Made by a program: the position numbers and the translations under genes. A DNA stretch of 64,000 bases from IMG/VR virus record IMGVR_UViG_3300027763_000001, positions 30,462 through 94,461 of that record; one strand, given 5' to 3'. The stretch comes from a virus. Under the pieces are notes generated by a model, which ran no database searches, was not told where the DNA came from, and saw only the letters and a program-made list of their open reading frames with translations. Position 1 is the stretch's first letter; the number at the start of each line of letters is the position of its first letter. Below, in pieces: positions 1 to 64,000 of this stretch.

Positions 1-296
1 CCACTGGTGGCGACGCCAACCGAGCGGTCCCGGCGCATGTCCGGGATTCGAAAACCGATCGAGTACAGCTGGGCGCCAATAGGGATCACCAAGCCGACCC
101 GATCGGGACGAGGCTTGTCGTCGGCCCTTAGATCGGGGCTGGGGATTGTAATCGGCCAGCTGTTGGCGCCAGTGGCGGTAATCAGGGCGTAGCCGAGAAC
201 CTGATAGAAGGCCCGGCCAGGCTCGGCAAGCACGGCCTGGTTTTGGTAGCCCGACAGGCGATTGACGTAGTTGCCCGGGTAGATGGTCTTGGCCAT
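1..296 (-). CDS. Phage structural protein, 3' end cut by window
   Basis: An open frame starts with ATG at 296 (MAKTIYPGNYVNRLSGYQ...) and runs off the left edge with no stop, so 98 residues are visible. I recognise no named domain. It lies 45 bp downstream of the probable major capsid gene on the same strand, so it is probably a co-transcribed virion protein (head-tail or decoration); that role is inferred from position. No clear Shine-Dalgarno sequence precedes the ATG. Confidence 0.6.
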   Translation of the reverse strand, partial: MAKTIYPGNYVNRLSGYQNQAVLAEPGRAFYQVLGYALITATGANSWPITIPSPDLRADDKPRPDRVGLVIPIGAQLYSIGFRIPDMRRDRSVGVATS

Positions 297-341
297 GAGA
301 AGGATCGCCTACAAGTGGTGGATAAGGATTAGCGGGAGATC

Positions 342-1490
342 TCAGTAAACGAAGGAGTAGGCAACCGTCACGAAATCCTTGTTCAGAAGTTCAAACGCTC
401 CGAAGAGGCTCCACACCATGATGATGAAACGTCCGAAGTCGTCATCGTTGCTGAGCAGGATTTGGGCATCCTTGCCGCCGATGCCGACACCGACTGACTG
501 GGGCCCGAAGAACAAGATCGGAGCCGTAGGGGTCACAGCGTTGTTGATCGACGCACTGGTGATCGTCGCCGAGAGGCTCTTGGCTGCCAGGTTGGTCGAC
601 TCGAACCAGCGGACGCCTTCAAAAAGGAAGCCCGTGGGCGAGGTTTGCTGACCGTTGATCGAACCGGCTTGCCCGTAAGCGGGGCCCATGCCCAGGAAGT
701 TGTGGGCGTTGGGATGCAATGACGGATTCATTGGATCGATCACCCCATTGCCGGGGTAGCGAGCGACTTCCCGGAAATCCTTGTCCTGACGAAGGTGCAT
801 GCCCGCGGTTGGCGCGTAGATGGCCCTGTAATAGCCATCGTCGAAGCGGGGTACATTCCGCTCGCCCATGTCTTTGACTACAGGCAGCAAGTCGTTGACG
901 ACCGAGAATTTGCCGGTGTCGGTGCCGGTGCCGGCGTAGGTGAGGAACGGTGCGCTGGCAGCGCGAACCTTGGCGCCAGGGTAGTAGTAGCCACCCCTGG
1001 TGGAACCGGCCGGGCCATTGGACTCAGCCTTGAACAGTTCGTCGGAGAAGACGCGGTCCTTCCAGCGGCGGTAATCATCGAGCATGGTCATCGAACCGAT
1101 GCTCTGGTGGAACATATTGATGTTCCCGTAATCGAGCAGCAGTCGCTGACCGGTGAGCAAGGTCTCGCGGGCCACCTTGAAGGTCGAAGGCGCAGCGGGG
1201 TCGTTCGGATCGGCGGGGCCGGTGTACTCCTCGAGGCTCACCAGCACTTTGTCCTTGACGATGTTCCGGGAGGAAGCCGTGCCAAGGGTCTGGTCAGCGG
1301 TGCGCTTGCGGCTGTCCTTGGTGCCGGGGTTCCCCCAGAACCGGTAGCGGTCCAACTGCACGGTCTGACCGGGAGATTTACCCCAATCCCAAACGACCAG
1401 GGGAGCCGACACCATTTCCACCACATAGCTCGGGTGAGGCCGGTGGAGTTCAACCCCAAGCAATTTTGGAAAATCGTTGTCGATCCACAT
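342..1490 (-). CDS. Probable major capsid protein (N4-gp56/P22-coat-like)
   Basis: A 382-aa protein with no signal peptide or membrane segment. The N-terminal part contains PGQTVQLDRYRFWGNPG, and the C-terminal part has FFGPQSVGVGIGGKDAQ followed by a hydrophobic stretch and a final beta-rich DFVTVAYSFVY. That layout (a charged entry loop, then late G-x-D-A-like and beta strands) resembles N4-gp56-type HK97-fold coat proteins, and the length is right for that family. The start is ATG at 1490 with GGGAG about 10 nt upstream. It is the first gene of a minus-strand unit whose upstream region holds the putative late-promoter element at 1520-1535. The assignment rests on general resemblance and position; another abundant head protein is possible. 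Confidence 0.5.
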   Translation of the reverse strand: MWIDNDFPKLLGVELHRPHPSYVVEMVSAPLVVWDWGKSPGQTVQLDRYRFWGNPGTKDSRKRTADQTLGTASSRNIVKDKVLVSLEEYTGPADPNDPAAPSTFKVARETLLTGQRLLLDYGNINMFHQSIGSMTMLDDYRRWKDRVFSDELFKAESNGPAGSTRGGYYYPGAKVRAASAPFLTYAGTGTDTGKFSVVNDLLPVVKDMGERNVPRFDDGYYRAIYAPTAGMHLRQDKDFREVARYPGNGVIDPMNPSLHPNAHNFLGMGPAYGQAGSINGQQTSPTGFLFEGVRWFESTNLAAKSLSATITSASINNAVTPTAPILFFGPQSVGVGIGGKDAQILLSNDDDFGRFIIMVWSLFGAFELLNKDFVTVAYSFVY

Positions 1491-1519
1491 GGCGTAGCGT
1501 CTCCCGTGTCGCGTGATCT

Positions 1520-1535
1520 GTCTTAATCTAAGACT
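1520..1535. promoter_or_regulatory. Divergent late-type element GTCTTA-AT-CTAAGACT
   Basis: This lies in the 65-bp gap between the divergent capsid gene and the first LAGLIDADG-like gene. GTCTTAATCTAAGAC is a near-perfect inverted repeat, so each strand reads GTCTTA followed by an A/T/G-rich pair and T. The minus reading (AGTCTTAGATT) matches the elements at 32920-32930 and 41962-41972. It lies 35 nt from the capsid ATG and 26 nt from the plus-strand ATG at 1556. A bidirectional late promoter or activator site is inferred from this conservation. Confidence 0.55.
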
Positions 1536-1555
1536 GGTGAATCGGGAAAACTTGC

Positions 1556-2248
1556 ATGACGCCAGACCAGGCTCGCGGCCTGTCTTCTGTCCTTGTCTCC
1601 AGCGGCAGCTTCTACCTGTTGCGCCGCCCCACGGTCAGTTACATCGAGATCGTCTGGTCTGGCTCCCAGCGCCAGGCCGCCTACTTCCACGAAAAAGTTG
1701 CTGAAATTCAGCACTTTTTCCCGACAGCCGCCCAGGTTTCTCCGGGGACTGCTCAATCGCCAGGACTGCGCTTCAAAATCACCAGCGATCGTCTTCGGCC
1801 CCTCTACAACCTCTTTGTACCCCGCGGCAGCCGCCGGATCTCCTCAGCCTGCCTGGAGCTCTGCGGTGCCCGAGCGATTGCCTGGCTATTCAGCGATCAC
1901 GGCCGTCGCACCCCTCGCGGCTTCGAACTTGCCTCCGTGGCCCGCCACGCGGAAGAGGCTGTCCTGCTGGCTCAGTGGATCAAGACCATTCTGGGCGTCG
2001 ACTGCCGGGCCCGTCTGCGCGGCCGGCGCCTTGCCCTGCTCTTGGACTCGGCCAATGCCGCCAAGGCTGCTGAGCAGTTGCTTGATTACAGCCCCGCCTC
2101 GCGCCGCCACCTTTTCCTCCAGCTCCTCAATGACCGCGATCCCGTTTGCGACCCGCGTGATCTGCTACTGCTTGGGAACCAAGGGGCAGCTAGACCTGCG
2201 CGGCAAACGCTCGCGCCCCTGGCTCAAACTCCGCCGCTCAGAGCTTGA
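1556..2248 (+). CDS. LAGLIDADG-fold-like protein A (degenerate homing endonuclease)
   Basis: A 230-aa protein. Around residues 9-20, VLVSSGSFYL sits where LAGLIDADG_2 proteins have the first helix (L-L-G-D-G-x-L). Around 85-115, LYNLFVPRGSRRISSACLE and AIAWLFSDHGRR match the second motif (LY-x-x-F-Y-x-x-G-x-K ... LAIWYMDDG). A repeat of the fold continues to about residue 190. The acidic catalytic residues are altered: the first Asp becomes Ser and the second motif reads S-D-H-G. The domain appears complete by about residue 195, and the last 35 residues overlap gene B in another frame. It is colinear with gene B, so the two are tandem paralogues. A freestanding homing endonuclease, active or decayed, next to the capsid gene is the best guess. 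Confidence 0.5.
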   Translation: MTPDQARGLSSVLVSSGSFYLLRRPTVSYIEIVWSGSQRQAAYFHEKVAEIQHFFPTAAQVSPGTAQSPGLRFKITSDRLRPLYNLFVPRGSRRISSACLELCGARAIAWLFSDHGRRTPRGFELASVARHAEEAVLLAQWIKTILGVDCRARLRGRRLALLLDSANAAKAAEQLLDYSPASRRHLFLQLLNDRDPVCDPRDLLLLGNQGAARPARQTLAPLAQTPPLRA

Positions 2249-2750
2249 GCAGACCTACCTGGACCACCAGGTGAGGATGCTTAGGCGCCTTCATCCCCAG
2301 CCGGGCAGCTTCAAGGTGCACTGGAATCGGCTCGGCGCCGATTCGGTCTACGACGACCTGGTTGCCGAGTTTACCTGCCCTGAACTCTGGGGCGCTTACG
2401 ATCTCCTCTACCCCCGCGACCGCCGTCGCATCACCAGCGAGGCCCTGGTCGCTGTCGGGCTGCCGGGGCTGGCTGCTGCCTGGCTTGACGAGGGAGAACG
2501 CAATCCGCAAAGCGCCAAGCTGCGCCTGTTCGGCCCTGGGCCTAGCGACGTTGAGATCCTCGGCTGGATCGAGAGTCTTGGGGTCCCGGGCCGCATCGCG
2601 CCAGGGCCGCGCCTGCAAATGTCCCTGGCTTTTGATCAGTGGCAGGCTGACACTCTCGTGCGCCAAATTCGTCCTCTTGTGCACCGCAGCATGGCCTATC
2701 GCTTGAGGCCCGCAGCCCCGGGCGCTCGTGCCCTTTACGCTGGCCTTTGA
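2130..2750 (+). CDS. LAGLIDADG-fold-like protein B, paralogue of A
   Basis: A 206-aa protein. YCLGTKGQLDL (about residues 13-23) corresponds to the LLGDG-x-L motif. LWGAYDLLYPRDRRRITSE and LAAAWLDEGER (about 88-122) correspond to the Y-x-x-G-K and LAIWYMDDG motifs, and IRPLVHRSMAYRL (about 182-195) matches the usual family C-terminus. The first Asp is replaced (G-T-K-G), while the second motif keeps D-E-G. The start is taken as ATG 2130, which overlaps gene A by 119 nt in the +1 frame; a frameshift joining A and B into one two-domain protein cannot be excluded. Its stop overlaps the next ATG (TGATG), suggesting translational coupling to the adhesin genes. Confidence 0.5.
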   Translation: MTAIPFATRVICYCLGTKGQLDLRGKRSRPWLKLRRSELEQTYLDHQVRMLRRLHPQPGSFKVHWNRLGADSVYDDLVAEFTCPELWGAYDLLYPRDRRRITSEALVAVGLPGLAAAWLDEGERNPQSAKLRLFGPGPSDVEILGWIESLGVPGRIAPGPRLQMSLAFDQWQADTLVRQIRPLVHRSMAYRLRPAAPGARALYAGL

Positions 2751-4996
2751 TGCCGACGCAGTTCTCAATGGCAGGCCAGGGAGGGGGCAGGCCCTGGCGG
2801 GACCTGGGGCCGCTGACCACTCAGTCCAGCGTCCAGCGCGGGACGATCGGCGAGAGCAGCGGCGCTGCCACCTTGCTGCTGGCCTTTCAGCTGCCGCGCC
2901 CGGCGACCGTTTTTGTGCGGCTCCTGCCGATCTCGCCATTTACTGATCGTTTTATCGGCGCAGCGTTGCAAGACGCAAGCGGCCACGGGATTGCCCTGGC
3001 GGACGACGGCCGGGCGGTTTTCGTCAATGCGCTCAATACTCCGGCCGACGAGGCCCGCAGGCGCCTTCCTGCCGGCGACTATCGCGTTGTCATTAGCACC
3101 AGTCAGTGGCAAGAGGCCCCCTTTGCTCTCCAGCTGGACTCTTTCGCTCTGGAGAGCCCGCGCCTAGCAGCGGCAGGGCAGGGGCGACTGCGCGGCAGGC
3201 TGTCTACCGCAAGACCAGAGGTCTTTCTCCGCGCTCGCGGTGGACTGAGGGCTTCCCTGCAGCCTGTCGACTCTCTGCTCTGGCGAGGCACAGGCGCCGC
3301 CGGCCTGCGGGCTGGCCTGCAAGTGCTCCCCAGCTACGAGCAGCCGCCGCCGGCGGGGTTGGGCCATGTTTGGTTCATCCGTCAAACGGGCCCAAGCGGA
3401 CGCCTGCGCCTGGGAGGTGCAAGCGGGGTGAATTGGGTCACCCTTGAATTGAGTGACACTCTGCCGGGGTACATCGCTTCCGAGCTGGCCCTGCCTGACT
3501 TCCGCTTCAATGCCGGGCGTCGCACGATCTTCTCGGACCGCGCCTACGACATTTACGGAGCTTACCCAGAACTCGGCGTCGCCCCGTCCGCGCTCCGCGC
3601 CCAGGTCTCCCCAGACGCCCCAGGGGTGCCTTATTTGGATCTCACCAACGGCCGCCATCGCCGCGAGGTCTTGGTCGCCTTGCCTCTCGACGCAAGCCGC
3701 TGCTTGGTGCTGCATCTCGAGGAAACTTTGGCATGGAACAACGACGTCGTCCTTGACGTTGACGACGCACTGCCTGCCTCTCCCCGGCTGATCGTGAGCA
3801 ATCGACGCCGTTCCTGGTTTCACCGCCGGCGAGTCAACACCTTCGTCACCGACGGCCTGGCGCTGCGGCGGCTGCAGAACCCTCCGTCCGCCCTGCTGCT
3901 ACAGCTCGATACGGTCCTGCCGCCCCTAGATCAGCAACTGGTGGAGCGCGCGGTCCGGGTGCCTGGGCCCTCGTTTCGCCTGCCGCCTTTGCGGATCCTC
4001 TTCCCCGTCTTTGTCGCCGAAGCTCGTCCACCGGCGGCGGCCGACCTCGTCTTCGGGGCCGACCCCAGCGAACGCGCCGCGGGACTGCTTCTCAGTTACG
4101 GCATGACCCGCCTGCTGGCCGCTGACACCTTGATGAGTTCGATGGCGATCTACCGGACCCTGGAGGATTTTTCGGCCATTGCCGCCAAGGCGGACTATGA
4201 CCCCAAGGCCACTGGCTTCGTGATCGCCAACATTCCGGACCGCCCTGACGGGCTGCCGATTCTCAGCCCCTGGCTGAGGGATGGTGGCTATCGCGTCACA
4301 GGAACTGCCACCGGGTCTTACCAGGCCTCTGGCGATCAGCTATTGCGCTACGGACGCTGGAATGGCCCCTTGCCTGCGAGAGCTGACACGGAAGTCAGCG
4401 CAGCCGACCCTCGCTGGTCGCTGGCGGCCCAGGGCCTGGCCCTGAGTGCTGAGCGGTTGTTCCGCAGTGAAGCGCCTTCAGTGCTGCTGTCTTATGACTG
4501 GGGCGATGGTGCCTACTGCCGCCTGAAGCTCCAAGGGTTGGGCTTCAGTGATGAGGATCTTTCGGTCGCCCCACCTGAACGACCGCAAAGTGGCACCCTC
4601 AACGGCGGGCGTCCGCGCCCCCTGGCCGGACGGGGCGGGTTAGCGCTGGGGGTGCTCATTGCCCAGCAGACCCGCCGGTTGCGCGTCGTTCAATACGGCC
4701 GAGGGCAACTCATGAGCGATTTGGCTTGGGGCCCTCGCGGCCGACTCAAAGCTCGGGGCCAGCTGAGGGCAACTCTCACTGTTGCTCCCGATCTCACGAT
4801 CGTGCAGCGGCTCCTGCGCGGCTTCCTTGCTGGCGCGGGCGGCCTTGATCGCAGCCAGCTCAACCGACCCCCGACTCGACTGACCGGCCGAGGGTCCCTT
4901 GGCCGCCCCTGGCTCAGTTCCAAGCCGCCAAACGAGTTTCCGCTGGCCAGAGCCACCGGCCAAGGGCGGTTGATCGCGACCCTGAGCGCCACTTGA
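2750..4996 (+). CDS. Large tail fibre/adhesin-like protein 1
   Basis: About 748 aa from ATG 2750, which overlaps the stop of the previous gene; a TTG at 2747 would add one residue. Residues about 1-135 are homologous to the N-terminus of the next protein, sharing a P-x-G-x-Y-x-V-V-I/V-S-x-S-Q-W-Q-x-x-P-F pattern near residue 120. G-R/Q-G-x-L-x-x-x-L repeats occur near residues 145-190 and repeatedly at 620-749 (GRGGL, GRGQL, GRGSL, GQGRL). Such glycine-spaced repeats are common in phage tail proteins and may form fibre shafts. The middle is beta-rich with no recognised enzyme motif. The location, directly before an 1800-aa LamG protein, supports a receptor-binding or tail-fibre role. No catalytic function is assigned. 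Confidence 0.6.
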   Translation: MPTQFSMAGQGGGRPWRDLGPLTTQSSVQRGTIGESSGAATLLLAFQLPRPATVFVRLLPISPFTDRFIGAALQDASGHGIALADDGRAVFVNALNTPADEARRRLPAGDYRVVISTSQWQEAPFALQLDSFALESPRLAAAGQGRLRGRLSTARPEVFLRARGGLRASLQPVDSLLWRGTGAAGLRAGLQVLPSYEQPPPAGLGHVWFIRQTGPSGRLRLGGASGVNWVTLELSDTLPGYIASELALPDFRFNAGRRTIFSDRAYDIYGAYPELGVAPSALRAQVSPDAPGVPYLDLTNGRHRREVLVALPLDASRCLVLHLEETLAWNNDVVLDVDDALPASPRLIVSNRRRSWFHRRRVNTFVTDGLALRRLQNPPSALLLQLDTVLPPLDQQLVERAVRVPGPSFRLPPLRILFPVFVAEARPPAAADLVFGADPSERAAGLLLSYGMTRLLAADTLMSSMAIYRTLEDFSAIAAKADYDPKATGFVIANIPDRPDGLPILSPWLRDGGYRVTGTATGSYQASGDQLLRYGRWNGPLPARADTEVSAADPRWSLAAQGLALSAERLFRSEAPSVLLSYDWGDGAYCRLKLQGLGFSDEDLSVAPPERPQSGTLNGGRPRPLAGRGGLALGVLIAQQTRRLRVVQYGRGQLMSDLAWGPRGRLKARGQLRATLTVAPDLTIVQRLLRGFLAGAGGLDRSQLNRPPTRLTGRGSLGRPWLSSKPPNEFPLARATGQGRLIATLSAT

Positions 4997-5056
4997 CGCG
5001 GGGCGCATGTTGCAGCACTGCCAGAATGGCCTGACCACCAGGGCGTTTCGGGGAGC

Positions 5057-8000
5057 ATGACGAATTGGTCGCAGGATGGCGCCCCATCGTTCAATCGACC
5101 TGAGCTGGTTCGCTTCGATTCGCTGCGCGACAGCAAGGACCTCGGGGCGATCACCGACATCAAGGCCCACCTGTCCGGCTTTATCGGCGCCGAAGCTGGC
5201 TCTCAAAGCCTGTTTTTCTCTTTCCAGCTACTTGTACCTGGTGCCATCCAGGTCCAGACCGTCACAGGCAGTAAGTGGACCGCTCGCTTTGTCTCCGCCT
5301 CCCTGCGCTCGGAGTCCGGCAGTATCGGCTTGGACGATCGCGGCAACGCCCGTGGTGTCGACATTGTCAACAGCATCGACGCTGACGAGGCGCTGGCTCC
5401 TTTTCCGCCCGGGAAATACACCGTGGTGGTTTCCTGCTCCCAGTGGCAGTCAACGCCTTTCGAGTTGGTTCTGCGAGTCAACCCGACCACCAGACTGCAT
5501 GCCGACATTGCTGGCCGCGGCGGGCTTGGGCAGTACACCCGCTTGCGCGTGGCTGTTGCCCGCCTTAGCGGCGCGCTCACCGGCCTCGGCCAACTCCGGG
5601 CGCCAGGCTCGGGCTTGTTCTCGGGCCGCCGCGATCGCCCTCTCGTCGGCGGCTTTCTCGCCGGCAGGGGCGCGCTAACTGGCAAGCTTTCAGTGCGCGA
5701 GCCTCTGCGCGGCCTGTCTGGCGCTTTTCTTGCCGGCCGCGGCGGCCTTGGGGCTTCGACAGTGGTTTCAAACAACCTGGGCCCCAGGATGTGGGCCTCC
5801 AGGCTTGTTACCCCAACAGAGGCGACAGACAGCGCTAGCTACGCCAGTGTGGCCTTGAGCGAGGCCGATTACAGCCTTCACGCTTTTTACTATCTCCCGC
5901 CTGGATCTCCCAGCAGCCAGCGACGGCTCGCGGTAACTTACCGCGCCCCTAACGGACAGGTGCTATGGAGCCGTCTTACTGATATTTATTGCTTAACTAA
6001 TGATACGCAGGGCTGGAAAGTGCTCGCCTTGACCGGTGGCGACTTCCTCCTGTTCAGTCAAAGCCAGGCGGCCTTTAACGGTTTGCTTGTAATTCGCATC
6101 GGACGAGACGGAGTAGTTGCTTGGAAGCGGCAATTTGGATCTCGCATCAATCCTGTGGTTGGTAGCAACAACAGCAGCGAGATCGATGAAATCAGTGACG
6201 CAGTCTTGCAGCCTTCGTTGAATCGGGTCATATTCGCCGTTGTCATGGGTATCGGCTTAGGCGGGATCACTCCTGGCTATATCACACTTGATCTTAATAC
6301 TGGGGCTGCCGTTTCGGCTCGCGCACTAAGGGGCGGCACTATGCAAATCGACAGCGATGGCGTTACTCTTAACGCCCCCTTGATCAAGACGGACGGCCGA
6401 TTTATACTAACTGGCAGCAAAAGAGGCCAGCCAGCCTACACATGGACCGTGGAATGCGATGGCAACCTTACCGGCGTCAACACGTTTTACAAATACACTG
6501 ACGGCACTAGCCTTGTTTTCGACGGCAGCGCAGTGCTGCATGGCGACGGCTCGCTCACGATCGCGGGAGGCAGCGCAATAAGAAGCTTTGAAGACGGTGG
6601 CGGTAGGGCCGATACCGGCTTTCCTTTGCTGCAGCTCGCCCCAGACTTGACAATTCGTCGGCGCGTCACCAGCGCTGCTGGAAACGGTGACTTCACCCGA
6701 GGGGCGCTAATAGCTACTGACGCCCTAGGCGCCCTGCACTACGGCAACGAAGATGGCATTTATTCGCGGGACTACGAGGGCGACCTTACTTATCGCTATA
6801 CAACTTTCGCTGGACTACCGGGGCAGATTAATCAGATCTCTGCCACCAAGCCTGGGCCTTGGTTTAATGTTGCCAGCCAGTGGGGCATCCTGGCCACGTC
6901 TACTGCTTCCAGTCAACCAGCACTGGGGACGGTAGTGGTGGGTTTTGAGATCGACATGGCGCCTACGACTGTAGCCAATGGACTGAATTACAGTATTACT
7001 ATCGGCACTTCTGAGGATGTCCCGCAAGCCCGCCAGGTTGTGCCGGCCGTAGTTGCTCTTGATCTTGACGAAAACGACGGCGACATCGTGCCGATTGCGT
7101 TTGTCTCTTTAGCAGTCGTCCTCAACACAAGTACGCCTGCCTGGAACCCAGCCTTTGCCGATGCCAGTTCGATTCTCGCCTGGGAACTAACATCCAGCAC
7201 GATTCGCCGTGGAACTTCTAGCGGATTTCCTCAGCTGGCAATTAAGCTCGACCCTGCGATAGAGCCAGACCCTTTGGCTCAGTTCGTCGTTTTTCATCTG
7301 CCAGGTACTGGCATTCCTGACACGAACTTCTTTGTTGATTACTCTCAATTTGCTCATCAGCCGGTTCCGCTTGGCAACGTCAAATACTCGACTGAACAGG
7401 CCCTTTACCCAGACCTTGGTGGCTTTTTTGAGCGCACTTCTATTCGCTTTGACGGCACCGAAGACGCAATCGCCTACGCGCCATCGCCGGCTTTTCGTTT
7501 TGGTAAGGAAAATTTTACAATTGAGGCTAAAATTTTTCGGCTAAACAGCAACCCTTGTGTCTTGTTTAGCAACAGCCAGGTCGGAGATCCAGGGGCCCAT
7601 AGCAATAGCTTTTACCTGGCCCTCGGCGCTGATGGGATCCTTGAGATCTTTTCGATAGGACGCGGCCGGCTTTCCCCCGTCTTCTCTGCATCCCCGAGGC
7701 GCACTGTGCCGTACGGCGTTTGGTCTCATGTTGCCCTAACAAGAGAGGATCAAATATGGCGCGTTCACATCAATGGCCAGGCTGACGCAGCGGCCTGGCG
7801 TTACGACCTGGACCTAAGCGCTGGCGCCCTGCTGATTGGCAGAGGGACTCAGATCCCTACGAATGGTTTTTTTGGCCTTGGCCCTCAGGGCGCCGACTAC
7901 TTTCCCTTCACCGGCTTCATGGTCGACATTCGGATCACCAAGGGAGCCGCTCGCTACCACCGCAACTTCAGGCCCCGCGCTGCTCCGATTCAATACCTTC

Positions 8001-10459
8001 CCGCGGGGCCCCCTGCAAGCTCGCCAGCAGGAACTGAGCCTGCCGAGGCAGGCGCGGCCGCCCCCGACCTGGCTTTTAACCGGGTCCTGTTGTTCGCCCG
8101 GATGAACGGCAGCGACAACGTCTTTCGCGATAGCGGTCCTTACGACCACAGCCTGATTCCCTTCGGCAACGTCACACAAATTCCTGGCGGCAAATGGGGC
8201 GGCAGCCAGGGGGCCTTCGACTCTTTTGGTGACTGGGTAGAGGTGCCTACCAACCCCGTGCTGGCCCTGGGGACAGGCGACTTTACTATTTCGATGTGGG
8301 CAAAGCGCACCGGCGAAGGCCAAGAAGCCGACTTCTTCCAGGCCCTGCTGGACAGCCGGACTGCCGAGCCTGAATCTCAGTTCTGCCTGCGCATCAACCG
8401 CAGCGTCACCGGCCGGCAGTTGTGCCTCTATGTCGGCGGGGCGATTCGAATCTTGGGCCAGCCCATGGCCATCAACGTTCGCTACCACGTCGCAGTGGTT
8501 CGCAGGAGCGGGATCACCTCTCTCTACATGAACGGGGCTCCTTCCGGCAGCACCTGGGCTGATACCACCAACTACACCAGCGCCAACTGGACGATTGGCC
8601 GAGCCCGGTTTGCTGCAGGAGCCGACCAGTGGTACTTCCAGGGCCACTTGAACGATGTTCGCATTGAGCGCGGTGCGCTCTACGACGGTGCCTTCATTCC
8701 TCCGACCGCTCCGATCGGAACCCCTCCATCGGCTACGGCCCGCTACTGGCGGCTAGTGGATTTGCGTCCATACCAAGGCTCAAGTGGCGTCTTTTCGCTC
8801 TCTGAAGTTGCGTTGCATCAGGGCCGCAACCGGTTGCCTGGAACCACCACGACCAGTCTGCCGGCGCCCAGCTCCGGTCTGCTGGTCAGCACTCAGGACC
8901 TAAGCGCCACCTTGAACTGCGACTGGAGCCGAGCCTCCATGGAGCAGATCGGCAGCTGGATCCAAATCGATGCCGGCGGACCTGTCACGGCCGACGGCTT
9001 GCGCCTAGCCACGGCCGGGCAGTCTGCCAGGGGCGTCTCAGGTCTCACGCTGCAGTATTCCAGCGACGGGGCCAACTGGGCCCCCCTAGGGCATGTCGCC
9101 AGCATCCCGCTAAGCGATTCAGCCCTAGGCCCTCGGCTGGGTTTCGTGCCCCTGCCCGGGCCGCCCACCGACATTGTTGATGCTGATTTCGATCGCGTCG
9201 TTCTTCTGCTGCGCGGCAATACACCCAGCGCTCTTGCAGCTGACAGCGGCCCCAGGGGGTTGACGGTCGACAACGTCAATGTTTCAGCCAGCACGATCGA
9301 AAGCGCTCAAGGCGGGCAAAGCATGCTGTTCAGTGCTACCAGCGGCTCCTACTTGACCCTGGGCGCGACCGGCGGTGATACGGGCCGGCGCTCGGTGTAC
9401 TTTTCCTTCGGGACCGGCGCCCTGACGGTCGAGCTGGACATTTTCCCGCTGACGATCCCGGCCAACTACTTCTCGCTGTTCAATACCAATGCCATCGGCG
9501 ATTCAGCCAGCTACGTCAATGGTTTTCAGTGGGTCCTGACAAGCACAATGAAGCTAGATCTTTACATCAATGGAGCCTTTCGTGGCGTTTCGCTGGGGTC
9601 AGTCAACCTGCGCCAATGGAACCGCTTGCGCCTCAGCCGTGATACTGCCGGTGTTTGGCGATACAACATCAACGGCGCGGTCGACGGGGCCGCCTTCACT
9701 AACGCAGTCGATCTGTCGAGCCGCGCCTTCACGATCGGACGGGACGGAGCCAACACTGGCGCTCCCTACCTCTACAACGGCTACATGGATGAGGTGAAGG
9801 TTACCCGCGGGCTGGCTCGCGGCAATGCAATACGCATCACTAATCTTGCCTGGACCTCCAGCGCCCGAGGGCGCCTGATCGGGGGCTTGGTCACGGGCCG
9901 GGCCATGCACAGTATCCTGTTCGGCCGCGGGCGACTGAGCGGAACCCTGACCACTGTGACTGTCACTGGCTCGCAAGAGACGGCATCCATCACCAGCTTG
10001 CCTGACGCGAGCCTGCCGCTGACCGGGCTCGAGCGAATCGCGATGGACCAGGCCGGAGCGACCGTATCGGCCGGGGGATTTGTGACAGGCCAGACATACC
10101 GGATCGCCGGTGTTGGGTCCACCGATTTCAGGCCGATCGGGGCCGCCTCCAACACGATTGGTCTGATCTTCAAGGCCACGGGCCCAGGGACAGGTAACGG
10201 CACTGCGGTCGTAATCAGAACCGTGGACGCGGCGATCCGGGACATCGCCGGTCTTGGCACGGCGGCCAGTGTCGTCGAGTATGACACCACGAGCACCCCA
10301 AACACGATTTACATCGGGCGAGCTCCCGTTGGCACGGACCAGACGGCAGCGGGTTGGACGATAGAGCGGACTACTTTCACGGCTCAAGGCATTAAAGTGG
10401 GCGAAGCACTGACCGCCACCGGCGCCTGGACTGCACGAACTTCTCTCGCTTACGCCTGA
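5057..10459 (+). CDS. Giant tail adhesin with three LamG-like domains
   Basis: An 1800-aa protein. In order: a shared adhesin N-terminus (1-150, SCSQWQSTPFEL); G-R-G-x-L repeats (about 153-235); a beta-propeller-like section (about 242-775); LamG/concanavalin-like domain 1 (about 793-972, with WSHVALTRED and a VHINGQ strand); LamG 2 (about 1009-1215); an F5/8 type C-like segment (about 1221-1368); LamG 3 (about 1378-1591, RLRLSRDTAGVWRYNINGA); two more GRGRL repeats; and a C-terminal module with the common phage-tail pattern G-x-x-Y-x-I-x-x-x-G-x-T-D-F ... A-T-G-x-G-x-G-x-G-T-A (about 1672-1717). LamG and F5/8C folds bind glycans, so this is probably the host-recognition protein. The 5.9-7.5 kb part is visibly lower in G+C than its flanks. 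Confidence 0.8.
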   Translation: MTNWSQDGAPSFNRPELVRFDSLRDSKDLGAITDIKAHLSGFIGAEAGSQSLFFSFQLLVPGAIQVQTVTGSKWTARFVSASLRSESGSIGLDDRGNARGVDIVNSIDADEALAPFPPGKYTVVVSCSQWQSTPFELVLRVNPTTRLHADIAGRGGLGQYTRLRVAVARLSGALTGLGQLRAPGSGLFSGRRDRPLVGGFLAGRGALTGKLSVREPLRGLSGAFLAGRGGLGASTVVSNNLGPRMWASRLVTPTEATDSASYASVALSEADYSLHAFYYLPPGSPSSQRRLAVTYRAPNGQVLWSRLTDIYCLTNDTQGWKVLALTGGDFLLFSQSQAAFNGLLVIRIGRDGVVAWKRQFGSRINPVVGSNNSSEIDEISDAVLQPSLNRVIFAVVMGIGLGGITPGYITLDLNTGAAVSARALRGGTMQIDSDGVTLNAPLIKTDGRFILTGSKRGQPAYTWTVECDGNLTGVNTFYKYTDGTSLVFDGSAVLHGDGSLTIAGGSAIRSFEDGGGRADTGFPLLQLAPDLTIRRRVTSAAGNGDFTRGALIATDALGALHYGNEDGIYSRDYEGDLTYRYTTFAGLPGQINQISATKPGPWFNVASQWGILATSTASSQPALGTVVVGFEIDMAPTTVANGLNYSITIGTSEDVPQARQVVPAVVALDLDENDGDIVPIAFVSLAVVLNTSTPAWNPAFADASSILAWELTSSTIRRGTSSGFPQLAIKLDPAIEPDPLAQFVVFHLPGTGIPDTNFFVDYSQFAHQPVPLGNVKYSTEQALYPDLGGFFERTSIRFDGTEDAIAYAPSPAFRFGKENFTIEAKIFRLNSNPCVLFSNSQVGDPGAHSNSFYLALGADGILEIFSIGRGRLSPVFSASPRRTVPYGVWSHVALTREDQIWRVHINGQADAAAWRYDLDLSAGALLIGRGTQIPTNGFFGLGPQGADYFPFTGFMVDIRITKGAARYHRNFRPRAAPIQYLPAGPPASSPAGTEPAEAGAAAPDLAFNRVLLFARMNGSDNVFRDSGPYDHSLIPFGNVTQIPGGKWGGSQGAFDSFGDWVEVPTNPVLALGTGDFTISMWAKRTGEGQEADFFQALLDSRTAEPESQFCLRINRSVTGRQLCLYVGGAIRILGQPMAINVRYHVAVVRRSGITSLYMNGAPSGSTWADTTNYTSANWTIGRARFAAGADQWYFQGHLNDVRIERGALYDGAFIPPTAPIGTPPSATARYWRLVDLRPYQGSSGVFSLSEVALHQGRNRLPGTTTTSLPAPSSGLLVSTQDLSATLNCDWSRASMEQIGSWIQIDAGGPVTADGLRLATAGQSARGVSGLTLQYSSDGANWAPLGHVASIPLSDSALGPRLGFVPLPGPPTDIVDADFDRVVLLLRGNTPSALAADSGPRGLTVDNVNVSASTIESAQGGQSMLFSATSGSYLTLGATGGDTGRRSVYFSFGTGALTVELDIFPLTIPANYFSLFNTNAIGDSASYVNGFQWVLTSTMKLDLYINGAFRGVSLGSVNLRQWNRLRLSRDTAGVWRYNINGAVDGAAFTNAVDLSSRAFTIGRDGANTGAPYLYNGYMDEVKVTRGLARGNAIRITNLAWTSSARGRLIGGLVTGRAMHSILFGRGRLSGTLTTVTVTGSQETASITSLPDASLPLTGLERIAMDQAGATVSAGGFVTGQTYRIAGVGSTDFRPIGAASNTIGLIFKATGPGTGNGTAVVIRTVDAAIRDIAGLGTAASVVEYDTTSTPNTIYIGRAPVGTDQTAAGWTIERTTFTAQGIKVGEALTATGAWTARTSLAYA

Positions 10460-10462
10460 GCC

Positions 10463-13400
10463 TTGGCCAACCAGACGATCACCACCGCACTCAACTATGA
10501 CAGCGCCGCTATTGGCGGTTTGCTGGATGGCGAGAGCATCACGATCAACGGCGGGTCGCTAACGATTGACGCGGACACGCAGATCAACCAGCAGGCGGCG
10601 GCGTTTGGCAATGTCACGCTGTCGTCGACGCTGAGCGGGTCGGTCCTGATCGACGGCATGAAGGTCTGGGAGGTGCCGTTCTCGTCGGCGTCTGGAAACG
10701 TGCCCACGCAGGCGGCGCTCGGGAGCAATAACGTCACAGGCGGCACCAGCGGCGCGACGGGTGAGTTGACCCGTGTGTGGGCGGCAGGATCGTTTGACCC
10801 TGCCGCGGCGGGCGGCGCTATGCCTGCTTCGGGCTACATCAAGCTGCGGAGCACGACCGGAAACTTCCAAGCGGGCGAGAGCATTACGCTTCCGGGCGGT
10901 GCCACGATTGTCGCCAGCAATGCGGGCAAGCGCGGCACCATCCAAGTCATCGCGCGCACGATTGGCGGGGTCGGCGTTTTCATGGCAGTACCGCGTCTGG
11001 CTTCCTGCGTTGTCGATGGCACCTGGTACGAGCTGGGCACCACTGACGGCACGAACAATCAGATTTTCACGCTGCCCGTGCGCGAGGAATTAGGCGGCAT
11101 CCAGATCGAGACTGCCCCCGGATCGGGCGTTTATGAGTGGTACCCCAACGCAGGCGACATTTGGAACGGCCACTACACTGTCAACGAGGGACTGAATATC
11201 ACCAATGGCACCCTGGCAAGGAATGCCATTTCGGCGTTTCCCTATCCACCGGCGGAACGTCTCCGGGAAACTACGGCAACGGGCGTGCATAGTGCTTCGT
11301 TCCCGCTTGGTCAATTCGACACCAGCTTCCCGCCTGGCACCTATACCTTTTCCACCGTCTTGAAGCGTGAGACGCGGCAATGGGCAGCGGTACAGTTTTC
11401 CACAAATGGCGGTGCCGACCGTTACGGCGTATTGGTGGACCTGGACGCGGGGACGCTCACTGCTATCCCTAATGTCGGCAATCCGACCGGAACAAACTCT
11501 TCGATTGCCGTAGATAGCAACGGCTGGTATCGGGTAAACGTCACGATTAACCACTCAGGCGCGGGACAGACCGGCCAATGTACCGTTGCAACTTCAAACT
11601 CCGCAACCCCGACCTATGTGACCGGCCTGCCGTCCTTTGCCGGCAACGCCTCGGAGGGCGTCTATATCGCCCTGTCGCGGCTGGAAATGGCAACGTTCTC
11701 TTTCATCCCTACGAATGATGTTCGCGGAAAGTATTGCGCTGTGGACCCGATTGCGGGAACAGTTAAGCTGGCACTTCGCGGAGCAAATAATTCCGGCTTC
11801 AAACCACCTTCGGGCTGCAAGGTCAGGATACCAAACGTCTTTTTGTCCACCACGCAACCGGTAGATAGCGCCGCACCGATGCTGACCGCGCTGAACACGC
11901 GGTACTATATCCAATCCGGCAATCCCGGCCCCACGGTGAGAGGGGCTGTGCTGAATTGGTTCAACACCGGCAACATTGTGATTTCCGATAGCTGCACTAC
12001 ACAATACATCAACAGCACGGCAATCACTAACTGTTGCGTCGGTGTGGGCCTGATGCCATCAACCACTACCGCCCTCGCAATAGCAAACGTCACCGCCGGA
12101 AACGTGACCGATAGCCGATTCACCCGACGCAGTAACACGACGGTTTTTTCCGCAGTAGCTAGCACCAATATCGCAATCCAGCGATGCCGGTTTGACCTGA
12201 TTGCCCGCTGGCAGGGCCTTTCGCAAAGGCAAACGACCGGACCAACTCAGTTCCCTACTGTGAATTTGGGAATGTCCAACTTCGTTTTCGAGGACGGCGA
12301 GGTGATCAATGGGCAGACTACAATCGGCGCGGGAAACTCAAACGGCCTGATCAAGAATTTTAAGTACGCGGATGTCATGGCCGGCGGCACCCCCGCAGTA
12401 GCGAGTTCGGCTATTCTTGCGCAAGGCACAAACATCACGATTGATGGGTTTACGGCGCTAGGTGGATTGCTGAATGTACATCCCTATGACCAGATTGTGA
12501 ACCTTGCGGTCAGCGGCGGATATTACACCAACCTGTCAATTGGAAACATCGGCACACCGTCAGCCCCGTTCAATGGTGGTACGGTTAACCCGATGGGGTA
12601 CATCTTGAACGGGTTTGCGGGTTCCAGGGCCACACTCCGGCGCATCTACACCACTAATAACCGCCTCGGGCCTGTGTTGTTTACTGCAAACGGCCCGTTG
12701 TTTGAAATGTTCGATGTCTGGGCCACCGGATCACAATTTATCGACTTGAACGGCCCATCTATCACCAGCCGGGGCGGTCGCTGGTCGAATTTCAGGCGCG
12801 GCGTTGCGAATGCAAACGGCACTCATTGGGATGATGCATATATCTCCACTACGAATGGGCGCATTACGGTCATGGCAAACGAGCCTACAGTCGCTTCCGC
12901 AAGCCAATTTTCCGGCACATTCGGCATCGGCTCCGGCTATACCGGCACAGGCAGCATAGTTCTTTCAAGGTTGACGGATGAGGCAGTCTGGACCTCGCCC
13001 CATCGGTTCTATGGTCACACCGCGTTCGGCGGCGGTGGATCGCCCGGCGGGGCAGGCACGCAAAACCTGCTTTGGGAATACAAGATCGACACGGGCAGCG
13101 GTTTTGGAGCGTCCTGGACATTTTTGGCAAACACGGTGCAAACCGTTGGCGACCCGGCGAATGGCGCGACCACGGTAACGATGAACGGAACCGACTTGGC
13201 GGCGCTGACCCGCCAGCCGCAGATCGGGGATTTTATCCAGCACAGCACTTTCCGACTGCCGCAGGATACGATCATCACCAACATCGTCGGGAACGTGATC
13301 AGCGTCTCCAACGCTTTCGTCTCCTCGCTGCTGGGCCCAAGCGGCACGATTTCTTTCTCGCCGGTTAACGTCGCTGTCAGCCCGACCGATGGCTACCTCC

Positions 13401-13765
13401 TGCAAATCCGGTGCCGCGCGACTTTGGCCGCAACGGGGACGCTTACAACCGGGTTTTCTGCAGGCATCCAGACCAACGCGATAGATCAGCAAATTCCGCA
13501 CCCCTTGCCGGGTTCGCTGGTCAACATTACCAATCTTGTTCCGCAGACGCGGGTCAAGGTCAGCCGGGTGGACACCGGCGTAACCTTGCAGCAAGCATCG
13601 TGCGGCGCGGGTACAAGTCTGGCCTTTGATTTTCAGTACACAGGCGCGGTGGAGGTGGAGGCGCGAAACGCGGGCGGCGCTCCAACGTACGAGCCGTGGG
13701 TGACACAAGTCACCATTTCACCTGCGACGCCGATAAACATCGCCGCGCTTCAAGAACCCGACTAA
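10463..13765 (+). CDS. Tail spike-like protein with carbohydrate-binding insert and beta-helix-like core
   Basis: 1100 aa. The start is TTG at 10463, 3 nt after the previous stop; no in-frame ATG lies near. The N-terminus (MANQTITTALNYDSAAI) is threonine/asparagine-rich. Residues about 270-420 resemble the beta-sandwich carbohydrate-binding insert common in tail fibres (TYTFSTVLKR ... GWYRVNVTI). The middle (about 430-800) has repeated short beta motifs of parallel beta-helix type. The C-terminal 250 residues are beta-rich with VKVSRVDTGVTL. One 60-base sample (12001-12060) has 31 G+C, clearly below the surrounding phage genes. It is therefore likely a host-recognition gene exchanged with another phage lineage. 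No catalytic residues are claimed. Confidence 0.7.
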   Translation: MANQTITTALNYDSAAIGGLLDGESITINGGSLTIDADTQINQQAAAFGNVTLSSTLSGSVLIDGMKVWEVPFSSASGNVPTQAALGSNNVTGGTSGATGELTRVWAAGSFDPAAAGGAMPASGYIKLRSTTGNFQAGESITLPGGATIVASNAGKRGTIQVIARTIGGVGVFMAVPRLASCVVDGTWYELGTTDGTNNQIFTLPVREELGGIQIETAPGSGVYEWYPNAGDIWNGHYTVNEGLNITNGTLARNAISAFPYPPAERLRETTATGVHSASFPLGQFDTSFPPGTYTFSTVLKRETRQWAAVQFSTNGGADRYGVLVDLDAGTLTAIPNVGNPTGTNSSIAVDSNGWYRVNVTINHSGAGQTGQCTVATSNSATPTYVTGLPSFAGNASEGVYIALSRLEMATFSFIPTNDVRGKYCAVDPIAGTVKLALRGANNSGFKPPSGCKVRIPNVFLSTTQPVDSAAPMLTALNTRYYIQSGNPGPTVRGAVLNWFNTGNIVISDSCTTQYINSTAITNCCVGVGLMPSTTTALAIANVTAGNVTDSRFTRRSNTTVFSAVASTNIAIQRCRFDLIARWQGLSQRQTTGPTQFPTVNLGMSNFVFEDGEVINGQTTIGAGNSNGLIKNFKYADVMAGGTPAVASSAILAQGTNITIDGFTALGGLLNVHPYDQIVNLAVSGGYYTNLSIGNIGTPSAPFNGGTVNPMGYILNGFAGSRATLRRIYTTNNRLGPVLFTANGPLFEMFDVWATGSQFIDLNGPSITSRGGRWSNFRRGVANANGTHWDDAYISTTNGRITVMANEPTVASASQFSGTFGIGSGYTGTGSIVLSRLTDEAVWTSPHRFYGHTAFGGGGSPGGAGTQNLLWEYKIDTGSGFGASWTFLANTVQTVGDPANGATTVTMNGTDLAALTRQPQIGDFIQHSTFRLPQDTIITNIVGNVISVSNAFVSSLLGPSGTISFSPVNVAVSPTDGYLLQIRCRATLAATGTLTTGFSAGIQTNAIDQQIPHPLPGSLVNITNLVPQTRVKVSRVDTGVTLQQASCGAGTSLAFDFQYTGAVEVEARNAGGAPTYEPWVTQVTISPATPINIAALQEPD

Positions 13766-13776
13766 AGGAAAACCCC

Positions 13777-15219
13777 ATGCCTATCGCAACTGACTTCACC
13801 GTCTCCCCAGCCGGCGACATTCGCCGCCAGGCGGGCGCCAGTACGGAGGTCTACTCCGTACTGGCGCTGCACGCATGGTTGCAGGCCTCAGCGTATCAGG
13901 AAGCAGTAACAGGCGACGACTTTTTGGATATTTATACGCCAAACCCTTCCAAACTGGACGGCCCACGCGATACAGCCGTTGCTTCGCGCCTGAACTTGCT
14001 TACAAAGGGATCGGTCGCGTACAACCTGGACGACGCGGCAGCGAGGTTTGTCAACTTTGGATCGGTCAAGCAGCAGGGTGCATTTGTTCAATACTCCGGC
14101 TTCAAGACCATTGGCGGCATCGTGGCCGCCAGCCCAATCTATGTGGTGCAAAGCGGTTCGAAGCTGACGAAGTTCTGGGCCAATGGCCATGTGCAGATCA
14201 TAATCAAGGTCAAGACAGCGAACGCCTTTATCGACGGCGGAAACGTTACCGCCTTCAGTCGGAAATGGGGCCAAACCTATTCCCACTTCGATGTAAACCT
14301 ATCGGCCGGGGGCGAGAGCAACGCGGCGCTTTCGACCGCGCTTGATGGAAATATCCTATTAACTGAAGCCCAGGCGGCGGCGCTTTCGACCAAGGTGGCG
14401 GTGGCGTTCGGCGACACCACTCAGGATCTAGTGAATGGCAATGGCGCTAAGTCATATAAAGGCACCATCACTCTTTCCGATTCCTGCACATTGCAAGAAG
14501 CGTATCAATACTTGCAATACCTTACGCGAGAAGATAGCGCGGCCACGCTAAACGGTATTCCCGGCTGGCGTTACCGTGCGCTCAATGCGGCGTACACCGA
14601 AATCCCGGCGGCCCCGTTTGGGACGTTCGCTGGCGGCAAATTCTTCCTGGCGCAGGGCTGGTTCATTACTGGCGTCCTTCCGGCTGAAAGCACAAAATAT
14701 CAGCTGATCGCGCACGACGGGACCGAACAAGTTCCGCCCACGCTTGCCAGCATTACGATTGGCAACCTTGACGTCGGGTACCGAGTGGTGGTGGCTCGTG
14801 ACGATGGATCGGGTGAAGTCTTGAAGGACGAATACACGCCTGTTGCAGCGGCTGCCGGTGCCACGGCTTTAGCGGTGGTGGAAAGCATTAAGACCGATAC
14901 ACCTGCGGCGGGCGTGATCCGCGTTAAGGGATTACGTTACACCTACGCTTCTTTTAATGCAGGCACCAAGACCTTCTCCGGCCTTTCCCCGGCTCTATCG
15001 AGCAGCATTGTCACAGCAGATGACGTTTTCGTGCCGTTCATTGACCGCATTGCAACCGCAGGGACTGAAACGGTATCGTTTATCCATGCCGGCAACTTCA
15101 ATGCACAGGTGTTGGTCCGTTATGGCGTCGGCAGTTCGCCCATTCAGCCGTACGCTACGACCCTGACTATCACAAGCTCGGGCGGTTCTGTGAACGCAAG
15201 CCGCGATAGTGATGTGTAA
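13777..15219 (+). CDS. Tail fibre-associated structural protein
   Basis: 480 aa starting MPIATDFTVSPAGDIRR. ATG 13777 is preceded by a good AAAGGAAAA ribosome-binding sequence, one of the few clear Shine-Dalgarno sites here. The protein is beta-rich with segments typical of tail/collar proteins (QSGSKLTKFWANGHVQIIIKV; a late FIHAGNFNAQVLVRYG strand) and no membrane segment or catalytic motif. It follows the spike-like gene and shares its lower G+C. The stop and the next ATG overlap as TAATG, so it belongs to one exchangeable tail module with its neighbours. Confidence 0.65.
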   Translation: MPIATDFTVSPAGDIRRQAGASTEVYSVLALHAWLQASAYQEAVTGDDFLDIYTPNPSKLDGPRDTAVASRLNLLTKGSVAYNLDDAAARFVNFGSVKQQGAFVQYSGFKTIGGIVAASPIYVVQSGSKLTKFWANGHVQIIIKVKTANAFIDGGNVTAFSRKWGQTYSHFDVNLSAGGESNAALSTALDGNILLTEAQAAALSTKVAVAFGDTTQDLVNGNGAKSYKGTITLSDSCTLQEAYQYLQYLTREDSAATLNGIPGWRYRALNAAYTEIPAAPFGTFAGGKFFLAQGWFITGVLPAESTKYQLIAHDGTEQVPPTLASITIGNLDVGYRVVVARDDGSGEVLKDEYTPVAAAAGATALAVVESIKTDTPAAGVIRVKGLRYTYASFNAGTKTFSGLSPALSSSIVTADDVFVPFIDRIATAGTETVSFIHAGNFNAQVLVRYGVGSSPIQPYATTLTITSSGGSVNASRDSDV

Positions 15220-15656
15220 TGCCTTACCACATAGCGCCATTCACTTTTGATTTCGAAGCGTCACTCATATACATAGATGAAGGCGTGCCCGACATCCTCT
15301 GTATTCCACTTTACACTGCTATCAAAGCAGCGCAGGCCAGTGAAGAAGGAATCATCTATGACCGAATCAGCAAAGGATCAGGCCTTACCGTCCTTGGTCC
15401 CGGTGTTCAGGAAGGCATCACCGTCAAATTACTGGGGATGTGGCAGCTTAAGTTCCCTGCCGGAAACTACATCGCCCGGGTCGCGGGAGGAAATCTTGTC
15501 GGCGGACCAAACGGAGACCCCATCGCCTACTCCGCCGGGGTCCAAACCCTCCTAATCCAATCCGCTGCTTCTACTGTGGTGATGGCTAGCGGCCAAGGCA
15601 ACTGCGCAACCCCCGACCAAGTCGCTGCGATCGTAAAGGGAGCGGTAAGTGCGTAG
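15219..15656 (+). CDS. Small tail module protein
   Basis: 145 aa (MPYHIAPFTFDFEASLIYIDEG...). ATG 15219 overlaps the previous stop (TAATG), indicating coupled translation. The C-terminal half has a GGNLVGGPNGDPIAYSAGVQTLL segment like those in small phage tail proteins of similar size, often found beside spike genes. It ends the lower-G+C module that begins at 10463. No enzyme motif is seen. A tail chaperone/adaptor or minor tail role is inferred. Confidence 0.6.
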   Translation: MPYHIAPFTFDFEASLIYIDEGVPDILCIPLYTAIKAAQASEEGIIYDRISKGSGLTVLGPGVQEGITVKLLGMWQLKFPAGNYIARVAGGNLVGGPNGDPIAYSAGVQTLLIQSAASTVVMASGQGNCATPDQVAAIVKGAVSA

Positions 15657-15741
15657 CGGCTCTCTTTAGGGTCGAGCTCAGGACAGTGGCCCGCGGCACG
15701 CCACGCATCTGCCAGAATGAGAGGAAAGCCTCCACCAGCCC

Positions 15742-16164
15742 ATGCCGTTCTCCCAGTACATGGCCACCCAGATACTGAACTGGGTGCGCGGCACGGTCAT
15801 GCCAGCGGCCCCGACCGGCCTGTTCATTACCATTCACAGCGCCAGCCCCACTAATGACGGCTCGGCGGCCAACATCACCTCTACGGTTACCGGCAATAAC
15901 AACCGCATTCAGCTGCCCCAAGCAGACCTGGCTGCTATCACCTCGGTCGGCGGTGGTGGCTTCGAGAGGCTGAATGCTCAGACAGTGATCATCACCAACA
16001 GCGCTGTCAATGGCGCCTCGGCGTTTGCCAGTCATGCTGCCGTTTGGAATGCCAACACGGGGGGCGACCTGCTGCTCCATGACGCACTTTCGGTGGTGAC
16101 GGAGATCCAGTTTGGCGATCTCGTAAAATTCGATCCCTCGACCTTCTCGCTTCGAGTTATTTGA
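15742..16164 (+). CDS. Minor tail fibre-type protein
   Basis: 140 aa. MPFSQYMATQILNWVRG is followed by a beta-rich body and SAFASHAAVWNANTGGDLLLHDALS, a signature shared by small tail fibre proteins of many phages (A-S-H-x-x-x-W-D/N-A-x-x-G-G-x-x-L). GAGAGGAAAG lies about 13 nt upstream of the ATG. The 85-bp gap before it shows no strong promoter. The next small gene overlaps its stop (TGATG). Confidence 0.6.
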   Translation: MPFSQYMATQILNWVRGTVMPAAPTGLFITIHSASPTNDGSAANITSTVTGNNNRIQLPQADLAAITSVGGGGFERLNAQTVIITNSAVNGASAFASHAAVWNANTGGDLLLHDALSVVTEIQFGDLVKFDPSTFSLRVI

Positions 16165-16313
16165 TGGCAACTCAAACGAAGACCACCGGCCTGGGCAAGA
16201 CTTGGCTCCAGGGCGACAAAAAGGACCCCGTGCATCACAAGACCACCCAAGGCAACGGGCGGGGCAGCCGAGCAAAAGGGAGCCGGAAGCTCAGTCGCGG
16301 TCAGGGGCGATAA
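16164..16313 (+). CDS. Small basic hypothetical protein
   Basis: 49 aa (MATQTKTTGLGKTWLQGDKK ... KLSRGQGR). ATG 16164 overlaps the stop of the preceding tail gene. It is strongly basic (many Lys, Arg, Gly) and likely unstructured, so it may contact nucleic acid or be a linker/virion peptide. The next gene begins 2 nt after its stop with TTG. Coding status rests on tight packing and frame overlap. Confidence 0.45.
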   Translation: MATQTKTTGLGKTWLQGDKKDPVHHKTTQGNGRGSRAKGSRKLSRGQGR

Positions 16314-16314
16314 A

Positions 16315-16650
16315 TTGGAAGTCTTCCTGGACAAGGCGGTCGGGCCCGAGCGCCTTGTCGTCGAGGTCCGACTGGAACATGCCGCCATCCGCACAGCGCT
16401 AGACCTTCACTGGGTTCATTGGATGGTCTTCCAGGTGCTCGCCGGAGCCGACGCCCCGGTGACTTATCTCAATGGCGAGATTCTCGGCGGCGGCAGCAGA
16501 AACTTTGAGATCGCCCGCGTCCACGATACGGAGCGCCAGGAGGACGTCTACACATGCTCCTGGGATGCCGCCACGCCTCTGCTCGATGACCCCGACGTAA
16601 TTGACCTGGAGATTATTGAGAAGCGCTTGGCTCTGCCGGCTGGGGCGTGA
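16315..16650 (+). CDS. Hypothetical protein, last plus-strand late gene
   Basis: 111 aa from TTG 16315, with GGTCAGGGG about 10 nt upstream. The sequence (EVFLDKAVGPERLVVEVRLEH ... WDAATPLLDDPDVIDLEIIEKRLALPAGA) is acidic with alternating beta strands. No family is recognised. It is the last gene of the tail run and converges with a minus-strand gene, overlapping its 3' end by 38 nt. Confidence 0.5.
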   Translation: MEVFLDKAVGPERLVVEVRLEHAAIRTALDLHWVHWMVFQVLAGADAPVTYLNGEILGGGSRNFEIARVHDTERQEDVYTCSWDAATPLLDDPDVIDLEIIEKRLALPAGA

Positions 16651-16852
16651 GGCCGAAGAGGGCTCGCGCTTGCCGTATCTGCAGCTCCCTGCGCTCGTCT
16701 TGATCAGCCTGATAGGCCGCCAGGAAGTCCCACTCTTCGACCGACTCCCAGTCGCTCCAGGAGCTGCTGGCGATGCCGTCGCCGGGGTAAAGGCTGTCTA
16801 GGTTAAATCGATGCCGCCACTGCAGGGTGCGATCGCCTTCGTTGACAATCAT
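16613..16852 (-). CDS. Small hypothetical protein at end of late minus operon
   Basis: 79 aa (MIVNEGDRTLQWRHRFNLDS...), acidic and tryptophan-rich in the middle (SSSWSDWESVEEWDFLAAYQ). It is the last gene of the minus-strand virion operon, and its 3' end overlaps the convergent plus gene. Size and sequence fit small tail-assembly (G/T-like) proteins, but there is no direct evidence for that. Confidence 0.5.
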   Translation of the reverse strand: MIVNEGDRTLQWRHRFNLDSLYPGDGIASSSWSDWESVEEWDFLAAYQADQDERRELQIRQARALFGLTPQPAEPSASQ

Positions 16853-16878
16853 TCGGAACTGAATTGGAGCGCTGCTTA

Positions 16879-17217
16879 TTACTTAGGCAGCCTCATCTCA
16901 TCCCGCAGGCAGTGGTGCATCGCCAGCTTGCGCATGTCCTCGAGGTGGCGCTCCGTGGCCGCCAGGGAGCCTGCTGAGCCGCTTCCTTCACTGGGGCGCA
17001 GGCCACACTGCCAGAGCTGGTCCATCAACCCCTGGGCTTCGGTGGGGGCCAGGGTGAACAAGGGGCGGTGCGGGAAGCATTGATCGGATGGAAGCGGCTC
17101 CATCGCCAAGCCCGTCGCGATCAAAAGGTCGCTTCCCGTCCGACCGCCCAAGCTTCCCAGCTGGAACTCGATGGAGCTTCCCCAGGCGGCGCGTTGGGCG
17201 TAGATCTTGAAGGTCAT
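16879..17217 (-). CDS. Hypothetical protein
   Basis: 112 aa if started at ATG 17217 (MTFKIYAQRAAWGSSIEFQLGSLGG...). A longer frame from 17277 would overlap the upstream gene by 32 nt and adds unconvincing residues. Beta strands lie in the N-terminal half and helices in the C-terminal half (ATERHLEDMRKLAMHHCLRDEM). No family is recognised. It is transcribed with the endolysin group. Confidence 0.5.
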   Translation of the reverse strand: MTFKIYAQRAAWGSSIEFQLGSLGGRTGSDLLIATGLAMEPLPSDQCFPHRPLFTLAPTEAQGLMDQLWQCGLRPSEGSGSAGSLAATERHLEDMRKLAMHHCLRDEMRLPK

Positions 17218-17245
17218 GGTCAGCAATCCCAAGGGGTAGAGGTCG

Positions 17246-17875
17246 TCACGACGGCAGCCCCGCCCGCTCGAGGTCACCGGCCGTCTGCCGCCCCTGCCAG
17301 GTGGCCGAGCGCATCAGCCGCTCCTGCACGTCAGCTGCCGCATGGCCGTCCCACTCGGGGGCCAACGGCAGCTCTATGACGTGCGAAATGGCTCTGATCG
17401 CTCCCAGGTCGCTCACCGGCAAGTGATAGGTGACACGCTCCCACTGCTGCTCACCCGTGCGGAGGTCCATGCCGGCCACAAAGAACCCCTCGAACATCCC
17501 GCCGTCGCCGTGCTTGAGCGAAAACCAGGGATTACAGTCCTCGGCCGTGGCAGCCATCAGCGCCAGGAACAGCGCGTGCCGGTGCTCGTAGAGCTCGCGG
17601 AAGGTGTGATACCCGTCGCTGGTGTCCTCGTCGGCCGGGCGCCTCCGGGACTCGTCGTAGCCCGCCATGATGGCGTTGGCGAACCAACCGAGCATGGCGT
17701 CGGTGGTATCGACCTGCAGGCCGTCACCGTGCAACTGGGCGAGCCTGGTGTCCGGGTTGATCGCCACGAACGCCTTGGCCCAAGCCATCGCATCCATCGA
17801 GCAGTGCCAGTGCTTCCCGTCGGAACCGCGAATGCCGTCTGCGGGGCCAGGAATCGGGTGCATCGGTAGATCCAT
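17246..17875 (-). CDS. Widespread uncharacterised phage protein (DGYHTF-ELY-HR family)
   Basis: 209 aa from ATG 17875, 2 nt after the endolysin stop. It carries the signature DGYHTFRELYEHRHALFLALM (about residues 87-107), then W-x-S-L-x-H-x-D-G-G-M-F-x-G-x-F-V-A-G, a YHLP stretch, and WDGHAAADVQERL near the C-terminus. This order is found in an uncharacterised phage/prophage family whose conserved His and Asp residues suggest an enzyme or metal site, though no activity is established. The position after the endolysin makes a late function likely. Confidence 0.55.
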   Translation of the reverse strand: MDLPMHPIPGPADGIRGSDGKHWHCSMDAMAWAKAFVAINPDTRLAQLHGDGLQVDTTDAMLGWFANAIMAGYDESRRRPADEDTSDGYHTFRELYEHRHALFLALMAATAEDCNPWFSLKHGDGGMFEGFFVAGMDLRTGEQQWERVTYHLPVSDLGAIRAISHVIELPLAPEWDGHAAADVQERLMRSATWQGRQTAGDLERAGLPS

Positions 17876-17877
17876 GA

Positions 17878-19056
17878 TCAGTAGTCCCAAGTGACGCAAG
17901 GTGAAACGCCGGCCTTCGGGTGGAACCCGCCGCCATTGCGCTTGTCGATGTGCAGGAACCCTTTGCGGCGTCCGTCGCCGAGGGCACCGCTCCAGCGGGG
18001 CTTAAGCCACCGGAACATGCCATCGAGATCGCCGTCGGCCGGGCAGATGTCCAGTGCGTCGCCCACGACGTGCCGGCTGTCTGCCACCCCGCCGGCCGCC
18101 CGGTTGTAGGGCTCAGGCCGGTAGCCGCTGGTCAGGAGCACTGCTCCGTTCCAGTGGTCCCGGATCGCATCAGCGTCACGAATCACCGCCAGGATGTTCT
18201 TTTCCTCGGGCGAGCCAGCTGCCGGGCGCCGGCGCAGGTCTCCCCGCAGCACCTCGCGGACCGTGAAGTACCGGCCCACGGGCGCGTTCAGATCGGTCCA
18301 GTCCACGGTGGTGATCCGCCCGATCGCGGGAACTGGCGCGACCTCGGGGGCGAAGTGGGGCCCGAAGACGTACCACTGGCCGGGCTGCCCCTCGACGGTC
18401 ACCAAGTCGTGCGCGTCGCCCGCAATCTCTTCGATTGAGGTAAAGCGGATCAGCTGATTCGGCGCCACCTTGATTCGCCCAGAGGCAGAAAGGTAGCTGC
18501 TAGGAATTGGAGCCTTTTTCAGGAACGTGTCCTGCGTGGCCTTCAAGATCTGGGTCATGACGGTTTCAAGGTTCCAAAGGGCCGCTTCACGGTGACGACG
18601 GTTGGTGAGTTCAGGCGAAAGTCTACCAAGGTTGTCGCGATCGAACTTCAGCAGCAAGGGTTCAATCGCGCCCGGGTAGCCCCAGATTGAGCGCAGCTGC
18701 CTGCGCCTATGCGCTTGCTCGTGCTGGACCCCCCGCTCATCGCCGCAGCCCGGGCCCAACAGAAAGGCCAGCACCGCCGCTCGCTGCGACGGCCCCAGCA
18801 GGTCCCAGCCTGCCAGGGCCTTGCGGGCCAGCTCGTCGCAAGAAAGCAGTTCTTGCGATAGCAGAGCATCCGCCTGCGCCCGGGTCGCCCGGTCTCCCAG
18901 GATTACCCCGGTCCAGCCGTGCATCGTCAACCGATAGCCAACTTCTGCGACCCCGGACTCGTTCAGGCGTGCCTCTTCGATCAGGGGCGTCGTTTCGCGG
19001 ACCAGATCGGCGGCCTGGCTCAGCGCCCGGGTGCCACGCTCAGGCAGGGGCCCCAA
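17878..19056 (-). CDS. Endolysin: GH24-like lysozyme plus M15 peptidase
   Basis: 392 aa, TTG start at 19056, overlapping the upstream gene by 17 nt. Residues about 25-105 (EARLNESGVAEVGYRLTMHG ... ALLSQELLSCDEL ... SQRAAVLAFLLGPG) follow the phage-lysozyme (GH24) layout. Residues about 195-245 are SH3-like. The C-terminal third is a D-Ala-D-Ala/L,D-peptidase M15 domain with SRHVVGDALDI (H329, D336) and FLHID (H369) as zinc ligands. It would cleave peptidoglycan at both glycan and peptide levels. No holin is obvious beside it. The GH24 half is weaker than the M15 half and may be degenerate. Confidence 0.75.
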   Translation of the reverse strand: MGPLPERGTRALSQAADLVRETTPLIEEARLNESGVAEVGYRLTMHGWTGVILGDRATRAQADALLSQELLSCDELARKALAGWDLLGPSQRAAVLAFLLGPGCGDERGVQHEQAHRRRQLRSIWGYPGAIEPLLLKFDRDNLGRLSPELTNRRHREAALWNLETVMTQILKATQDTFLKKAPIPSSYLSASGRIKVAPNQLIRFTSIEEIAGDAHDLVTVEGQPGQWYVFGPHFAPEVAPVPAIGRITTVDWTDLNAPVGRYFTVREVLRGDLRRRPAAGSPEEKNILAVIRDADAIRDHWNGAVLLTSGYRPEPYNRAAGGVADSRHVVGDALDICPADGDLDGMFRWLKPRWSGALGDGRRKGFLHIDKRNGGGFHPKAGVSPCVTWDY

Positions 19057-19264
19057 CGGCCTGGGCTAAAACAGCGGTGACTGCCGCCTGGTCGCTCATA
19101 TCGACTCCGGCCGCCTGGGCAATCGCCGCCACCCCGGCATGGCCGGGAAGCTCTCCGCCCTGGGACAAGACGTGCTGCTTGAGCCCGTTCTTGTAGGCCA
19201 AGGCCATGGCCGAACCCGGTTGCTGTAGATGGGGGGCCGAGGCCACGAAGTTGGAAGCGTTCAT
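19040..19264 (-). CDS. Small Ala/Gln-rich late protein
   Basis: 74 aa (MNASNFVASAPHLQQPGSAM ... VTAVLAQAVGAPA). It is alanine-rich and mostly helical, without a convincing membrane-spanning segment. The ATG lies on the stop of the upstream Pro/Gln-rich gene and its own stop overlaps the endolysin start, so it is translationally coupled on both sides. Being next to the endolysin raises the idea of a lysis accessory protein, but the hydrophobicity is too low for a typical holin. Confidence 0.55.
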   Translation of the reverse strand: MNASNFVASAPHLQQPGSAMALAYKNGLKQHVLSQGGELPGHAGVAAIAQAAGVDMSDQAAVTAVLAQAVGAPA

Positions 19265-20430
19265 CAGTTCTCACCCATCAGCTGGCGGGACATCAGGGCT
19301 TGAGGTAGCGCGGCCATGTTCTGACTGTAGAGCGCAGCAGCGGCCCTGGGGTCACTGTCCATCAAAGCGAAAACGGTCGCCAGGATGTCATTACCGTTCG
19401 CGCTGCCACCCTGCCCCGGGGGCCGCATCTCCAGTTGCGGGCGCTGATACAAAGGCTGGCCTTGGGGCTCGGGGGGCTGAGCCTGGAACCGGGGCTGGCC
19501 CTGAGCCTGGAACTGGGGGTAGCCCTGGGGCGTGCCCCCAGCGGGGTACTGGTTGTAGCCTTCCATCAGCTCGGGGGCTCGCGCACCGCTCCTGGGGGGC
19601 AGCATGCGTCCGCTGGACTCGCCGTAGGCCACTTCGGCGGCCAGACGGTCACGAGGGCCTTCCTGGGCCGGAGCTGCAGGCAGCTCGCCGGGGCCGCCGG
19701 GGCCGAAAAACTCAGTAGTGTACTGGGCCAGTAGGGGAGGGCTTGAGAGGATAGTGTGATAGGCCGCGTTGTCCTCGGCGGCTGCGGTGATCAAGGTGTG
19801 AGCGTTCTGCAGGTTTTGGTGAAGCTGCTGGGCCTGGGCAGTCACATCGAGAGTCTGCTGGGCCTGACGCAACAGAGCGTCCTCAATCACGCAGGAATAG
19901 TGATTGAGCAGCGCCGGGGCCTCGGGCCCAAAATGCTGCAGAACCTCAAGACTTGCGCCGCTGAGGCCGCCCAGGTACTGGTCGCCCGTTGGCGCGGCGG
20001 TAGCCAACGGCGAAGGGGTCGCCGCCCACTGCTGGAGCTGGGCCTGGGCCGGGTGCGGCTGGGAGTAAGGCGCGGGGCTGTAAACCGGTTGCTGGAACAC
20101 CTGGGGCGGGGCCATTACCCCAGCCGGAGCTGGAGCCGGGGCGGGCACTGGCTGGGTCTGCGGCCAGAACTGAACCGGGGCTTGGGAGCTGGGCGTCGCG
20201 CTCGAAGAGTTGTAAAGCCCTTGAAGGGCCGCGTCCCATTGGCTCACCGCCTGGGGCGCCGGTTGGGAATAGGGCACTACCAGGGCCTGTGGCGCCGGAG
20301 CCGTCTGGTACGAAGGTGGGTGGCTCGCCGCCGGTGCTTGCTGGTAGGCCTCTGGCGAGGCGGGAGCGCTGGAAGGCATCGAGCCCTGCGGGATCGCCGG
20401 AGCCTGAGGAGTCGCGGTAGGTCCCTGCAT
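19264..20430 (-). CDS. Pro/Gln/Ala-rich virion or scaffold-like protein
   Basis: 388 aa. The first 140 residues are a low-complexity Pro/Gln/Ala/Ser tract. Residues about 155-240 are helical (LLNHYSCVIEDALLRQAQQT, QAQQLHQNLQNAHTLITAAAED), then Q/P/G-rich again. An in-frame stop lies two codons before ATG 20430, so the frame opens there. The first 485 nt overlap the 3' part of the portal frame. The position between portal and endolysin and the helical, soluble, low-complexity composition fit a scaffold or internal head protein. That is inference, since no family was recognised. Confidence 0.55.
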   Translation of the reverse strand: MQGPTATPQAPAIPQGSMPSSAPASPEAYQQAPAASHPPSYQTAPAPQALVVPYSQPAPQAVSQWDAALQGLYNSSSATPSSQAPVQFWPQTQPVPAPAPAPAGVMAPPQVFQQPVYSPAPYSQPHPAQAQLQQWAATPSPLATAAPTGDQYLGGLSGASLEVLQHFGPEAPALLNHYSCVIEDALLRQAQQTLDVTAQAQQLHQNLQNAHTLITAAAEDNAAYHTILSSPPLLAQYTTEFFGPGGPGELPAAPAQEGPRDRLAAEVAYGESSGRMLPPRSGARAPELMEGYNQYPAGGTPQGYPQFQAQGQPRFQAQPPEPQGQPLYQRPQLEMRPPGQGGSANGNDILATVFALMDSDPRAAAALYSQNMAALPQALMSRQLMGEN

Positions 20431-22177
20431 AGGTCAGCTCTCGCTTGAGGAAATCGAAGGCCCGGTAGATGTAGGGCGTCAGGTCCAGTCTAGGGTCTGC
20501 CAGGAGCGGCAGATTGGGAACCTGAGGATGCGGCGTTTGCTGCATCTGGGACACCAGCGACAGAAAAGTCGCAATACTGGCCTGGGTCTGCTGCGCCATC
20601 CTAAACGGGAAGCCGCTCAACATTGCACTTCGTTCTTCATCTGTTTTGTCGGGGAACAGATGACGCAAGGCCTCAACCGAGGCAACTCCCAGTTCTTGCA
20701 GGTTGCGCACCACAATCGACTTCTGCAGGATGTCATCCGCCGAGTCCTCGAACACGGGTCCGCGCCAGCGCCAATCCACCTGGCGGTCCCCGTCGGGAAT
20801 CAGTCCCGTTACCCCAGGCGGCATGGCCTGCTCTTGCACCGCCTTGCGAATTGCCTCTTCGAGCTTGGCGTCGTACTTGGCCATCGCCGCATCGAACGCC
20901 TCGGCCTCCTTGCGGAACTTCTTGGGATCGGTAGCCTCTTCCTGCAGGGGCGCCTCAGGGCGCTTCATTTTGATCGCCGCGGCGAACGATTCGCGAAACA
21001 CCCGCTCCTCGTTGTAGATGATCAGCGCCAGCAACTTGCACAGCCCGTAGGTGAGCAGTCCGCGGCACTTCCGCCCGGCCGTGGCGGCAGGCCGGCCAAA
21101 CAGGCTCTTGATCTCGTAGGCAGTTGCCCCGCTACTTATCCCCAGCTCGTCGACGCCACCCAGGACCCCCCGCAGTTCTTCGCGGTACTGACGAGCGTAG
21201 AGATTTTGATCGCCACTGACCGAGTCTGGCGTGATATACGCCACCCGGTCAGTGGGGTCCACGTTAGAAATAATTCGAGCAATCTTGAAGCCACGCTCAC
21301 GCCCGCCCCCCGAGCCCGCTGGCGGCGACATCCGCGTTGAAGGCGCCCCTTCGCCAGAGAAGCCAGCCTGAGACGCAATTGTCGGCCGCTGCGCCGGCGA
21401 TCCAGTCGAAGCCTCGGTCGTGATGTCCGTCTTGGGTCTTGAAGACACCAGGGTCGGGTTGCCAAAAAACCTGATGTTTTCCCTGATGTTGCCTACCAGC
21501 TCGTCGTGGCCGGTTATCTGTGACTCCAGCCAATCGAAGTCACCGGTGGCGTCCATCCCGGTGGACCTCATTTTATTAAAAGCTTCTACCGCCGGGATGA
21601 AGCCCAGGGAATTGCGCACCGTCCTGGTTCTGCCGAACATCTCGCCTGTGAACGGCCCGGCCGCGTCAAGGTTCGGCCGCGACATCAGGATCGTTTCACG
21701 AATCGAGTCCCGGCGCACCACAAGCTTCACCCACTGCTGCATCTGGCCGTTGGGCCCGGGATTGGCCGACATCCCCGCCCCTGGCTTTACCTCGTAGCTG
21801 TAGACCAGGATCAGCTCGTCGATCTCAGCCATCGCGTCGTAATACGCTCGGTAGTCGCTCTTAGGGAACCACAGGATCCGGTAACTATCCTTGACCGGGC
21901 GGAAGAACCAGATCCCCTTGCCGTCCAGCAAGAAGTCATCAACCACGCCCTCCAGACGCTGGTCGACCTCGTTCTCGGTGATCAGATTCTGCAGAAACGT
22001 CTTGCGATGCCCGAAGGTGTCCTGCTTGGGGTAAAACTCGATACCTTGCCGCAGCATGAACAATTGCTGCTGGACCAAGTGGCCGCCCACCACCAAAGTG
22101 TCCGATTCACCAGATGCCGTGCGGGACCTGAGAGCCTCTAGCAACTCACGAAAACGTTGGGATTTGGCTGCCGGCAT
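19946..22177 (-). CDS. Portal protein
   Basis: 743 aa. The N-terminal domain (residues 1-250) shows portal features: GGHLVQQQLFMLRQGIEFYP, ENEVDQRLEGVVDDFLLDGK, then IWFFRPVKDSYRILWFPKSDY. A long clip/stem region and helical core follow (QYREELRGVLGGVDELGISSGATAYEIKSLFG, typical of portal proteins; YDAKLEEAIRKAVQEQ). The portal-like sequence ends near residue 585; the last 160 residues are Pro/Gly/Ala-rich and are overlapped out of frame by the next gene. It starts 1 nt after the terminase stop. It forms the dodecameric head vertex through which DNA is packaged. Confidence 0.85.
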   Translation of the reverse strand: MPAAKSQRFRELLEALRSRTASGESDTLVVGGHLVQQQLFMLRQGIEFYPKQDTFGHRKTFLQNLITENEVDQRLEGVVDDFLLDGKGIWFFRPVKDSYRILWFPKSDYRAYYDAMAEIDELILVYSYEVKPGAGMSANPGPNGQMQQWVKLVVRRDSIRETILMSRPNLDAAGPFTGEMFGRTRTVRNSLGFIPAVEAFNKMRSTGMDATGDFDWLESQITGHDELVGNIRENIRFFGNPTLVSSRPKTDITTEASTGSPAQRPTIASQAGFSGEGAPSTRMSPPAGSGGGRERGFKIARIISNVDPTDRVAYITPDSVSGDQNLYARQYREELRGVLGGVDELGISSGATAYEIKSLFGRPAATAGRKCRGLLTYGLCKLLALIIYNEERVFRESFAAAIKMKRPEAPLQEEATDPKKFRKEAEAFDAAMAKYDAKLEEAIRKAVQEQAMPPGVTGLIPDGDRQVDWRWRGPVFEDSADDILQKSIVVRNLQELGVASVEALRHLFPDKTDEERSAMLSGFPFRMAQQTQASIATFLSLVSQMQQTPHPQVPNLPLLADPRLDLTPYIYRAFDFLKRELTYAGTYRDSSGSGDPAGLDAFQRSRLARGLPASTGGEPPTFVPDGSGATGPGSALFPTGAPGGEPMGRGPSRALQLFERDAQLPSPGSVLAADPASARPGSSSGWGNGPAPGVPATGLQPRALLPAAPGPGPAPAVGGDPFAVGYRRANGRPVPGRPQRRKS

Positions 22178-22178
22178 T

Positions 22179-23777
22179 TCAGTATTCGACCTCGACCGCG
22201 GAGCGGCTCATCAGTGACTGAACCACAATGTTAAGACTGTCCACGCAGTCGTCATTCGTGCAGTGGCCGAAATTGACAACCTCATCGATCATCACCTTGA
22301 AGTCCCGGTACCGGTTGAGCCGGACCTTGCCGGTCTGGAGCAGCCCCATTATTCCCCGCAGGCGCGCCATTTTGTCCCCCTTCAGCCCCTTGATCGGGCT
22401 GGGCCGCAGGTTGAACAGCTGCCGCTCCTCGTGGCAGATTCGCTGGAAATCCCCGCTGAACGACTTCTGGTAAGCCACTGCTTCCGGCCAGATCGTCACC
22501 TCGCTGGACGTCGCAAAGAACTGAGGCTTCCCGTCGCTCAGCGGCTCCCCCTCCCGCAGCAGGTTCCACTCGACCAAAAGCTCGCAAAGCGCGTCAATTT
22601 TTTCGACGTTGCCGATCGTGCGCAGCCGCCGGTAGTCGATTATGTAACAGGCATCCCCCAGGCGGCCAGCCAGGGTGAACACGGTCCAGTCGTGCCGTTC
22701 GGTAAGCCCGGCTGACAGGTCGATCCCGACTCCGATCTCGTCGTAGACCTCAGGGAGCTCGACCATGCGGAACAGGCTCGGGCTGATTCCCAGCTCGGTG
22801 GTGCTCACCGGCTTGTTGAGGTACTGATATGCAAAGGCGACGTAGTCCTTGGTCTGCTGGGCCAGCAGGTACTTGAGACTCCACATTGCCGGCCAGTAGC
22901 TGCGCGGCGTGCCGTCGTTGCTGTATTCGATCGCGGCCTGGGTGATCACCTTCCAGCCGTTCTTGGGCACGAAGGTGGTGGCAAACATGTCATCGAAGTG
23001 GAACCGAGTGCCCAGCACCAGCGAGCGGCCCCCTTCGAACCGGGTGGGCCCGATCACCGCGTTCCAGTTGTGCTCCATCTCCCGGCGCACGTCCGGATTG
23101 GCGATGTCCGACTGGCTCTTAATCAGGTCGTCCACCACGATCAGGTTGGCCCGTTTCGAGGTGATTGCTCCTCGCAGGCCGGCGCAGGCCAGGGTGAAGG
23201 CGTCCTCGCCTCGCGTGTCGATCCCCGCAAAAGCGAAATCGATCGCCCACAGCTCGTCCCCCTTCTTCTGCCGGCTCATCCGCACGTTCGGGAAGATCAG
23301 CCGGTAGTCGTCCGAGTTGATAATCGACTTGACCGCCGCGCTCTTGGCCCGCGCCACCTGCACGTTGTACGACACGTACAGGACGCGCAGCAGCTTGTGC
23401 TCCAGGGCGTGCTTGCCAATCAGCCAAGCCAGTAACATGGCCACGAAGGTGCTTTTGGCGCTTCCCCTGGGGCTCAGCAGGGCCGTGTCAGGCCCAGCGA
23501 TATGGCTCAGATGCTCGTTGCTCTGGCCTGTGAGGAAGACCTCGTACCACTCACGCATGTGCCGCGGCGGCGGCTTGCCCATGCGGGTGCAGAATGCCTC
23601 GAAACTCTCGCGGGCTACCAGGATCTCCGCTGGCGTCTCGTCGGCAACCTCCTTTACCTCGGGCGCGCCCTGAGCGAAGGGCACGACAGGGTTGGCCGCC
23701 GCGGCAGAAGCCATGGCCGATACTGCAGCTTCACGGGCAGCCCGGCGGTAAGCGAGAACGCGAGACGTGGCCGGCAT
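22179..23777 (-). CDS. terL: Terminase large subunit
   Basis: 532 aa. The ATPase domain has Walker A SPRGSAKST (about 102-110), a variant in which the usual G before K is Ala. Walker B is LIVVDD (212-217) and a coupling motif is LGTRFH (about 257). The RNase H-like nuclease domain begins with GVGIDLSAGLTERHDW (about 350) and ends with NDDCVDSLN (about 510), supplying acidic metal ligands. It cuts concatemers and drives DNA packaging through the portal, whose gene follows 1 nt later. An Ala-rich N-terminal extension of about 50 residues precedes the ATPase. Confidence 0.93.
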   Translation of the reverse strand: MPATSRVLAYRRAAREAAVSAMASAAAANPVVPFAQGAPEVKEVADETPAEILVARESFEAFCTRMGKPPPRHMREWYEVFLTGQSNEHLSHIAGPDTALLSPRGSAKSTFVAMLLAWLIGKHALEHKLLRVLYVSYNVQVARAKSAAVKSIINSDDYRLIFPNVRMSRQKKGDELWAIDFAFAGIDTRGEDAFTLACAGLRGAITSKRANLIVVDDLIKSQSDIANPDVRREMEHNWNAVIGPTRFEGGRSLVLGTRFHFDDMFATTFVPKNGWKVITQAAIEYSNDGTPRSYWPAMWSLKYLLAQQTKDYVAFAYQYLNKPVSTTELGISPSLFRMVELPEVYDEIGVGIDLSAGLTERHDWTVFTLAGRLGDACYIIDYRRLRTIGNVEKIDALCELLVEWNLLREGEPLSDGKPQFFATSSEVTIWPEAVAYQKSFSGDFQRICHEERQLFNLRPSPIKGLKGDKMARLRGIMGLLQTGKVRLNRYRDFKVMIDEVVNFGHCTNDDCVDSLNIVVQSLMSRSAVEVEY

Positions 23778-23832
23778 CTTGCCAGGCTAGAGCAAGACGC
23801 ATGAGACGCAAATTGAGACAGCTTGGCCGGCC

Positions 23833-24345
23833 TCAGCGCTCGTCCATCAAGACCGCCCACACCGCCTTGAACGCTTGAGCCAGCGCTGATTCCATGTCGG
23901 CACTCCCCGCAAAGATTGCCCGCAGCTCCCGCATCACCCGATCCGCCCCGGCCATCATCAAGCCCCGCCTATCGAGGGTTCGCGCCATCTTGTCCACTTC
24001 GGTGAGATGCCCCCGTAGCTCCCGCGAGAGGAACGCAATCCGCGAGTACCCCTCTTTAGCGTCCAGGGTCTCGCTGGCTATCAGGACTCGGGCGTCCGCA
24101 ATGTCGGTCTTCAGCTTGTCCGCTTCAGCCAGCAGCACCTTGCGCCGGTCTGTCCGCGGGTAAAGCTCATTGGCCCAGGCGATCAAGTCACCCATCGAGC
24201 CGGTGTACCCCATCACTGTCGCCAGGGTCCAAATCTCGATCGGCGAAGTGGCGGTCTCCACCGTGTCGATAAACAGCTCTCGATCGGCGTCAGCCAGCAT
24301 GCGCAGGAATTGCGCCACCTGGCTGACAACCTGTGCAGGCATCAT
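23833..24345 (-). CDS. Candidate terminase small subunit
   Basis: 170 aa, almost entirely helical (MMPAQVVSQVAQFLRMLADADRELF ... SRELRGHLTEVDKMARTLDRRGLMM). It lies directly upstream of TerL with a 55-bp gap, the usual place for TerS, and has a TerS-like size, an N-terminal helix pair and a central coiled-coil-like stretch. A clear helix-turn-helix is not visible, so the assignment leans on position. Its start overlaps the stop of the upstream repeat protein. Confidence 0.4.
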   Translation of the reverse strand: MMPAQVVSQVAQFLRMLADADRELFIDTVETATSPIEIWTLATVMGYTGSMGDLIAWANELYPRTDRRKVLLAEADKLKTDIADARVLIASETLDAKEGYSRIAFLSRELRGHLTEVDKMARTLDRRGLMMAGADRVMRELRAIFAGSADMESALAQAFKAVWAVLMDER

Positions 24346-24974
24346 CCGTAGTACCTCTGGCCTTGCTGACGGACCCGGTCCCTGTCGCTATCCCGCAGCC
24401 GGTTCGTGTTGTCCGTAGCGTTGTTCTGCGACAGCCGGCTCTCCTCGCCCTGCACCCGGTAACCCAGCCGGTCCTGCTCGCCCCGGGCAGTCACTCCCAG
24501 CCGGTCCTGCTCGCCCCGGGCAGTCACTCCCAGCCGGTCCTGCTCGCCCCGGGCAGTCACTCCCAGCCGGTCCTGCTCGCCACCGGTGACAAGGCCTCGC
24601 CGCTGCTGGTCCCCTTGGGTCATGATCTGGTCCTTGGTCAGTTCGCCTTCAACGCTCATCAATTCTTTCTTCGAGCCGGTCTCGGCCGCCAGAAGCTCGA
24701 GGGTATTCCCCTTGCGCAGGTTTTCGACACTCTGTTGGTACCGCGTCAGCGACCCCAAGAAGGCGTTGTCGTACTCCATCTGGTTCGCAGTATTGAGACC
24801 CGTCCCATAGCTGTCTGCAAGCTTCCCAACCGCGATCCCCGAGAGCGCTTCATTGCCGGCGTACTTGTTCGCCAGGTTCACCAGCCCCGACTGAGACCTG
24901 TCATAGATCGATGCCGCAACGCTACCCCCGTAGGGCTGCCCGCCAGAACCAGTACCCGATGCAAAAGATGCCAT
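24342..24974 (-). CDS. Repeat-containing virion protein
   Basis: 210 aa. It has a Gly/Ser-rich N-terminus and a helical middle (YDNAFLGSLTRYQQSVENLRKGNTLELL), then three exact 11-residue repeats GVTARGEQDRL plus partial copies, and an Arg/Asp/Gln-rich tail (RDSDRDRVRQQGQRYYG). The charged heptad-like repeats suggest an extended coiled coil. It is one of several Gly/Ala/Gln-rich proteins in tandem that resemble internal or ejected virion proteins; this role is inferred from context. Confidence 0.6.
   Translation of the reverse strand: MASFASGTGSGGQPYGGSVAASIYDRSQSGLVNLANKYAGNEALSGIAVGKLADSYGTGLNTANQMEYDNAFLGSLTRYQQSVENLRKGNTLELLAAETGSKKELMSVEGELTKDQIMTQGDQQRRGLVTGGEQDRLGVTARGEQDRLGVTARGEQDRLGVTARGEQDRLGYRVQGEESRLSQNNATDNTNRLRDSDRDRVRQQGQRYYG
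24463..24581. repeat. 33-bp tandem repeat, three full copies plus 20 nt
   Basis: Identical 33-nt units start at 24463, 24496 and 24529, with a 20-nt partial copy at 24562. They stay in frame within the 24342-24974 gene and encode GVTARGEQDRL. Exact identity at every position suggests recent expansion or contraction by slippage or unequal exchange. There are no spacers, so this is not a CRISPR array. Confidence 0.95.
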
Positions 24975-24977
24975 GGC

Positions 24978-25523
24978 TCAGACGAGAAGAGAGACAATCG
25001 GTGCAATAGCACCAGTCAGCTCAGAGAGAGTCTCGGTGAAACCCTTGGGCTTCATCAATACGTCCCGCATCAGCTGCAGCCGGGCGGCATCATTGGTCTG
25101 CTCGCCAGTGACGGCCGTGGACACCCTGTCGTTGGTGTCTCTACCCAAGCCGACAAAGCGGTCGGCGACGTCCACCCCTTGCCGGTAGGTCTGATCTCCC
25201 AGCCTGAGCTGATTGTCGGTGTAATTTTTGAGGTTTGCGCTGTTTTCTTCCACCCGGATCTGGCTGCCAGTCCTGGCTTCCTCTCGCAGCAGGGGCGCCA
25301 TGCGCATTCTGCCGTAGACGCCGTTATCAATCCCTCGCCTCTGCGACCAATCGGTTCGGTAGGCGTCCTGCCACGCCTGTTCCCCCAGCCCCTCCCCCAT
25401 CTGCGTTGGCGAGGACAAGCCCGGTGCGACCACGGCCTCCTGCGGCTTGCTGACAGGCGCCTTCGGCACCTCCGGCGACTTGTATGTGTAGCGGCTTGGC
25501 TTGAACAGGTCGAGTGGATTCAT
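24978..25523 (-). CDS. Small virion operon protein
   Basis: 181 aa beginning MNPLDLFKPSRYTYKSPEVP, with a proline-rich N-terminus and a helical Gln/Arg/Asp-rich middle (RTGSQIRVEENSANLKNYTD). It ends in a mildly hydrophobic stretch (LTGAIAPIVSLLV). The run D-x-R-V-S-T-A-V-T-G-E-Q resembles the 11-residue repeat protein downstream, suggesting common ancestry. No named family. A structural or ejected protein is inferred from the operon. Confidence 0.55.
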   Translation of the reverse strand: MNPLDLFKPSRYTYKSPEVPKAPVSKPQEAVVAPGLSSPTQMGEGLGEQAWQDAYRTDWSQRRGIDNGVYGRMRMAPLLREEARTGSQIRVEENSANLKNYTDNQLRLGDQTYRQGVDVADRFVGLGRDTNDRVSTAVTGEQTNDAARLQLMRDVLMKPKGFTETLSELTGAIAPIVSLLV

Positions 25524-25526
25524 GGC

Positions 25527-26039
25527 TCAATTCCTCGTGGTTGGTGCTGGGAGGCTCGATCGGGCTCTATCAGCGCTCGTCGCTGCGCCAAGGTAAGTCT
25601 GCAGCAGCGGCGCGTTTACTGCCTGCGCCCCCTCGAAGGTGGCCAGCCCTGTCCCGTAACGATTGCCCGCCCGGGTGAGCCCATCACCCTGGGGGGCGAA
25701 CAGCTGTCCCATCGCCCATTCCTTCGCTCCCGAGCCCCGCAGGCCGGAGGCGGACTGCAGGAGCCGATCCGCCAGCGTCGCCTTGCGGGTTTGCTTGCGC
25801 TGCTTCTCCAGCGCCGCAATCTCGGCCTTCTGCTCCAGAGTCCGCTGGCGATTGACCAGGTTCGTGTTGGCTAGCTGCGCCTGGTTGTTGAGCCCAGTCT
25901 GGGCCAATGGCGCCATCAAGGCAGCCGTTTGCGTCGGCATCTGCCCCAGCAGCATGTCCGAACCGTTATCGAACACCGTCCCTTGGAGCGGGGCGACCGG
26001 GCGAAACGTCTGAGTGTAGGCACCAGCAAGAGCGCTCAT
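25527..26039 (-). CDS. Small virion operon protein
   Basis: 170 aa. After MSALAGAYTQTFRPVAPLQG it is Gln/Ala/Asn-rich and helical, with a strong coiled-coil-like section (NLVNRQRTLEQKAEIAALEK). It sits 3 nt before the next gene and 6 nt after the previous stop. No recognisable family. Composition is shared with its neighbours, consistent with a set of diverged internal virion proteins. Confidence 0.55.
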   Translation of the reverse strand: MSALAGAYTQTFRPVAPLQGTVFDNGSDMLLGQMPTQTAALMAPLAQTGLNNQAQLANTNLVNRQRTLEQKAEIAALEKQRKQTRKATLADRLLQSASGLRGSGAKEWAMGQLFAPQGDGLTRAGNRYGTGLATFEGAQAVNAPLLQTYLGAATSADRARSSLPAPTTRN

Positions 26040-26045
26040 GGCTGA

Positions 26046-26780
26046 TCAGTACGGATTAGGCATTGAAAGGATCCCTTGGGCCCCTGCTGACATCGCCCCC
26101 AGCGCTTGGCTGGATCCATTCTGGGCCATTGCCAGCACCGCCTGGGCATAGGCAGCTTGCTGACGTGCCTCAAGGTCTGCTTTCATGCGCAAGATATCAT
26201 TCTGACGAGACAGCGCCATCTCCCGCTCAGCGATCGGCAGGTTTGCCTGCCGGCGGCGAGAATCCATCGTGATCCCAGCCTCGTTGGCGCTGATGGCATT
26301 TTGGATAGCTTTTTGCTCAGGAGTGTCAGACCGGGTAAGCCCCACCAGGTCCGTCGCCCCCCGCAGCCCCGCCTTGCCCGCCTGACTGCCCGCCAATCCC
26401 AGCCCGGCAGCCGCGAGCCATCCCATGGGCCCGCTCATCCCGAACGCCAGTGGCGCCAACGCGGCCAAGCTGCCCACGCCCGCACCGGTGGCGTCTACCA
26501 GATTCTGCTGAGGGGTTTCACTCTTGTCCCCCATCTCGCCGGCAGCGGCCAGCAGCCCTCCAATACCGGCCCCGCCGGTAATCAGCCGCTTGCGGCCCAT
26601 ACCGCCGGCAAGGCCACTCAGTGAGGACATCAGATCGCCGGCCCAGCGAGGGCCGGCGCCGCCACTGACGCCATTGCCGGAAGAAGAGGACCTGATCGCC
26701 TCGGCATCAATCGCCTCAGGGGCAACCCTCGCGTAGCGCGGTCTGACCGCCAGCGGACCGCCTGGGACGTACGGTGGCAT
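26046..26780 (-). CDS. Virion protein with glycine-zipper membrane-like core
   Basis: 244 aa. Residues about 50-140 are very rich in Gly, Ala and Leu with G-x-x-x-G/A spacing (GGAGIGGLLAAAGEMGD; LAALAPLAFGMSGPMGWLAA), compatible with membrane insertion. The C-terminal third is a charged helix (SRRRQANLPIAEREMALSRQ). This pattern is typical of ejected proteins that insert into the host envelope, which is inference here. It lies in the middle of the virion operon. Confidence 0.55.
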   Translation of the reverse strand: MPPYVPGGPLAVRPRYARVAPEAIDAEAIRSSSSGNGVSGGAGPRWAGDLMSSLSGLAGGMGRKRLITGGAGIGGLLAAAGEMGDKSETPQQNLVDATGAGVGSLAALAPLAFGMSGPMGWLAAAGLGLAGSQAGKAGLRGATDLVGLTRSDTPEQKAIQNAISANEAGITMDSRRRQANLPIAEREMALSRQNDILRMKADLEARQQAAYAQAVLAMAQNGSSQALGAMSAGAQGILSMPNPY

Positions 26781-26827
26781 CTCCGAGACGGCGACGAAAC
26801 TCCCCAGATTCTAAGCGCTCTGAGGCC

Positions 26828-27403
26828 CTAGCCGAACAGTCCGCCCAGAGCCTTGCCGGCCACTCCGCCGATCGCTCCTCCAGCGGGTCCACCAAAGACC
26901 GATCCGACCACCGATCCGATCGCTCCAAGGAGGCCGCCGCTCCTGTTTTTGGTCGCCTTCTGTTGCTCGCTGTAGTTCCGCGTCACGTACTGCTGTTCCT
27001 CCCACAGCTTGGCATCTGCAAGCCCCTGGCTCCTCTGCATCAGCGCTTGCCCCGTGCCATCCAGCGCCATGGCAGCCGCGCTCCCCTGCGCCTGGGACAG
27101 CGCTTCGCTCCCGCTCGCAAAGGCACGGCCGGCATCGCTGCTCGCCCTGAACCCCTCCTGGTTCGGTCTCACTGGACCGTTCTCCGCCGCTGCTCGCACG
27201 CTGTCCATAGCCCGCCCCGGGCCCGGGGCCGCCGACTGCCCTGTCGCCGCCGATGACAGCCTTTGTACGGGCTCTGGCGCGCTACTTGCCAGCGAGCCGC
27301 CTTGGCCATCGCCCCAGTCTCTCTTCGTGAACTGCACAGCGCCCGGCGGCGCGTAGGCCTGCTCGGGCGTGTAACTGCCTGAGAATTCGTAGTTGCGTCT
27401 CAT
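26828..27403 (-). CDS. Virion protein with C-terminal glycine zipper
   Basis: 191 aa. The N-terminus is aromatic (MRRNYEFSGSYTPEQAY), the centre is a disordered Gly/Ser/Ala/Gln region, and the C-terminus ends in a clear glycine-zipper hydrophobic segment (GLLGAIGSVVGSVFGGPAGG, then GGVAGKALGGLFG). Such tails can oligomerise in membranes. Its start codon overlaps the stop of the upstream gene. Function is inferred only by analogy with small ejection proteins. Confidence 0.55.
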   Translation of the reverse strand: MRRNYEFSGSYTPEQAYAPPGAVQFTKRDWGDGQGGSLASSAPEPVQRLSSAATGQSAAPGPGRAMDSVRAAAENGPVRPNQEGFRASSDAGRAFASGSEALSQAQGSAAAMALDGTGQALMQRSQGLADAKLWEEQQYVTRNYSEQQKATKNRSGGLLGAIGSVVGSVFGGPAGGAIGGVAGKALGGLFG

Positions 27404-27735
27404 CGCCTGCCGCCGGAAACAATCTGGCCAAGGGCACCACCGATCGCCTCGAGCACCTGCAAATTATCCCTGCCTGCGCCCTGCGACTGCGCAGAGCCCA
27501 TGGAACCCGCCGAGTAGCCCTTCGGCTTTCGCCTGTTGACGCTGCGGAAAGCTCTCATCTGCTCGTCATTGACCTGCTTTTGTGCGATCGCACTGGCCTG
27601 ATTGCTCAGCCCTCGCCCGATCATCTCCCCCATCCCCCGGACGCCCGCCGTCCTGGCCGAAGTAAAGGCGTCCACGGCACTGCCCCCTTCGCTGCCACCC
27701 GCGAAACTGCTCCCGCCCATCACGTTCAGTCTCAT
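27400..27735 (-). CDS. Small Gly/Ser-rich virion operon protein
   Basis: 111 aa (MRLNVMGGSSFAGGSEGGSAV...), Gly/Ser-rich with a helical, Gln-rich centre (LSNQASAIAQKQVNDEQMRAF). Both ends overlap neighbouring genes by 4 nt, so it is translationally coupled. No family is recognised. Confidence 0.55.
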   Translation of the reverse strand: MRLNVMGGSSFAGGSEGGSAVDAFTSARTAGVRGMGEMIGRGLSNQASAIAQKQVNDEQMRAFRSVNRRKPKGYSAGSMGSAQSQGAGRDNLQVLEAIGGALGQIVSGGRR

Positions 27736-29147
27736 CGCCGTCCTCCAGTTGCCCCATTCTGGCCCACCCGGGGCGGCGCGGGCAACTCAGCCGGCGCAGT
27801 GCCTGGCTCTTCTTCTTCCTCGATCGGCGCTTTGCCCTTCAGCCCCCTCCGCACACCCTCCAGAGTCGAGCCGATCAGGGCCGCCGCTGTCAGTGACCCG
27901 CCTCCGTGGATCAGCACGTCCTTGAGCACCTCGTTCTCTACGGCACGGTTGTACTTACCGTGATTCGCAACGGCGTCCGCAACCGCCACCTCATGCGACT
28001 CCGCCGGGCCCCGCTCGTCCTGCGGCGTCCCCTTGAGCACCGCCAGTTTTCCCAGCGCCTCCTGTCTCCGCTGCAGCAAGTCCACCCCGATCTCCCCGCT
28101 TACCGGATCCACCCCGCTTCGCGTCAAGCGCATCGCCGCTTTCCGCGCTCCGTACCGCCCTCCCGCCGCCATCGCCACCGCTGGAATAATCGCCGTCGCC
28201 ACCGGCAGCGACTTACCCAGGAAGTTCACCTCTGCCCCGTGAATCCCGTCGGCAGTCAGCTTGATCGGCCACTTGCTTCCGTGCAGGAAGGCCTTGTACT
28301 GCTCGTACTCTCCTTTGGTCACATCGGGCCGTTCTTGCACAAAATCCCGGTACGGCAGCAGTTCTCCGCTCCGCCCCAGCACCATCTCGCTCAAAAACTC
28401 CGCCGCTGGGCTGCTTGACTCCCGCCGATCACCATCGCCAGGCGCAGCCGCGCCGTATCCATCCAGTCGCCCAAAACTGCCGTTGGCAAACTTCATCGCG
28501 ATCCATGCTGGTGCCGTCGCAGCCATTCGCATCGCCCGGCTTTTGAGCAGTGGCGCCGGCACGTCAGAGATCCCCGCCTGGGCGTGGTGTAGCCCCTGCA
28601 GCGTTGCCACGCTCGTTACTGCCTCCCCGGCATTCATCAGCCACCACAAGTTCATCAACCCCTGCACTCCAACGGCGTCCGCCATCGTTACGCCAAGGGC
28701 TTGGGCCGCCTTGCGCCGCCCGCTATCCCCGATCGGCTCCTGCACCGTCGGGTTGTCAAACTCAGGGGTGAAGTCCTTGTGGACCGTGCCAGCCCGCAGG
28801 TCCGGCAGGGCTTCCCGCGCCGCGCCGAACCCCTCCATCCGCTCCTTGGAATACCCGCCCAGCGGGATGCGCTGCACCCATCCCGGCGTATTCCACGGCA
28901 GCCGCTGTCCCAGTGCCGTATCGCCCACCCTTCCGGGCAGGTGCTGCCTGGCGTAGTCCAGCAATGGCGAGCTTCCGGCCGCGTCCTCAAGGACTGAGTT
29001 CTCGAACCCTCCGCCGACGCCCCGGGCCACCAGGTTTTGGTACTCCCTGGGATTTGAGCGGAACGCCTGCGCAGCGATCCACTTCAGCTCATCCCAATCG
29101 AAGGGAAGATTCGCGTTTTGGATCACCTGCGAGCCGTTCGCCATCAC
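27732..29147 (-). CDS. Virion operon protein with two hydrophobic segments
   Basis: 471 aa. Hydrophobic stretches occur near residues 170-220 (GLMNLWWLMNAGEAVTSVAT; MAATAPAWIAMKF) and 330-350 (LPVATAIIPAVAMAAGG), and the C-terminus is acidic and Pro-rich (IEEEEEPGTAPAELPAPP). No catalytic motif or named family is recognised. Position and composition suggest an internal or ejected virion component. It overlaps the following gene by 4 nt and begins 1 nt after the upstream gene's stop. Confidence 0.55.
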   Translation of the reverse strand: MMANGSQVIQNANLPFDWDELKWIAAQAFRSNPREYQNLVARGVGGGFENSVLEDAAGSSPLLDYARQHLPGRVGDTALGQRLPWNTPGWVQRIPLGGYSKERMEGFGAAREALPDLRAGTVHKDFTPEFDNPTVQEPIGDSGRRKAAQALGVTMADAVGVQGLMNLWWLMNAGEAVTSVATLQGLHHAQAGISDVPAPLLKSRAMRMAATAPAWIAMKFANGSFGRLDGYGAAAPGDGDRRESSSPAAEFLSEMVLGRSGELLPYRDFVQERPDVTKGEYEQYKAFLHGSKWPIKLTADGIHGAEVNFLGKSLPVATAIIPAVAMAAGGRYGARKAAMRLTRSGVDPVSGEIGVDLLQRRQEALGKLAVLKGTPQDERGPAESHEVAVADAVANHGKYNRAVENEVLKDVLIHGGGSLTAAALIGSTLEGVRRGLKGKAPIEEEEEPGTAPAELPAPPRVGQNGATGGRR

Positions 29148-29768
29148 TCAGTTCCCCATCGACTGCAGGACAAGGTCCTGCACTTCCCTTGGCTGCTGCG
29201 CCAGGAACCGGGCGAACATTTCGTCGCCGCTGTCGCCCGTCGCCAGGCCGGGGCTGGCTGCTCCGTAATTCGACGGCAGCTCCAGTGGCGATGGCCCGAA
29301 CTGCTGCCGCGTAAAGCCGCCCTGTGCTGGTGCCGGCGGTGGCGCCGCAACAGCAGGCACCAGCTTGGCTCCTGCCTGCTGTTGCTGCTTCTGCAAGATT
29401 CCCTCCATCAGCGGCCGCGGCGACCCGAAGCCAACCCCCATCTCGGTCACCATCGAGCCGCCCAGCCTGGCCATGTCCAGCGCCTGCGGACTCTGCAGCT
29501 TCAGCAGCCTGCCCACCCGGTCACCAGCTACTCGGCCGCCCAGGGATCCGAGCAGTCCAATCCCCAGGTCTTCGGCCCCGATCGCCAGCGAATCCCCAGC
29601 ATTGCCGCCCCCGAACGCCGCCCCGGAAAACAGTGCCGCCAGACCGTTGCCCCCGTACTCCAGTCCCATCTGCAGCTTGTCGATCTTGCCCGCCTCATCG
29701 CGAGGCACCAGCACCCGCTTCAGGTAGTCCAGCGCCCGTCCGCCCAGTCCCGCGAATCTCATGCTCAT
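29148..29768 (-). CDS. Small virion operon protein
   Basis: 206 aa. A Gly/Ala/Leu-rich amphipathic N-terminal half (GGRALDYLKRVLVPRDEAGK; GGNGLAALFSGAAFGGGNAG) is followed by a Gln-rich helix (LMEGILQKQQQQAGAKLVPA). The C-terminal section, DEMFARFLAQQPREVQDLVLQSMGN, is probably helical. No family is recognised. It is coupled to its neighbours by a 4-nt overlap upstream. Confidence 0.55.
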   Translation of the reverse strand: MSMRFAGLGGRALDYLKRVLVPRDEAGKIDKLQMGLEYGGNGLAALFSGAAFGGGNAGDSLAIGAEDLGIGLLGSLGGRVAGDRVGRLLKLQSPQALDMARLGGSMVTEMGVGFGSPRPLMEGILQKQQQQAGAKLVPAVAAPPPAPAQGGFTRQQFGPSPLELPSNYGAASPGLATGDSGDEMFARFLAQQPREVQDLVLQSMGN

Positions 29769-30139
29769 GCGATCCCTCCGGGCCCGCCTTGTGGCTTGCT
29801 CGTCGGTCCAGGCGAAGGCTGCACCGGCGCCATTGCCGGTGGCAGCGCAAACGGTGATCCGGGGGACTGCATCGCATCCATAAATCCCTTCAGCGCCGGC
29901 CCGGCCGCCGCCACCAGGTCCGCTCGCTGGAACGCCTCAGCGATCTCATCACCCGCAAACCGCGTCGTCCCAGCCGGAGACGGCGTCCCTCGCACCGACA
30001 CCCCCGCACGGGTTGGGCTGGACGCCGGAGACTCCTTCAGGCTGTTCGCATTCACAACCGCAGCGCTAAGCGCGCGCCGCACCGAATCAGGCGGGCCTGT
30101 CAATGGAGAGAGGGAAAGGCCGCCAGCCATAGGTCTCAA
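29765..30139 (-). CDS. Small Pro/Ala-rich virion operon protein
   Basis: 124 aa (MRPMAGGLSLSPLTGPPDSV...), low-complexity Pro/Ala/Gly with one short helix (DEIAEAFQRADLVAAAGPAL). It starts 30 nt after the 905-aa gene's stop and overlaps the next gene by 4 nt. No family is recognised. Confidence 0.5.
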   Translation of the reverse strand: MRPMAGGLSLSPLTGPPDSVRRALSAAVVNANSLKESPASSPTRAGVSVRGTPSPAGTTRFAGDEIAEAFQRADLVAAAGPALKGFMDAMQSPGSPFALPPAMAPVQPSPGPTSKPQGGPGGIA

Positions 30140-30168
30140 CCTGAGATGCCCATCCTAGGCGGCTTCGC

Positions 30169-32886
30169 TCACACCCTCCGCGCTCGCGCCAGGGCTATCA
30201 GCTGTTCCATCGTCGCGTTCCGCATCTGCGGCGCCCTGGCCGGGTCTACCCGAGAGGCGGATGGCGCCAAAGCCGGGTTTTGTCCCCACGTCCCCACCAC
30301 CGGGTCCGCCCCCGACAACCCCAAGGGCGGATTTTTGCGCGACTGGGGCTGCCACTCGAGTTCGCTCATCGACGGGCCTGCGCCCGCCTCGATACCGGTC
30401 TGCGCCGCCAGATCCCTTAGCAGTGTCCGCAGCCGCAGTTCGCCTCCAGTCCCGACCTGTTGAGACGCCATCGCAGGCCGCGCCTCGTCCCCGTACCGCC
30501 CGGGGCCCGTCACCGCGTTCAGCTCTAGTTCTGCGCCCACGTTGATCGGCCGCGCCGCGGGTGCCGAGTAGTCCGGCCCAGGACCCACCTCGCCCCTGGT
30601 CGGCGACATGACGTTCTCCCCCAGCCAGCCCTCTATCGCCGCCACCGTCTGCCGGTCGAATCGGCTTGGGGCCCGCATCACTTCCGCCGCCTGCCGTGGC
30701 GCCAGCCCGCCTGGCAGCTCCGCACCCTGGTTCAGTGCATATCCGCCCATCACGCTTTCGGCCGTTGGCGCTGGCACCGGCGGCGGCACTGGCACCCCCG
30801 GATAGATCTCGCCGCCCTTGAAGTCGTCGAACTGCCACATCCCGGGCGCTGCGTCCAGCCGCCTGCCCTGCACGTCTCGCGCATGTTCCAGCAGCGGCTT
30901 CACCACTCCGTGCCACGTATCGCCATACGCCTGGCTCGCAAGTGTCGGCCCAATCGCCGGCGCGCGCACCGGGGCGTCCTCTGCTGGACGGCCGCCCAGC
31001 CTCGCGATCGTGTCCAGCATCGTGAACAGCGAGTTGTCGTACACCGTCCCTCGCTCCGTTCGCCCCACCCGCTCCACCCGGTCCGGGAAGTCCCCGCGCA
31101 CCGCCGCGCTCCGGCTCGACACCGCGTCCGCCCCCAGCGTCCGCTGCATAGCCGTGTTCTGTACCGCATTGATCAGTGGATCCGTCAGTCCGGTGTCCCC
31201 CACCAGTCGCCAATCCCCCGGAACCCCCGCATACTCCGCCAGCGCCTGCACCAGCGACCGCGCTCCTTCCAGCTTCTCCTGCTGCCACTTTGCGTTCTCG
31301 CCCACTCGATATCGCCTGGTGAACACCTCATCGCCCTCGCCCTGCTCCGGCGCCCATTGATCCACGGCGAACACCGCCGGGCCCGGCACCGGCCGCCCGT
31401 CCTGCTCTTGCACGATCACCAGCTGCCCGTCGCCCAGGTCAGCCACCATCGGCTTCACGTCGGCCTCGTTCCAATATCGCTGCACTGCCCCGAAGTCCGG
31501 CTCCACCGGCCGCCGCCCCATCACCAGCGTCCGCACCGGCGTTTCGGCCTCCTCCAGCGCTCGCTGGAAGGCCTGTCCCACCGTTGGCCACGTTGCCGCC
31601 CTCGGCACCCCCGGATCGTTCGGCCGGCTAAATCCGTGCGTCCGGCCGAGCTCGTCGACGTTCCACTCTTCCGGATTCGGCGCTCCTACCGCCTCGTAGG
31701 CCCCCATCTCGAACTTCCCCGTCGCAGGCTCGGACTGCGAATACCGCTTGGCCAGCCCGATCAGCGGGTGGTCGTCCGCCAAGCCCAGATCCATCGGATC
31801 CAGCACCACGCTCGGATCCACCAGCAGCTGCCGCACGCCACGCGGGTCCACCGCCAACACCCGCCGCGCTTTCCCTTTCTCGTTCAGCTCGTAGGCGCTC
31901 TGGTCAGCAACCGCTTCCAGCTGCTTCAGCATTTGCCCCGCACGCGCCCGCTCCATCGGGCTGGCGCCGTAGGCCGCGGTCCGCTGCGCCTGCTCTCGCG
32001 CCTGCTGTACCCACTTCTGCTCCCGTGGCTGCTGCACCGTCGGTACCTCCGTCACCGTGCTCCCGTCCCACCGCTTCTGCTCCGATCGGCGTGCCATCAG
32101 CAACGGCACATCGCCGCCAACCACCCGCTCACCGAACGACTCCTTGGCCAGCGCATTCCGGCGTCCGCTCGTCCCCACCTTCTTCCCGTGCCCAAACGTC
32201 TGCCGTAGTAGCCGCTGCTCGTCCTGGTCCAGTTGCCGCACCTTGCTCCGCAGCGCCTGGACTGCCGGCTCGTCGGGCCCGTAATACGTTGGCCCGACCT
32301 GCAACCCCTCGCCTACCGCCGTCCCCGCCGGCACCAGATCCCCCGCGCGCTCCAGGGCTCTCCCCAGCCCCAGCTCATAAAACGCCCGGCGCACTTCCCC
32401 CTGGTCATCACGCCCCTGCCGCCGGAACCCGCTCCTGTTCTCCCTCGGCACCGACAACTGCTCACCAATAGCAATCGCTACGGCCTCCCGCGCACCCAAA
32501 TTCGGACCCCCAGGCCCCGAATCCATAAACTGCGCCGCCCGTAGCGCCGTATCCGCATCCAGACTTCCCGCCGGCACCCCCGCCATCCCCTCCAAGTCCT
32601 GCACAAAGCTCCACGTCCCCGGTTCCGGCTCCATTCCGGGCTCCAATTGGCTCAACAGCGTTGATGCCGCATCCATCCGTGCGCTCACCTCCTCAAACCC
32701 TTCCGTGTTTCGCCCTCCCTCCCGCGCGCGCCCCTCCCGCAGCCGCCTAATCATCGCCGGCCCCCTGTCATACCCCTTTAACCCCCGCTCCTCGGCAAAT
32801 CGCCGCGTTTCCGCAGGCTGGAAACCACCGTTTCGGCGGCTGCCGGGGCGAATCACACGCTCTCCTTGCCCGCCACTCATCGTCAT
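30169..32886 (-). CDS. Large (905 aa) virion operon protein
   Basis: The first gene of the long minus-strand late operon. Two in-frame ATGs, 32886 and 32880, are possible. It is Arg/Glu/Pro-rich and soluble, without membrane segments. Stretches such as ALRSKVRQLDQDEQRLLRQTFGHGKK and MERARAGQMLKQLEAVADQS are helical. The C-terminus (ATMEQLIALARARRV) is basic. No enzymatic motif was recognised. Large size at the head of an operon of small Gly/Ala proteins fits an ejected internal or large tail protein. The putative late-promoter element lies 33 nt upstream of the first ATG. Confidence 0.6.
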   Translation of the reverse strand: MTMSGGQGERVIRPGSRRNGGFQPAETRRFAEERGLKGYDRGPAMIRRLREGRAREGGRNTEGFEEVSARMDAASTLLSQLEPGMEPEPGTWSFVQDLEGMAGVPAGSLDADTALRAAQFMDSGPGGPNLGAREAVAIAIGEQLSVPRENRSGFRRQGRDDQGEVRRAFYELGLGRALERAGDLVPAGTAVGEGLQVGPTYYGPDEPAVQALRSKVRQLDQDEQRLLRQTFGHGKKVGTSGRRNALAKESFGERVVGGDVPLLMARRSEQKRWDGSTVTEVPTVQQPREQKWVQQAREQAQRTAAYGASPMERARAGQMLKQLEAVADQSAYELNEKGKARRVLAVDPRGVRQLLVDPSVVLDPMDLGLADDHPLIGLAKRYSQSEPATGKFEMGAYEAVGAPNPEEWNVDELGRTHGFSRPNDPGVPRAATWPTVGQAFQRALEEAETPVRTLVMGRRPVEPDFGAVQRYWNEADVKPMVADLGDGQLVIVQEQDGRPVPGPAVFAVDQWAPEQGEGDEVFTRRYRVGENAKWQQEKLEGARSLVQALAEYAGVPGDWRLVGDTGLTDPLINAVQNTAMQRTLGADAVSSRSAAVRGDFPDRVERVGRTERGTVYDNSLFTMLDTIARLGGRPAEDAPVRAPAIGPTLASQAYGDTWHGVVKPLLEHARDVQGRRLDAAPGMWQFDDFKGGEIYPGVPVPPPVPAPTAESVMGGYALNQGAELPGGLAPRQAAEVMRAPSRFDRQTVAAIEGWLGENVMSPTRGEVGPGPDYSAPAARPINVGAELELNAVTGPGRYGDEARPAMASQQVGTGGELRLRTLLRDLAAQTGIEAGAGPSMSELEWQPQSRKNPPLGLSGADPVVGTWGQNPALAPSASRVDPARAPQMRNATMEQLIALARARRV

Positions 32887-32919
32887 CGCCCTTCCGCCCC
32901 GCTGAGTCTGGTGAGTCCG

Positions 32920-32930
32920 AGTCTAAGACC
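32920..32930 (-). promoter_or_regulatory. Late-type promoter element GGTCTTAGACT
   Basis: Read on the minus strand, this 11-mer lies 33 nt before the ATG of the 905-aa gene that opens the virion operon. It is identical to the element at 41962-41972 and a close match to that at 1520-1535. No standard -35/-10 pair is evident around it. A phage-specific late promoter or regulator site is inferred. Confidence 0.55.
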
Positions 32931-33106
32931 GCAGTTTCGGGTGGGACGCGCCGCCCAAAACGCATTCCTTGACCCACCCCGACCGCCCCTGACCCCTCTT
33001 GACACACTTCAGCCTTCCCGATGGCTCTTCTTAAGCACGCATCCACCACCCACTCATTAGCATCAAATGTTTTCTACTATTTTTTTTTTTCAAATTAACG
33101 TCTAAA

Positions 33107-33123
33107 GCACCCCATAGGGGTGC
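33107..33123. repeat. Perfect inverted repeat GCACCCC-ATA-GGGGTGC
   Basis: A 7-bp stem with a 3-nt loop in the divergent intergenic region. A T-run lies to its left and an A-run (33136-33143) to its right, so it could act as a terminator hairpin on either strand or as an operator. Confidence 0.6.
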
Positions 33124-33152
33124 GATACCCTCACGAAAAAAAACAACTGCTT

Positions 33153-33171
33153 GCACATGTACCGCATGTGC
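33153..33171. repeat. Perfect inverted repeat GCACATG-TACCG-CATGTGC
   Basis: A 7-bp arm, 5-nt loop dyad 30 bp from the previous inverted repeat. It is not followed by a T-run, so a protein-binding dyad is more likely than a terminator. Confidence 0.6.
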
Positions 33172-33269
33172 CGGCCTTGTCGCCGCAGTAGAGGTACCCG
33201 CAGCATGCGTTGACCAGCCACAGCCAACTTTAGCTGGATTTGCCAGCTATTGTAAGCCTTTGTCAGCCC

Positions 33270-33298
33270 TTGATTCTTTTAGCTTTGGGCTTTATATC
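33270..33298 (+). promoter_or_regulatory. Weak sigma70-like promoter candidate
   Basis: TTGATT (33270) and TATATC (33293) are separated by 17 bp in the A+T-rich part of the divergent region and point toward the early genes. Each hexamer matches 4 of 6 consensus bases. No gene starts for 470 bp downstream, so a long leader would be needed. Confidence 0.25.
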
Positions 33299-33746
33299 TC
33301 TTCATTTGTTGCTTTTCAGGTGTTTCACCGTTGCTTACGGCCGTGCGCTTGAGCAGGGCGTAAGTTTCGCTGTAGTTGGCAAGTGTTGCTGCGTGTGTCC
33401 ACCTTCGCCAGCTACCGCCAGCCATACTCTGATTAACCATTGTTTGCTATACCGCCCCTGCCACCCCCCGGCAGCGGTTTAGCACTTCGATTGGAGGGTA
33501 TCAGCGGTGCCCAGTGAGTGTATGAGTTATCTACACGCGATGGCACGTTATTTGTCTACGTTTATACCGCTGTTGTGCTTGTCCAGTGAGTATGAGCGCC
33601 TACCCGGCCTGCCATCAGCGGATGGTCGCTGCGCTCCCTTGTGTTTGGTTGCGGCTGCGCCGTGTTGATTGAGTTGGCTGTGGCTGACAGATGTGAGCTT
33701 GTGATTGCTGCTGCAGAGGTGGAGGGGTGATGGTGCGAACTTTATT

Positions 33747-33772
33747 CCCCGTGCATTTTCGGGGTTATCGAC
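33747..33772 (+). promoter_or_regulatory. RBS-occluding leader hairpin, copy 1
   Basis: The stem CCCCG/CGGGG (33747-33751 and 33760-33764) encloses the loop TGCATTTT. The 3' arm supplies the only GGGG ribosome-binding sequence, and eight nucleotides (TTATCGAC) separate it from ATG 33773. The same stem, loop and exact 8-nt spacing recur at 33933, 34224 and 34570. A translational control element is inferred. Confidence 0.65.
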
Positions 33773-33880
33773 ATGGCCATGACGATTGTACGCACACTGA
33801 ACGCTTTAGACGGGGTCATCGCTGCCCTTGTCTCCGGTTGGCGATTCCTGATCGACATCCTGTTTCCGGTTCCGTTCTGA
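33773..33880 (+). CDS. 35-residue peptide, first early gene
   Basis: The peptide MAMTIVRTLNALDGVIAALV ... FLIDILFPVPF is mostly hydrophobic and may be a short membrane or amphipathic helix. The frame is short, but its ATG sits exactly 8 nt after the conserved leader hairpin, as in three other genes, and a terminator hairpin follows 6 nt after its stop. Those flanking elements are the main evidence that it is expressed. Function is unknown; a host-directed early peptide is plausible. Confidence 0.5.
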   Translation: MAMTIVRTLNALDGVIAALVSGWRFLIDILFPVPF

Positions 33881-33886
33881 CCTGCT

Positions 33887-33918
33887 CCCCTCCTGGCATT
33901 GCTGGGAGGGGATTTCTT
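33887..33918 (+). terminator. Intrinsic terminator-like hairpin
   Basis: The stem CCCCTCC/GGAGGGG has an 11-nt loop and is followed by ATTTCTT. The loop begins TGGC, as in the hairpins at 34180, 34523 and 35812, so these terminators look related. It lies between the 35-residue gene and the next leader hairpin. Confidence 0.7.
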
Positions 33919-33932
33919 CGTGTCCTCTATTC

Positions 33933-33957
33933 CCCGTGCATCTCACGGGCTACCGCT
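33933..33957 (+). promoter_or_regulatory. RBS-occluding leader hairpin, copy 2
   Basis: The stem CCCGTG/CACGGG (33933-33938 and 33944-33949) has loop CATCT; 8 nt (CTACCGCT) follow before GTG 33958. The loop carries the GTGCAT core in the form GTGCATCTC. The right arm supplies the GGG ribosome-binding bases. Confidence 0.6.
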
Positions 33958-34164
33958 GTGCTCACCACTCGTCAGTTCACCTGGCTCTACGCAGGCTTGA
34001 CAGTTTTGTTCCTTGCGATCATCGCTGTCGGGGCCATCGTTGTGCCGCTTCAACTTGAGAAAGCTGTTACGCAGCAGTGTCTCACCCGGGACTGGCCGGC
34101 CGACAAGGCTGTCGCTACTGAGGCCTGGTGCAAGGGCAACGGCTATCAGGTCGGCAGGGGCTGA
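33958..34164 (+). CDS. Small single-span membrane protein
   Basis: 68 aa from GTG 33958, chosen because the leader hairpin lies 8 nt upstream; the frame extends further 5' but that part is unconvincing. One clear transmembrane segment (TWLYAGLTVLFLAIIAVGAI, residues about 8-30) is followed by a short periplasmic-type tail with two Cys (QQCLTRDW, EAWCKGNGYQ) that could form a disulfide. An early phage membrane protein, possibly for superinfection exclusion or membrane takeover, is inferred. Confidence 0.65.
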   Translation: MLTTRQFTWLYAGLTVLFLAIIAVGAIVVPLQLEKAVTQQCLTRDWPADKAVATEAWCKGNGYQVGRG

Positions 34165-34179
34165 ACCCTGCTTCCACTC

Positions 34180-34204
34180 CCCCTCTGGCTACTGGTCGGA
34201 GGGG
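34180..34204 (+). terminator. Terminator-like hairpin
   Basis: CCCCTCTGG pairs with TCGGAGGGG (G-U pairs included) around loop CTACTGG. The following T-stretch is weak (TTACCTC). It has the same TGGC-containing design as neighbouring hairpins. Confidence 0.5.
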
Positions 34205-34223
34205 TTACCTCGCGTCCTCCACT

Positions 34224-34249
34224 CCCCGTGCATTTTCGGGGTCACCGAC
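34224..34249 (+). promoter_or_regulatory. RBS-occluding leader hairpin, copy 3
   Basis: The stem CCCCG/CGGGG (34224-34228 and 34237-34241) with loop TGCATTTT is identical to copy 1, and TCACCGAC (8 nt) precedes ATG 34250. The identity with copy 1 extends through CGAC-ATG. Confidence 0.65.
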
Positions 34250-34516
34250 ATGCCTGAGAGCGCCCTTTATTTACTATCCCAGCGCCTGCGGCTGCTGGCT
34301 CGCCGTGACGTCCTGGTCTCCCCCGCCGGGGACCACGTCTCTGGCGCCATCCGGCAGCACTTCGAGCGCGCCTTCCAGCAGACGTCCGCGTTGCTCGACC
34401 TGGTGGTCGACGGCGACCAGCTGCAGGATTCAGACCTGCGCTGGCTGAGGCGGGCGCAAGCCCGAGTCGAGCGCTTGCGACCGCATGTGCGGGAGCTGGA
34501 GCACCAATCGGTTTAA
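34250..34516 (+). CDS. Small helical early protein
   Basis: 88 aa (MPESALYLLSQRLRLLARRD ... ARVERLRPHVRELEHQSV). It is Arg/Leu-rich and predicted all-helical, with a long C-terminal coiled-coil-like segment. ATG 34250 lies 8 nt after the conserved hairpin. No family is recognised. It may act on a host protein or DNA through its basic helices, but no function is assigned. Confidence 0.65.
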   Translation: MPESALYLLSQRLRLLARRDVLVSPAGDHVSGAIRQHFERAFQQTSALLDLVVDGDQLQDSDLRWLRRAQARVERLRPHVRELEHQSV

Positions 34517-34522
34517 GTCTTT

Positions 34523-34549
34523 CCCCTGTCTGGCACTGCCGGGCAGGGG
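34523..34549 (+). terminator. Terminator-like hairpin
   Basis: The stem CCCCTG/CAGGGG has an extended internal TCTGG/CCGGG pairing and is followed by TCTTCTCGTG. The tail sequence CTTC(T)CGTG also follows the hairpins at 33887 and 36408. Confidence 0.6.
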
Positions 34550-34569
34550 TCTTCTCGTGCACTCTTTGC

Positions 34570-34595
34570 CCCGTGCATTTTCACGGGCTGCCGCG
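34570..34595 (+). promoter_or_regulatory. RBS-occluding leader hairpin, copy 4
   Basis: The stem CCCGTG/CACGGG (34570-34575 and 34582-34587) has loop CATTTT; CTGCCGCG (8 nt) separates it from ATG 34596. It combines the stem of copy 2 with the loop of copies 1 and 3, and the covariation supports a functional RNA fold. Confidence 0.65.
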
Positions 34596-34841
34596 ATGGA
34601 TCATCCGATCGCTACTTTCGAAGAAGGACTGGCCTTGGCCCGCCGCCAAGCGCGGGTGTTCAAGGCTATGGGCTTCGACGGCCTGGTCTGCCCCAAGCGG
34701 AGCCAGGGCCGCATCGAACTTTTGGCCGCGAAGCCAAATTCGCGCACAACAGTTCACCTCACGTTTACCCCCAACGGAGTGGAGGTGGAAACCCTGCCAA
34801 CCGGCAGCCTGGCCAAGGCGCGAGTGTTGGCGGAAGCTTAG
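34596..34841 (+). CDS. Small early protein
   Basis: 81 aa (MDHPIATFEEGLALARRQAR...). Helices fill the first third, then a beta section (RIELLAAKPNSRTTVHLTFT) is followed by a short helix. The size and alpha/beta layout fit many unassigned phage early proteins. The start is fixed by the leader hairpin 8 nt upstream, and a strong terminator follows 24 nt after the stop. Confidence 0.65.
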   Translation: MDHPIATFEEGLALARRQARVFKAMGFDGLVCPKRSQGRIELLAAKPNSRTTVHLTFTPNGVEVETLPTGSLAKARVLAEA

Positions 34842-34864
34842 TCCTGCAGCCTGTGCCATGATCT

Positions 34865-34896
34865 CCCCGTCCTGCAGTTTGCGGGGCGGGGTTTTT
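34865..34896 (+). terminator. Strong intrinsic terminator
   Basis: CCCCGTCC pairs with GGGGCGGGG-type bases (outer CCCCG/CGGGG; one G-U) and is followed directly by TTTTT. It ends the fourth early cassette. Confidence 0.75.
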
Positions 34897-34920
34897 CACT
34901 GTCCTTCGACTCAATCTTTT

Positions 34921-35109
34921 GTGGCACGCTCTTTTGGCGGTCTCTTGCTAGTTGCCGTGGCCCTCGGCTACACCGCTGTGCTCGTGCATATCGGTCTGGG
35001 GGCTATCCCCGCTGCCGAGCGACTCCATGACGCGGCCGCCTGCCGCGCACAGGAAGGCCTGCCCACCGTGGGGCACGAGCGCCAGCTCCACTGCCGGGGG
35101 CTGCGGTGA
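34921..35109 (+). CDS. Small membrane protein
   Basis: 62 aa from GTG 34921. A transmembrane segment near the N-terminus (GGLLLVAVALGYTAVLVHIG) is followed by a short soluble tail with two Cys (AAACRAQEG, LHCRGLR). This is the same layout as the 33958 protein (one span plus a two-Cys tail), though sequence similarity is low. The start is chosen for the span and the preceding A+T-rich leader; the longer upstream frame overlaps the previous gene. Its stop overlaps the next GTG. Confidence 0.55.
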   Translation: MARSFGGLLLVAVALGYTAVLVHIGLGAIPAAERLHDAAACRAQEGLPTVGHERQLHCRGLR

Positions 35110-35291
35110 TTGACTGCAGCCACTACACATTTGAGCTATACCACGTCGGCTCTCCTAAGCCCCTTCGCACGAAGGTGATCATCACCCGCAAGGGCGTTGA
35201 CCAGGCGACTGCCGAGCTGCCAGCTCTTACTGCTGAATACCGGTGGCAGCTGGTGGCTATTAAGGGGCCGGCTGCCCGTTTCCTCTCTTAA
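35106..35291 (+). CDS. Small hypothetical protein
   Basis: 61 aa (GTG start overlapping the previous stop, GTGA). The sequence MIDCSHYTFELYHVGSPKPL ... WQLVAIKGPAARFLS is beta-rich and compact. No family is recognised. It lies in the early small-gene run and is translationally coupled to the membrane protein before it. Confidence 0.5.
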   Translation: MIDCSHYTFELYHVGSPKPLRTKVIITRKGVDQATAELPALTAEYRWQLVAIKGPAARFLS

Positions 35292-35303
35292 CCCTTCTTT
35301 CAC

Positions 35304-35495
35304 ATGTTCTCCATTTCCAACGGCGGCATGGCCGGCCGCATCGGCAACTTTGTCTGGTGCAACGGGTCGGACATGCTCGTCGATCGCTACGACAACTCCT
35401 TGCTCACCGGCGTCGACCGCTTTGGGGCCTGCTGGCTGCTCCCTCCCGAGCAGGCTGACACCTTCTGCCGGTGGATGCGGATCATTTTTGATTGA
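35304..35495 (+). CDS. Small hypothetical protein
   Basis: 63 aa (MFSISNGGMAGRIGNFVWCN...) with Cys, Trp and aromatic residues spread along the chain (FGACWLLPPEQADTFCRWMR). It starts 12 nt after the previous stop. No family is recognised. Confidence 0.5.
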   Translation: MFSISNGGMAGRIGNFVWCNGSDMLVDRYDNSLLTGVDRFGACWLLPPEQADTFCRWMRIIFD

Positions 35496-35561
35496 CCCGC
35501 ACATCCTGACCCATCCCGCCCGCCGGGACTTCCCGGCAATCCATCCCATTGCCTTTACCCC

Positions 35562-35771
35562 GTGACCAACATGTACCGCGTCGAAGCCCACAACGGTCAA
35601 ACCTGGGCCGATGGCGTCCGCTTCAACAGAAACACACAAGTGCCCGAGTTTTGCCGTCTGGCCAGAGCTGATCAGTTCGGCGATCCCCGAGACGCTCTGC
35701 GGTTCCGCCAGCAAGCGGCCAGGCTTTGCGGGGGCACCTTGCGCGTTGCCAGGGTGCCTGCTGATACCTGA
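35562..35771 (+). CDS. Small hypothetical protein
   Basis: 69 aa from GTG 35562; ATG 35571 is an equally good start giving MYRVEAHNGQTWADGVRF. Alternating beta strands are followed by an Arg-rich helix (DPRDALRFRQQAARLC). It is followed by a strong terminator 40 nt downstream. No family is recognised. Confidence 0.5.
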   Translation: MTNMYRVEAHNGQTWADGVRFNRNTQVPEFCRLARADQFGDPRDALRFRQQAARLCGGTLRVARVPADT

Positions 35772-35811
35772 CCCCAACCCGCCAGGCGCCGTGAGCCTGG
35801 CCCACACCTCT

Positions 35812-35844
35812 CCCCCTCTGGCCACCGGCTGGAGGGGGTTTTTT
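35812..35844 (+). terminator. Strong intrinsic terminator
   Basis: The stem CCCCCTC/GAGGGGG has a TGGCCACCGGCTG-type loop and is followed by six T. It separates the first early block from the SSB-like transcription unit. Confidence 0.85.
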
Positions 35845-35861
35845 ACTGCGCAGCTGCGGCT

Positions 35862-35892
35862 GTGCATCTTTTTCGTCCCTGTGGAAGCAGGG
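35862..35892 (+). promoter_or_regulatory. GTGCATCTTTTT leader plus hairpin before SSB-like gene
   Basis: GTGCATCTTTTT (35862-35873) is followed by the hairpin CCCTG-TGGAAG-CAGGG (35877-35892), 12 nt before the ATG. It is a relaxed version of the leaders at 33747-34595, with the GTGCAT-T(n) word before rather than inside the stem. Confidence 0.5.
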
Positions 35893-35904
35893 CTCACGTT
35901 TCCC

Positions 35905-36381
35905 ATGACCAGTCCAACTTCAACTACAACTAAGGCTGCTCTTTCTAACGAGCTGGAAATCTTCCAGGCCCGTGTGGCCTCACTGGAGGACCAGATCAGC
36001 ACCATGGAGCAGTGCGAGGTCCGCACCACCGTGTGGATCAACGACCGCATCACGACCGACACCACCCGCTCTGGCAAGAACCTGGTCAGATTCTCCGGAC
36101 AGAAGTCCGCCAGGAACCAGGACGGCACCCGCGTGTACGGTGCCTACTGGAACTTCGTCGCCTATGGCGACATGGCCGATCGCTTCGCCGAGCTGGCCGC
36201 CGACAACCAGAAGCTGGTGACCATCACCGCCTTCGAAAGCCCCTGGACGAACGGGGCGCGCAAGAGCGACTTCGTCGTCTTGAGCATCACCCCCTTCGCC
36301 CGTCCCGAAGCCGCCCCCGCCAGCGAGTCCGGCCCGGCTGAGAACTACGGAGACACCCACGGCGACGACATTCCGTTCTGA
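35905..36381 (+). CDS. Single-stranded DNA-binding (SSB-like) protein
   Basis: 158 aa from ATG 35905 (MTSPTSTTTKAALSNELEIF). A beta-rich OB-fold-like region spans about residues 35-125 (VRTTVWINDRITTDTTRSGK; FVAYGDMADRFAEL; LVTITAFESPW), with aromatic residues suited to ssDNA stacking. The protein ends in an acidic tail GDDIPF, almost identical to the SSB C-terminal tip that recruits replication and repair proteins. A short helical N-terminal extension precedes the fold. It heads its own unit between two terminators. A second, different SSB-type gene lies at 59141. Confidence 0.7.
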   Translation: MTSPTSTTTKAALSNELEIFQARVASLEDQISTMEQCEVRTTVWINDRITTDTTRSGKNLVRFSGQKSARNQDGTRVYGAYWNFVAYGDMADRFAELAADNQKLVTITAFESPWTNGARKSDFVVLSITPFARPEAAPASESGPAENYGDTHGDDIPF

Positions 36382-36407
36382 TTCCCCCGCCCCGCAGGGC
36401 GCACCCT

Positions 36408-36435
36408 GGGGCCCTGGTATTGCCGGGGCCCCTTT
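36408..36435 (+). terminator. Intrinsic terminator
   Basis: GGGGCCC/GGGCCCC with a TGGTATTGCCG-type loop, followed by TTTCTTCGTG. The same T-rich tail follows the hairpin at 33887. It ends the SSB-like unit. Confidence 0.8.
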
Positions 36436-36441
36436 CTTCGT

Positions 36442-36471
36442 GCGACAGTGCGCGTTGTTGACCACTGTTGC
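36442..36471. repeat. Imperfect inverted repeat in leader
   Basis: GCGACAGTG and CACTGTTGC pair at 8 of 9 positions around a 12-nt loop, directly after the terminator and before the 36515 gene. It could be a leader hairpin or an operator. Confidence 0.45.
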
Positions 36472-36514
36472 ACGCCCTTTACCTACCGAGACACAAGTGG
36501 CCTTCCTTCTTGCT

Positions 36515-36895
36515 ATGCCCAAACTCAAACTGCCCGCCGGTCAGCGCCTGGCTCAGGTCCTGGCGGGCGTCATCACTGTCGCTTTTTGGGTCTACGCCGC
36601 CGGGCGCTTCGCCCGCATCGGCTACGAATGGGCCCGCCCCCGCGTTGCCAAGGCGCTACATGCGTTGGCGATCGCCCTCGACGGAGGGCTGGCTTACCCG
36701 GACCAGCCGGAGCCGGATAGCGAGGCCGAGCTTCTTTGTGACTTCGGGACTCCGATGTACCGCAACGGCGTATCGGCGAGCTACGACCCCCCTGTTGCTG
36801 GCACCTTGTACCGCATGGCCACTGGGGAGCTGATCGCTTCTTCTCGCCCCCGCGCCCGCCAACGCAGGTCCCGGGCCGCTGCGGAGGCGACATGA
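36515..36895 (+). CDS. Small protein with one membrane-like segment
   Basis: 126 aa from ATG 36515 (MPKLKLPAGQRLAQVLAGVI...). A hydrophobic stretch (QVLAGVITVAFWVYAAGRFA, about 13-33) is followed by an amphipathic helix and an Arg-rich C-terminus (RPRARQRRSRAAAEAT). No family is recognised. The stop overlaps the next ATG (ATGA). Confidence 0.55.
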   Translation: MPKLKLPAGQRLAQVLAGVITVAFWVYAAGRFARIGYEWARPRVAKALHALAIALDGGLAYPDQPEPDSEAELLCDFGTPMYRNGVSASYDPPVAGTLYRMATGELIASSRPRARQRRSRAAAEAT

Positions 36896-37203
36896 CCAGA
36901 GCCTCGCGCAGTCTCCGTTTCGCGGACGACCTCGCTAAGAACCCGGTCACTTGGCCGGGGCTCTACCCCCGGTACGGGGTGACCAGCGACGGGCAGGCGC
37001 TCTGCCCCGACTGCTGCCGGGCGGAGCGCTCGTTGATCGGCACCACCACCGGCTCTGACGGCTGGTGCATCCTCGACACTTCCGCCGCCTGGGGCGACTG
37101 CGACATCAGCTGCAGCAACTGCAGCGCAGCGATTTTCGAGGCCGCCGCCGACGCCATCGCTGGACCTCTTGTTCCGCAACTAAGCCTATGGAAACACTCT
37201 TAA
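36892..37203 (+). CDS. Small zinc-finger-like protein
   Basis: 103 aa. Two cysteine pairs, CPDC (about 38-41) and CSNC (about 73-76), lie about 33 residues apart, the usual spacing of a treble-clef or zinc-ribbon site. The chain is otherwise Ala/Asp/Ser-rich. The start overlaps the previous stop and its last 16 nt overlap the exonuclease gene. It is one of at least five Cys-pair small proteins in the early region. Confidence 0.6.
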   Translation: MTRASRSLRFADDLAKNPVTWPGLYPRYGVTSDGQALCPDCCRAERSLIGTTTGSDGWCILDTSAAWGDCDISCSNCSAAIFEAAADAIAGPLVPQLSLWKHS

Positions 37204-37904
37204 TCGTCGACGTCGAGAGCACCGGCCTTGACCCCAGAAAGGACGCCCTGATCGAGGTCGGGGCCGTCCTGTTTGACATCAAACACCGGGCCGTCACGCA
37301 CCAATTCTCGGCCCTGCTGCCTACTCCGGTGAAGAACTCCGCTGAGCCCCTCAACGGGATCCCCGACCTTCTGCTGGAATCGAGCGTGGTCCATCGGCTG
37401 GACGGATGGGAGACCTGCTGCCTGCAGAGCTTTTACGACAAGGCCGATGCAGTGCTTGCGCACAAAGTCTCTTTCGACCGTCCGTGGCTGGAGCCGCTGC
37501 TCCGGACTGACGACAAGGGACAGCCCCGCAACTGGCCCCTCAAACCCTGGATCTGCACCCTGCAGGACGTCCGGTGGGCGTGCCCCGGACTCAAGGCCAA
37601 CCCGTCGCTGACCCGCCTGGCCCTGGCCCACGGCGTGCCGGTGTGGGCCGCCCACCGGGCCCTCACCGACTGCACTTACCTGGCCCAGGTGCTCGCCACC
37701 CGGGAAGACTTGCCCGGGCTGCTGCTGGATGCCCAGGCGCCCAAGGCCTTGTATTCAGCCGCAGTTCCCTACGAGCAGCGGCAGCTGGCCAAGGATGCCG
37801 GCTTCCTGTGGGAAGGCCATGACGTCCCAAAGGCCTGGACACGATGGCTGCGCGAGGACGAGATCTTCGGCCTGCCTTTCAAGGTGGCTCGTGTCGCTAG
37901 ATGA
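37188..37904 (+). CDS. DnaQ-like 3'-5' exonuclease
   Basis: 238 aa from ATG 37188. The DEDDh motifs are intact: Exo I D8-V-E10 (VDVESTGLD), Exo II around D97 (KVSFDRPWL), and Exo III H156 and D161 (AHRALTDCTYL). It would remove nucleotides from 3' ends for proofreading or nucleic-acid turnover; no polymerase gene lies adjacent. The C-terminal 50 residues (PYEQRQLAKDAGFLWEG ... KAWTRWL) form a small extra module of the kind found in proteins carrying an A-K-x-A/L-G-F/A-x-W motif, possibly a substrate- or partner-binding domain. It overlaps both neighbours. Confidence 0.85.
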   Translation: METLLIVDVESTGLDPRKDALIEVGAVLFDIKHRAVTHQFSALLPTPVKNSAEPLNGIPDLLLESSVVHRLDGWETCCLQSFYDKADAVLAHKVSFDRPWLEPLLRTDDKGQPRNWPLKPWICTLQDVRWACPGLKANPSLTRLALAHGVPVWAAHRALTDCTYLAQVLATREDLPGLLLDAQAPKALYSAAVPYEQRQLAKDAGFLWEGHDVPKAWTRWLREDEIFGLPFKVARVAR

Positions 37905-38097
37905 ACCCCTCTACCTCGGCGACCTCTCCGCCGTGGACCCCGCCTACAGCCGCCACATGGTCTGCCACGAGTGCAATGTCTCGTGGACCGGGTGCTGGGA
38001 CAACTTCCAGTGCCCGCGCTGTGGCGAAGGTGATCTTCCCTCTTCCGACCTCCTGTTCCCTTCCCATGACACAAGACGAACTTTGGAACCTAGCTGA
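37891..38097 (+). CDS. Small zinc-ribbon protein
   Basis: 68 aa from GTG 37891 (MSLDEPLYLGDLSAVDPAYS...). CHEC (about 25-28) and CPRC (about 41-44) form a classical four-Cys zinc ribbon. It overlaps the exonuclease by 14 nt and the next gene by 32 nt. Such minimal ribbons bind nucleic acid or protein partners; the target is unknown. Confidence 0.6.
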   Translation: MSLDEPLYLGDLSAVDPAYSRHMVCHECNVSWTGCWDNFQCPRCGEGDLPSSDLLFPSHDTRRTLEPS

Positions 38098-38269
38098 TTG
38101 CGCTGCTAATCGCGCGGTAGGAGCCTATTCAAGCGGTGACAAGGACAGGGCTAATCGCGAATTTGACACCGCTGAAATGTACCAGCGGCAGCATAGTTAT
38201 ACTTTAGCTGATTATCCCGGCGGCTTGCACACAGTACCTGCTCACTTAATCAAGAAGGCCCGTGGCTAG
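38066..38269 (+). CDS. Small hypothetical protein
   Basis: 67 aa (MTQDELWNLADCAANRAVGA...), helical, acidic at the N-terminus and basic at the C-terminus (HTVPAHLIKKARG). The leader is the pyrimidine-rich CTGTTCCCTTCCC directly before ATG, typical of early genes here. No family is recognised. Confidence 0.6.
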   Translation: MTQDELWNLADCAANRAVGAYSSGDKDRANREFDTAEMYQRQHSYTLADYPGGLHTVPAHLIKKARG

Positions 38270-38309
38270 CGCCAACAGAGATTGCGATTCTTTGCCAGCA
38301 CTCCCCCAG

Positions 38310-38879
38310 ATGAAGCAAGTCTCTTACGACGAGCTTGTGCTCTACCTTTACCCCCAAATTCGCCAACAGTTTCGACTCGGGCGAAGGCCACCAAGCGCGA
38401 CGCACATTGTCGTGTTCCAAGGAAATGGCCCGGTTCCCGACACCACCAGCACTGCGCTCATACCCGTTGGCCCAGGCCTCAGGTTCCCGTCCCTCGAGGC
38501 CGCCCGCTCCAGCAGCTACAGCGACTACACGGCTCACCCGCTGCACCCTGTCGCTTACTACAAGATCCCCGCGAAGCGTCGTCCATTCCCCTGGGCTGAC
38601 TGGTTCGACGGCCGCATGGCCATTCGGAGCCTGCCAGCCGAGTGCGTCGCCGAGTGCTCGGCACCGGAGGCCGATGCCAGCGAGGCCGTTGACCACTGGG
38701 TCAGGGATCTCCGCTTCAAGGCCCCGCCCTGGCTGGTGCGCGAGTACCTGCGCGGGGGCGGGGGCTATGAGCCCTCGCAGCTGGTCGACCACCAGGCGAA
38801 CCTGCGTCGCCTGCTTTGGTCCTGGGCATGCGACTGCCGCGAAGCCGGGGTCAGCATGTCTCTTTATCTTTCGCGCTGA
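38310..38879 (+). CDS. Early protein, paralogue of next gene
   Basis: 189 aa from ATG 38310 (MKQVSYDELVLYLYPQIRQQ...); a GTG at 38262 would extend it but overlaps the previous gene. Its first 85 residues align with the following protein (M-K/N-Q-V/I-S-Y ... S/G-A-T-x-x-V-x-F/L-F-x ... L-E-x-A-x-x-S-x). The C-terminal half (EAVDHWVRDLRFKAPPWLVR) is unique. No family is recognised. Tandem duplication followed by divergence is inferred. Confidence 0.6.
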   Translation: MKQVSYDELVLYLYPQIRQQFRLGRRPPSATHIVVFQGNGPVPDTTSTALIPVGPGLRFPSLEAARSSSYSDYTAHPLHPVAYYKIPAKRRPFPWADWFDGRMAIRSLPAECVAECSAPEADASEAVDHWVRDLRFKAPPWLVREYLRGGGGYEPSQLVDHQANLRRLLWSWACDCREAGVSMSLYLSR

Positions 38880-38911
38880 CCAATTCACCCGATGCCCCTC
38901 CCTTTCCTCAA

Positions 38912-39223
38912 ATGAATCAAATCTCCTACGCCGAGCCGGAAGCCCACTTCGATCCCGAACTACGCAATCGCCTCAGGTTCCTTGCCGACATCCCCGGCGC
39001 CACCGCGATGGTGCTGTTCCGGAACCAGATGATCGATTCGAGCAGCGCCGACACCTGCATTGCAAGGCTCGTTGGCCCCGAGCGCAGCTGCACGACCCTT
39101 GAGCAGGCATACGCCAGCCACCTTGGCGACCTGCCGTCTCAGCGGCAGCAGGCTGTTGCTCACTGCTTGCTGCCTGTTGTGGCCGCTCCCTCCGACGAGC
39201 AGGCCCGGGCGGCGGCGAGTTGA
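38912..39223 (+). CDS. Early protein, paralogue of previous gene
   Basis: 103 aa (MNQISYAEPEAHFDPELRNR...), colinear with the N-terminal part of the preceding 189-aa protein but lacking its C-terminal half. The leader before the ATG is CCCCTCCCTTTCCTCAA, with no Shine-Dalgarno. Function is unknown. Confidence 0.6.
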   Translation: MNQISYAEPEAHFDPELRNRLRFLADIPGATAMVLFRNQMIDSSSADTCIARLVGPERSCTTLEQAYASHLGDLPSQRQQAVAHCLLPVVAAPSDEQARAAAS

Positions 39224-39249
39224 GCTGATCCCTGTTTTGTTTGATTCCA

Positions 39250-39510
39250 ATGCGCCATCTATCCATCCGTTCCATCACCGTCAAAGGGCGAGCCGTTTTC
39301 CAGTGCTCCATCTGCAAAGCCTTCGGCTCGGGCGACTCTGTCACCGAGGAAGTCGCCCGCCCTAAAGAGATCGCAAGCATCAAGCCTGATCCCAGCGCTA
39401 TGCCTATCGGCTGGAGTTCTAGCTCCGGCAACGACGGGCGCGGCGATCATCTTGCTTTTAAGTGCCCGAACCGTCGGGACAGCTCCGCCATTCGCATGAT
39501 CAACCTATGA
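39250..39510 (+). CDS. Small Cys-containing hypothetical protein
   Basis: 86 aa from ATG 39250 (MRHLSIRSITVKGRAVFQCS...); TTG 39241 is an alternative. CSIC (about 19-22) and a single downstream Cys (FKCPNRRD) could be part of a zinc site. The beta-strand/turn pattern before CSIC resembles zinc ribbons. The stop overlaps the next ATG. Confidence 0.55.
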   Translation: MRHLSIRSITVKGRAVFQCSICKAFGSGDSVTEEVARPKEIASIKPDPSAMPIGWSSSSGNDGRGDHLAFKCPNRRDSSAIRMINL

Positions 39511-39884
39511 ACACTCTCCCCTACCCGCCCCAGCCCCCGTTCCCCGAGCCAACGATCACTCGGATGATCGCTGATCGCGCGGATCTTCACGTCAAGATCG
39601 ACGCCCTGCTGCTTGAGTTTTACCGGCAATACCCAAGGCTTAGGCTTGACGCGAACCTGCGCACTAGCTGGAAAGAGCTTTGCGTCGACATCAAGGCTTG
39701 CCTTGAGACGTCCACTGTCGGCCACGGCGATATGAACAGCGTTCATGGAGCAATTGGCCAGCTAGAGCGTGACATAGCCAAACTTCTTCACCCCTTTGCG
39801 AAGAAGTATCCTCAAGCAAGCCTGGCCTTGGCCTTTGACCACATCAATGGCGAATACCAGGCCATCGTCTCTTTGTGCTTCTGA
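39507..39884 (+). CDS. Helical hypothetical protein
   Basis: 125 aa (MNTLPYPPQPPFPEPTITRM...). The Pro-rich N-terminus is followed by helices (RADLHVKIDALLLEFYRQYP; AIGQLERDIAKLLHPFAKKY). It is translationally coupled to the preceding gene (ATGA overlap). No family is recognised. Confidence 0.6.
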   Translation: MNTLPYPPQPPFPEPTITRMIADRADLHVKIDALLLEFYRQYPRLRLDANLRTSWKELCVDIKACLETSTVGHGDMNSVHGAIGQLERDIAKLLHPFAKKYPQASLALAFDHINGEYQAIVSLCF

Positions 39885-39886
39885 TC

Positions 39887-40117
39887 ATGGCCACTCAACC
39901 TGTCAAGCTCGTCTACTTCAAGCGCAGCGGCAAGTTTTACGAGCAAGGTGGACTCCAAGTCGACGCGGATCTCCCGCTCTTCGAGATCTGGGACCACGTC
40001 CGCGCCCTCCGAGCCCGAGGCCGCCTGCCCGGCTTGATCGACGGGGCCGGCAAAGAGTTCATCGTCTCCGTCGACGCCCCGGGCCACCGCCACGAACACC
40101 CACACCTGCTGACGTGA
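39887..40117 (+). CDS. Small conserved phage-type protein
   Basis: 76 aa from ATG 39887 (MATQPVKLVYFKRSGKFYEQ...). The pattern K-L-V-Y-F-K-R-S-G-K-F-Y, then LPLFEIWDHVRALRARGRLPGL and F-I-V-S-V-D-A-P-G-H-x-H-x-H-P-H-L, looks like a recurring uncharacterised phage protein family. The His cluster at the C-terminus could bind metal. Its stop overlaps the next ATG (TGATG). Confidence 0.6.
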   Translation: MATQPVKLVYFKRSGKFYEQGGLQVDADLPLFEIWDHVRALRARGRLPGLIDGAGKEFIVSVDAPGHRHEHPHLLT

Positions 40118-40779
40118 TGAACAAGCCCGCCCACTTCTCCGCCCAGGTTCCGTTCGCGGGGTTTTATGAAACTTCGCACGACTCGCGCATCGACGAGGCC
40201 GAGGAGCAGATGTTCTCCGGCGATGACGGCGAGATTGTTTCCAGTGTCGCCTATGAGGCGTTCTGGAGCAATCTCAATTACGGCTCCGTTCACGAGAAAT
40301 ACGCCAAGGCCTACGTGGCCGCCCTGGCCCACGTCCTCAAGATCCCCCTCGACTACGAGGAGATGGTTTCACCCCGAGAGTACAACTTCACTACCGACCG
40401 CCTGTTCGCCAAGATCAGCCGCTCGGACTTCGCCAAGATGTTGCGTGCCGTCCGCGGCAAGCGCCTCAACGAGAAAGCCCTCGACCGGTTCACCAGCTGC
40501 TCCGGCTTCATCAGCTTCTACCCCAACCGCGTCAATCGTTGGGGGCGCATCGCTGACTGGGACTACAACCAGGTCGGTACCGTGCTCTCCTGCTACATCG
40601 ACCAGTTTTACGAGGAGGGCGACATCCCCAATGAGCTTGACATCGCCGAAGCGCATATTGACAGCTGCACGATCGAAGGCTGGCTCGCCGAAGCCGCCGA
40701 CGGCAGCTCACGCTCCAGCTGCGAAGCTTGGGCCGCCCTGTTCCTTAGCGGCCTCATTCGCAGGCGCGCCGAGGAGTGA
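40117..40779 (+). CDS. Hypothetical early protein
   Basis: 220 aa from ATG 40117 (MNKPAHFSAQVPFAGFYETS...). An acidic N-terminal half (DEAEEQMFSGDDGEIV) and an aromatic, helical middle (YGSVHEKYAKAYVAALAHVL) precede an acidic C-terminus. An overall acidic, mixed alpha/beta protein with F-x-G-F-Y near the start could be a host-protein or DNA mimic, but this is a guess. No named family. Confidence 0.6.
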   Translation: MNKPAHFSAQVPFAGFYETSHDSRIDEAEEQMFSGDDGEIVSSVAYEAFWSNLNYGSVHEKYAKAYVAALAHVLKIPLDYEEMVSPREYNFTTDRLFAKISRSDFAKMLRAVRGKRLNEKALDRFTSCSGFISFYPNRVNRWGRIADWDYNQVGTVLSCYIDQFYEEGDIPNELDIAEAHIDSCTIEGWLAEAADGSSRSSCEAWAALFLSGLIRRRAEE

Positions 40780-40821
40780 GGTGCGGTTTTTTCACGACCA
40801 TTCCATCCGCAAGTTAAGCCC

Positions 40822-41022
40822 ATGGCCAAATCCCAGATTCGCACCACTCCTGTCATCAGCCTCGAACTCTCCGCAGAAGAGGCCTATTGGCTCAAGTCCT
40901 ACCTGCAGAACTCCATCGGAGCGCACTTTGACCCTCCGAGCGACTACGAAAGACAGGAAGATCGCACCACTCGCATGGCGATCTTTGAGGCCCTACCTTC
41001 CTTTGACGACCTGATGACCTGA
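40822..41022 (+). CDS. Small hypothetical protein
   Basis: 66 aa (MAKSQIRTTPVISLELSAEE...). A beta strand is followed by a helix (AEEAYWLKSYLQNSIGAHFD) and an acidic tail. The next gene starts 4 nt after its stop. No family is recognised. Confidence 0.55.
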   Translation: MAKSQIRTTPVISLELSAEEAYWLKSYLQNSIGAHFDPPSDYERQEDRTTRMAIFEALPSFDDLMT

Positions 41023-41026
41023 ACCC

Positions 41027-41275
41027 ATGATCGAAACCACTTCGACAGTCACTACCAAAGTCACACTCGATGTCAGCGACAGCGACATCGAGCGCCTAGT
41101 GGAGGACCGCCTCCGCCGCCGGGGCCGCATCCCTAAGGATGCCAATGTCAACCTTGAGTGGCGGGGCAGCCAATGCCCCTACCTTCACGTCACCGTTGAG
41201 CATCAGCGGCCTGGGTCTGGCCCTTCGGCTTCAGACCACGACTGGGCCACTAAGCTCGACGACGCCCTTGCCTGA
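41027..41275 (+). CDS. Small hypothetical protein
   Basis: 82 aa (MIETTSTVTTKVTLDVSDSD...). A beta-helix-beta layout with a basic helix (DIERLVEDRLRRRGRIPKDA) and a strand (YLHVTVEHQ). It ends immediately next to the convergent minus-strand gene (adjacent stops 41275/41276). No family is recognised. Confidence 0.55.
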   Translation: MIETTSTVTTKVTLDVSDSDIERLVEDRLRRRGRIPKDANVNLEWRGSQCPYLHVTVEHQRPGSGPSASDHDWATKLDDALA

Positions 41276-41935
41276 TCACTGCCGTCCCATCGGCGAACCT
41301 TCCTCGTCTTCGGCGTCCAGAATCCCTGCCATCTCCAGCAGCGCCTGTCCCGCTTCGGTGAGCCCGAGTGCGCCAGCGCCGGCCGCGCCGGTCAGCCCGG
41401 CATAGGCCCCGCCCCGGGCGTAGGGGTTGGCGGCGAACGCATTGTTCGCATCAGCGAGCATGCCCTGCATCCTGCTTCCCATCGTCGGCGCCGCCACCGA
41501 ACGCAACTGGCCGACCTGGTTGGCCAGTTCGTACATCCGGCGCTGTTGATTCAGCCCGCTGAACACATTGCGCGCCGGCGCCTCGCCGGTGGCCATGCCT
41601 CGATCCATCAGCATCTGGATCAGCGCGTCCTTGCTGGCCCGCGATCCATCGGCAGGCATGCCGCCTGGACCGATCACGCTGGCCATTTTCGCCTGAGCCT
41701 GGCCCAGCGCGCTGTCGGCAGGCACTCGCCCCCGCCGCTGCTGCATCAGGTGATGAAGCAGTTCCGGGGCAAGCGCGTCGGCCTTCAACTGGCCAGACAT
41801 GATGGCCTCGCTCACGGCATTCACCTGCTCGGCGCTCATCTCGCCTTGACGGGCTCCGAAGCTGGCGGCCCGGTCCTTGGACTCATCGACGAACCGCTCG
41901 TCGATCTGCTTCAGCCAGTTGAGGACGCCGTTCAT
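41276..41935 (-). CDS. Isolated minus-strand virion-like protein
   Basis: 219 aa (MNGVLNWLKQIDERFVDESK...). The N-terminal two-thirds are helical and Gln/Met/Ala-rich (SAEQVNAVSEAIMSGQLKAD; LNQQRRMYELANQVGQLRSV). Near residues 165-195 a Gly/Ala-rich hydrophobic patch (GGAYAGLTGAAGAGALGL) resembles those of the virion operon proteins at 26-30 kb. It is alone on the minus strand among early genes but carries the same 11-mer late element 26 nt upstream. A late virion or ejected protein transposed away from its operon is the best interpretation. Confidence 0.6.
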   Translation of the reverse strand: MNGVLNWLKQIDERFVDESKDRAASFGARQGEMSAEQVNAVSEAIMSGQLKADALAPELLHHLMQQRRGRVPADSALGQAQAKMASVIGPGGMPADGSRASKDALIQMLMDRGMATGEAPARNVFSGLNQQRRMYELANQVGQLRSVAAPTMGSRMQGMLADANNAFAANPYARGGAYAGLTGAAGAGALGLTEAGQALLEMAGILDAEDEEGSPMGRQ

Positions 41936-41961
41936 GGCCTAAGAGGACCGACAATGCTTGC

Positions 41962-41972
41962 AGTCTAAGACC
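41962..41972 (-). promoter_or_regulatory. Late-type promoter element GGTCTTAGACT
   Basis: Read on the minus strand, this is identical over 11 nt to the element before the virion operon (32920-32930), here 26 nt from ATG 41935. Its presence before an isolated virion-like gene is the strongest sign that the motif drives late transcription. Confidence 0.6.
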
Positions 41973-41991
41973 CAACCTTTGAGGATTTTCC

Positions 41992-42411
41992 ATGGGAGTC
42001 AACTACTACTACAAGACCGACCGACGCTTCCTACTCGATCACTGCGAACCAGACGAGGACGGCCTGATTCACATCGGCAAGTCTTCGCACGGCTGGTGCT
42101 TCGCCCTTCACGTTTACCCTCCGCTGATCCGCACTCTCAACTGCTGGATCGAGGTGTGGGAGCTCGGCAAGTGCCTGATCACTGACGAGTACGGCTGCAA
42201 CATGACGCCCAAGGAGATGCACACCGTCATCACCGACCGCTCCCACCCGGAGCGCCCTGAACGGTTCACTTGGTTGATGTCGAGTGACCCGCTAGAGGAG
42301 AACTTCGCCGAGGTGGGGCCCAATGGTCTGCTGCGCCGCAAGATTGACGGCATCTACTGCGTCGGCCACGGCCTTGGCACCTGGGACGCGATGGTCGGGC
42401 AGTTCTCGTGA
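41992..42411 (+). CDS. Conserved MGxNYYxK family protein
   Basis: 139 aa (MGVNYYYKTDRRFLLDHCEP...). The opening M-G-x-N-Y-Y, the LIHIGKSSHGWCFALHVYPP stretch and the later W-I-E-V-W-E/L match a family common in phages and bacteria with no assigned function. TTTGAGGATTTTCC precedes the ATG. The stop overlaps the next GTG. Confidence 0.65.
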   Translation: MGVNYYYKTDRRFLLDHCEPDEDGLIHIGKSSHGWCFALHVYPPLIRTLNCWIEVWELGKCLITDEYGCNMTPKEMHTVITDRSHPERPERFTWLMSSDPLEENFAEVGPNGLLRRKIDGIYCVGHGLGTWDAMVGQFS

Positions 42412-42593
42412 ACTGCTGCCATTGCGGACAGCCGATCCGACTCATCCCCAGCGCCACCGAGCGGGCTGCACGCTTCGGCGGCAAGCCCGCCGATTGCACC
42501 CGCCTCTTCGCTGCTCACCCCGACTGCGCCATCAGGCACCGGAACGAGGAGACGTCACAGCTTATCGAGAAACTGCGGCTTTCCTGCCCATGA
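42408..42593 (+). CDS. Small Cys-rich (zinc knuckle-like) protein
   Basis: 61 aa from GTG 42408 overlapping the previous stop. NCCHCGQPI (Cys-x-x-Cys) at the N-terminus and two further Cys plus His (DCTRLFAAHPDCAIRH) suggest one zinc site. It overlaps the following gene by 4 nt. Function is unknown. Confidence 0.55.
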   Translation: MNCCHCGQPIRLIPSATERAARFGGKPADCTRLFAAHPDCAIRHRNEETSQLIEKLRLSCP

Positions 42594-42868
42594 AGACCCT
42601 CGCCTTCGATTTCATCTCCGACCCCGGCCACGGCTGGGTCAAGGTCTCTTTTACCCAGTTGGTCCGCATCGTCGGGCCCGACTGGCGCTCCACATTCAGC
42701 TCCTGCTCTTTCGAGCGCGGAGAACACGCCTACCTCGAAGAGGACAGCGACGCCCCCCGCTTCGTGAAGGCCTGCCAAGCTGCCGGCATCGAGCCGCGGT
42801 GGCGCATGCGCTGCAGCGAGCGCGAGAGCCGCATTCGCAACTACCCAAGCCTGCAGACGAGCGCATGA
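42590..42868 (+). CDS. Small hypothetical protein
   Basis: 92 aa from ATG 42590 (MKTLAFDFISDPGHGWVKVS...). D-P-G-H-G-W-V-K-V is followed by beta strands and a basic C-terminus. The pattern resembles a recurrent small phage family with D-x-G-H-G-W-L/V. Both ends overlap neighbours by 4 nt. Confidence 0.55.
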   Translation: MKTLAFDFISDPGHGWVKVSFTQLVRIVGPDWRSTFSSCSFERGEHAYLEEDSDAPRFVKACQAAGIEPRWRMRCSERESRIRNYPSLQTSA

Positions 42869-43074
42869 GCCGCGATCCCTTCTATCAGAAGATGGTCGAT
42901 GACTTCTCCAACGGCAGATTCGATCTCCGTAGCCCTGAGAAAGTCCTGGAGGCTCTCGGCTGGATGCCTGAGTCCGAGGTCACCGACCGCGAGCGCTGCG
43001 CCATCCTGGCCGCCCTGCTCGGGGGCGTCCTTGACCACCTCAATACCCTGGAGGCCAAAGCCTCAGAGGGGTGA
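42865..43074 (+). CDS. Small hypothetical protein
   Basis: 69 aa (MSRDPFYQKMVDDFSNGRFD...), helical and acidic (DRERCAILAALLGGVLDHLN). The ATGA overlap with the previous gene indicates coupling. No family is recognised. Confidence 0.55.
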   Translation: MSRDPFYQKMVDDFSNGRFDLRSPEKVLEALGWMPESEVTDRERCAILAALLGGVLDHLNTLEAKASEG

Positions 43075-43080
43075 AGGTCG

Positions 43081-43107
43081 GGACAATGGTGCTGTGCATT
43101 TTTGTCC
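43081..43107 (+). promoter_or_regulatory. Leader hairpin with GTGCATTTTT
   Basis: GGACAA/TTGTCC (43081-43086 and 43102-43107) encloses GTGCATTTT (43094). It follows the stop of the 42865 gene by 6 nt and precedes ATG 43139. It belongs to the GTGCAT-T(n) set, but the ribosome-binding geometry differs from copies 1-4. Confidence 0.5.
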
Positions 43108-43138
43108 TACCTCCCATCCGTTCCCCCATCCCCTTCCA

Positions 43139-43510
43139 ATGACGTTCTTCCAGCAACTCACCCTTGGCCCCATCTCCCTGCGCGCTGGCGGCGGTGACAA
43201 CTGGTCCCAGTTCGACCTGGCATTCACCACCAACCGCAACGCCGGGCAAGCAGCCCGCGAAACTGCCATTCGCTTCGGCTTCAAGTCAGACCACCTGTTG
43301 GCCCTGGCCGGCACCGACAACGCCAACGACACCTACGTCACCCCAGAAGGTAAGACCGTCTACGGCAAGGTATCCATAACCCCCGGCGGCGCCGTCCACA
43401 TCCTCACCGCCCACCAGGTCTACGCCGAACAGGTTCACCAAGCCAACCTCAAGTCCAGTCTTCAGCTGGCTGACGAAAGCGTGGCTGGCCTCGTCGTTGC
43501 TGCCGCCTGA
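43139..43510 (+). CDS. Hypothetical early protein
   Basis: 123 aa (MTFFQQLTLGPISLRAGGGD...), with Asn/Thr-rich beta strands (FDLAFTTNRNAGQAARETAI) and a helical C-terminus. The ATG follows an extreme C/T leader (CCCCCATCCCCTTCCA). No family is recognised; DNA binding is possible but untested. Confidence 0.6.
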   Translation: MTFFQQLTLGPISLRAGGGDNWSQFDLAFTTNRNAGQAARETAIRFGFKSDHLLALAGTDNANDTYVTPEGKTVYGKVSITPGGAVHILTAHQVYAEQVHQANLKSSLQLADESVAGLVVAAA

Positions 43511-43594
43511 TCGCGGTTGGGTTGCCACGGGCCCGCCCTACTGGTGACCCGCCCGCCTGGGCAGGCCTATCCTCCTCCCAGGTTCTTTCAAGCA

Positions 43595-43831
43595 ATGGCC
43601 CTCCCCGCTCTCGACCCTGGATCCAGCGGCTGGAGGGCACGCTTTCGCGTTCTGACCAAGAAAGACAACCCTCTGCGCCTGCGAGTTCACGACTCCCTGC
43701 GCGGGATTGATTGTTTCTACGATTTCGAATCCCCCGAACAACTTCGTCACCATGTCAACCAACTCCGAGCCGGCTACACCGACCTCGCCCCCGACGGGAC
43801 TCTCTCGCCCGGATCCCACGCAAGGGCGTGA
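43595..43831 (+). CDS. Small hypothetical protein
   Basis: 78 aa from ATG 43595 (MALPALDPGSSGWRARFRVL...). Basic beta strands (RFRVLTKKDNPLRLRVHDSL) lead to a short helix. Its 3' end overlaps the Gp157-like gene by 80 nt, so the last residues may be poorly constrained. No family is recognised. Confidence 0.5.
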   Translation: MALPALDPGSSGWRARFRVLTKKDNPLRLRVHDSLRGIDCFYDFESPEQLRHHVNQLRAGYTDLAPDGTLSPGSHARA

Positions 43832-44405
43832 AGCGATCAAGCGGATCTACAGCGCTGCGATCAACCTCACCGCGCTCGACGCAGAGATCGGCAGTATTGC
43901 CGAGATGCTCTCCGACGAGGACCCCGAGGTCGTCGCCCAAGCCACGGCCGATCTTGAGATCCTGCTGGCCGGTCAGGAGGACTCTCAGCTCACCCTGATC
44001 GACCGTTGCGATACCGCCCTCTCTATTGCCGACGTCCTGATCGGTCAGGCCGCCATGCGCCGGGCCCAATCCAAGCGCCTCCAGGCCCTGGCCCAAGCCG
44101 ACGAAGCTCTGATTGAGCGCCTTCAGACAGCTTCAATCAAGCTCCTACGCCTGGCCCACCCAGGCCGGAACAGCATCTCACTGCCCATGCACGAGCTGAA
44201 GTCGCGCAAATCCCAGGCAGTCATCGTCAACGAGGACATCACCTCGGATGACTACGTCGACCCCGAGAAGCTCCCAGAGAAACTCCGGCGTGTCAAGTAC
44301 GAGCCGGACAAGACCGCCATCAAGGACTTCCTCAAGGCCGGTGGCGTCTACAAGGGCCTGGCGCTGGAGGATCGCCGCAGCTGGAGCATCGACGGCGCAA
44401 AGTGA
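43752..44405 (+). CDS. Siphovirus Gp157-like protein
   Basis: 217 aa from ATG 43752. A long helical coiled-coil region spans about residues 25-140 (AIKRIYSAAINLTALDAEIG; AMRRAQSKRLQALAQADEAL). The typical C-terminal signature then follows: ELKSRKSQAVIVNEDI, an E/P-x-K-L-P-E-K-L/Y stretch, DKTAIKDFLKAGGVYKGLAL, and a final short strand. This matches the Gp157 family of siphophages, often encoded near ssDNA-annealing or recombination genes; the precise role is unknown. The stop overlaps the next GTG. Confidence 0.7.
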   Translation: MSTNSEPATPTSPPTGLSRPDPTQGREAIKRIYSAAINLTALDAEIGSIAEMLSDEDPEVVAQATADLEILLAGQEDSQLTLIDRCDTALSIADVLIGQAAMRRAQSKRLQALAQADEALIERLQTASIKLLRLAHPGRNSISLPMHELKSRKSQAVIVNEDITSDDYVDPEKLPEKLRRVKYEPDKTAIKDFLKAGGVYKGLALEDRRSWSIDGAK

Positions 44406-44638
44406 GCGTCATTATCTATCGAGCCCTGACAGCTCGATCTCCTGACATTTGCTCGGACCTCGTGACCGCCCTTTCAATCTCCCTCGCCGCAGTCTCCCTC
44501 GCCGCAGCCTCCCTCGCCGCTCTTGTCCTATTTCTCGCCAGCGCTGCCCGGGACAGCATCCTTAGACGCCGCCAGCGCGCTGACATGCGCCGCAGGCAGG
44601 CTGCTTTTTACCAGAATTGCCGTCCTCCCGGCCGCTAG
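44402..44638 (+). CDS. Small single-span membrane protein
   Basis: 78 aa from GTG 44402. One hydrophobic segment (LVTALSISLAAVSLAAASLA..., about 20-46) is followed by an Arg-rich cytoplasmic tail (RRRQRADMRRRQAAFYQ). The GTGA overlap couples it to the Gp157-like gene. Function is unknown. Confidence 0.55.
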   Translation: MSVIIYRALTARSPDICSDLVTALSISLAAVSLAAASLAALVLFLASAARDSILRRRQRADMRRRQAAFYQNCRPPGR

Positions 44639-44640
44639 CC

Positions 44641-45060
44641 ATGCCCGCCCACCCCTGGGCGGACCGACCTCCTGATTTCCTGCTCAGCCGGACGCCCGCC
44701 AAGCGGTGCTTGCTGACCCCGTTTAGCTTGCAGGCCACCTGGTTCCTTCCCTCCCTGGATCCGGATCTCACTCTGCCCCGCATGGGGCCAGCGCTCTACC
44801 TGGGCCCAGCCGATGCCGGCGCCATGGTCCAGCTGCTGCAGGACTCTGGCTTTACGCTGCGGGCCTGGTCGCCATCGCTGGCGAGCGGGCCGCCACAGCC
44901 AGACGACTTCGTTCCGTCCCTGCCTACTCCCGCCAAGAAGAGCGTCCCGCTCTCCTGGCCATACGACCTCAGTCGCATGAGCGAGAGACAAAGCCTCGTT
45001 CTGCACTCGCTTTTGAACCTTCCGCCCGGTGGCGGTACCCACACGATTTTCCTCCGATGA
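44641..45060 (+). CDS. Hypothetical early protein
   Basis: 139 aa from ATG 44641 (MPAHPWADRPPDFLLSRTPA...), Pro/Leu-rich with a short helix (DAGAMVQLLQDSGFTLRAW). The stop overlaps the next ATG (ATGA). No family is recognised. Confidence 0.55.
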   Translation: MPAHPWADRPPDFLLSRTPAKRCLLTPFSLQATWFLPSLDPDLTLPRMGPALYLGPADAGAMVQLLQDSGFTLRAWSPSLASGPPQPDDFVPSLPTPAKKSVPLSWPYDLSRMSERQSLVLHSLLNLPPGGGTHTIFLR

Positions 45061-45284
45061 ACGATTACGACCCCAGCACGATCCACCCTGAGACGGGATC
45101 CGCTCCGCCAGGCTGGTTCCTGGTCGCGGTCGAGGAAGACCTCTACCAACGTTTCAGGACCTATGTCACCAAGAACGACGTCCCTGACCTCCTGCTGACA
45201 AGGCGCTTGCTGAATAGCGCCTTGCGCGAGTTTCTTGACGCTCACGCTCCAATCGTATACCCAGTCTGCCCGCTGGAGGCGTGA
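45057..45284 (+). CDS. Small hypothetical protein
   Basis: 75 aa (MNDYDPSTIHPETGSAPPGW...). A strand (WFLVAVEEDLYQRFRTYV) and two helices (LLLTRRLLNSALREFLDAH) give a ribbon-helix-helix-like size and layout, so DNA binding is possible. That is inference only. Confidence 0.55.
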   Translation: MNDYDPSTIHPETGSAPPGWFLVAVEEDLYQRFRTYVTKNDVPDLLLTRRLLNSALREFLDAHAPIVYPVCPLEA

Positions 45285-45287
45285 GCT

Positions 45288-45596
45288 ATGGATCGCTACT
45301 ACCGGGACGCTTTCGAGGCGCTGAAAGCCCTTGTCGCCAATTCCAAATGCCCTGATTTTACTCTTGAGCGCCTAGTTACCAAACTCGCCCCACTCCCCGA
45401 GGCTCTCGACCTGGCCGCCAAGCACGGCGCCTGGTCTGAGCACCCGCCACTCGAGTCGGGCCGCAGCATCAGCGCCGAAGACTGGGCCTGCGAGGTCGGC
45501 GCCGGCAACACACGCCTCGGCTACTGGGACTGGGTCTGCGGCCAGCTGGAGGTGGACCAGGAGGAGTCCGAGTCAGAGCAGGCAGAGGCCGGCTGA
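45288..45596 (+). CDS. Acidic hypothetical protein
   Basis: 102 aa (MDRYYRDAFEALKALVANSK...), strongly acidic at the C-terminus (LEVDQEESESEQAEAG), helical, with Trp-rich motifs (YWDWVCGQ). The acid tail could mimic DNA or bind SSB partners. No family is recognised. Confidence 0.55.
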   Translation: MDRYYRDAFEALKALVANSKCPDFTLERLVTKLAPLPEALDLAAKHGAWSEHPPLESGRSISAEDWACEVGAGNTRLGYWDWVCGQLEVDQEESESEQAEAG

Positions 45597-45601
45597 TTAG
45601 C

Positions 45602-45625
45602 GAGCAATTGCTCTGTGCATTTTTT
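45602..45625 (+). promoter_or_regulatory. GTGCAT-T6 leader after palindrome GAGCAATTGCTC
   Basis: A perfect 12-bp palindrome (45602-45613) is followed at 45615 by GTGCATTTTTT, 12 nt before ATG 45637. It is another copy of the GTGCAT-T(n) word at the head of a transcription unit. The palindrome plus T-run could also terminate the preceding unit. Confidence 0.5.
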
Positions 45626-45636
45626 CAGATCCCCTA

Positions 45637-46257
45637 ATGCAACCACAGCTTTCTGACGCTCCGGCAGCGATTGTGCCCGAGCCCGAGTCCCTGATCGCGC
45701 CACCCCAGGCGCGCTTTGGGATCACCACTCGCCCTGCTCCACCTGAGACCATCCGCATCGGGGTTACCAGCACCGGTGAGTGGTATGTCTATGGCTCCGA
45801 CGCCGCAGCCAAGGACCGCACACCGGTCGAGGCCTTGGCCACTCCCCGCATCCTCGACATCACCGTGGCCAGCCGCGGCATGGGATCCAGGTTCGGGCTC
45901 AGGCCCTACCTGGACGTCACCATGGCCGGCCCGGTGCCAGCCATCCGCTACGTGCTTTCACTGCCGTGCGGCCACCGGCCCACGCCCCACGCCGTCCGCA
46001 GCCTCCTGGGCTGCCTGCTCACCCTCGACTTGTCTGACACGGGGGTGATGCTGGTGCCAACCCGCGGTACCAGCGCAGCTTTCGTGAACGTTTATCTCGA
46101 TCCAGAAGGACAAAAGCAGGTCCGCGCTGAGCGCATCGGCCCGGACGAGTGCGATCTGCAACAGGCAGTTGACACCTGCCGCGGCAGGCTGGGGCTCCCG
46201 CCGCAGTTCGCACTGACCGGCGCGGCTGTTCAATCCTCCCTCGATCTAACCCCATGA
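45637..46257 (+). CDS. Hypothetical protein
   Basis: 206 aa (MQPQLSDAPAAIVPEPESLI...). The Pro-rich N-terminus is followed by repeated beta strands (TIRIGVTSTGEWYVYGSDAA; VPAIRYVLSLPCGH). The C-terminus ends in a helical stretch. An OB-fold is conceivable but no diagnostic motif is present. The stop overlaps the next gene. Confidence 0.6.
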   Translation: MQPQLSDAPAAIVPEPESLIAPPQARFGITTRPAPPETIRIGVTSTGEWYVYGSDAAAKDRTPVEALATPRILDITVASRGMGSRFGLRPYLDVTMAGPVPAIRYVLSLPCGHRPTPHAVRSLLGCLLTLDLSDTGVMLVPTRGTSAAFVNVYLDPEGQKQVRAERIGPDECDLQQAVDTCRGRLGLPPQFALTGAAVQSSLDLTP

Positions 46258-46850
46258 GCGACACGCCCAGCGACCAAGTCCCTGATTCGGTCAGCACCGA
46301 AGCCCTCTTCGCCGCTCTCGGCAGGGGCTTCCCCGATCCCACTGCTCTCCAGACGTTCCACTTCGGTAACACTCAACAGCACGAGGGGCTCGACGACCTT
46401 GTCGTGCTGCTGACCTTGATCTTCTCTCGGAAAGATCCCCGCCCCGGCCCAAGCGTTGTTCAGGCAATTGGAGCCATCGCCTACATCTCCGATCTACTTG
46501 ACAGAAACATTCGTGAGGCCACCAGCGCCAGCCTTCAGGCCCTAGAGCAGGACTTCGAGCGGGTCGTGGACAAGGACCCCAGCCAAGTTCGAGAATCTCG
46601 AATGGTTCTTGCTGCCATAAACGAGGACGCTCGTTCAACTTTTGCCACGCTCGACAAACTCCGCTCTGCCGCTTTCGAGCTTCAAGGCAAAGCCCGGCAA
46701 GGAGCAACCATTCTTGAAATAGTTCAAACCAGGGGCGATTCGCCCGACCCCTACAGGCGCCAGCGCTTTGTCTCTGATCAGTTCCTTGATTCAATAGGCA
46801 TCGACCGCGAAGCCTTCGACTCCTACTTCAAGAACCGCACTGGTTCTTGA
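46254..46850 (+). CDS. Helical hypothetical protein
   Basis: 198 aa (MSDTPSDQVPDSVSTEALFA...), almost all helical and acidic/basic mixed (SASLQALEQDFERVVDKDPS; STFATLDKLRSAAFELQGKA). No family is recognised. Coupled by a 4-nt overlap to the previous gene and followed by the DUF932 gene. Confidence 0.6.
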   Translation: MSDTPSDQVPDSVSTEALFAALGRGFPDPTALQTFHFGNTQQHEGLDDLVVLLTLIFSRKDPRPGPSVVQAIGAIAYISDLLDRNIREATSASLQALEQDFERVVDKDPSQVRESRMVLAAINEDARSTFATLDKLRSAAFELQGKARQGATILEIVQTRGDSPDPYRRQRFVSDQFLDSIGIDREAFDSYFKNRTGS

Positions 46851-46893
46851 GCGGCGCTACTTCCCTGTTTCCCTCCTTATCCCCCTCAGCCCC

Positions 46894-47901
46894 ATGTCCT
46901 CTGAGTTCACTTCCGGAACATTCGCACAAGTCGGCGCCTGGCACGACGGCGGCAACATCATCACCGACGAGGCGCAGCTGAGTGCCGATTACTTCTTCAA
47001 TGACGCCAACGCCTTGTTTCCCGTTGAGCCACTTGAGCTGTGGGGCGGCAGCCCTTCCGCTCCACAGGACATGGTCCCCCTCAAAGGTAAGACCAAGGCC
47101 ATTTGGCGACCCGATAAAAAGCACGTCTTGGGCACCGTCAGCCCTGGCTACGAAGTTATCCCCAACTCCATGCTGCTGGACTTTGCCAAGCGCATCGAAT
47201 CTGAGGCCGCTATCGACGCGGTCGTTGTCCTGCGCGAGGGAGCCAAGGTCGCCTTCACCGCCAAGCTGCGAGATCTTGAAGGCGCTGTCGTTCCTGACGA
47301 CACCGTCAAGCGCTATGTCGTCGGCTACTTAGGCCATGACGGGAGTGTCGGCTTTGGCGGGATGTTTAGTAATACCCGCGTGGTTTGCAACAACACCCTC
47401 CAAGGCGCACTTCACCGCGACGGCCAGACCGGATCGGGCCAATTCTCGATCGCTCATAATGCCTTCGAGATTGCTCAGATCGACAAGGTCTTGGAGCAAA
47501 TCGACTTTGCTCGCCAGTCCTTCCCTGAGACGATTTCGCTCTACCAGGCGATGCAGCAGACGGCAGTTGACGACCTGGGCTTCCGTAACTTCATCAACGC
47601 CGCCTACCAACCCAAGCCCGTCGAGACCGCCAGCGGCGGAGTTCGCTCTGGCGACGTCCTACGCGACATGCCCAGCAAGGCCGACGCCCTGATGGCTGCC
47701 TGGCAGCACGGCGTCGGCATGGACATTCCCGGCGTGGCTGGCACCGCCTGGGCCGCGTTCAACGCCGTGACTCAGGTCGAGGGGCGCATTCCGCCCCACG
47801 CTGCCAACAATAAGCGCCGCTTCCATAGCGCCTACTTCGGCGGCGGCCGGACCATCATTCGCCGCGCCGAGCAGGCCGCCCGAGCCCTGGCCGGGGCCTG
47901 A
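46894..47901 (+). CDS. DUF932 / plasmid-phage LGT-type protein
   Basis: 335 aa. It shows the family order: an N-terminal AxWH-like segment (AQVGAWHDGG), K-x-K-A-I-W-R-P-D..., LGTVSPGYEVIPNS (about 78-91), AFTAKL, GHDGSVGFGG, TRVVCNNTLQGAL (about 162-174), and a helical C-terminus. DUF932 proteins are common on plasmids and phages and have no proven activity; conserved Gly and Asn residues suggest nucleic-acid or nucleotide handling. It ends in a terminator 26 nt downstream. Confidence 0.85.
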   Translation: MSSEFTSGTFAQVGAWHDGGNIITDEAQLSADYFFNDANALFPVEPLELWGGSPSAPQDMVPLKGKTKAIWRPDKKHVLGTVSPGYEVIPNSMLLDFAKRIESEAAIDAVVVLREGAKVAFTAKLRDLEGAVVPDDTVKRYVVGYLGHDGSVGFGGMFSNTRVVCNNTLQGALHRDGQTGSGQFSIAHNAFEIAQIDKVLEQIDFARQSFPETISLYQAMQQTAVDDLGFRNFINAAYQPKPVETASGGVRSGDVLRDMPSKADALMAAWQHGVGMDIPGVAGTAWAAFNAVTQVEGRIPPHAANNKRRFHSAYFGGGRTIIRRAEQAARALAGA

Positions 47902-47926
47902 TTTCTAGCGCCTTGCCCACCCTCAC

Positions 47927-47950
47927 GGCCTCGCAATCGCGGGGCCTTTT
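47927..47950 (+). terminator. Intrinsic terminator after DUF932 gene
   Basis: The GGCCTCGC/GCGGGGCC stem (one G-U) has a 4-nt loop and is followed by TTTT, 26 nt after the stop and 5 nt before the next ATG. Confidence 0.7.
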
Positions 47951-47955
47951 CCCAT

Positions 47956-48114
47956 ATGTCCAGCTTCGATGACTTCCTGGACGACCAGGACCTCCGGCGC
48001 GAGCGCCGCGAAGAACTCGATGACGACGATCTTGACGAAGCCGACGCTCAGGCCTGCTGGGCTCGCGACGTCCAGGCCGAAGTCGCGCGGCTGACCAACC
48101 GCCAGCCGCTCTGA
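47956..48114 (+). CDS. Very acidic small protein
   Basis: 52 aa (MSSFDDFLDDQDLRRERREE...) with a central acidic run (ELDDDDLDEADAQ). It follows a terminator and its stop overlaps the next ATG (TGATG). DNA-mimic or anti-restriction activity would fit the composition, but this is not shown. Confidence 0.5.
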   Translation: MSSFDDFLDDQDLRRERREELDDDDLDEADAQACWARDVQAEVARLTNRQPL

Positions 48115-48425
48115 TGTCCAACTATGCCTTCCAGTTGCACCTCGGCAATCAATGGCTCACCGTTGCCACAGGCTCCAAGGACTACTGCCTGGGCTACTTC
48201 CAAGCCAGACTTGCCTACTCCCCTCGGCTGGCTCAGCGAGTCCTCCATCGCCCCAATCAGGGGCCGTCCAAGGTGACCGTCGAGAGCCCAGCAGTGGAGG
48301 AGGTTCACATCGGTCAGATGGCCGGCTTCCCTTCTGCTGAGCAGTACGAAGCTGCAGCTGCCAAGGCGCTGGCCGCGGCTCAGCACATTCGATCGAGAAG
48401 CAGCGCCTCAGGCCCCGCTGGCTGA
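48114..48425 (+). CDS. Hypothetical protein
   Basis: 103 aa (MSNYAFQLHLGNQWLTVATG...). N-terminal beta strands with aromatic residues lead to an Ala-rich helical C-terminus (YEAAAAKALAAAQHIRS). Translationally coupled to the acidic protein upstream. No family is recognised. Confidence 0.55.
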   Translation: MSNYAFQLHLGNQWLTVATGSKDYCLGYFQARLAYSPRLAQRVLHRPNQGPSKVTVESPAVEEVHIGQMAGFPSAEQYEAAAAKALAAAQHIRSRSSASGPAG

Positions 48426-48454
48426 CGCCCACCTTCGACAAAGAGAGCTGATCC

Positions 48455-48907
48455 ATGAGCGACACTGCCCCCAAGTCCTGGTATCACGACGACCAAGGCA
48501 AGCCCATCACTTTTAAGCAGACCAACGCCAACTTCCGCGCCACCATCACAGTCACGCACGAACAGTTCCAGAACCTCATTGATTGCGCCAGCCGTGGCTG
48601 CAAGACATGGGCCGACGAGCTAAAGATCAACAAGTTCGGTTTCCGCGTCCGCGAAGTTCGTGGCCATGGCAAGGACGAGTACACCTATCACTGGTGCTCC
48701 ATCACCCCGCGCAAGCTGGCCGCCATCATCGCCCGGGTCTCTGGCGGCGAAAGCTTCGAGCACCTCAACTCCAGCTCCGCCGCTAAGATCCGTGACCTGT
48801 GGCTTAACCCGCCGCTCGGCGTCGACCACTTGAATCGCTACATCGACGACGATATGGCCAACAACTTGGTTCAGCTCGTTTGCTTTGGAAAGCTGGTCTA
48901 CGACTGA
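48455..48907 (+). CDS. Hypothetical protein
   Basis: 150 aa (MSDTAPKSWYHDDQGKPITF...), mixed alpha/beta with a basic stretch (FRVREVRGHGKDEYTYHW) and an acidic C-terminus. GACAAAGAGAG upstream may serve as a ribosome-binding site. The stop and the next ATG overlap. Confidence 0.55.
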   Translation: MSDTAPKSWYHDDQGKPITFKQTNANFRATITVTHEQFQNLIDCASRGCKTWADELKINKFGFRVREVRGHGKDEYTYHWCSITPRKLAAIIARVSGGESFEHLNSSSAAKIRDLWLNPPLGVDHLNRYIDDDMANNLVQLVCFGKLVYD

Positions 48908-49149
48908 TGCCCATCTTCAAGGATCCCAAAGCCATCGCTCTCTGCGATCGAATCCGCCCGGTCCTTCCTGACCGCCCGCCCGGATGGATCTGCTGCCCTC
49001 ATCACACGCGCCGCCACATCCAGATCGGTCACAAAGCCTATGGGACCGATCCCGCGGTCACCGAACAGGTGGACGCCCTGGCTCACGCAATTGAGCGCCT
49101 TGATCTCACCCGCGGCCTCGGCTACGCCGTCGTCATCGTCAGCCGCTGA
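48907..49149 (+). CDS. Small Cys/His-containing protein
   Basis: 80 aa from ATG 48907 (MPIFKDPKAIALCDRIRPVL...). The CCPHHTRRHIQIGH cluster (about 29-42) could bind a metal, followed by a helix (EQVDALAHAIERLDLT). It ends 34 bp before the GHKL-zincin gene. Function is unknown. Confidence 0.55.
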   Translation: MPIFKDPKAIALCDRIRPVLPDRPPGWICCPHHTRRHIQIGHKAYGTDPAVTEQVDALAHAIERLDLTRGLGYAVVIVSR

Positions 49150-49182
49150 AATTCTCATTCCACATTCCATCGCACGCAACCC

Positions 49183-50514
49183 ATGGCGAAATTCCAGCTC
49201 ACGATCTGTGCCGACTACGTCAAGGACTGGGGCCTCCACGAGGGGGTCCGCGAGGCCATTCAGAACGCCCTCGACGGCCAACAGGATGGCTGCCCCATGA
49301 CCGTCCGCCACAGCCCGTCTTCCGACTCGCTGATCATCGAGAACCAGGGCGCACGACTTGATCGCTCTGTCTGGCTGCTGGGCAACAGCAGCAAGAGCGC
49401 CGGCGCCCACCGCGGACTTTTCGGCGAGGGCCTGAAACTGGGCACCCTCGCCCTGGTTCGCGCCGGACACAGCGTCACCTTCATCAATGACGACGAAAAC
49501 TGGACCCCAGCCCTCACTGACTCCGAGGCCTTCCCCGGCCAGCAGGTGCTCACTATCAGCACCCGCGCCCGCAGCGCCACCGGCAAGTTCTCTGTCCTCA
49601 TCGGCGGCATCGATGCCGACCAGTGGGGCGAGATTCGCTCCAACTTCCTGGACCTCAACCCTGACTATGTCAAGGGAGAGGTCCGCAACAGTGTCGAGCG
49701 CCTGGAGCATCCCAGCTTCATCGAGAAGCTTTTCGTCAAGGGCATTGCTGTCGACTCTTGGCCAGGCCTGCAGTACGGCTACAACTTCACCAACGTCACC
49801 ACCGACCGCGACCGGCGGATGGTTTCCCAGTTCGCGGTCGAAGGCGCCCTAAGCAACTACTGGTCCTCTGCCACTCGCGACCCTGAAGAGTTGCCTCTGC
49901 TGGTCAAGCTGCTCAAGGCCAACGCCCGCGACGTCAAGGGCGTTCACAATTACATCTTCAATGTCGAGGGAGAGATCCTGCGCAAGGATTTCCTCGCCAC
50001 TTACGGCGAGAAGGCCTGGCCCGTTTCTTGCGACGCCGAGTATGACGACGTCACCCACTGGGGTCTCGTTCCGGTACTGGTCCCCGAGGCCTATCTTAAG
50101 GCTTTAGAGGCTGGCGGCATGACGATCGCGGCGGCGCGCGAAGCTCACCGCACGGCGGTTCTGACCACCATCCCCCTCGATGAGCTGCGCTCCGTCGAGC
50201 GCTCCATCTTTGACGAGGCCATGGAGCTGGTGGTCACCAGTGCGAGCCGCAAGGGGCTGCCCAGCCCCCGCCTGATCACTCGGGTGGTGCAGTTTTCTGA
50301 CCCCGCCACCATGGGCATGTACGTCAACGAAAACGGCAAGACCAGCATCCTGCTGGCTCGCTCGATCCTGACCAGTCTCGAGATGACTATCCAGACCCTG
50401 GTGCATGAGACCGCCCACTTCGTTGCCCGCGACGGCCACGTAATGCACGAGCGCACCGAAGGCGAGATCTTCTCGGACATGGTCTGCCGGCTGCTGCATT
50501 CGGCTGCACGCTGA
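49183..50514 (+). CDS. GHKL-type ATPase fused to HExxH zincin domain
   Basis: 443 aa. The N-terminal domain has an N-box like GHKL ATPases (E24-x3-N28-x2-D31), an ENQG segment (53-56) where the D-x-G box normally lies, and R77-G-L-F-G-E-G-L-K (G78/G81/G83) as the ATP-lid motif, followed by a beta layout typical of the Bergerat fold. After a middle region (about 130-380) that I cannot assign, the C-terminus has VHETAH (H408, E409, H412) plus a downstream H-E-R-T-E-G-E patch that could supply the third zinc ligand. That is a zincin protease signature. ATP-gated proteolysis, or a HATPase-linked defence or counter-defence protein, is inferred. The gene lies 34 nt after the previous stop. Confidence 0.65.
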   Translation: MAKFQLTICADYVKDWGLHEGVREAIQNALDGQQDGCPMTVRHSPSSDSLIIENQGARLDRSVWLLGNSSKSAGAHRGLFGEGLKLGTLALVRAGHSVTFINDDENWTPALTDSEAFPGQQVLTISTRARSATGKFSVLIGGIDADQWGEIRSNFLDLNPDYVKGEVRNSVERLEHPSFIEKLFVKGIAVDSWPGLQYGYNFTNVTTDRDRRMVSQFAVEGALSNYWSSATRDPEELPLLVKLLKANARDVKGVHNYIFNVEGEILRKDFLATYGEKAWPVSCDAEYDDVTHWGLVPVLVPEAYLKALEAGGMTIAAAREAHRTAVLTTIPLDELRSVERSIFDEAMELVVTSASRKGLPSPRLITRVVQFSDPATMGMYVNENGKTSILLARSILTSLEMTIQTLVHETAHFVARDGHVMHERTEGEIFSDMVCRLLHSAAR

Positions 50515-50521
50515 GCCCCAC

Positions 50522-50716
50522 ATGGGACCCGACAACACGGGATTGTTCTGCGGCCAGCAGCGCAATCCCGCTCACATGGACGCAGTCGAGTTTCTTGTCT
50601 GGCTCGATACAGCCAGCGAAGACGAGATCCGGACCTTCGGGGATGGGACCTGGAAGCCCGACCTCTCTGCCTACTACAACGTCTTCGGCCGCGGGTTCTT
50701 TGATCCGCGGCTATGA
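50522..50716 (+). CDS. Small hypothetical protein
   Basis: 64 aa (MGPDNTGLFCGQQRNPAHMD...); an internal ATG at 50576 would give 46 aa. Acidic and aromatic (YYNVFGRGFFDPRL). It starts 7 nt after the GHKL-zincin stop. No family is recognised. Confidence 0.45.
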   Translation: MGPDNTGLFCGQQRNPAHMDAVEFLVWLDTASEDEIRTFGDGTWKPDLSAYYNVFGRGFFDPRL

Positions 50717-50737
50717 CCCCACCCAAGAGGACATTAA

Positions 50738-51226
50738 GTGCCTGACACTTCTGACGACCTGATCACGATCCGCGAGGGAGACCTCGTCGAGTCCCTGACC
50801 ATGGCGATGCACGCCGAACACCTTGACGACGAGACCTGCAACAGCGTGATTGCAACGCTGCTTGATGCGATTACGAACAACGAGAGCATCATCCGCCACA
50901 CCGACGCCGAAGTCCTCCAGGAGATCGCCACGATCCTTTGGCCTCCGTCCGATCCCGACCGGCCGTGGAGTTCGGACACCCTCCAGACGGTGTCCGACTA
51001 TCTGCGACTCCTGCGGCCCGAGCTTGAGCCCTGGAGCTTCGGCTGCTTAGTCGATCACGACTGGGTGGAGAACGCGCTCGACTGCGCTGAGCGTCGCGCC
51101 GATGCGGCCTTGAGCGCCTATCTTTTTTCCAGCGACGGGAGTGAATGCGCCTATGAACCCGTGGAAGCCGCAGAGTCCATTGTCGACGCCCTGACCCGCC
51201 TTCTTGAGAGCGAATCTAATGACTGA
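50738..51226 (+). CDS. Acidic hypothetical protein
   Basis: 162 aa from GTG 50738 (MPDTSDDLITIREGDLVESL...). Strongly acidic, mostly helical, with an acid-rich C-terminus (IVDALTRLLESESND). It overlaps the next gene by 8 nt. The charge could suit a DNA mimic, but nothing diagnostic is present. Confidence 0.55.
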   Translation: MPDTSDDLITIREGDLVESLTMAMHAEHLDDETCNSVIATLLDAITNNESIIRHTDAEVLQEIATILWPPSDPDRPWSSDTLQTVSDYLRLLRPELEPWSFGCLVDHDWVENALDCAERRADAALSAYLFSSDGSECAYEPVEAAESIVDALTRLLESESND

Positions 51227-51623
51227 GCCCACACCGGTCCAAGACGACCGCTATCTCGAAGCCGCTCGCGCCAAGTACATGGGCGATTCCGACATCGAGG
51301 TGGTCGATGTTAACGACACCGACGTCATTGACGGCGCCTGGGTCAATGCCCGGATCTTTGTGCGTGACGATGAGATCAATCCTCCCGCCCCGGGCCCGAC
51401 TTACGACGTCTGGATCGGGGAGCAGGCAGGGGTGTGGTCTCTCTCTGGCCGTCGCTGGGTCTGGTTCTATTACCAGTCCTTCACCTGCGACGACGACCCC
51501 GACGGCAAGGGCGCACGCCGCAGCGCACACGCTTACGCCCGCACCCTGCGCAACATTTTCTCCTGCTCCTTCGTGGCTGTCAGGCCCAGCGGCAAGGCTC
51601 CGCTGCCGATCAAGCACTCCTAA
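51219..51623 (+). CDS. Hypothetical protein
   Basis: 134 aa from ATG 51219 (MTEPTPVQDDRYLEAARAKY...). An acidic N-terminal half is followed by aromatic beta strands (WSLSGRRWVWFYYQSFTCDD) and a basic C-terminus. No family is recognised. Confidence 0.55.
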   Translation: MTEPTPVQDDRYLEAARAKYMGDSDIEVVDVNDTDVIDGAWVNARIFVRDDEINPPAPGPTYDVWIGEQAGVWSLSGRRWVWFYYQSFTCDDDPDGKGARRSAHAYARTLRNIFSCSFVAVRPSGKAPLPIKHS

Positions 51624-51634
51624 GCCGAATCCCC

Positions 51635-52003
51635 ATGCCTAACTATTACACCCCCGTCGAGAAACAACGCGCCTACCGCCGCGCAGCCATCGCTCTTCGC
51701 GCTCTGGCGGCCGAGCTTGGGATTCCTCCCAAGAGCTACGACATTCGCCACTGCTACGGAGGCCCTGGCGTCCCCGGTGAAGCTATTTTCCATGGCGACA
51801 CTCTCTATATCACTTTGCCGCTTTTCCCGTCATCCGAAAACACCCAGGCCCACAAGGGTTTCTTCCGCTCCTGCCAAGGGCGAAAGGACTACACGGGCGG
51901 CAGGAACATCTGGTTCGAGGGGAATCCTGCCCCTTGCGCGGAAGAGATTCGCCGCGCTGTTCCGCAAGCTGTTTCTGCCCCGGCGGCAGCCGGTGAATCT
52001 TAA
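51635..52003 (+). CDS. Hypothetical protein
   Basis: 122 aa (MPNYYTPVEKQRAYRRAAIA...). N-terminal helix, then a beta hairpin region with SYDIRHCYGG and GEAIFHGDTLYITL, and an Ala/Pro-rich tail. The stop overlaps the next ATG (TAATG). Confidence 0.55.
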   Translation: MPNYYTPVEKQRAYRRAAIALRALAAELGIPPKSYDIRHCYGGPGVPGEAIFHGDTLYITLPLFPSSENTQAHKGFFRSCQGRKDYTGGRNIWFEGNPAPCAEEIRRAVPQAVSAPAAAGES

Positions 52004-52311
52004 TGTACAACCATTGGCGCACAGTCGAAGAGGTCGATGCCCAGGCGAAAGACTTGGGAGCGATCACTAAGGTTGTCAATCGTGTAAAGATACCAGACTG
52101 GAACTGCTCCGAAGGCCATCACTACAGGCTTCGACCTTGGCCTGACCACTACTTCAGCCAAGATAGACTGGAGATCGCCTACTGTATTCGTGATCTGCTA
52201 GTCGCAGGCCACGGTCTACACATCCTTTCGCAACCCCGAATCTGGGATGACTACTTCTTGTCCCTGGATACAAACATTTTCGTCAACCTGTCCCCTGCCC
52301 TGGCCATTTAA
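52003..52311 (+). CDS. Hypothetical protein
   Basis: 102 aa (MYNHWRTVEEVDAQAKDLGA...), rich in Trp, His and Tyr (EGHHYRLRPWPDHYFSQD). Coupled by TAATG to the previous gene. A slightly lower G+C than its neighbours is visible by eye. No family is recognised. Confidence 0.55.
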   Translation: MYNHWRTVEEVDAQAKDLGAITKVVNRVKIPDWNCSEGHHYRLRPWPDHYFSQDRLEIAYCIRDLLVAGHGLHILSQPRIWDDYFLSLDTNIFVNLSPALAI

Positions 52312-52319
52312 CCCGACCC

Positions 52320-52877
52320 ATGGACAATCCCATCTACCTGCAACGACGACTCAAGCTCGATCGCCCGACCCTGGACCACGACCTCATCGAGACTACCGAA
52401 GTGGCGGTTACCGTACTTGAGCGGCACCCCGAACTCAGTTTGATCACGGGCGTCGAGCTGATGCGCTACTGCTACCTCCAGGGTTGCCCCGAGAAGGGCA
52501 GACGGCTGCCGACCATCAACCCCTACAGTCAAGGCGAGAACAAGCGCGGCCACGTCAACAGCTATATCGTCGGGCCTAACTGGCTCAACGAATGGACCCA
52601 CATCGATCAGATGTGCGAGCCAGCTCGCAGCAAGGGGTACGCTCCCGAGCGGGAGTACGCCCGAAACATGGGCCACTCCATGGCCTACGACACTTGGAAG
52701 GATCCCGACGGCGGCCTCTGGTTCTGCAACGAAGCCACCGAGAGGGTGGCTTCGTTCTCCGCTGGACTTCCGGTCCGCCAGCACAGGACCATCGCCCAGC
52801 CGCCACCGGTGGGCTGGAAATTGTTCACTCGCCCCAACCAGCCATCGCCTACCGAGACGTTAACTCTGAAGGCCTGA
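52320..52877 (+). CDS. Hypothetical protein
   Basis: 185 aa (MDNPIYLQRRLKLDRPTLDH...). A helical N-terminal part (IETTEVAVTVLERHPELSLI) is followed by an aromatic segment (NSYIVGPNWLNEWTHIDQMC; HSMAYDTWKDPDGGLWFCNE). The last codon overlaps a CTG that probably starts the next gene. No family is recognised. Confidence 0.55.
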   Translation: MDNPIYLQRRLKLDRPTLDHDLIETTEVAVTVLERHPELSLITGVELMRYCYLQGCPEKGRRLPTINPYSQGENKRGHVNSYIVGPNWLNEWTHIDQMCEPARSKGYAPEREYARNMGHSMAYDTWKDPDGGLWFCNEATERVASFSAGLPVRQHRTIAQPPPVGWKLFTRPNQPSPTETLTLKA

Positions 52878-53089
52878 CCTTTTCCGAATGGGTCCAGGCC
52901 GCCGGGCGCTTCAAACCCGATCCGATGGGCGGCAATGATCGCAACTTTGAAGCCGACTGCGCTCCGTATTCCCGCTCTTCTCCCAGCGGCACGCGCACGT
53001 TTTTCCCCAAAACCCTGCGCGACTCCTGGCGCAACGGGGAAGACCCATCCGAACACCGCGCCGCTGCCCCTGGGCGGCGCCTTGATTGA
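52874..53089 (+). CDS. Small TFxEWxxAAG / WRxGEDPxE-type phage protein, CTG start
   Basis: 71 aa. The body reads LTFSEWVQAAGRFKPD ... LRDSWRNGEDPSEHRAA, a layout I recognise from a common small phage protein family. In this frame there is no ATG, GTG or TTG before the conserved part; CTG 52874 overlaps the previous stop as CTGA, mirroring the ATGA/GTGA junctions elsewhere, and GAAGG lies 5 nt upstream. A CTG start is therefore inferred. An undetected sequencing error or translational re-initiation is the alternative. Confidence 0.5.
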   Translation: MTFSEWVQAAGRFKPDPMGGNDRNFEADCAPYSRSSPSGTRTFFPKTLRDSWRNGEDPSEHRAAAPGRRLD

Positions 53090-53127
53090 TCGCCGCATCC
53101 ATCTCACCCACCCAGCACGATCCCGCC

Positions 53128-53325
53128 ATGAGCACCAACCCCACCGTCACCTGCCAAACCTGTCTTGCTACCCGCGACTGCACTCTGCATCCCCGGGCCA
53201 GCGTTCCGGTTGAGGCGGCCAAACGTTGGCTGAAGGCCAACTGCGCAGGCCGCAAGACCATAGGAACCGAGTGCAAGTTCACCTATCAATGCGGCTTCGC
53301 GCTCCCCTCGCCTCCCCGCCAGTAG
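53128..53325 (+). CDS. Small Cys-rich protein
   Basis: 65 aa from ATG 53128 (MSTNPTVTCQTCLATRDCTL...); TTG 53086 would add 14 residues. Cys pairs CQTC (9-12) plus three further Cys (RDC, ECKF, QCGF) allow one zinc site. A basic middle is followed by a short C-terminus. A terminator follows 26 nt later. Confidence 0.5.
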   Translation: MSTNPTVTCQTCLATRDCTLHPRASVPVEAAKRWLKANCAGRKTIGTECKFTYQCGFALPSPPRQ

Positions 53326-53351
53326 GCTTGCGGCCCAGATCTGATCCCCTC

Positions 53352-53381
53352 CCCCGCCCTGTACGCCAGGCGCGGGGTTTT
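53352..53381 (+). terminator. Intrinsic terminator
   Basis: CCCCGC pairs with GCGGGG, with inner CCTG/CAGG pairs, followed by TTTT. It separates the small Cys-rich gene from the GP88-like gene. Confidence 0.8.
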
Positions 53382-53404
53382 CTAGTGCCCCACATGCCCG
53401 CTTC

Positions 53405-54205
53405 ATGAACTTCTGGCGCTTGCAGCCCTTCATCACGGCCGCGCCATCGGACCAGCTGGTGCGATTTACTCATGGCAATTCCAAATTGCCGAACTCGACC
53501 ATGATCCTGTCCCTGCCCGCCGGCCACACCTGCCCCGGCGCCAAGGACTGCCTCACCCGCGTCCCTCGCGACGGCGGTTCTGCCTGGACCTCGCCGGGCT
53601 TGAACTTCGCTTGCTATGCCGCGTCCCAGGAGCGTTATCGCTCAACCGTGCGGAACCTCCGCTGGCGCAACTTCGACCTGCTGGCTCCACTCAACAGCTA
53701 CGACATCACGGCCAACCTGGCCACGGCTTTCTTCCAGCAGCGCCGCTCCTTCACTGAGCGAGTCAGATTCTTCGAGAGCGGCGACGCCTTCAAGCCTGAG
53801 CTGGCCTCCGCCATCACCACATTCGCTTGGGCGATCGAGCCCATGGTTGTCTACCTCTATTCCAAGGCCCTGCCCTTCTGGGTCAGCCAGGACATTCCCG
53901 CCAACCTCCGCATCACCGCCAGCTGGGGCGGCCGCTTTGACCACCTGATCACCGACCACTTCCCAAGAAGCGCGCGAGTGGTGCAAACTGAAGCAGAAGC
54001 GTGCAGCCTGGGTCTTCCTCTGGACTTTGACGACAGCTACGCCTACCAGGACGAGTCCGCCCACTTCGCTCACCTGGTGCACGGGTGGCAGCCCAAGGGC
54101 TCAGGCGCCGCCAGCGCCATCAACGCCCGCCGGGCCGCCGGAGAGTTCACTGGCTACGGCGCTTCCAATTCCAATCCCCATCGATCCCTCACCCCCTCAT
54201 GCTGA
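53405..54205 (+). CDS. GP88-like phage protein (LPAGHTCPGA family)
   Basis: 266 aa. The signature N-S-K-L-x-x-x-x-M-x-L-S-L-P-A-G-x-T-C-P-G-A-x-x-C (about 25-49), followed by N-F-A-C-Y-A-A-S (about 67-74), matches the mycobacteriophage GP88-type family widely found in phages. Four cysteines could bind metal or an iron-sulfur cluster. The C-terminal half is alpha/beta with aromatic motifs (TTFAWAIEPMVVYLYSKALP; ITASWGGRFDHL). Function is unknown in the family as far as I know. It follows a terminator, so it probably has its own promoter. Confidence 0.65.
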   Translation: MNFWRLQPFITAAPSDQLVRFTHGNSKLPNSTMILSLPAGHTCPGAKDCLTRVPRDGGSAWTSPGLNFACYAASQERYRSTVRNLRWRNFDLLAPLNSYDITANLATAFFQQRRSFTERVRFFESGDAFKPELASAITTFAWAIEPMVVYLYSKALPFWVSQDIPANLRITASWGGRFDHLITDHFPRSARVVQTEAEACSLGLPLDFDDSYAYQDESAHFAHLVHGWQPKGSGAASAINARRAAGEFTGYGASNSNPHRSLTPSC

Positions 54206-54576
54206 AGACCGAGATCTCTTCCAAGATTCCCCTGCTCCTGGGCCTTTCTGCGCCCCCCATCAAGGACCAGGTCGAGAGCCAGGGGCTCACCCTGCTCAAT
54301 CACGAACTCTGGGAGCGTCGCCACACCGCCATGAACCTGCTGAACATTGGCGGCTTCCTGACCGCGATTGAAGTCGAGCGCATCGCTCAGCGCTTGATGA
54401 CAGGTATCTGCCAGGACGCCTACTTCGAGGAGCTCGTCCGCGAAGTAGAGGCGGAGGCCGCGGCCGAAGCCGTCCCCGCCGCTCCCGCCCCGCCCGCGCC
54501 CCACCAGAAGCCGAGTGTCAGGGAGCTTGATGCTTACCTCGCCGACGAGGGGCATCTCCCAGAGCAGGGGCAATGA
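54199..54576 (+). CDS. Hypothetical protein
   Basis: 125 aa from ATG 54199 overlapping the previous stop (MLKTEISSKIPLLLGLSAPP...). A helical body (HELWERRHTAMNLLNIGGFL) precedes an Ala/Pro-rich linker and a short helix. The ATGA overlap leads into the next gene. No family is recognised. Confidence 0.55.
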   Translation: MLKTEISSKIPLLLGLSAPPIKDQVESQGLTLLNHELWERRHTAMNLLNIGGFLTAIEVERIAQRLMTGICQDAYFEELVREVEAEAAAEAVPAAPAPPAPHQKPSVRELDAYLADEGHLPEQGQ

Positions 54577-54968
54577 GCGCCAACGCGCAACAGCACCCTT
54601 TCCGCGTCGGCCAGGTTCTCTACCGCTACCAGGACCAGGTCATTGCTTGCGACAACTGGGACCACCCTGGTTTCATCTACTCCCTGGGCGGTTGTGTCGA
54701 GGTCTACTGCATCGAGGGCCGCGTCGAGCGGTTGACCCTCAAGGGCGCCCACGTCAAGTTCCCCGACTACATCAACGATCGCTGGATTTCGGCAAGCACC
54801 CGCAAGCGTTTCGCCTATCCAACGATGGCGGAGGCCTGGGAGTCCTACCAGGCCCGCAAGCGCTGCCAGTGCGAGCACCTCAAGCGCCAGTTGCTGCGTG
54901 CCGAAGCGGCGTTCGCTCTAGAGCCGCCGGCGCCTACAGCGGCTCAGCTCACGCGGCAAATCTGCTAG
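54573..54968 (+). CDS. Hypothetical protein
   Basis: 131 aa (MSANAQQHPFRVGQVLYRYQ...), an SH3-like beta-rich N-terminus (VGQVLYRYQDQVIACDNW) followed by a basic helix (YQARKRCQCEHLKRQLLRAE). It is coupled to the previous gene. No family is recognised. Confidence 0.55.
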   Translation: MSANAQQHPFRVGQVLYRYQDQVIACDNWDHPGFIYSLGGCVEVYCIEGRVERLTLKGAHVKFPDYINDRWISASTRKRFAYPTMAEAWESYQARKRCQCEHLKRQLLRAEAAFALEPPAPTAAQLTRQIC

Positions 54969-55036
54969 GCCGCTGGCGCCCGCGCTGGCTGACGCGCTGA
55001 ATCACTTCACATCTCCATCCCCATCCCCTCACTCCA

Positions 55037-55543
55037 ATGAACATTTCAATCAACCTTGGCGACATCTTCCGCGACGAAGACGGAGATCCTCTTGATGATG
55101 AAGCCACTCGGCAAGCAATTAAGCGCCAGGCGATTGATCAACTGACAAGCGAATGCTTGAAGATTCTTTTTGGCCGCTACGACGAAGAGCTTGTACTGGC
55201 AATGCGCTCTCAGCTGAACGAAGTCATGAAAACACGCATGCCGTCTTTAGTTGACGATGTCATGAACACAGAGTTTACGCCGGTCAACAAGAACGGACAG
55301 CGCTCTGAGCCGACCACTTTTAGGGCTGAGATTATTAAGACTTGTACTTCTGAGATGAGCTACAAGCCTAAGCATTATGTTCTCGATGAGAACTTTTTCA
55401 CTCAAACCATAAGAGGCGTGCTTCAGGAGCAAACAGAAGCTTTCAAGGAGGCACTCAAACAGCAAATGGACACCTTGTTCAAGAGCAATGCACTTGTCTT
55501 TGCGGTGGACGAACTTAAGAAGAGGCTTGGCTCGCCAGAGTAG
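55037..55543 (+). CDS. Helical protein in locally lower-G+C gene
   Basis: 168 aa (MNISINLGDIFRDEDGDPLD...). Acidic N-terminus, central helices (TSECLKILFGRYDEELVLAM) and a final L-x-K-R-L-G motif. The gene is visibly richer in A+T than neighbours and uses more AAG/GAA/ATT codons, which may reflect recent acquisition. The ATG follows the C/T leader CCATCCCCTCACTCCA. Confidence 0.55.
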   Translation: MNISINLGDIFRDEDGDPLDDEATRQAIKRQAIDQLTSECLKILFGRYDEELVLAMRSQLNEVMKTRMPSLVDDVMNTEFTPVNKNGQRSEPTTFRAEIIKTCTSEMSYKPKHYVLDENFFTQTIRGVLQEQTEAFKEALKQQMDTLFKSNALVFAVDELKKRLGSPE

Positions 55544-55610
55544 GTTGCCGTCCGCTTGGACTGCAAGAGCGATTTCGAGTCCTGAGTGCTTCTCTTTTTC
55601 CATTTTTTCC

Positions 55611-55892
55611 ATGCACGCCCCCATCAAAGCCTGCTCTTTCCTTTCAGCTTCCGACGTCCTGTCCTCTCACCTCACGACGCAGGGAGAGCAAGATCAGTTC
55701 TGGAAGCTCTTTCTCGACGGCTCACCTCTTCATCGCTACGGTGACGGCTTCCTGAGCCTGATACCCGCCAATAAATTTGCCGATGACTGTCAAGATCGAC
55801 TAGGTCACCGCGGAAAGACCTGGACGGACTTCCTGCAAGAGGTCCGTGCCATTGGGCGCCTCGAGGGGCTCTACGTCGACCTTGAGTCCTGA
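55611..55892 (+). CDS. Hypothetical protein
   Basis: 93 aa from ATG 55611 (MHAPIKACSFLSASDVLSSH...). The leader TTTTTCCATTTTTTCC directly before ATG has no Shine-Dalgarno. A Leu/Phe-rich helix (DQFWKLFLDGSPLH) is followed by alpha/beta segments. No family is recognised. Confidence 0.55.
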   Translation: MHAPIKACSFLSASDVLSSHLTTQGEQDQFWKLFLDGSPLHRYGDGFLSLIPANKFADDCQDRLGHRGKTWTDFLQEVRAIGRLEGLYVDLES

Positions 55893-55904
55893 CCACTCGC
55901 CACA

Positions 55905-56120
55905 GTGAGCCCACCCCTCGAATCAATCACCGTCTCCGGCCACGAGCTGATGTCCTTCTACCATCAGCTCCGGCTGATGACCGCCGGCGAATCCCTCGCC
56001 GAGCCCAACGCCGTCTCTCTCCTCAACGAAAGAGCAGGCGTGCGCTGCGGGAGCCACTACTGGCTTGAGGCCTTAGGCCCCGTTTATGACTCTATGACCT
56101 CTGGAGGAACTGCACCATGA
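55905..56120 (+). CDS. Small hypothetical protein
   Basis: 71 aa from GTG 55905 (MSPPLESITVSGHELMSFYH...), alpha/beta with a Cys/Trp C-terminus (RCGSHYWLEALGPVYDSM). The stop overlaps the next ATG. No family is recognised. Confidence 0.5.
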   Translation: MSPPLESITVSGHELMSFYHQLRLMTAGESLAEPNAVSLLNERAGVRCGSHYWLEALGPVYDSMTSGGTAP

Positions 56121-56548
56121 CCTTTGATCCTTACAGCATCACGCCGCCCGAGGATTTGATTGCTGAGAACACAGTCGGCGTCGGTACATGTGCTGCCGAC
56201 TGCATCTTCTTCGCCCGATGGGGCGCTGCCCAGGCTGCTAATGCGCTACAGCGTCAGTGGCCGGAGCCGATTACGGATCGGCCGCCGACTGAGAAGGATG
56301 CGGATGAATGTGGATTCGTTCAGTATCTTTTTGCGGGGAAATGGAATTTTGATTCCTGGGATAACGTTGCCAAGAACCAACAACAGGCTTGGTTCCACAC
56401 TCCCCGCTGGCGCCCGATGCGCGAGCCTACGCTGAAGGAGCGGGCGCTGGCGCTGCTGGACAGCAAGGATTTTGACACGGACTTTACCACCGAGCAGATC
56501 GCCCTGCTGCGGCAAGTTGTAGAGTCAGCCCCCGACGCAACTCCATGA
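56117..56548 (+). CDS. HTPxW-domain protein 1
   Basis: 143 aa (MTFDPYSITPPEDLIAENTV...). The C-terminal 55 residues, W-F-H-T-P-R-W-R-P followed by a helical LKERALALLDSKDFD segment and a final helix, are shared with the 62019 protein (P-W-M-H-T-P-G-W-R-P). The N-terminal half has Cys residues and acidic stretches. The shared C-terminal domain suggests a recurring interaction module of unknown function. Confidence 0.6.
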   Translation: MTFDPYSITPPEDLIAENTVGVGTCAADCIFFARWGAAQAANALQRQWPEPITDRPPTEKDADECGFVQYLFAGKWNFDSWDNVAKNQQQAWFHTPRWRPMREPTLKERALALLDSKDFDTDFTTEQIALLRQVVESAPDATP

Positions 56549-56590
56549 GATCCCCGCTTACGACCAAATAACCCCCTACAGAAACAGCAC

Positions 56591-57811
56591 ATGACTTCCC
56601 AGTACATCCCCACCGACGGTGTTCCCATCAAGGCTTGGGTCGACGGCGTCCCTATCGAGGACCGGGCCGTGCAGCAGCTTCGCAACCTGGCCAGCCTGCC
56701 CTTCATGCACCACCACGTCGCCGCCATGCCGGATGTCCACTGGGGCATGGGCGCGACGATCGGCTCGGTGATCGCCACCAAGGGCGCCATCATTCCCGCA
56801 GCTGTCGGCGTCGACATTGGCTGCGGCATGTGCGCCCTGCGCACCAGCCTCACCGCCAGCGACCTGCCCGACGACTTGGGCCCCTTGCGCAGCGCAATCG
56901 AAGCGGCGATCCCCCACGGCCGCAGCAACGACGGCGGCCCGGGTGATGTTGGCGCCCACCGCGAGCCGCCAGCCAACGTCTGCGACGCCGTCCGCCTGTT
57001 GCAGCCCCGGCTCGACGGCATTATCGCCAAGCATCAGCCCATCAGCAAGGCGGCCGGGCGCGCCGCGATTCATGCCGGCACCCTCGGCGGCGGCAATCAC
57101 TTCGTGGAGGTCTGCATCGACGAGGACCAGCGCGTCTGGGTGATGCTCCACTCCGGCAGCCGGGGCATCGGCAATCGCATTGGCACCTACTTTATTGAAA
57201 GGGCTCGCAAGGAGATGGAGCGCCACTTCATCCAGCTGCCGGACCGCGACCTCGCCTACTTAGTTGAGGGCAGCGAGCTGTTCGACGACTACGTCGAAGC
57301 CGTTGGCTGGGCCCAAGACTTCGCCCGTCTCAACCGCGACCTAATGATGACGGCCGCTCTACGGGCTTTAGCCCAGGCCGTGCCCAAGCAGTTTGCCTGC
57401 GACTGCGAGGCGGTCAACTGCCACCACAACTACGTGAGCCGCGAGCGCCACTTCGGGGCCGACGTCATGCTTACCCGCAAGGGCGCTGTCTCTGCCAAGG
57501 AAGGCGAGCTCGGAATTATTCCCGGCAGCATGGGGGCCAAGTCCTTCATCGTCTCCGGCAAGGGCAACCGCGAGTCCTTCTGTTCCTGCTCACACGGCGC
57601 CGGCCGTCTGATGGGCCGCAAGGAGGCCAAGCGCCGCTTCACTGTGGAAGACCACGTCGCCGCCACCGCCGGCGTCGAATGCCGCAAAGACGAAGGGGTG
57701 ATCGACGAGACACCTGCCGCTTACAAGGACATCGACGCTGTCATGGCTGCCCAGGCGGACTTGGTGGAGATCCGCCACACTCTCCGTCAAGTCCTCTGTG
57801 TGAAGGGCTGA
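56591..57811 (+). CDS. rtcB: RtcB RNA-splicing/repair ligase
   Basis: 406 aa, close to the usual bacterial length. Hallmarks are DVHWGMGATIGSV (about 48-60), VDIGCGM (about 74-80), GGGNHFVE (about 160-167), HSGSRGIGN, and the catalytic-histidine loop FCSCSHGAGR (about 330-339), with CHHNY. RtcB seals 2',3'-cyclic-phosphate or 3'-phosphate ends to 5'-OH RNA using GTP and Mn2+. In a phage it would repair tRNAs or other RNAs cut by host nucleases, like the T4 tRNA-repair enzymes but by a different chemistry. It follows an HTPxW gene and is the largest plus-strand gene of the block. Confidence 0.95.
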   Translation: MTSQYIPTDGVPIKAWVDGVPIEDRAVQQLRNLASLPFMHHHVAAMPDVHWGMGATIGSVIATKGAIIPAAVGVDIGCGMCALRTSLTASDLPDDLGPLRSAIEAAIPHGRSNDGGPGDVGAHREPPANVCDAVRLLQPRLDGIIAKHQPISKAAGRAAIHAGTLGGGNHFVEVCIDEDQRVWVMLHSGSRGIGNRIGTYFIERARKEMERHFIQLPDRDLAYLVEGSELFDDYVEAVGWAQDFARLNRDLMMTAALRALAQAVPKQFACDCEAVNCHHNYVSRERHFGADVMLTRKGAVSAKEGELGIIPGSMGAKSFIVSGKGNRESFCSCSHGAGRLMGRKEAKRRFTVEDHVAATAGVECRKDEGVIDETPAAYKDIDAVMAAQADLVEIRHTLRQVLCVKG

Positions 57812-58098
57812 GCCGTTCTCTCGCTTCCCGGATGCCACAGCTCCACTTGAGGCATCCCCTCCGCCGCCATCCGATTGAGCGATAGCACTAACTCTCGGGC
57901 CCATTCCTCCAGCAGGGGTGGGTTCGTTTGATTCCATTCATGGATGAAATTCCAGCGCCCTCCAGGCGAAGCTTCCAGCTTCACGTCCACTGCGCCGGGG
58001 CGATTGTCCACGTCCCGAACATGCACGATCAACCCTTCCCCAACCCGGAAGATCGGACCCATGGCCAGCAGCTCGGGGAGAACCACGAAGGCGGCCAT
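57787..58098 (-). CDS. Small minus-strand protein
   Basis: 103 aa from ATG 58098 (MAAFVVLPELLAMGPIFRVG...); TTG 58107 would add three residues. A hydrophobic N-terminal helix is followed by strands and a long helix (PPLLEEWARELVLSLNRMAA). The 3' end overlaps rtcB. No plus-strand gene competes for this space. It lacks the late-type element found before 41935. Coding status is supported only by its plausible sequence. Confidence 0.4.
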   Translation of the reverse strand: MAAFVVLPELLAMGPIFRVGEGLIVHVRDVDNRPGAVDVKLEASPGGRWNFIHEWNQTNPPLLEEWARELVLSLNRMAAEGMPQVELWHPGSERTAQPFTQRT

Positions 58099-58218
58099 CG
58101 TGATCAATGCAGTTACAACCAGGTTAGTCCAAGAGCACGGTTTCCAGCCTGCCGCAAGCTTGCTGACAGGGGGCAGCCATAGGGTCTACCTTGGCCATCC
58201 TGCCTCCCGCCGGGTTCC

Positions 58219-58401
58219 ATGCGACAGCGCGCCGTGCTGATTCGTCTTGCTGACGACCAGCCTCTTGAGCCTTTTTGGAATCCCTTGATCGAACCTGTTG
58301 AACTCGAGAGGAGTAACCAGCGCCTGCTTGCCATTGCCAGTCCTTTCCGCTGGCGCTGGCTGTACGCCATCTGCCCTTCCCCACACGCACCATGCAGCTG
58401 A
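58219..58401 (+). CDS. Small hypothetical protein
   Basis: 60 aa (MRQRAVLIRLADDQPLEPFW...), basic with aromatic residues. It overlaps the start of the clamp-like gene by 10 nt. A minus-strand frame also covers this stretch; the plus frame is preferred for its overlap and strand, but either could be non-coding. Confidence 0.35.
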   Translation: MRQRAVLIRLADDQPLEPFWNPLIEPVELERSNQRLLAIASPFRWRWLYAICPSPHAPCS

Positions 58402-59090
58402 ACTGTGAAAGCCGCCTGTTCGCCGTCGGCGCGGACTTTGCTGGCAGCTACGCCCCCTACCAGGGGATTTATTTCTGCCCAGGCCCTCGCGGCGTCGGCG
58501 TCATCGCGTCTTCCTCCGATCGCGGGGCCCTGACCTTCGTCGGCTACGACGAATCTGGCACCATCGACGAACCGGTCGTTTTCATTCCCACCAGCGACCT
58601 AGCCGCCGCCAGTCGGGGGCTCAAGAGTGGCCCGCGCACCTTGAGCATCGACACCGAGACCGGGATCGCTGCGGTTACGACGCCACTCAAGACCAAGGCC
58701 GGCAAGACCGTCGAGATGTCCGCTCCGCCGGTGAGCACGATTGCCTTCCCGGACGTCCACGGCGTGGTCGCCCGCTTGGTCGCCCACTGGGAGGGCATGG
58801 GCCAGCAAGTGGATGCCTGCGGTCGCTACGACGCCAAGCTGTTGCTGCAGGCCCTGCGCGCCGCCGAAGGACTGGGTGACTCCGTCTCCTTGGTCGGGAT
58901 GAGCGGCGGCCCCTTGTTGATCAACATCGAAGCCGCGGTCGAGGACGAAACAGCGAAGAAGAAAACGGTCCGGATGCAAAGCACCGGGCTGCTTTTGATG
59001 CTGATGCCTCAGACAGCGCAACCCGTTCCGCCGCCGCCCGGCTGGGTGCACCGCTGGAGCTTGGACTCACTTGCGTCCGGCGAGATTTGA
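58392..59090 (+). CDS. Putative beta-clamp-like protein
   Basis: 232 aa (MQLNCESRLFAVGADFAGSY...). The layout resembles half or more of a sliding-clamp fold: an N-terminal strand pair, ASSSDRGALTFVG, I-P-x-S-D-L, a repeat starting PPVSTIAFPDVHGVV, a helix YDAKLLLQALRAAEGL, and a C-terminal strand with LMLMPQ. In DnaN-type clamps the last residues end in M-P-x-x. No clamp loader or polymerase is in the window. The fold call is by pattern and moderate. A sigma70-like promoter overlaps its stop. Confidence 0.45.
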   Translation: MQLNCESRLFAVGADFAGSYAPYQGIYFCPGPRGVGVIASSSDRGALTFVGYDESGTIDEPVVFIPTSDLAAASRGLKSGPRTLSIDTETGIAAVTTPLKTKAGKTVEMSAPPVSTIAFPDVHGVVARLVAHWEGMGQQVDACGRYDAKLLLQALRAAEGLGDSVSLVGMSGGPLLINIEAAVEDETAKKKTVRMQSTGLLLMLMPQTAQPVPPPPGWVHRWSLDSLASGEI

Positions 59091-59116
59091 GACACACGTT
59101 GCACAACGACTACACT
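59087..59116 (+). promoter_or_regulatory. Sigma70-like promoter candidate before SSB gene
   Basis: TTGAGA (59087) and TACACT (59111) with an 18-bp spacer overlap the stop of the clamp-like gene. Hexamer matches are 5 of 6 and 4 of 6. The predicted start would be about 20 nt before TTG 59141. Confidence 0.4.
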
Positions 59117-59140
59117 GGCTGAGCCCTGACGCTCCCAACC

Positions 59141-59791
59141 TTGAGCACGGCCTCAGTTCTCACCAAGATCGCCTCTCGGCCCACACTAGAGGCGGTCTCC
59201 GGCAACGAGCTCGCTACCTGCGAGACACTCACGGACGACGCCCAGAAGATCCAGCTTTGGGTTGTTGCCCGGCCTGGCTCTGCCACCGCCAACAGCTTGC
59301 TTGGCCAGGAGGTTGGCAACCTTGTCATCCTGACCGGCGACATCACCCTCGATGGTGATGGCAACTTGCCGGTCATGAACCTGCGCTCCATTTGCAAGGG
59401 CTACGAGGACCAGTTCCTCAACGAGGTGTCCGTGACCGGGCGCCTGTCCGGCCAGGTTCGGGGGGCCGAACAGTCCGATTCTTCGTCCCTGGCGGTCAAC
59501 CGCCTGGAGAACGGCGAAGAGAAGGTCGACTGGTTCCGCATCCGCTGCTTTGGCGCCAACCGCGAGCGACTACTTAATGCCCCCAAAGGAGCCTTGGTCA
59601 CCGCCAGCGGCATCCTTGAGATGCGCACTTCCAAAGAGGGCACCCCCTTCGTGGAAGTCAAGGTTCGAGTCCTGCGCCTCCACGCCAGGGCCCGCGGCCA
59701 CGACGCCGCTGATGGCAAGGAAGCCGCGGGCTACTCCAACGCTGACTTCGACGGCAGCGATGCGCCGCCGATGCCGGCGAACTGGAGTTGA
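59141..59791 (+). CDS. Second ssDNA-binding / OB-fold protein
   Basis: 216 aa from TTG 59141. Two beta-barrel-like parts are seen: residues about 25-110 (IQLWVVARPGSATANSLLGQ; LPVMNLRSICKGYEDQFLNE) and 110-190 (VSVTGRLSGQVRGAEQSD; VDWFRIRCFGANRERL; LVTASGILEMRTSKEGTPFV). The second resembles SSB OB-folds (W-x-x-I/V-x-x-F-G; K-G-x-x-V-x-V-x-G-x-L). An acidic C-terminal tail (SNADFDGSDAPPMPANWS) recalls SSB tails, but lacks the DDIPF end. It differs from the SSB-like protein at 35905 and sits near the clamp-like gene, fitting a replication role. Confidence 0.6.
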   Translation: MSTASVLTKIASRPTLEAVSGNELATCETLTDDAQKIQLWVVARPGSATANSLLGQEVGNLVILTGDITLDGDGNLPVMNLRSICKGYEDQFLNEVSVTGRLSGQVRGAEQSDSSSLAVNRLENGEEKVDWFRIRCFGANRERLLNAPKGALVTASGILEMRTSKEGTPFVEVKVRVLRLHARARGHDAADGKEAAGYSNADFDGSDAPPMPANWS

Positions 59792-59855
59792 ATTTCGCTC
59801 CATTTTCGCCACCACCGCCCAATCTCGACGCCATTCACGCTTTTTCACTCCTTCC

Positions 59856-60137
59856 ATGGAACAAAACGATTCTTTCGCTGCAGTAATCGCCGACTTCAAC
59901 GACGCGATCGCCACTTGCTCTTCTGACTACAAAGGCAGTGACAGCCCTCACTCCGGGCGCTGCTGGTCCCGCCGCGGATGGAATGGCCCAGGCCAATTCA
60001 TCCAGCTGGCTCAGCCCGACGGGATTAGCGATCCTATGACTTTTCCTTACGTCTTCATTCACACGGTTCGAGGCCATCACATTCCCTGGCTGCCTAGCCA
60101 GGGCGACATGCTGGCCACGGATTGGTACATCGTCTAA
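59856..60137 (+). CDS. DUF2829 / Tad2-like candidate anti-Thoeris protein
   Basis: 93 aa from ATG 59856. The pattern W-S-R-R-G-W-N-G-P-G-Q-F-I-Q-L (about 37-51), P-Y-V-F-I-H-T, then V/I-P-W-L-P-S-Q-G-D-M-L-A-T-D-W-Y-I-V at the C-terminus is that of DUF2829. Tad2 of phage SPO1 belongs to this family; it sequesters the cyclic ADP-ribose-type signal of Thoeris defence. Length and ends agree with Tad2. Whether this member binds such signals is not shown by sequence alone. Confidence 0.7.
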   Translation: MEQNDSFAAVIADFNDAIATCSSDYKGSDSPHSGRCWSRRGWNGPGQFIQLAQPDGISDPMTFPYVFIHTVRGHHIPWLPSQGDMLATDWYIV

Positions 60138-60200
60138 TCCTGTCTCACGCTCAACTCAACCCACACACCACGCGAGTCCCCACCAAAGGACTGAATCCCC

Positions 60201-60920
60201 ATGAGCATGCTGCCACCAAACTACAAAGACGCCAAAACCTGCAAGCAAGAGATGAACTCCGGCGGCGATCCCCGCTACATCGACCCCTCTAAGCTCTCCG
60301 ACGGCGAGACGATCAACGTGCGCCCTTGCGGCACATACGCTTCCGGGCATGTAATCGGCGGCTTTGAATACTTCTCCGAGACCGCCAAGCGCACTCGCCG
60401 CTTCCCGGAGTTTCCCGAGGAGTATCTCAACGACATCGGTCTGACTTGGGAGGGCAAGAACAAAGGGACCGGCGAGAAGGACCAGCCGAAGTACTTCCTC
60501 GCCATGACAGTCCTTAGCAAGGAGAGCGGTCAGTTCTCGATTCTGTTCATTCCGCAGCTCAAGCTGCGTGAACAGATGGAGCGCACTTTTGGCATTGAGG
60601 ATTACATGTATGAGGGCGATTCCATTGCCCCTTACTACTTCTCGATCACTCGCACTGGCCTAAAAAAAGACACCGCCTACTACGCCACCCCGGCCCTCAA
60701 GCCCGCCGACCCCGATTCCATCGAGCGCTGGGAAGCGGCCCGCGACGGGATCTGGCTGCCAGCCCTCTTTGACGGCGCCGACCCGTTCGCCGGCAGGCCT
60801 GCCACGGCCAAGGGCAAGCCTCCTAAGGGCAAGGGCCAACCTCCCGAAGCGACCGACGCCCTCGGCGCCCAAGGCGTTGCTCCCACTGCAGGCGCACCCG
60901 GGGCGGCTGATAAGTGGTGA
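60201..60920 (+). CDS. Hypothetical replication-region protein
   Basis: 239 aa (MSMLPPNYKDAKTCKQEMNS...). A mixed alpha/beta core (INVRPCGTYASGHVIGGFEY; KYFLAMTVLSKESGQFSIL; YYFSITRTGLKKDTAYYATP) is followed by a Lys/Pro/Gly-rich linker (KGKPPKGKGQPPEA) and Ala/Gly tail, an SSB-like architecture without a clear OB motif. ACCAAAGGACTG precedes the ATG. A ssDNA-binding or replication accessory role is possible; no family was recognised. Confidence 0.55.
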   Translation: MSMLPPNYKDAKTCKQEMNSGGDPRYIDPSKLSDGETINVRPCGTYASGHVIGGFEYFSETAKRTRRFPEFPEEYLNDIGLTWEGKNKGTGEKDQPKYFLAMTVLSKESGQFSILFIPQLKLREQMERTFGIEDYMYEGDSIAPYYFSITRTGLKKDTAYYATPALKPADPDSIERWEAARDGIWLPALFDGADPFAGRPATAKGKPPKGKGQPPEATDALGAQGVAPTAGAPGAADKW

Positions 60921-60994
60921 TGGATCGTGACTTGGCGGCAGCGGCGCGCTTCGCTGACCCCCATGCTATTCGTCAACCTTCAATTCTTCTCCCT

Positions 60995-61396
60995 ATGAAC
61001 CCTCAATTTCTTGATCAGGCCACAGCAGCACGCTCCGCTGAGGCCAGCGCTTCGGCGCTCGACCAGTTGTCCGCCTTGCAGGAGACTGCCAAAGGCGCCC
61101 TGATGTACGGGCTCAGCGGGCTGCCTGTTTCGATTACGACTACCCAGGTGATCTTCGTGCTGCCGGTCACGATCTCTGAGGAGCGCACCAAAGAGGACTA
61201 TCTCCAAGCATGTGACGAGCTGATGGCCGAAAAAGCCTTTGATTATTACAGCTTCCTTACTTACACGACTCGCGCGCGCCTTCCCTATGGAGACAGAGAC
61301 ATCGCTGATTGCTGTAACTTCCTCGACACCCCACTGGTCATCGCTGTCCGCAACCGAAGCGCTTGCTCTACTCGAGTTGGCCCAGCGGCCGGCTGA
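60995..61396 (+). CDS. Hypothetical protein
   Basis: 133 aa from ATG 60995 (MNPQFLDQATAARSAEASAS...), preceded by the pyrimidine leader TTCTTCTCCCT; a longer frame from 60914 or 60920 is possible. Ala-rich helix, then beta strands (VSITTTQVIFVLPVTISEER) and another helix. The last 110 nt overlap the next gene. No family is recognised. Confidence 0.55.
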   Translation: MNPQFLDQATAARSAEASASALDQLSALQETAKGALMYGLSGLPVSITTTQVIFVLPVTISEERTKEDYLQACDELMAEKAFDYYSFLTYTTRARLPYGDRDIADCCNFLDTPLVIAVRNRSACSTRVGPAAG

Positions 61397-61589
61397 CGTC
61401 AAAGCGATATTCTCCCGCTGCGACGAGGAGGTGCTCCAGCACGCCTGGGCCCTCCTCGACCCCATCCAGCGGGGGGCCCTGCTTCTCACCCGCGTTTTTC
61501 GCGGGTCTTCTATCATCCTCGACAATTCCAGCTATGCCGACCCCGCAGACTTTGCCGGATCTGGTGAAGATTTTGATCAATCACCTTGA
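61287..61589 (+). CDS. Helical hypothetical protein
   Basis: 100 aa from ATG 61287 (METETSLIAVTSSTPHWSSL...). Helices ATEALALLELAQRPADVKAI and VLQHAWALLDPIQRGALLL look like a known small helical phage/cyanobacterial domain ending in W-x-x-L-x-P-x-x-R-x-x-L. The 3' part overlaps the next gene by 56 nt and contains a perfect hairpin. It has no assigned function. Confidence 0.5.
   Translation: METETSLIAVTSSTPHWSSLSATEALALLELAQRPADVKAIFSRCDEEVLQHAWALLDPIQRGALLLTRVFRGSSIILDNSSYADPADFAGSGEDFDQSP
61488..61506. repeat. Perfect hairpin ACCCGCG-TTTTT-CGCGGGT
   Basis: A 7-bp stem with a T5 loop and CTTCT after it, inside the 3' part of the 61287 gene and 27 nt before ATG 61534. The C-rich stem with T-run loop resembles the early leader hairpins and could regulate the downstream gene. 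Confidence 0.55.
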
Positions 61590-62022
61590 AGGCATTAGTG
61601 ATCACCTGCAGTTTCAATCCGCCAAGCTGACGGAGATTGCTGACAGCCAGCGAGAGGCGCTAGATCGCCTGAAATCCCTCGACGTCAACATTGACGGGTT
61701 CACCGATTCTGGCGCCAACTTGCGCACCTTCCAGGTCGATCAGTACACGACAGGCTTCTTGTCGCTGCTGGGGCCCTTGCTTTCGGTCAGGCTCAACAAA
61801 GAGCTGGGTAACCGCTCGATCCCTGACCTCATAAAGGCCTGCGCCCCCCTGACACGGGACGCCCTCGAAGAGATGGGGGCCTACCGCCAGGCCCAGGCAG
61901 GCAGGGACCTGCTTGCCAACACGGCCGGCACGATGGGCGACGCCCGAACAGAGCCCGCCCCCGATCCCAGCTCCGACTGGGACGACCTGGATAGACAACC
62001 CTTCACCCCGCCGAGCCAATGA
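61534..62022 (+). CDS. Helical hypothetical protein
   Basis: 162 aa from ATG 61534 (MPTPQTLPDLVKILINHLEG...). Long helices (ISDHLQFQSAKLTEIADSQR) and an acidic C-terminus (SSDWDDLDRQPF) that again ends with an F preceded by acids, similar to SSB-type tails. It overlaps the next gene by 4 nt. No family is recognised. Confidence 0.6.
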   Translation: MPTPQTLPDLVKILINHLEGISDHLQFQSAKLTEIADSQREALDRLKSLDVNIDGFTDSGANLRTFQVDQYTTGFLSLLGPLLSVRLNKELGNRSIPDLIKACAPLTRDALEEMGAYRQAQAGRDLLANTAGTMGDARTEPAPDPSSDWDDLDRQPFTPPSQ

Positions 62023-62939
62023 ACCCAATGAACGAGTCCCTGTTCGAAGCGGAAGCTCGCTTCCGCGCTATTACCCGCCTGGCCGCCAACGCCAATCGCC
62101 CCGACGGAGACCACCTTGCTGGCACCTGGGGAATTACTTTTGGCGAAGTACGCTCACTGGTTAAGGTACTGGATCGTCTTTTTCGTCGGTGCACCCATCC
62201 GTCAGTTTCCCCACCGAAAATCACCATCGAGACTATTGGCCAAGACACCATGAACACCGATCAAGCACTCAAACGCGGCACGGGCATCCACCAAGCCGTC
62301 GACGAAGCCATCAACAAAGCCAGAAGCGAGATCGAGCACGCTTTGGGTCTTGCGCTGAGCCTTGCGCTGGATCTCCCTAGCCAGCACTGCCTTGCGGCGA
62401 CTATCGAAAACAGTGGCAGACTCGCCTGCGTTAAGACTCCAGCCGCCACCTGGTACTACGTCGACGGACGCTGCGTTTATGGGCATGGCCCCATGGAAAC
62501 GCTCTGGACAGAGATCAAGTTCCGCCAAGGCTCCACCTCCCTTACCGCGAAAGTAAAAACCCTCAACCCGTCTGACGCTCCAGCGCTTCAGTCCGCCCCT
62601 CCGGCAGCCCCAACGCCCGACTCCGAAGAGGTCCATCGGATGCCGACAGAAGGCATTACCCACAGGCTGCCGAGGCCGGAAGATGCAGATGCCCTGGGCA
62701 CGATCCAGGTCCTGAAAGATTTTCGCTGGCTAGCCTGGAGCGTGGCTGAATTCAATGGGCATACCGAGTACCACCCCCAGCTGCCCTGGATGCACACTCC
62801 CGGCTGGAGGCCCGATCCCTCGGCGCTCAAAGACCAAGCGATCGCGAGAGTCAAGGACGGCCGGGCCTATTACGACTCCGCTGACAAAGCGTTGATCCTG
62901 GCGGCCCTTGAGGCGATGCCTGCGGGGCGGGCGGTATGA
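62019..62939 (+). CDS. HTPxW-domain protein 2
   Basis: 306 aa (MNPMNESLFEAEARFRAITR...). Helical N-terminus (DEAINKARSEIEHALGLALS), a middle with W/Y/H-rich strands (ATWYYVDGRCVYGHG), a Pro/Ala linker, then the C-terminal module LPWMHTPGWRPDPSALKDQA ... ALEAMP shared with the 56117 protein. The shared C-terminus on different N-terminal parts indicates a domain shuffled between phage genes. The stop overlaps the next ATG. Confidence 0.6.
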   Translation: MNPMNESLFEAEARFRAITRLAANANRPDGDHLAGTWGITFGEVRSLVKVLDRLFRRCTHPSVSPPKITIETIGQDTMNTDQALKRGTGIHQAVDEAINKARSEIEHALGLALSLALDLPSQHCLAATIENSGRLACVKTPAATWYYVDGRCVYGHGPMETLWTEIKFRQGSTSLTAKVKTLNPSDAPALQSAPPAAPTPDSEEVHRMPTEGITHRLPRPEDADALGTIQVLKDFRWLAWSVAEFNGHTEYHPQLPWMHTPGWRPDPSALKDQAIARVKDGRAYYDSADKALILAALEAMPAGRAV

Positions 62940-63187
62940 CAGCCTGGTGCGCCCCGCATAGCAGCAAGCCAAGAAGCGATCAGCAAATTATTGACGAGTG
63001 CAACGCATTGGCACGACAGTTCTACAAAATGCAAGGCTGTGAACAATCAACCGACTTCAAGTTCTACGAAGCTACCCATCCGGCCGAAGCGGGGTGCTGG
63101 AACATGGCCGTAGCGGCTTACGACCACATTGAGGGAACGGAAGTGGACGAATGTCTCAGAGAATTGGCAGAGCCTCCCAGCTGCTAA
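62936..63187 (+). CDS. Small hypothetical protein
   Basis: 83 aa (MTAWCAPHSSKPRSDQQIID...). A helix (IIDECNALARQFYKMQG) is followed by a Cys/His stretch (EATHPAEAGCWNMAVAAYDH) and an acidic tail. It is the last gene before the structured leader of the nuclease gene. Confidence 0.55.
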   Translation: MTAWCAPHSSKPRSDQQIIDECNALARQFYKMQGCEQSTDFKFYEATHPAEAGCWNMAVAAYDHIEGTEVDECLRELAEPPSC

Positions 63188-63303
63188 GGTAGCCAGACCT
63201 TCCGCCCCGCAAGAGGCGGGCACGAAGGTGCTTCCTTGGAGCTGTCAGCTCGGGAGGCCTGGCTGGAGATTGGGACCTTCAGCTTCAGGGGGAGACATCG
63301 TTA
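63188..63303. other. Non-coding, potentially structured RNA region
   Basis: No gene is seen. Several dyads are present: CCTTC ... GAAGG around an inner CGCC/GGCG hairpin (63198-63228), and GAGCTG-T-CAGCTC (63240-63252). It lies between the stop at 63187 and a strong terminator. It is likely the 3' UTR of the preceding unit, a small RNA, or an attenuator; it does not match any tRNA. Confidence 0.4.
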
Positions 63304-63338
63304 AACGCCCTGGGCCTTCTCCGCCTGGGGCGTTTTTT
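63304..63338 (+). terminator. Strong intrinsic terminator
   Basis: AACGCCC pairs with GGGCGTT around a 17-nt loop, followed by a T-run (63333-63338). It ends the transcript upstream of the nuclease promoter. Confidence 0.85.
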
Positions 63339-63382
63339 GTTGGCGCGTGCATCGCAAAGCCAGGCAGGCCTGCCCCTGAGTC

Positions 63383-63411
63383 TTGGCTTCGCAAGGCGCG
63401 CCTTCTACAAT
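63383..63411 (+). promoter_or_regulatory. Sigma70-like promoter for nuclease gene
   Basis: TTGGCT (63383) and TACAAT (63406) are spaced exactly 17 bp. They follow a strong terminator and precede GTG 63433, with start of transcription expected near 63418. Matches to consensus are 4 of 6 and 5 of 6. Confidence 0.6.
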
Positions 63412-63427
63412 GGTCTCACCTGAGACC
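63412..63427. promoter_or_regulatory. Palindromic operator candidate GGTCTCA-CC-TGAGACC
   Basis: A perfect 7-bp inverted repeat with a 2-bp centre spans the predicted transcription start. It could bind a dimeric repressor or form an RNA hairpin just before the GTG start. Confidence 0.55.
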
Positions 63428-63432
63428 CTTTC

Positions 63433-64000
63433 GTGCCGCTTCGCCTTGAGATCAACGGCCGGCGGCACTACCAGGTGGCTCCCGAGGTCTACGTCCCTTC
63501 GGTGACCACCGTCCTCGGGGCGACTGCTTCGCCAGCCAGCAAGAAGGCCCTGAACAACTGGCTGGAGAAGAACCCGGGCGGGCGGGAGGCCGCGGCCGAT
63601 CGCGGCACGGCCATTCACAAAGCCTGCGAGGACTACATTCGCGGTCGAGCTGTCTCAGTCCCCGCTGAGATCCGCTGCTACTGGGACGGACTGGCGGCCC
63701 ACCTCGACTCCTACGACAGCTTCATCTGGAGCGAGGTCCCCTTGCTCCCCCAGCACAGGCACCTGATCGATGCCGAGAGCGGTATCGCCATGGTGTACTC
63801 CCTCCAGTACCGCTACGCCGGCGTTCCTGACCTGATTGCCTTGCGTAACGGGGCGCACTTCCTGGTCGACTTCAAGACTTCCAGCAACCCCTACTGCCGG
63901 TTCTTTCCCAAGCAGGACGACGACACGATCGCTGCCGCCGGGGGGTCGTTCGGGGGGTGGATGAAATATCTCAAATGCGCCACCCAGCTGGCGGCCTACA
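63433..64000 (+). CDS. PD-(D/E)XK nuclease, cut by window end
   Basis: 189 residues are visible from GTG 63433 (VPLRLEINGRRHYQVAP...), open to the window edge. The motifs are RGTAIHKACEDY (about 58-69), E101, GVPDLIAL (D133) and FLVDFKTSS (D146, K148), typical of RecB/Cas4-like PD-(D/E)XK nucleases such as phage exonucleases used in recombination or DNA processing. A Cas4-type iron-sulfur cluster cannot be judged because the C-terminus is missing. It has its own promoter and operator. Confidence 0.8.
   Translation, partial: MPLRLEINGRRHYQVAPEVYVPSVTTVLGATASPASKKALNNWLEKNPGGREAAADRGTAIHKACEDYIRGRAVSVPAEIRCYWDGLAAHLDSYDSFIWSEVPLLPQHRHLIDAESGIAMVYSLQYRYAGVPDLIALRNGAHFLVDFKTSSNPYCRFFPKQDDDTIAAAGGSFGGWMKYLKCATQLAAY

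Follow-up and report, generated by a model that had tools for sequence, protein, structure and literature searches.

Terminator and start modules as probable expression and gene-exchange sites between small genes of an S-EIV1-like cyanophage

In an S-EIV1-like cyanophage genome, the small genes at the head of the rightward block are separated by a repeated composite element, a terminator followed by a start module. We think it probable that this composite both permits independent expression of the next gene and serves as an exchange site. Its first part, a 12-bp stem with a 3-nt loop and a tail that is mostly T-rich, would act as an intrinsic terminator of the preceding gene. Its second part would be a start module of about 45 nt that runs to the start codon, with the layout TCGTG...CTC...CCCCGTGCATTTTC(AC)GGG plus an 8-nt spacer, and most likely carries the signal for independent expression of the following gene. 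Because this second part is near-identical at every slot, homologous exchange could replace, insert or delete a gene together with its 8-nt spacer.

The window analysed here is a stretch of 64,000 nt, spanning 30462-94461 in a virus record of 94,461 bp. The large terminase encoded by the record is 46% identical to its counterpart in Synechococcus phage S-EIV1, and among named phages a head protein matches S-EIV1 alone. These similarities place the record as a relative of this freshwater cyanobacterial phage and not among the T4-type phages. Megablast and blastn searches of the region against named phages gave no match, and an Rfam covariance-model scan of the window gave nothing at the gathering threshold. 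The leftward genes reach to 32886 and the rightward ones, opened by the leader/terminator array, start at 33773; the two blocks are separated by about 0.8 kb of noncoding DNA. A 660-nt stretch compared within this gap (32886-33773) is 97-98% identical among relatives. Between 32890 and 33740 the gap contains two palindromes (GCACCCCATAGGGGTGC and GCACATG..CATGTGC), 10-nt units resembling TTTGCCAGC in tandem near 33239-33268, and a promoter-like pair, TTGATT-N17-TATATC, at 33270-33298; it is a candidate origin and/or early promoter region. The array itself may be expressed early, as its position and its SSB-like and exonuclease neighbours suggest. The SSB-like label was given by eye, from an S-EIV1-type gene order and a DDIPF-type tail; the protein matched no family. 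The phage also encodes an RtcB RNA ligase at 56591-57811 (Pfam E 3.1e-129).

Table 1. Features of the array and related sites in the window (window coordinates).
Feature	Position	Strand	Description
Leader hairpin 1	33747..33764	+	CCCCG-TGCATTTT-CGGGG; 8-nt loop; spacer 33765-33772; ATG 33773
Slot-1 gene	33773..33880	+	35 aa, hydrophobic; different gene in relatives
Terminator T1	33886..33912	+	12-bp stem, ATT loop, then TTTCTTCGTG
Leader hairpin 2	33933..33949	+	CCCGTG-CATCT-CACGGG; 5-nt loop; spacer 33950-33957; GTG 33958
Slot-2 gene	33958..34164	+	68 aa, with a hydrophobic segment; L201 has the identical gene, L199 a replacement
Terminator T2	34179..34205	+	11 pairs plus unpaired outer position, ACT loop
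Leader hairpin 3	34224..34241	+	CCCCG-TGCATTTT-CGGGG; spacer 34242-34249; ATG 34250
Slot-3 gene	34250..34516	+	88 aa; 97% nt identity in relatives
Terminator T3	34523..34549	+	12-bp stem, ACT loop; followed in relatives by a leader and DUF4326 gene
Leader hairpin 4	34570..34587	+	CCCGTG-CATTTT-CACGGG; 6-nt loop; spacer 34588-34595; ATG 34596
Last slot gene	34596..34841	+	81 aa
Terminator T4	34865..34891	+	12-bp stem, GTT loop, tail TTTTTC; not followed by a CCCC/GGGG leader
Terminator T5	35812..35838	+	before SSB-like gene; TTTTTT tail
GTGCATCTT core	35862..35870	+	leader of SSB-like gene (start 35905); without CCCC/GGGG hairpin
Terminator T6	36407..36433	+	after SSB-like gene; then TTCTTCGTG
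GTGCATTTT core	43094..43102	+	upstream of gene at 43139
GTGCATTTT core	45615..45623	+	exactly 22 nt before gene at 45637

Three IMG/VR relatives (L199/L008, L200/L027 and L201/L046) carry five leaders each; modules are present in only four contigs, all close relatives, and the comparison is confined to these. Homology between the window and L199 falls into blocks at 32801-33767, 33887-33949, 34174-34587 and from 34546 onward, and that with L201 into blocks up to 33767, at 33905-34587 and from 34546 onward. Within the array the blocks end at 33767, 33949 and 34587, within 3 nt of the leader hairpin ends at 33764, 33949 and 34587; homology with L199 stops exactly at 33949, and with both relatives exactly at 34587. 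It restarts in a terminator or a few nt before one (33887, 34174 and 34546 for L199; 33905 and 34546 for L201). At these junctions the 8-nt spacer goes with its gene and the hairpin remains in place. The slot-1 gene of the window is unrelated to the one found there in the relatives. In the relatives, a gene for a DUF4326 protein (Pfam E 4.9e-17) lies between slot 3 and the last slot, accompanied by a leader and a terminator of its own. This cassette is absent from the window, where the slot-3 terminator joins the last leader directly, so that the T3-leader 4 junction consists of the relatives' slot-3 terminator and their last leader. In L199 the DUF4326 protein, cargo of the extra cassette, is encoded at 10347-10667.

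The sequence-only reading had proposed that the cassettes are used to swap small genes. The replacements at slots 1 and 2 and the DUF4326 insertion or deletion, all with junctions at modules, bear this out. Since the homology junctions of the array lie at leaders and terminators, the swap reading is well supported, and the cassettes appear to be gene-swap modules, an analogue of PeSLs and of mycobacteriophage SAS. The junctions are seen directly in the relatives; homologous recombination between modules would be the event behind them. We mark the slot genes as candidate host-interaction genes. The SSB-like gene follows the same pattern: it is 75% identical in L201, whereas the leader and terminator segment that flank it are 99% and 95% identical. 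Its leader (35841-35904; 98-99% identical in L201) contains a hairpin of its own, CCCTG-TGGAAG-CAGGG. Gene replacement is also found at module-free junctions in the same genomes (e.g. window 35506-35766 and 37906-38307). The modules are thus favoured or convenient exchange sites and not the sole route.

The terminators T1-T6 have 11-12 paired bases and a 3-nt loop, and all lie inside 33886-36433 (2.5 kb). A covariance model run on the record's entire sense strand retrieved exactly these six at E<1e-4 (all E<=1.6e-5), the next best match having an E of 0.3. In 16 distinct terminator sequences taken from three genomes, standard pairs fill 95.8% of the pair cells, compared with 70.8% in shuffles, and double-sided changes occur in 9 of the 12 pairs, compared with 6.2 in shuffles. 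Sliding the pairing partners abolishes this covariation signal. Moreover, the folding energies are unusual (z -3.5 to -5.2). A terminator scan was passed by T1, T4, T5 and T6, which have T-rich tails, and failed by T2 and T3, whose tails are T-poor. Leaders 2, 3 and 4 follow T1, T2 and T3 respectively, and no terminator lies upstream of leader 1. The earlier description of three leaders following a G+C-rich terminator with a TGGC-containing loop is therefore right as to the terminators but not as to the loop, because TGGC lies in the loop-proximal stem and the loop itself is ATT or ACT. With this paired structure, T1-T6 would act as intrinsic terminators that end the upstream gene. We rejected an antiterminator formed by pairing of the leader with the terminator, because the T-tail comes before the leader and the two hairpins stay separate when both elements are folded together.

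The four hairpins at ribosome sites were read directly and recomputed, and they stand as first described: each has a perfect stem of 5-6 bp whose 3' end lies 8 nt before the start codon. The spacers TTATCGAC, CTACCGCT, TCACCGAC and CTGCCGCG have CG at positions 5-6 in all four window leaders. The description of an 8-nt spacer with a CG core thus holds throughout the window, but the relatives' slot 1 has a 9-nt spacer with TG for CG (TTACTGACT). A leader model run over the 94-kb record found only the four leaders (best E 8.5e-16) and nothing further up to E=5. Three alleles are present: CCCCG-N8-CGGGG, CCCGTG-CATCT-CACGGG and CCCGTG-CATTTT-CACGGG. All 13 aligned leader copies, from three genomes, share the 5' half CCCCGTGCAT; CCCCGTGCAT and GGG are invariant, and the bases upstream of the leader and in the spacer vary. 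A small indel within the 3' half shifts the stem register between alleles; paired substitutions are not the source of the difference. The stem differences had been taken as compensating changes that favour an RNA fold, but as the left arm never varies, the leader stem has no true covariation. Nevertheless, the three alleles reach hairpin energies of -8.4, -8.4 and -8.7 kcal/mol through two registers, and when the 3' halves are shuffled a stem of at least 5 bp arises in only 1.0-3.5% of cases for each allele. We take these results as moderate evidence for a stem or dyad, though not as covariation proper. Taken as a whole, the leader region folds with ordinary energy (z -0.1 to -1.1).

With terminators between the genes, an expression signal of its own is expected in each start module. 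We counted every 8-mer and 9-mer of the four leaders in the regions upstream of other genes; only GTGCATTT/TGCATTTT/GTGCATTTT recurs before at least two of them. The corresponding pattern GTGCATYT precedes three further genes (the SSB-like gene and those at 43139 and 45637), compared with 0.08 expected from shuffles; the recurrence is suggestive and not a clean test, because the pattern was chosen after the leaders had been seen. The core lies 22 nt from the start codon in leaders 1-3 and at 45637, and 23 nt from it in leader 4. At 45637 the 22-nt distance is the same in the window and in L201, despite altered bases in between. These three further genes carry the core without the CCCC/GGGG hairpin, which indicates that the sequence core matters apart from that fold. 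A sigma70-like promoter scan of 32880-37300 returned 0 sites, with no recognisable -35/-10 elements, and a search for a Sigma70_r2 gene found none, its controls being positive.

The occurrence of GTGCATYT outside the hairpin makes a promoter or other DNA-site function at least as likely as an RNA hairpin. We prefer to see the start module as a promoter of unrecognised type around GTGCATYT, a choice in which we place about even confidence, with translational control by the hairpin next. The expression signal would then probably be a compact, non-sigma70-like promoter around this core; the dyad could alternatively be an operator or a hairpin beside the ribosome site. Under translational control, the ribosome-binding bases GGG(G) would be held in the 3' arm of an mRNA hairpin, which a protein or temperature would open or lock. 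We consider this possible, though on balance unlikely. It would account for three alleles that keep nearly the same energy in two registers, each improbable by chance, for the fixed 8-nt spacing of the window copies with the core 22-23 nt from the start, and for the core distance kept at 45637 in both genomes while the intervening bases differ. Pairing with the anti-SD also agrees with it in part: the GGGG alleles reach -6.2 kcal/mol, but the ACGGG/CACGGG alleles only -2.5, about the level of an average gene. Across the genes of this phage an SD signal is almost absent (mean anti-SD energy -2.8, compared with -3.0 at random positions). A sequestered SD is thus a plausible reading of the GGGG alleles and a weak one of the ACGGG alleles. 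The invariant left arm, which leaves no covariation, and the recurrence of the core before the SSB-like gene and the genes at 43139 and 45637 outside such a hairpin also speak against it. For the same reasons (invariant left arm, weak SD, core outside the hairpin), the earlier idea that one RNA-binding repressor or a thermosensor reads the leaders is unsupported.

The same inverted repeat could be a DNA operator, the dyad CCCGTG-N5-6-CACGGG being bound by a phage transcription factor as in the ESAS or cluster EG inverted repeats. It is perfect and lies near gene starts, and published repeats of this kind are thought to be operators or to bear promoters (PMC3203893, PMC11373665 and PMC7302621). 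However, an arm spacing of 5, 6 or 8 nt with a change of register is unusual for a rigid dimer site, and invariance is seen in only one of the arms, together with part of the loop. We therefore regard an operator as improbable. Neutral intergenic DNA, recently duplicated and alike only through recent copying and gene conversion, would explain why leaders at different slots are so similar in closely related genomes. Yet CCCCGTGCAT and GGG are fixed while upstream and spacer bases vary, and the terminators diverge widely but keep their pairing, which makes this reading very unlikely. Returning to the promoter around GTGCATYT, the stronger proposal is a gene-slot system of S-EIV1-like cyanophages in which the start module of about 45 nt belongs to a novel class of compact promoters or ribosome entry sites and doubles as an exchange site for accessory genes, a phage factor reading its GTGCATYT core 22 nt before the start codon. 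This seems to us doubtful though conceivable.

To our knowledge, gene control in the S-EIV1 cyanophage lineage is essentially unstudied. A search of related phages for the hairpin and spacer, as the sequence-only reading had suggested, succeeded in the three relatives but not in S-EIV1 or other terminase-related records, many of them fragments that stop short of the early region. A weak leader-model match in these records (E 0.003) was discarded; it has no GGG arm or nearby start and looks coding. A loose leader pattern hit at least 118 stretches in viral contigs, and among the matches fetched several copies occurred only in the known relatives. The terminator-plus-leader pattern hit five further contigs, none cassette-like, which were judged to be chance. 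A strict leader pattern had no match over contigs of 84,980 prokaryote genomes. As far as these searches reach, the leader family is known only from this S-EIV1-related sublineage. S-EIV1 itself (L202) has a 28-nt repeat family (TTTAA-GTCAT-C--GGAC) in five copies, at 25892, 30486, 33575, 38782 and 39501; they lie near starts or borders of leftward genes and are possibly start-linked.

The nearest parallels are the PeSL cassettes of T4-type phages, reportedly described by Arbiol in 2010 and Comeau in 2014. The array shares with them a composite of terminator and start signal between small variable genes, a stem-loop terminator between genes (here covarying 12-bp hairpins, 4/6 of which pass the terminator scan), and gene insertions, deletions or swaps at the modules between close relatives. 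PeSLs are reported to mediate shuffling between close T4-like phages (PMC4503421). Unlike PeSLs, the array has no adjacent host-sigma70-type early promoter (0 sites in 32880-37300), its phage is S-EIV1-like and not T4-type, and its start part extends as far as the start codon and includes a hairpin or dyad of its own; this comparison is one of organisation, not of sequence.

A second parallel is the SAS/ESAS family of Cluster K mycobacteriophages, start-linked repeats with inverted repeats (PMC3203893); in phage Adephagia, ESAS contain putative SigA-like promoters (PMC11373665). As in SAS/ESAS, a short, conserved, oriented sequence lies just upstream of the starts of several unrelated genes. 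In SAS/ESAS these are non-structural genes of different families; some of the sequences have inverted repeats and a putative promoter, and one copy has a candidate terminator before it (PMC3203893, PMC11373665). However, the array lacks the 13-bp SAS consensus GGGATAGGAGCCC with its SD core AGGAG and has CCCCGTGCATTTTC(AC)GGG with no clear SD; it also differs in having a covarying terminator before 3/4 copies and all copies in one 1-kb array. Microbacterium cluster EC phages have oriented repeats 21-30 nt before starts, and cluster EG phages have inverted repeats 14-22 nt before starts, kept while their surroundings differ (PMC7302621). These differ from the array in sequence and in number (8-12 copies per genome), and the passages that describe them report no linked terminators. 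The array would thus work like PeSLs and SAS/ESAS while belonging to neither, as it lacks a sequence-defining feature of each. It offers a testable case of regulatory modules setting the borders of gene gain and loss, and the finding of such borders outside T4-type phages and mycobacteriophages suggests that gene slots of this kind have evolved repeatedly.
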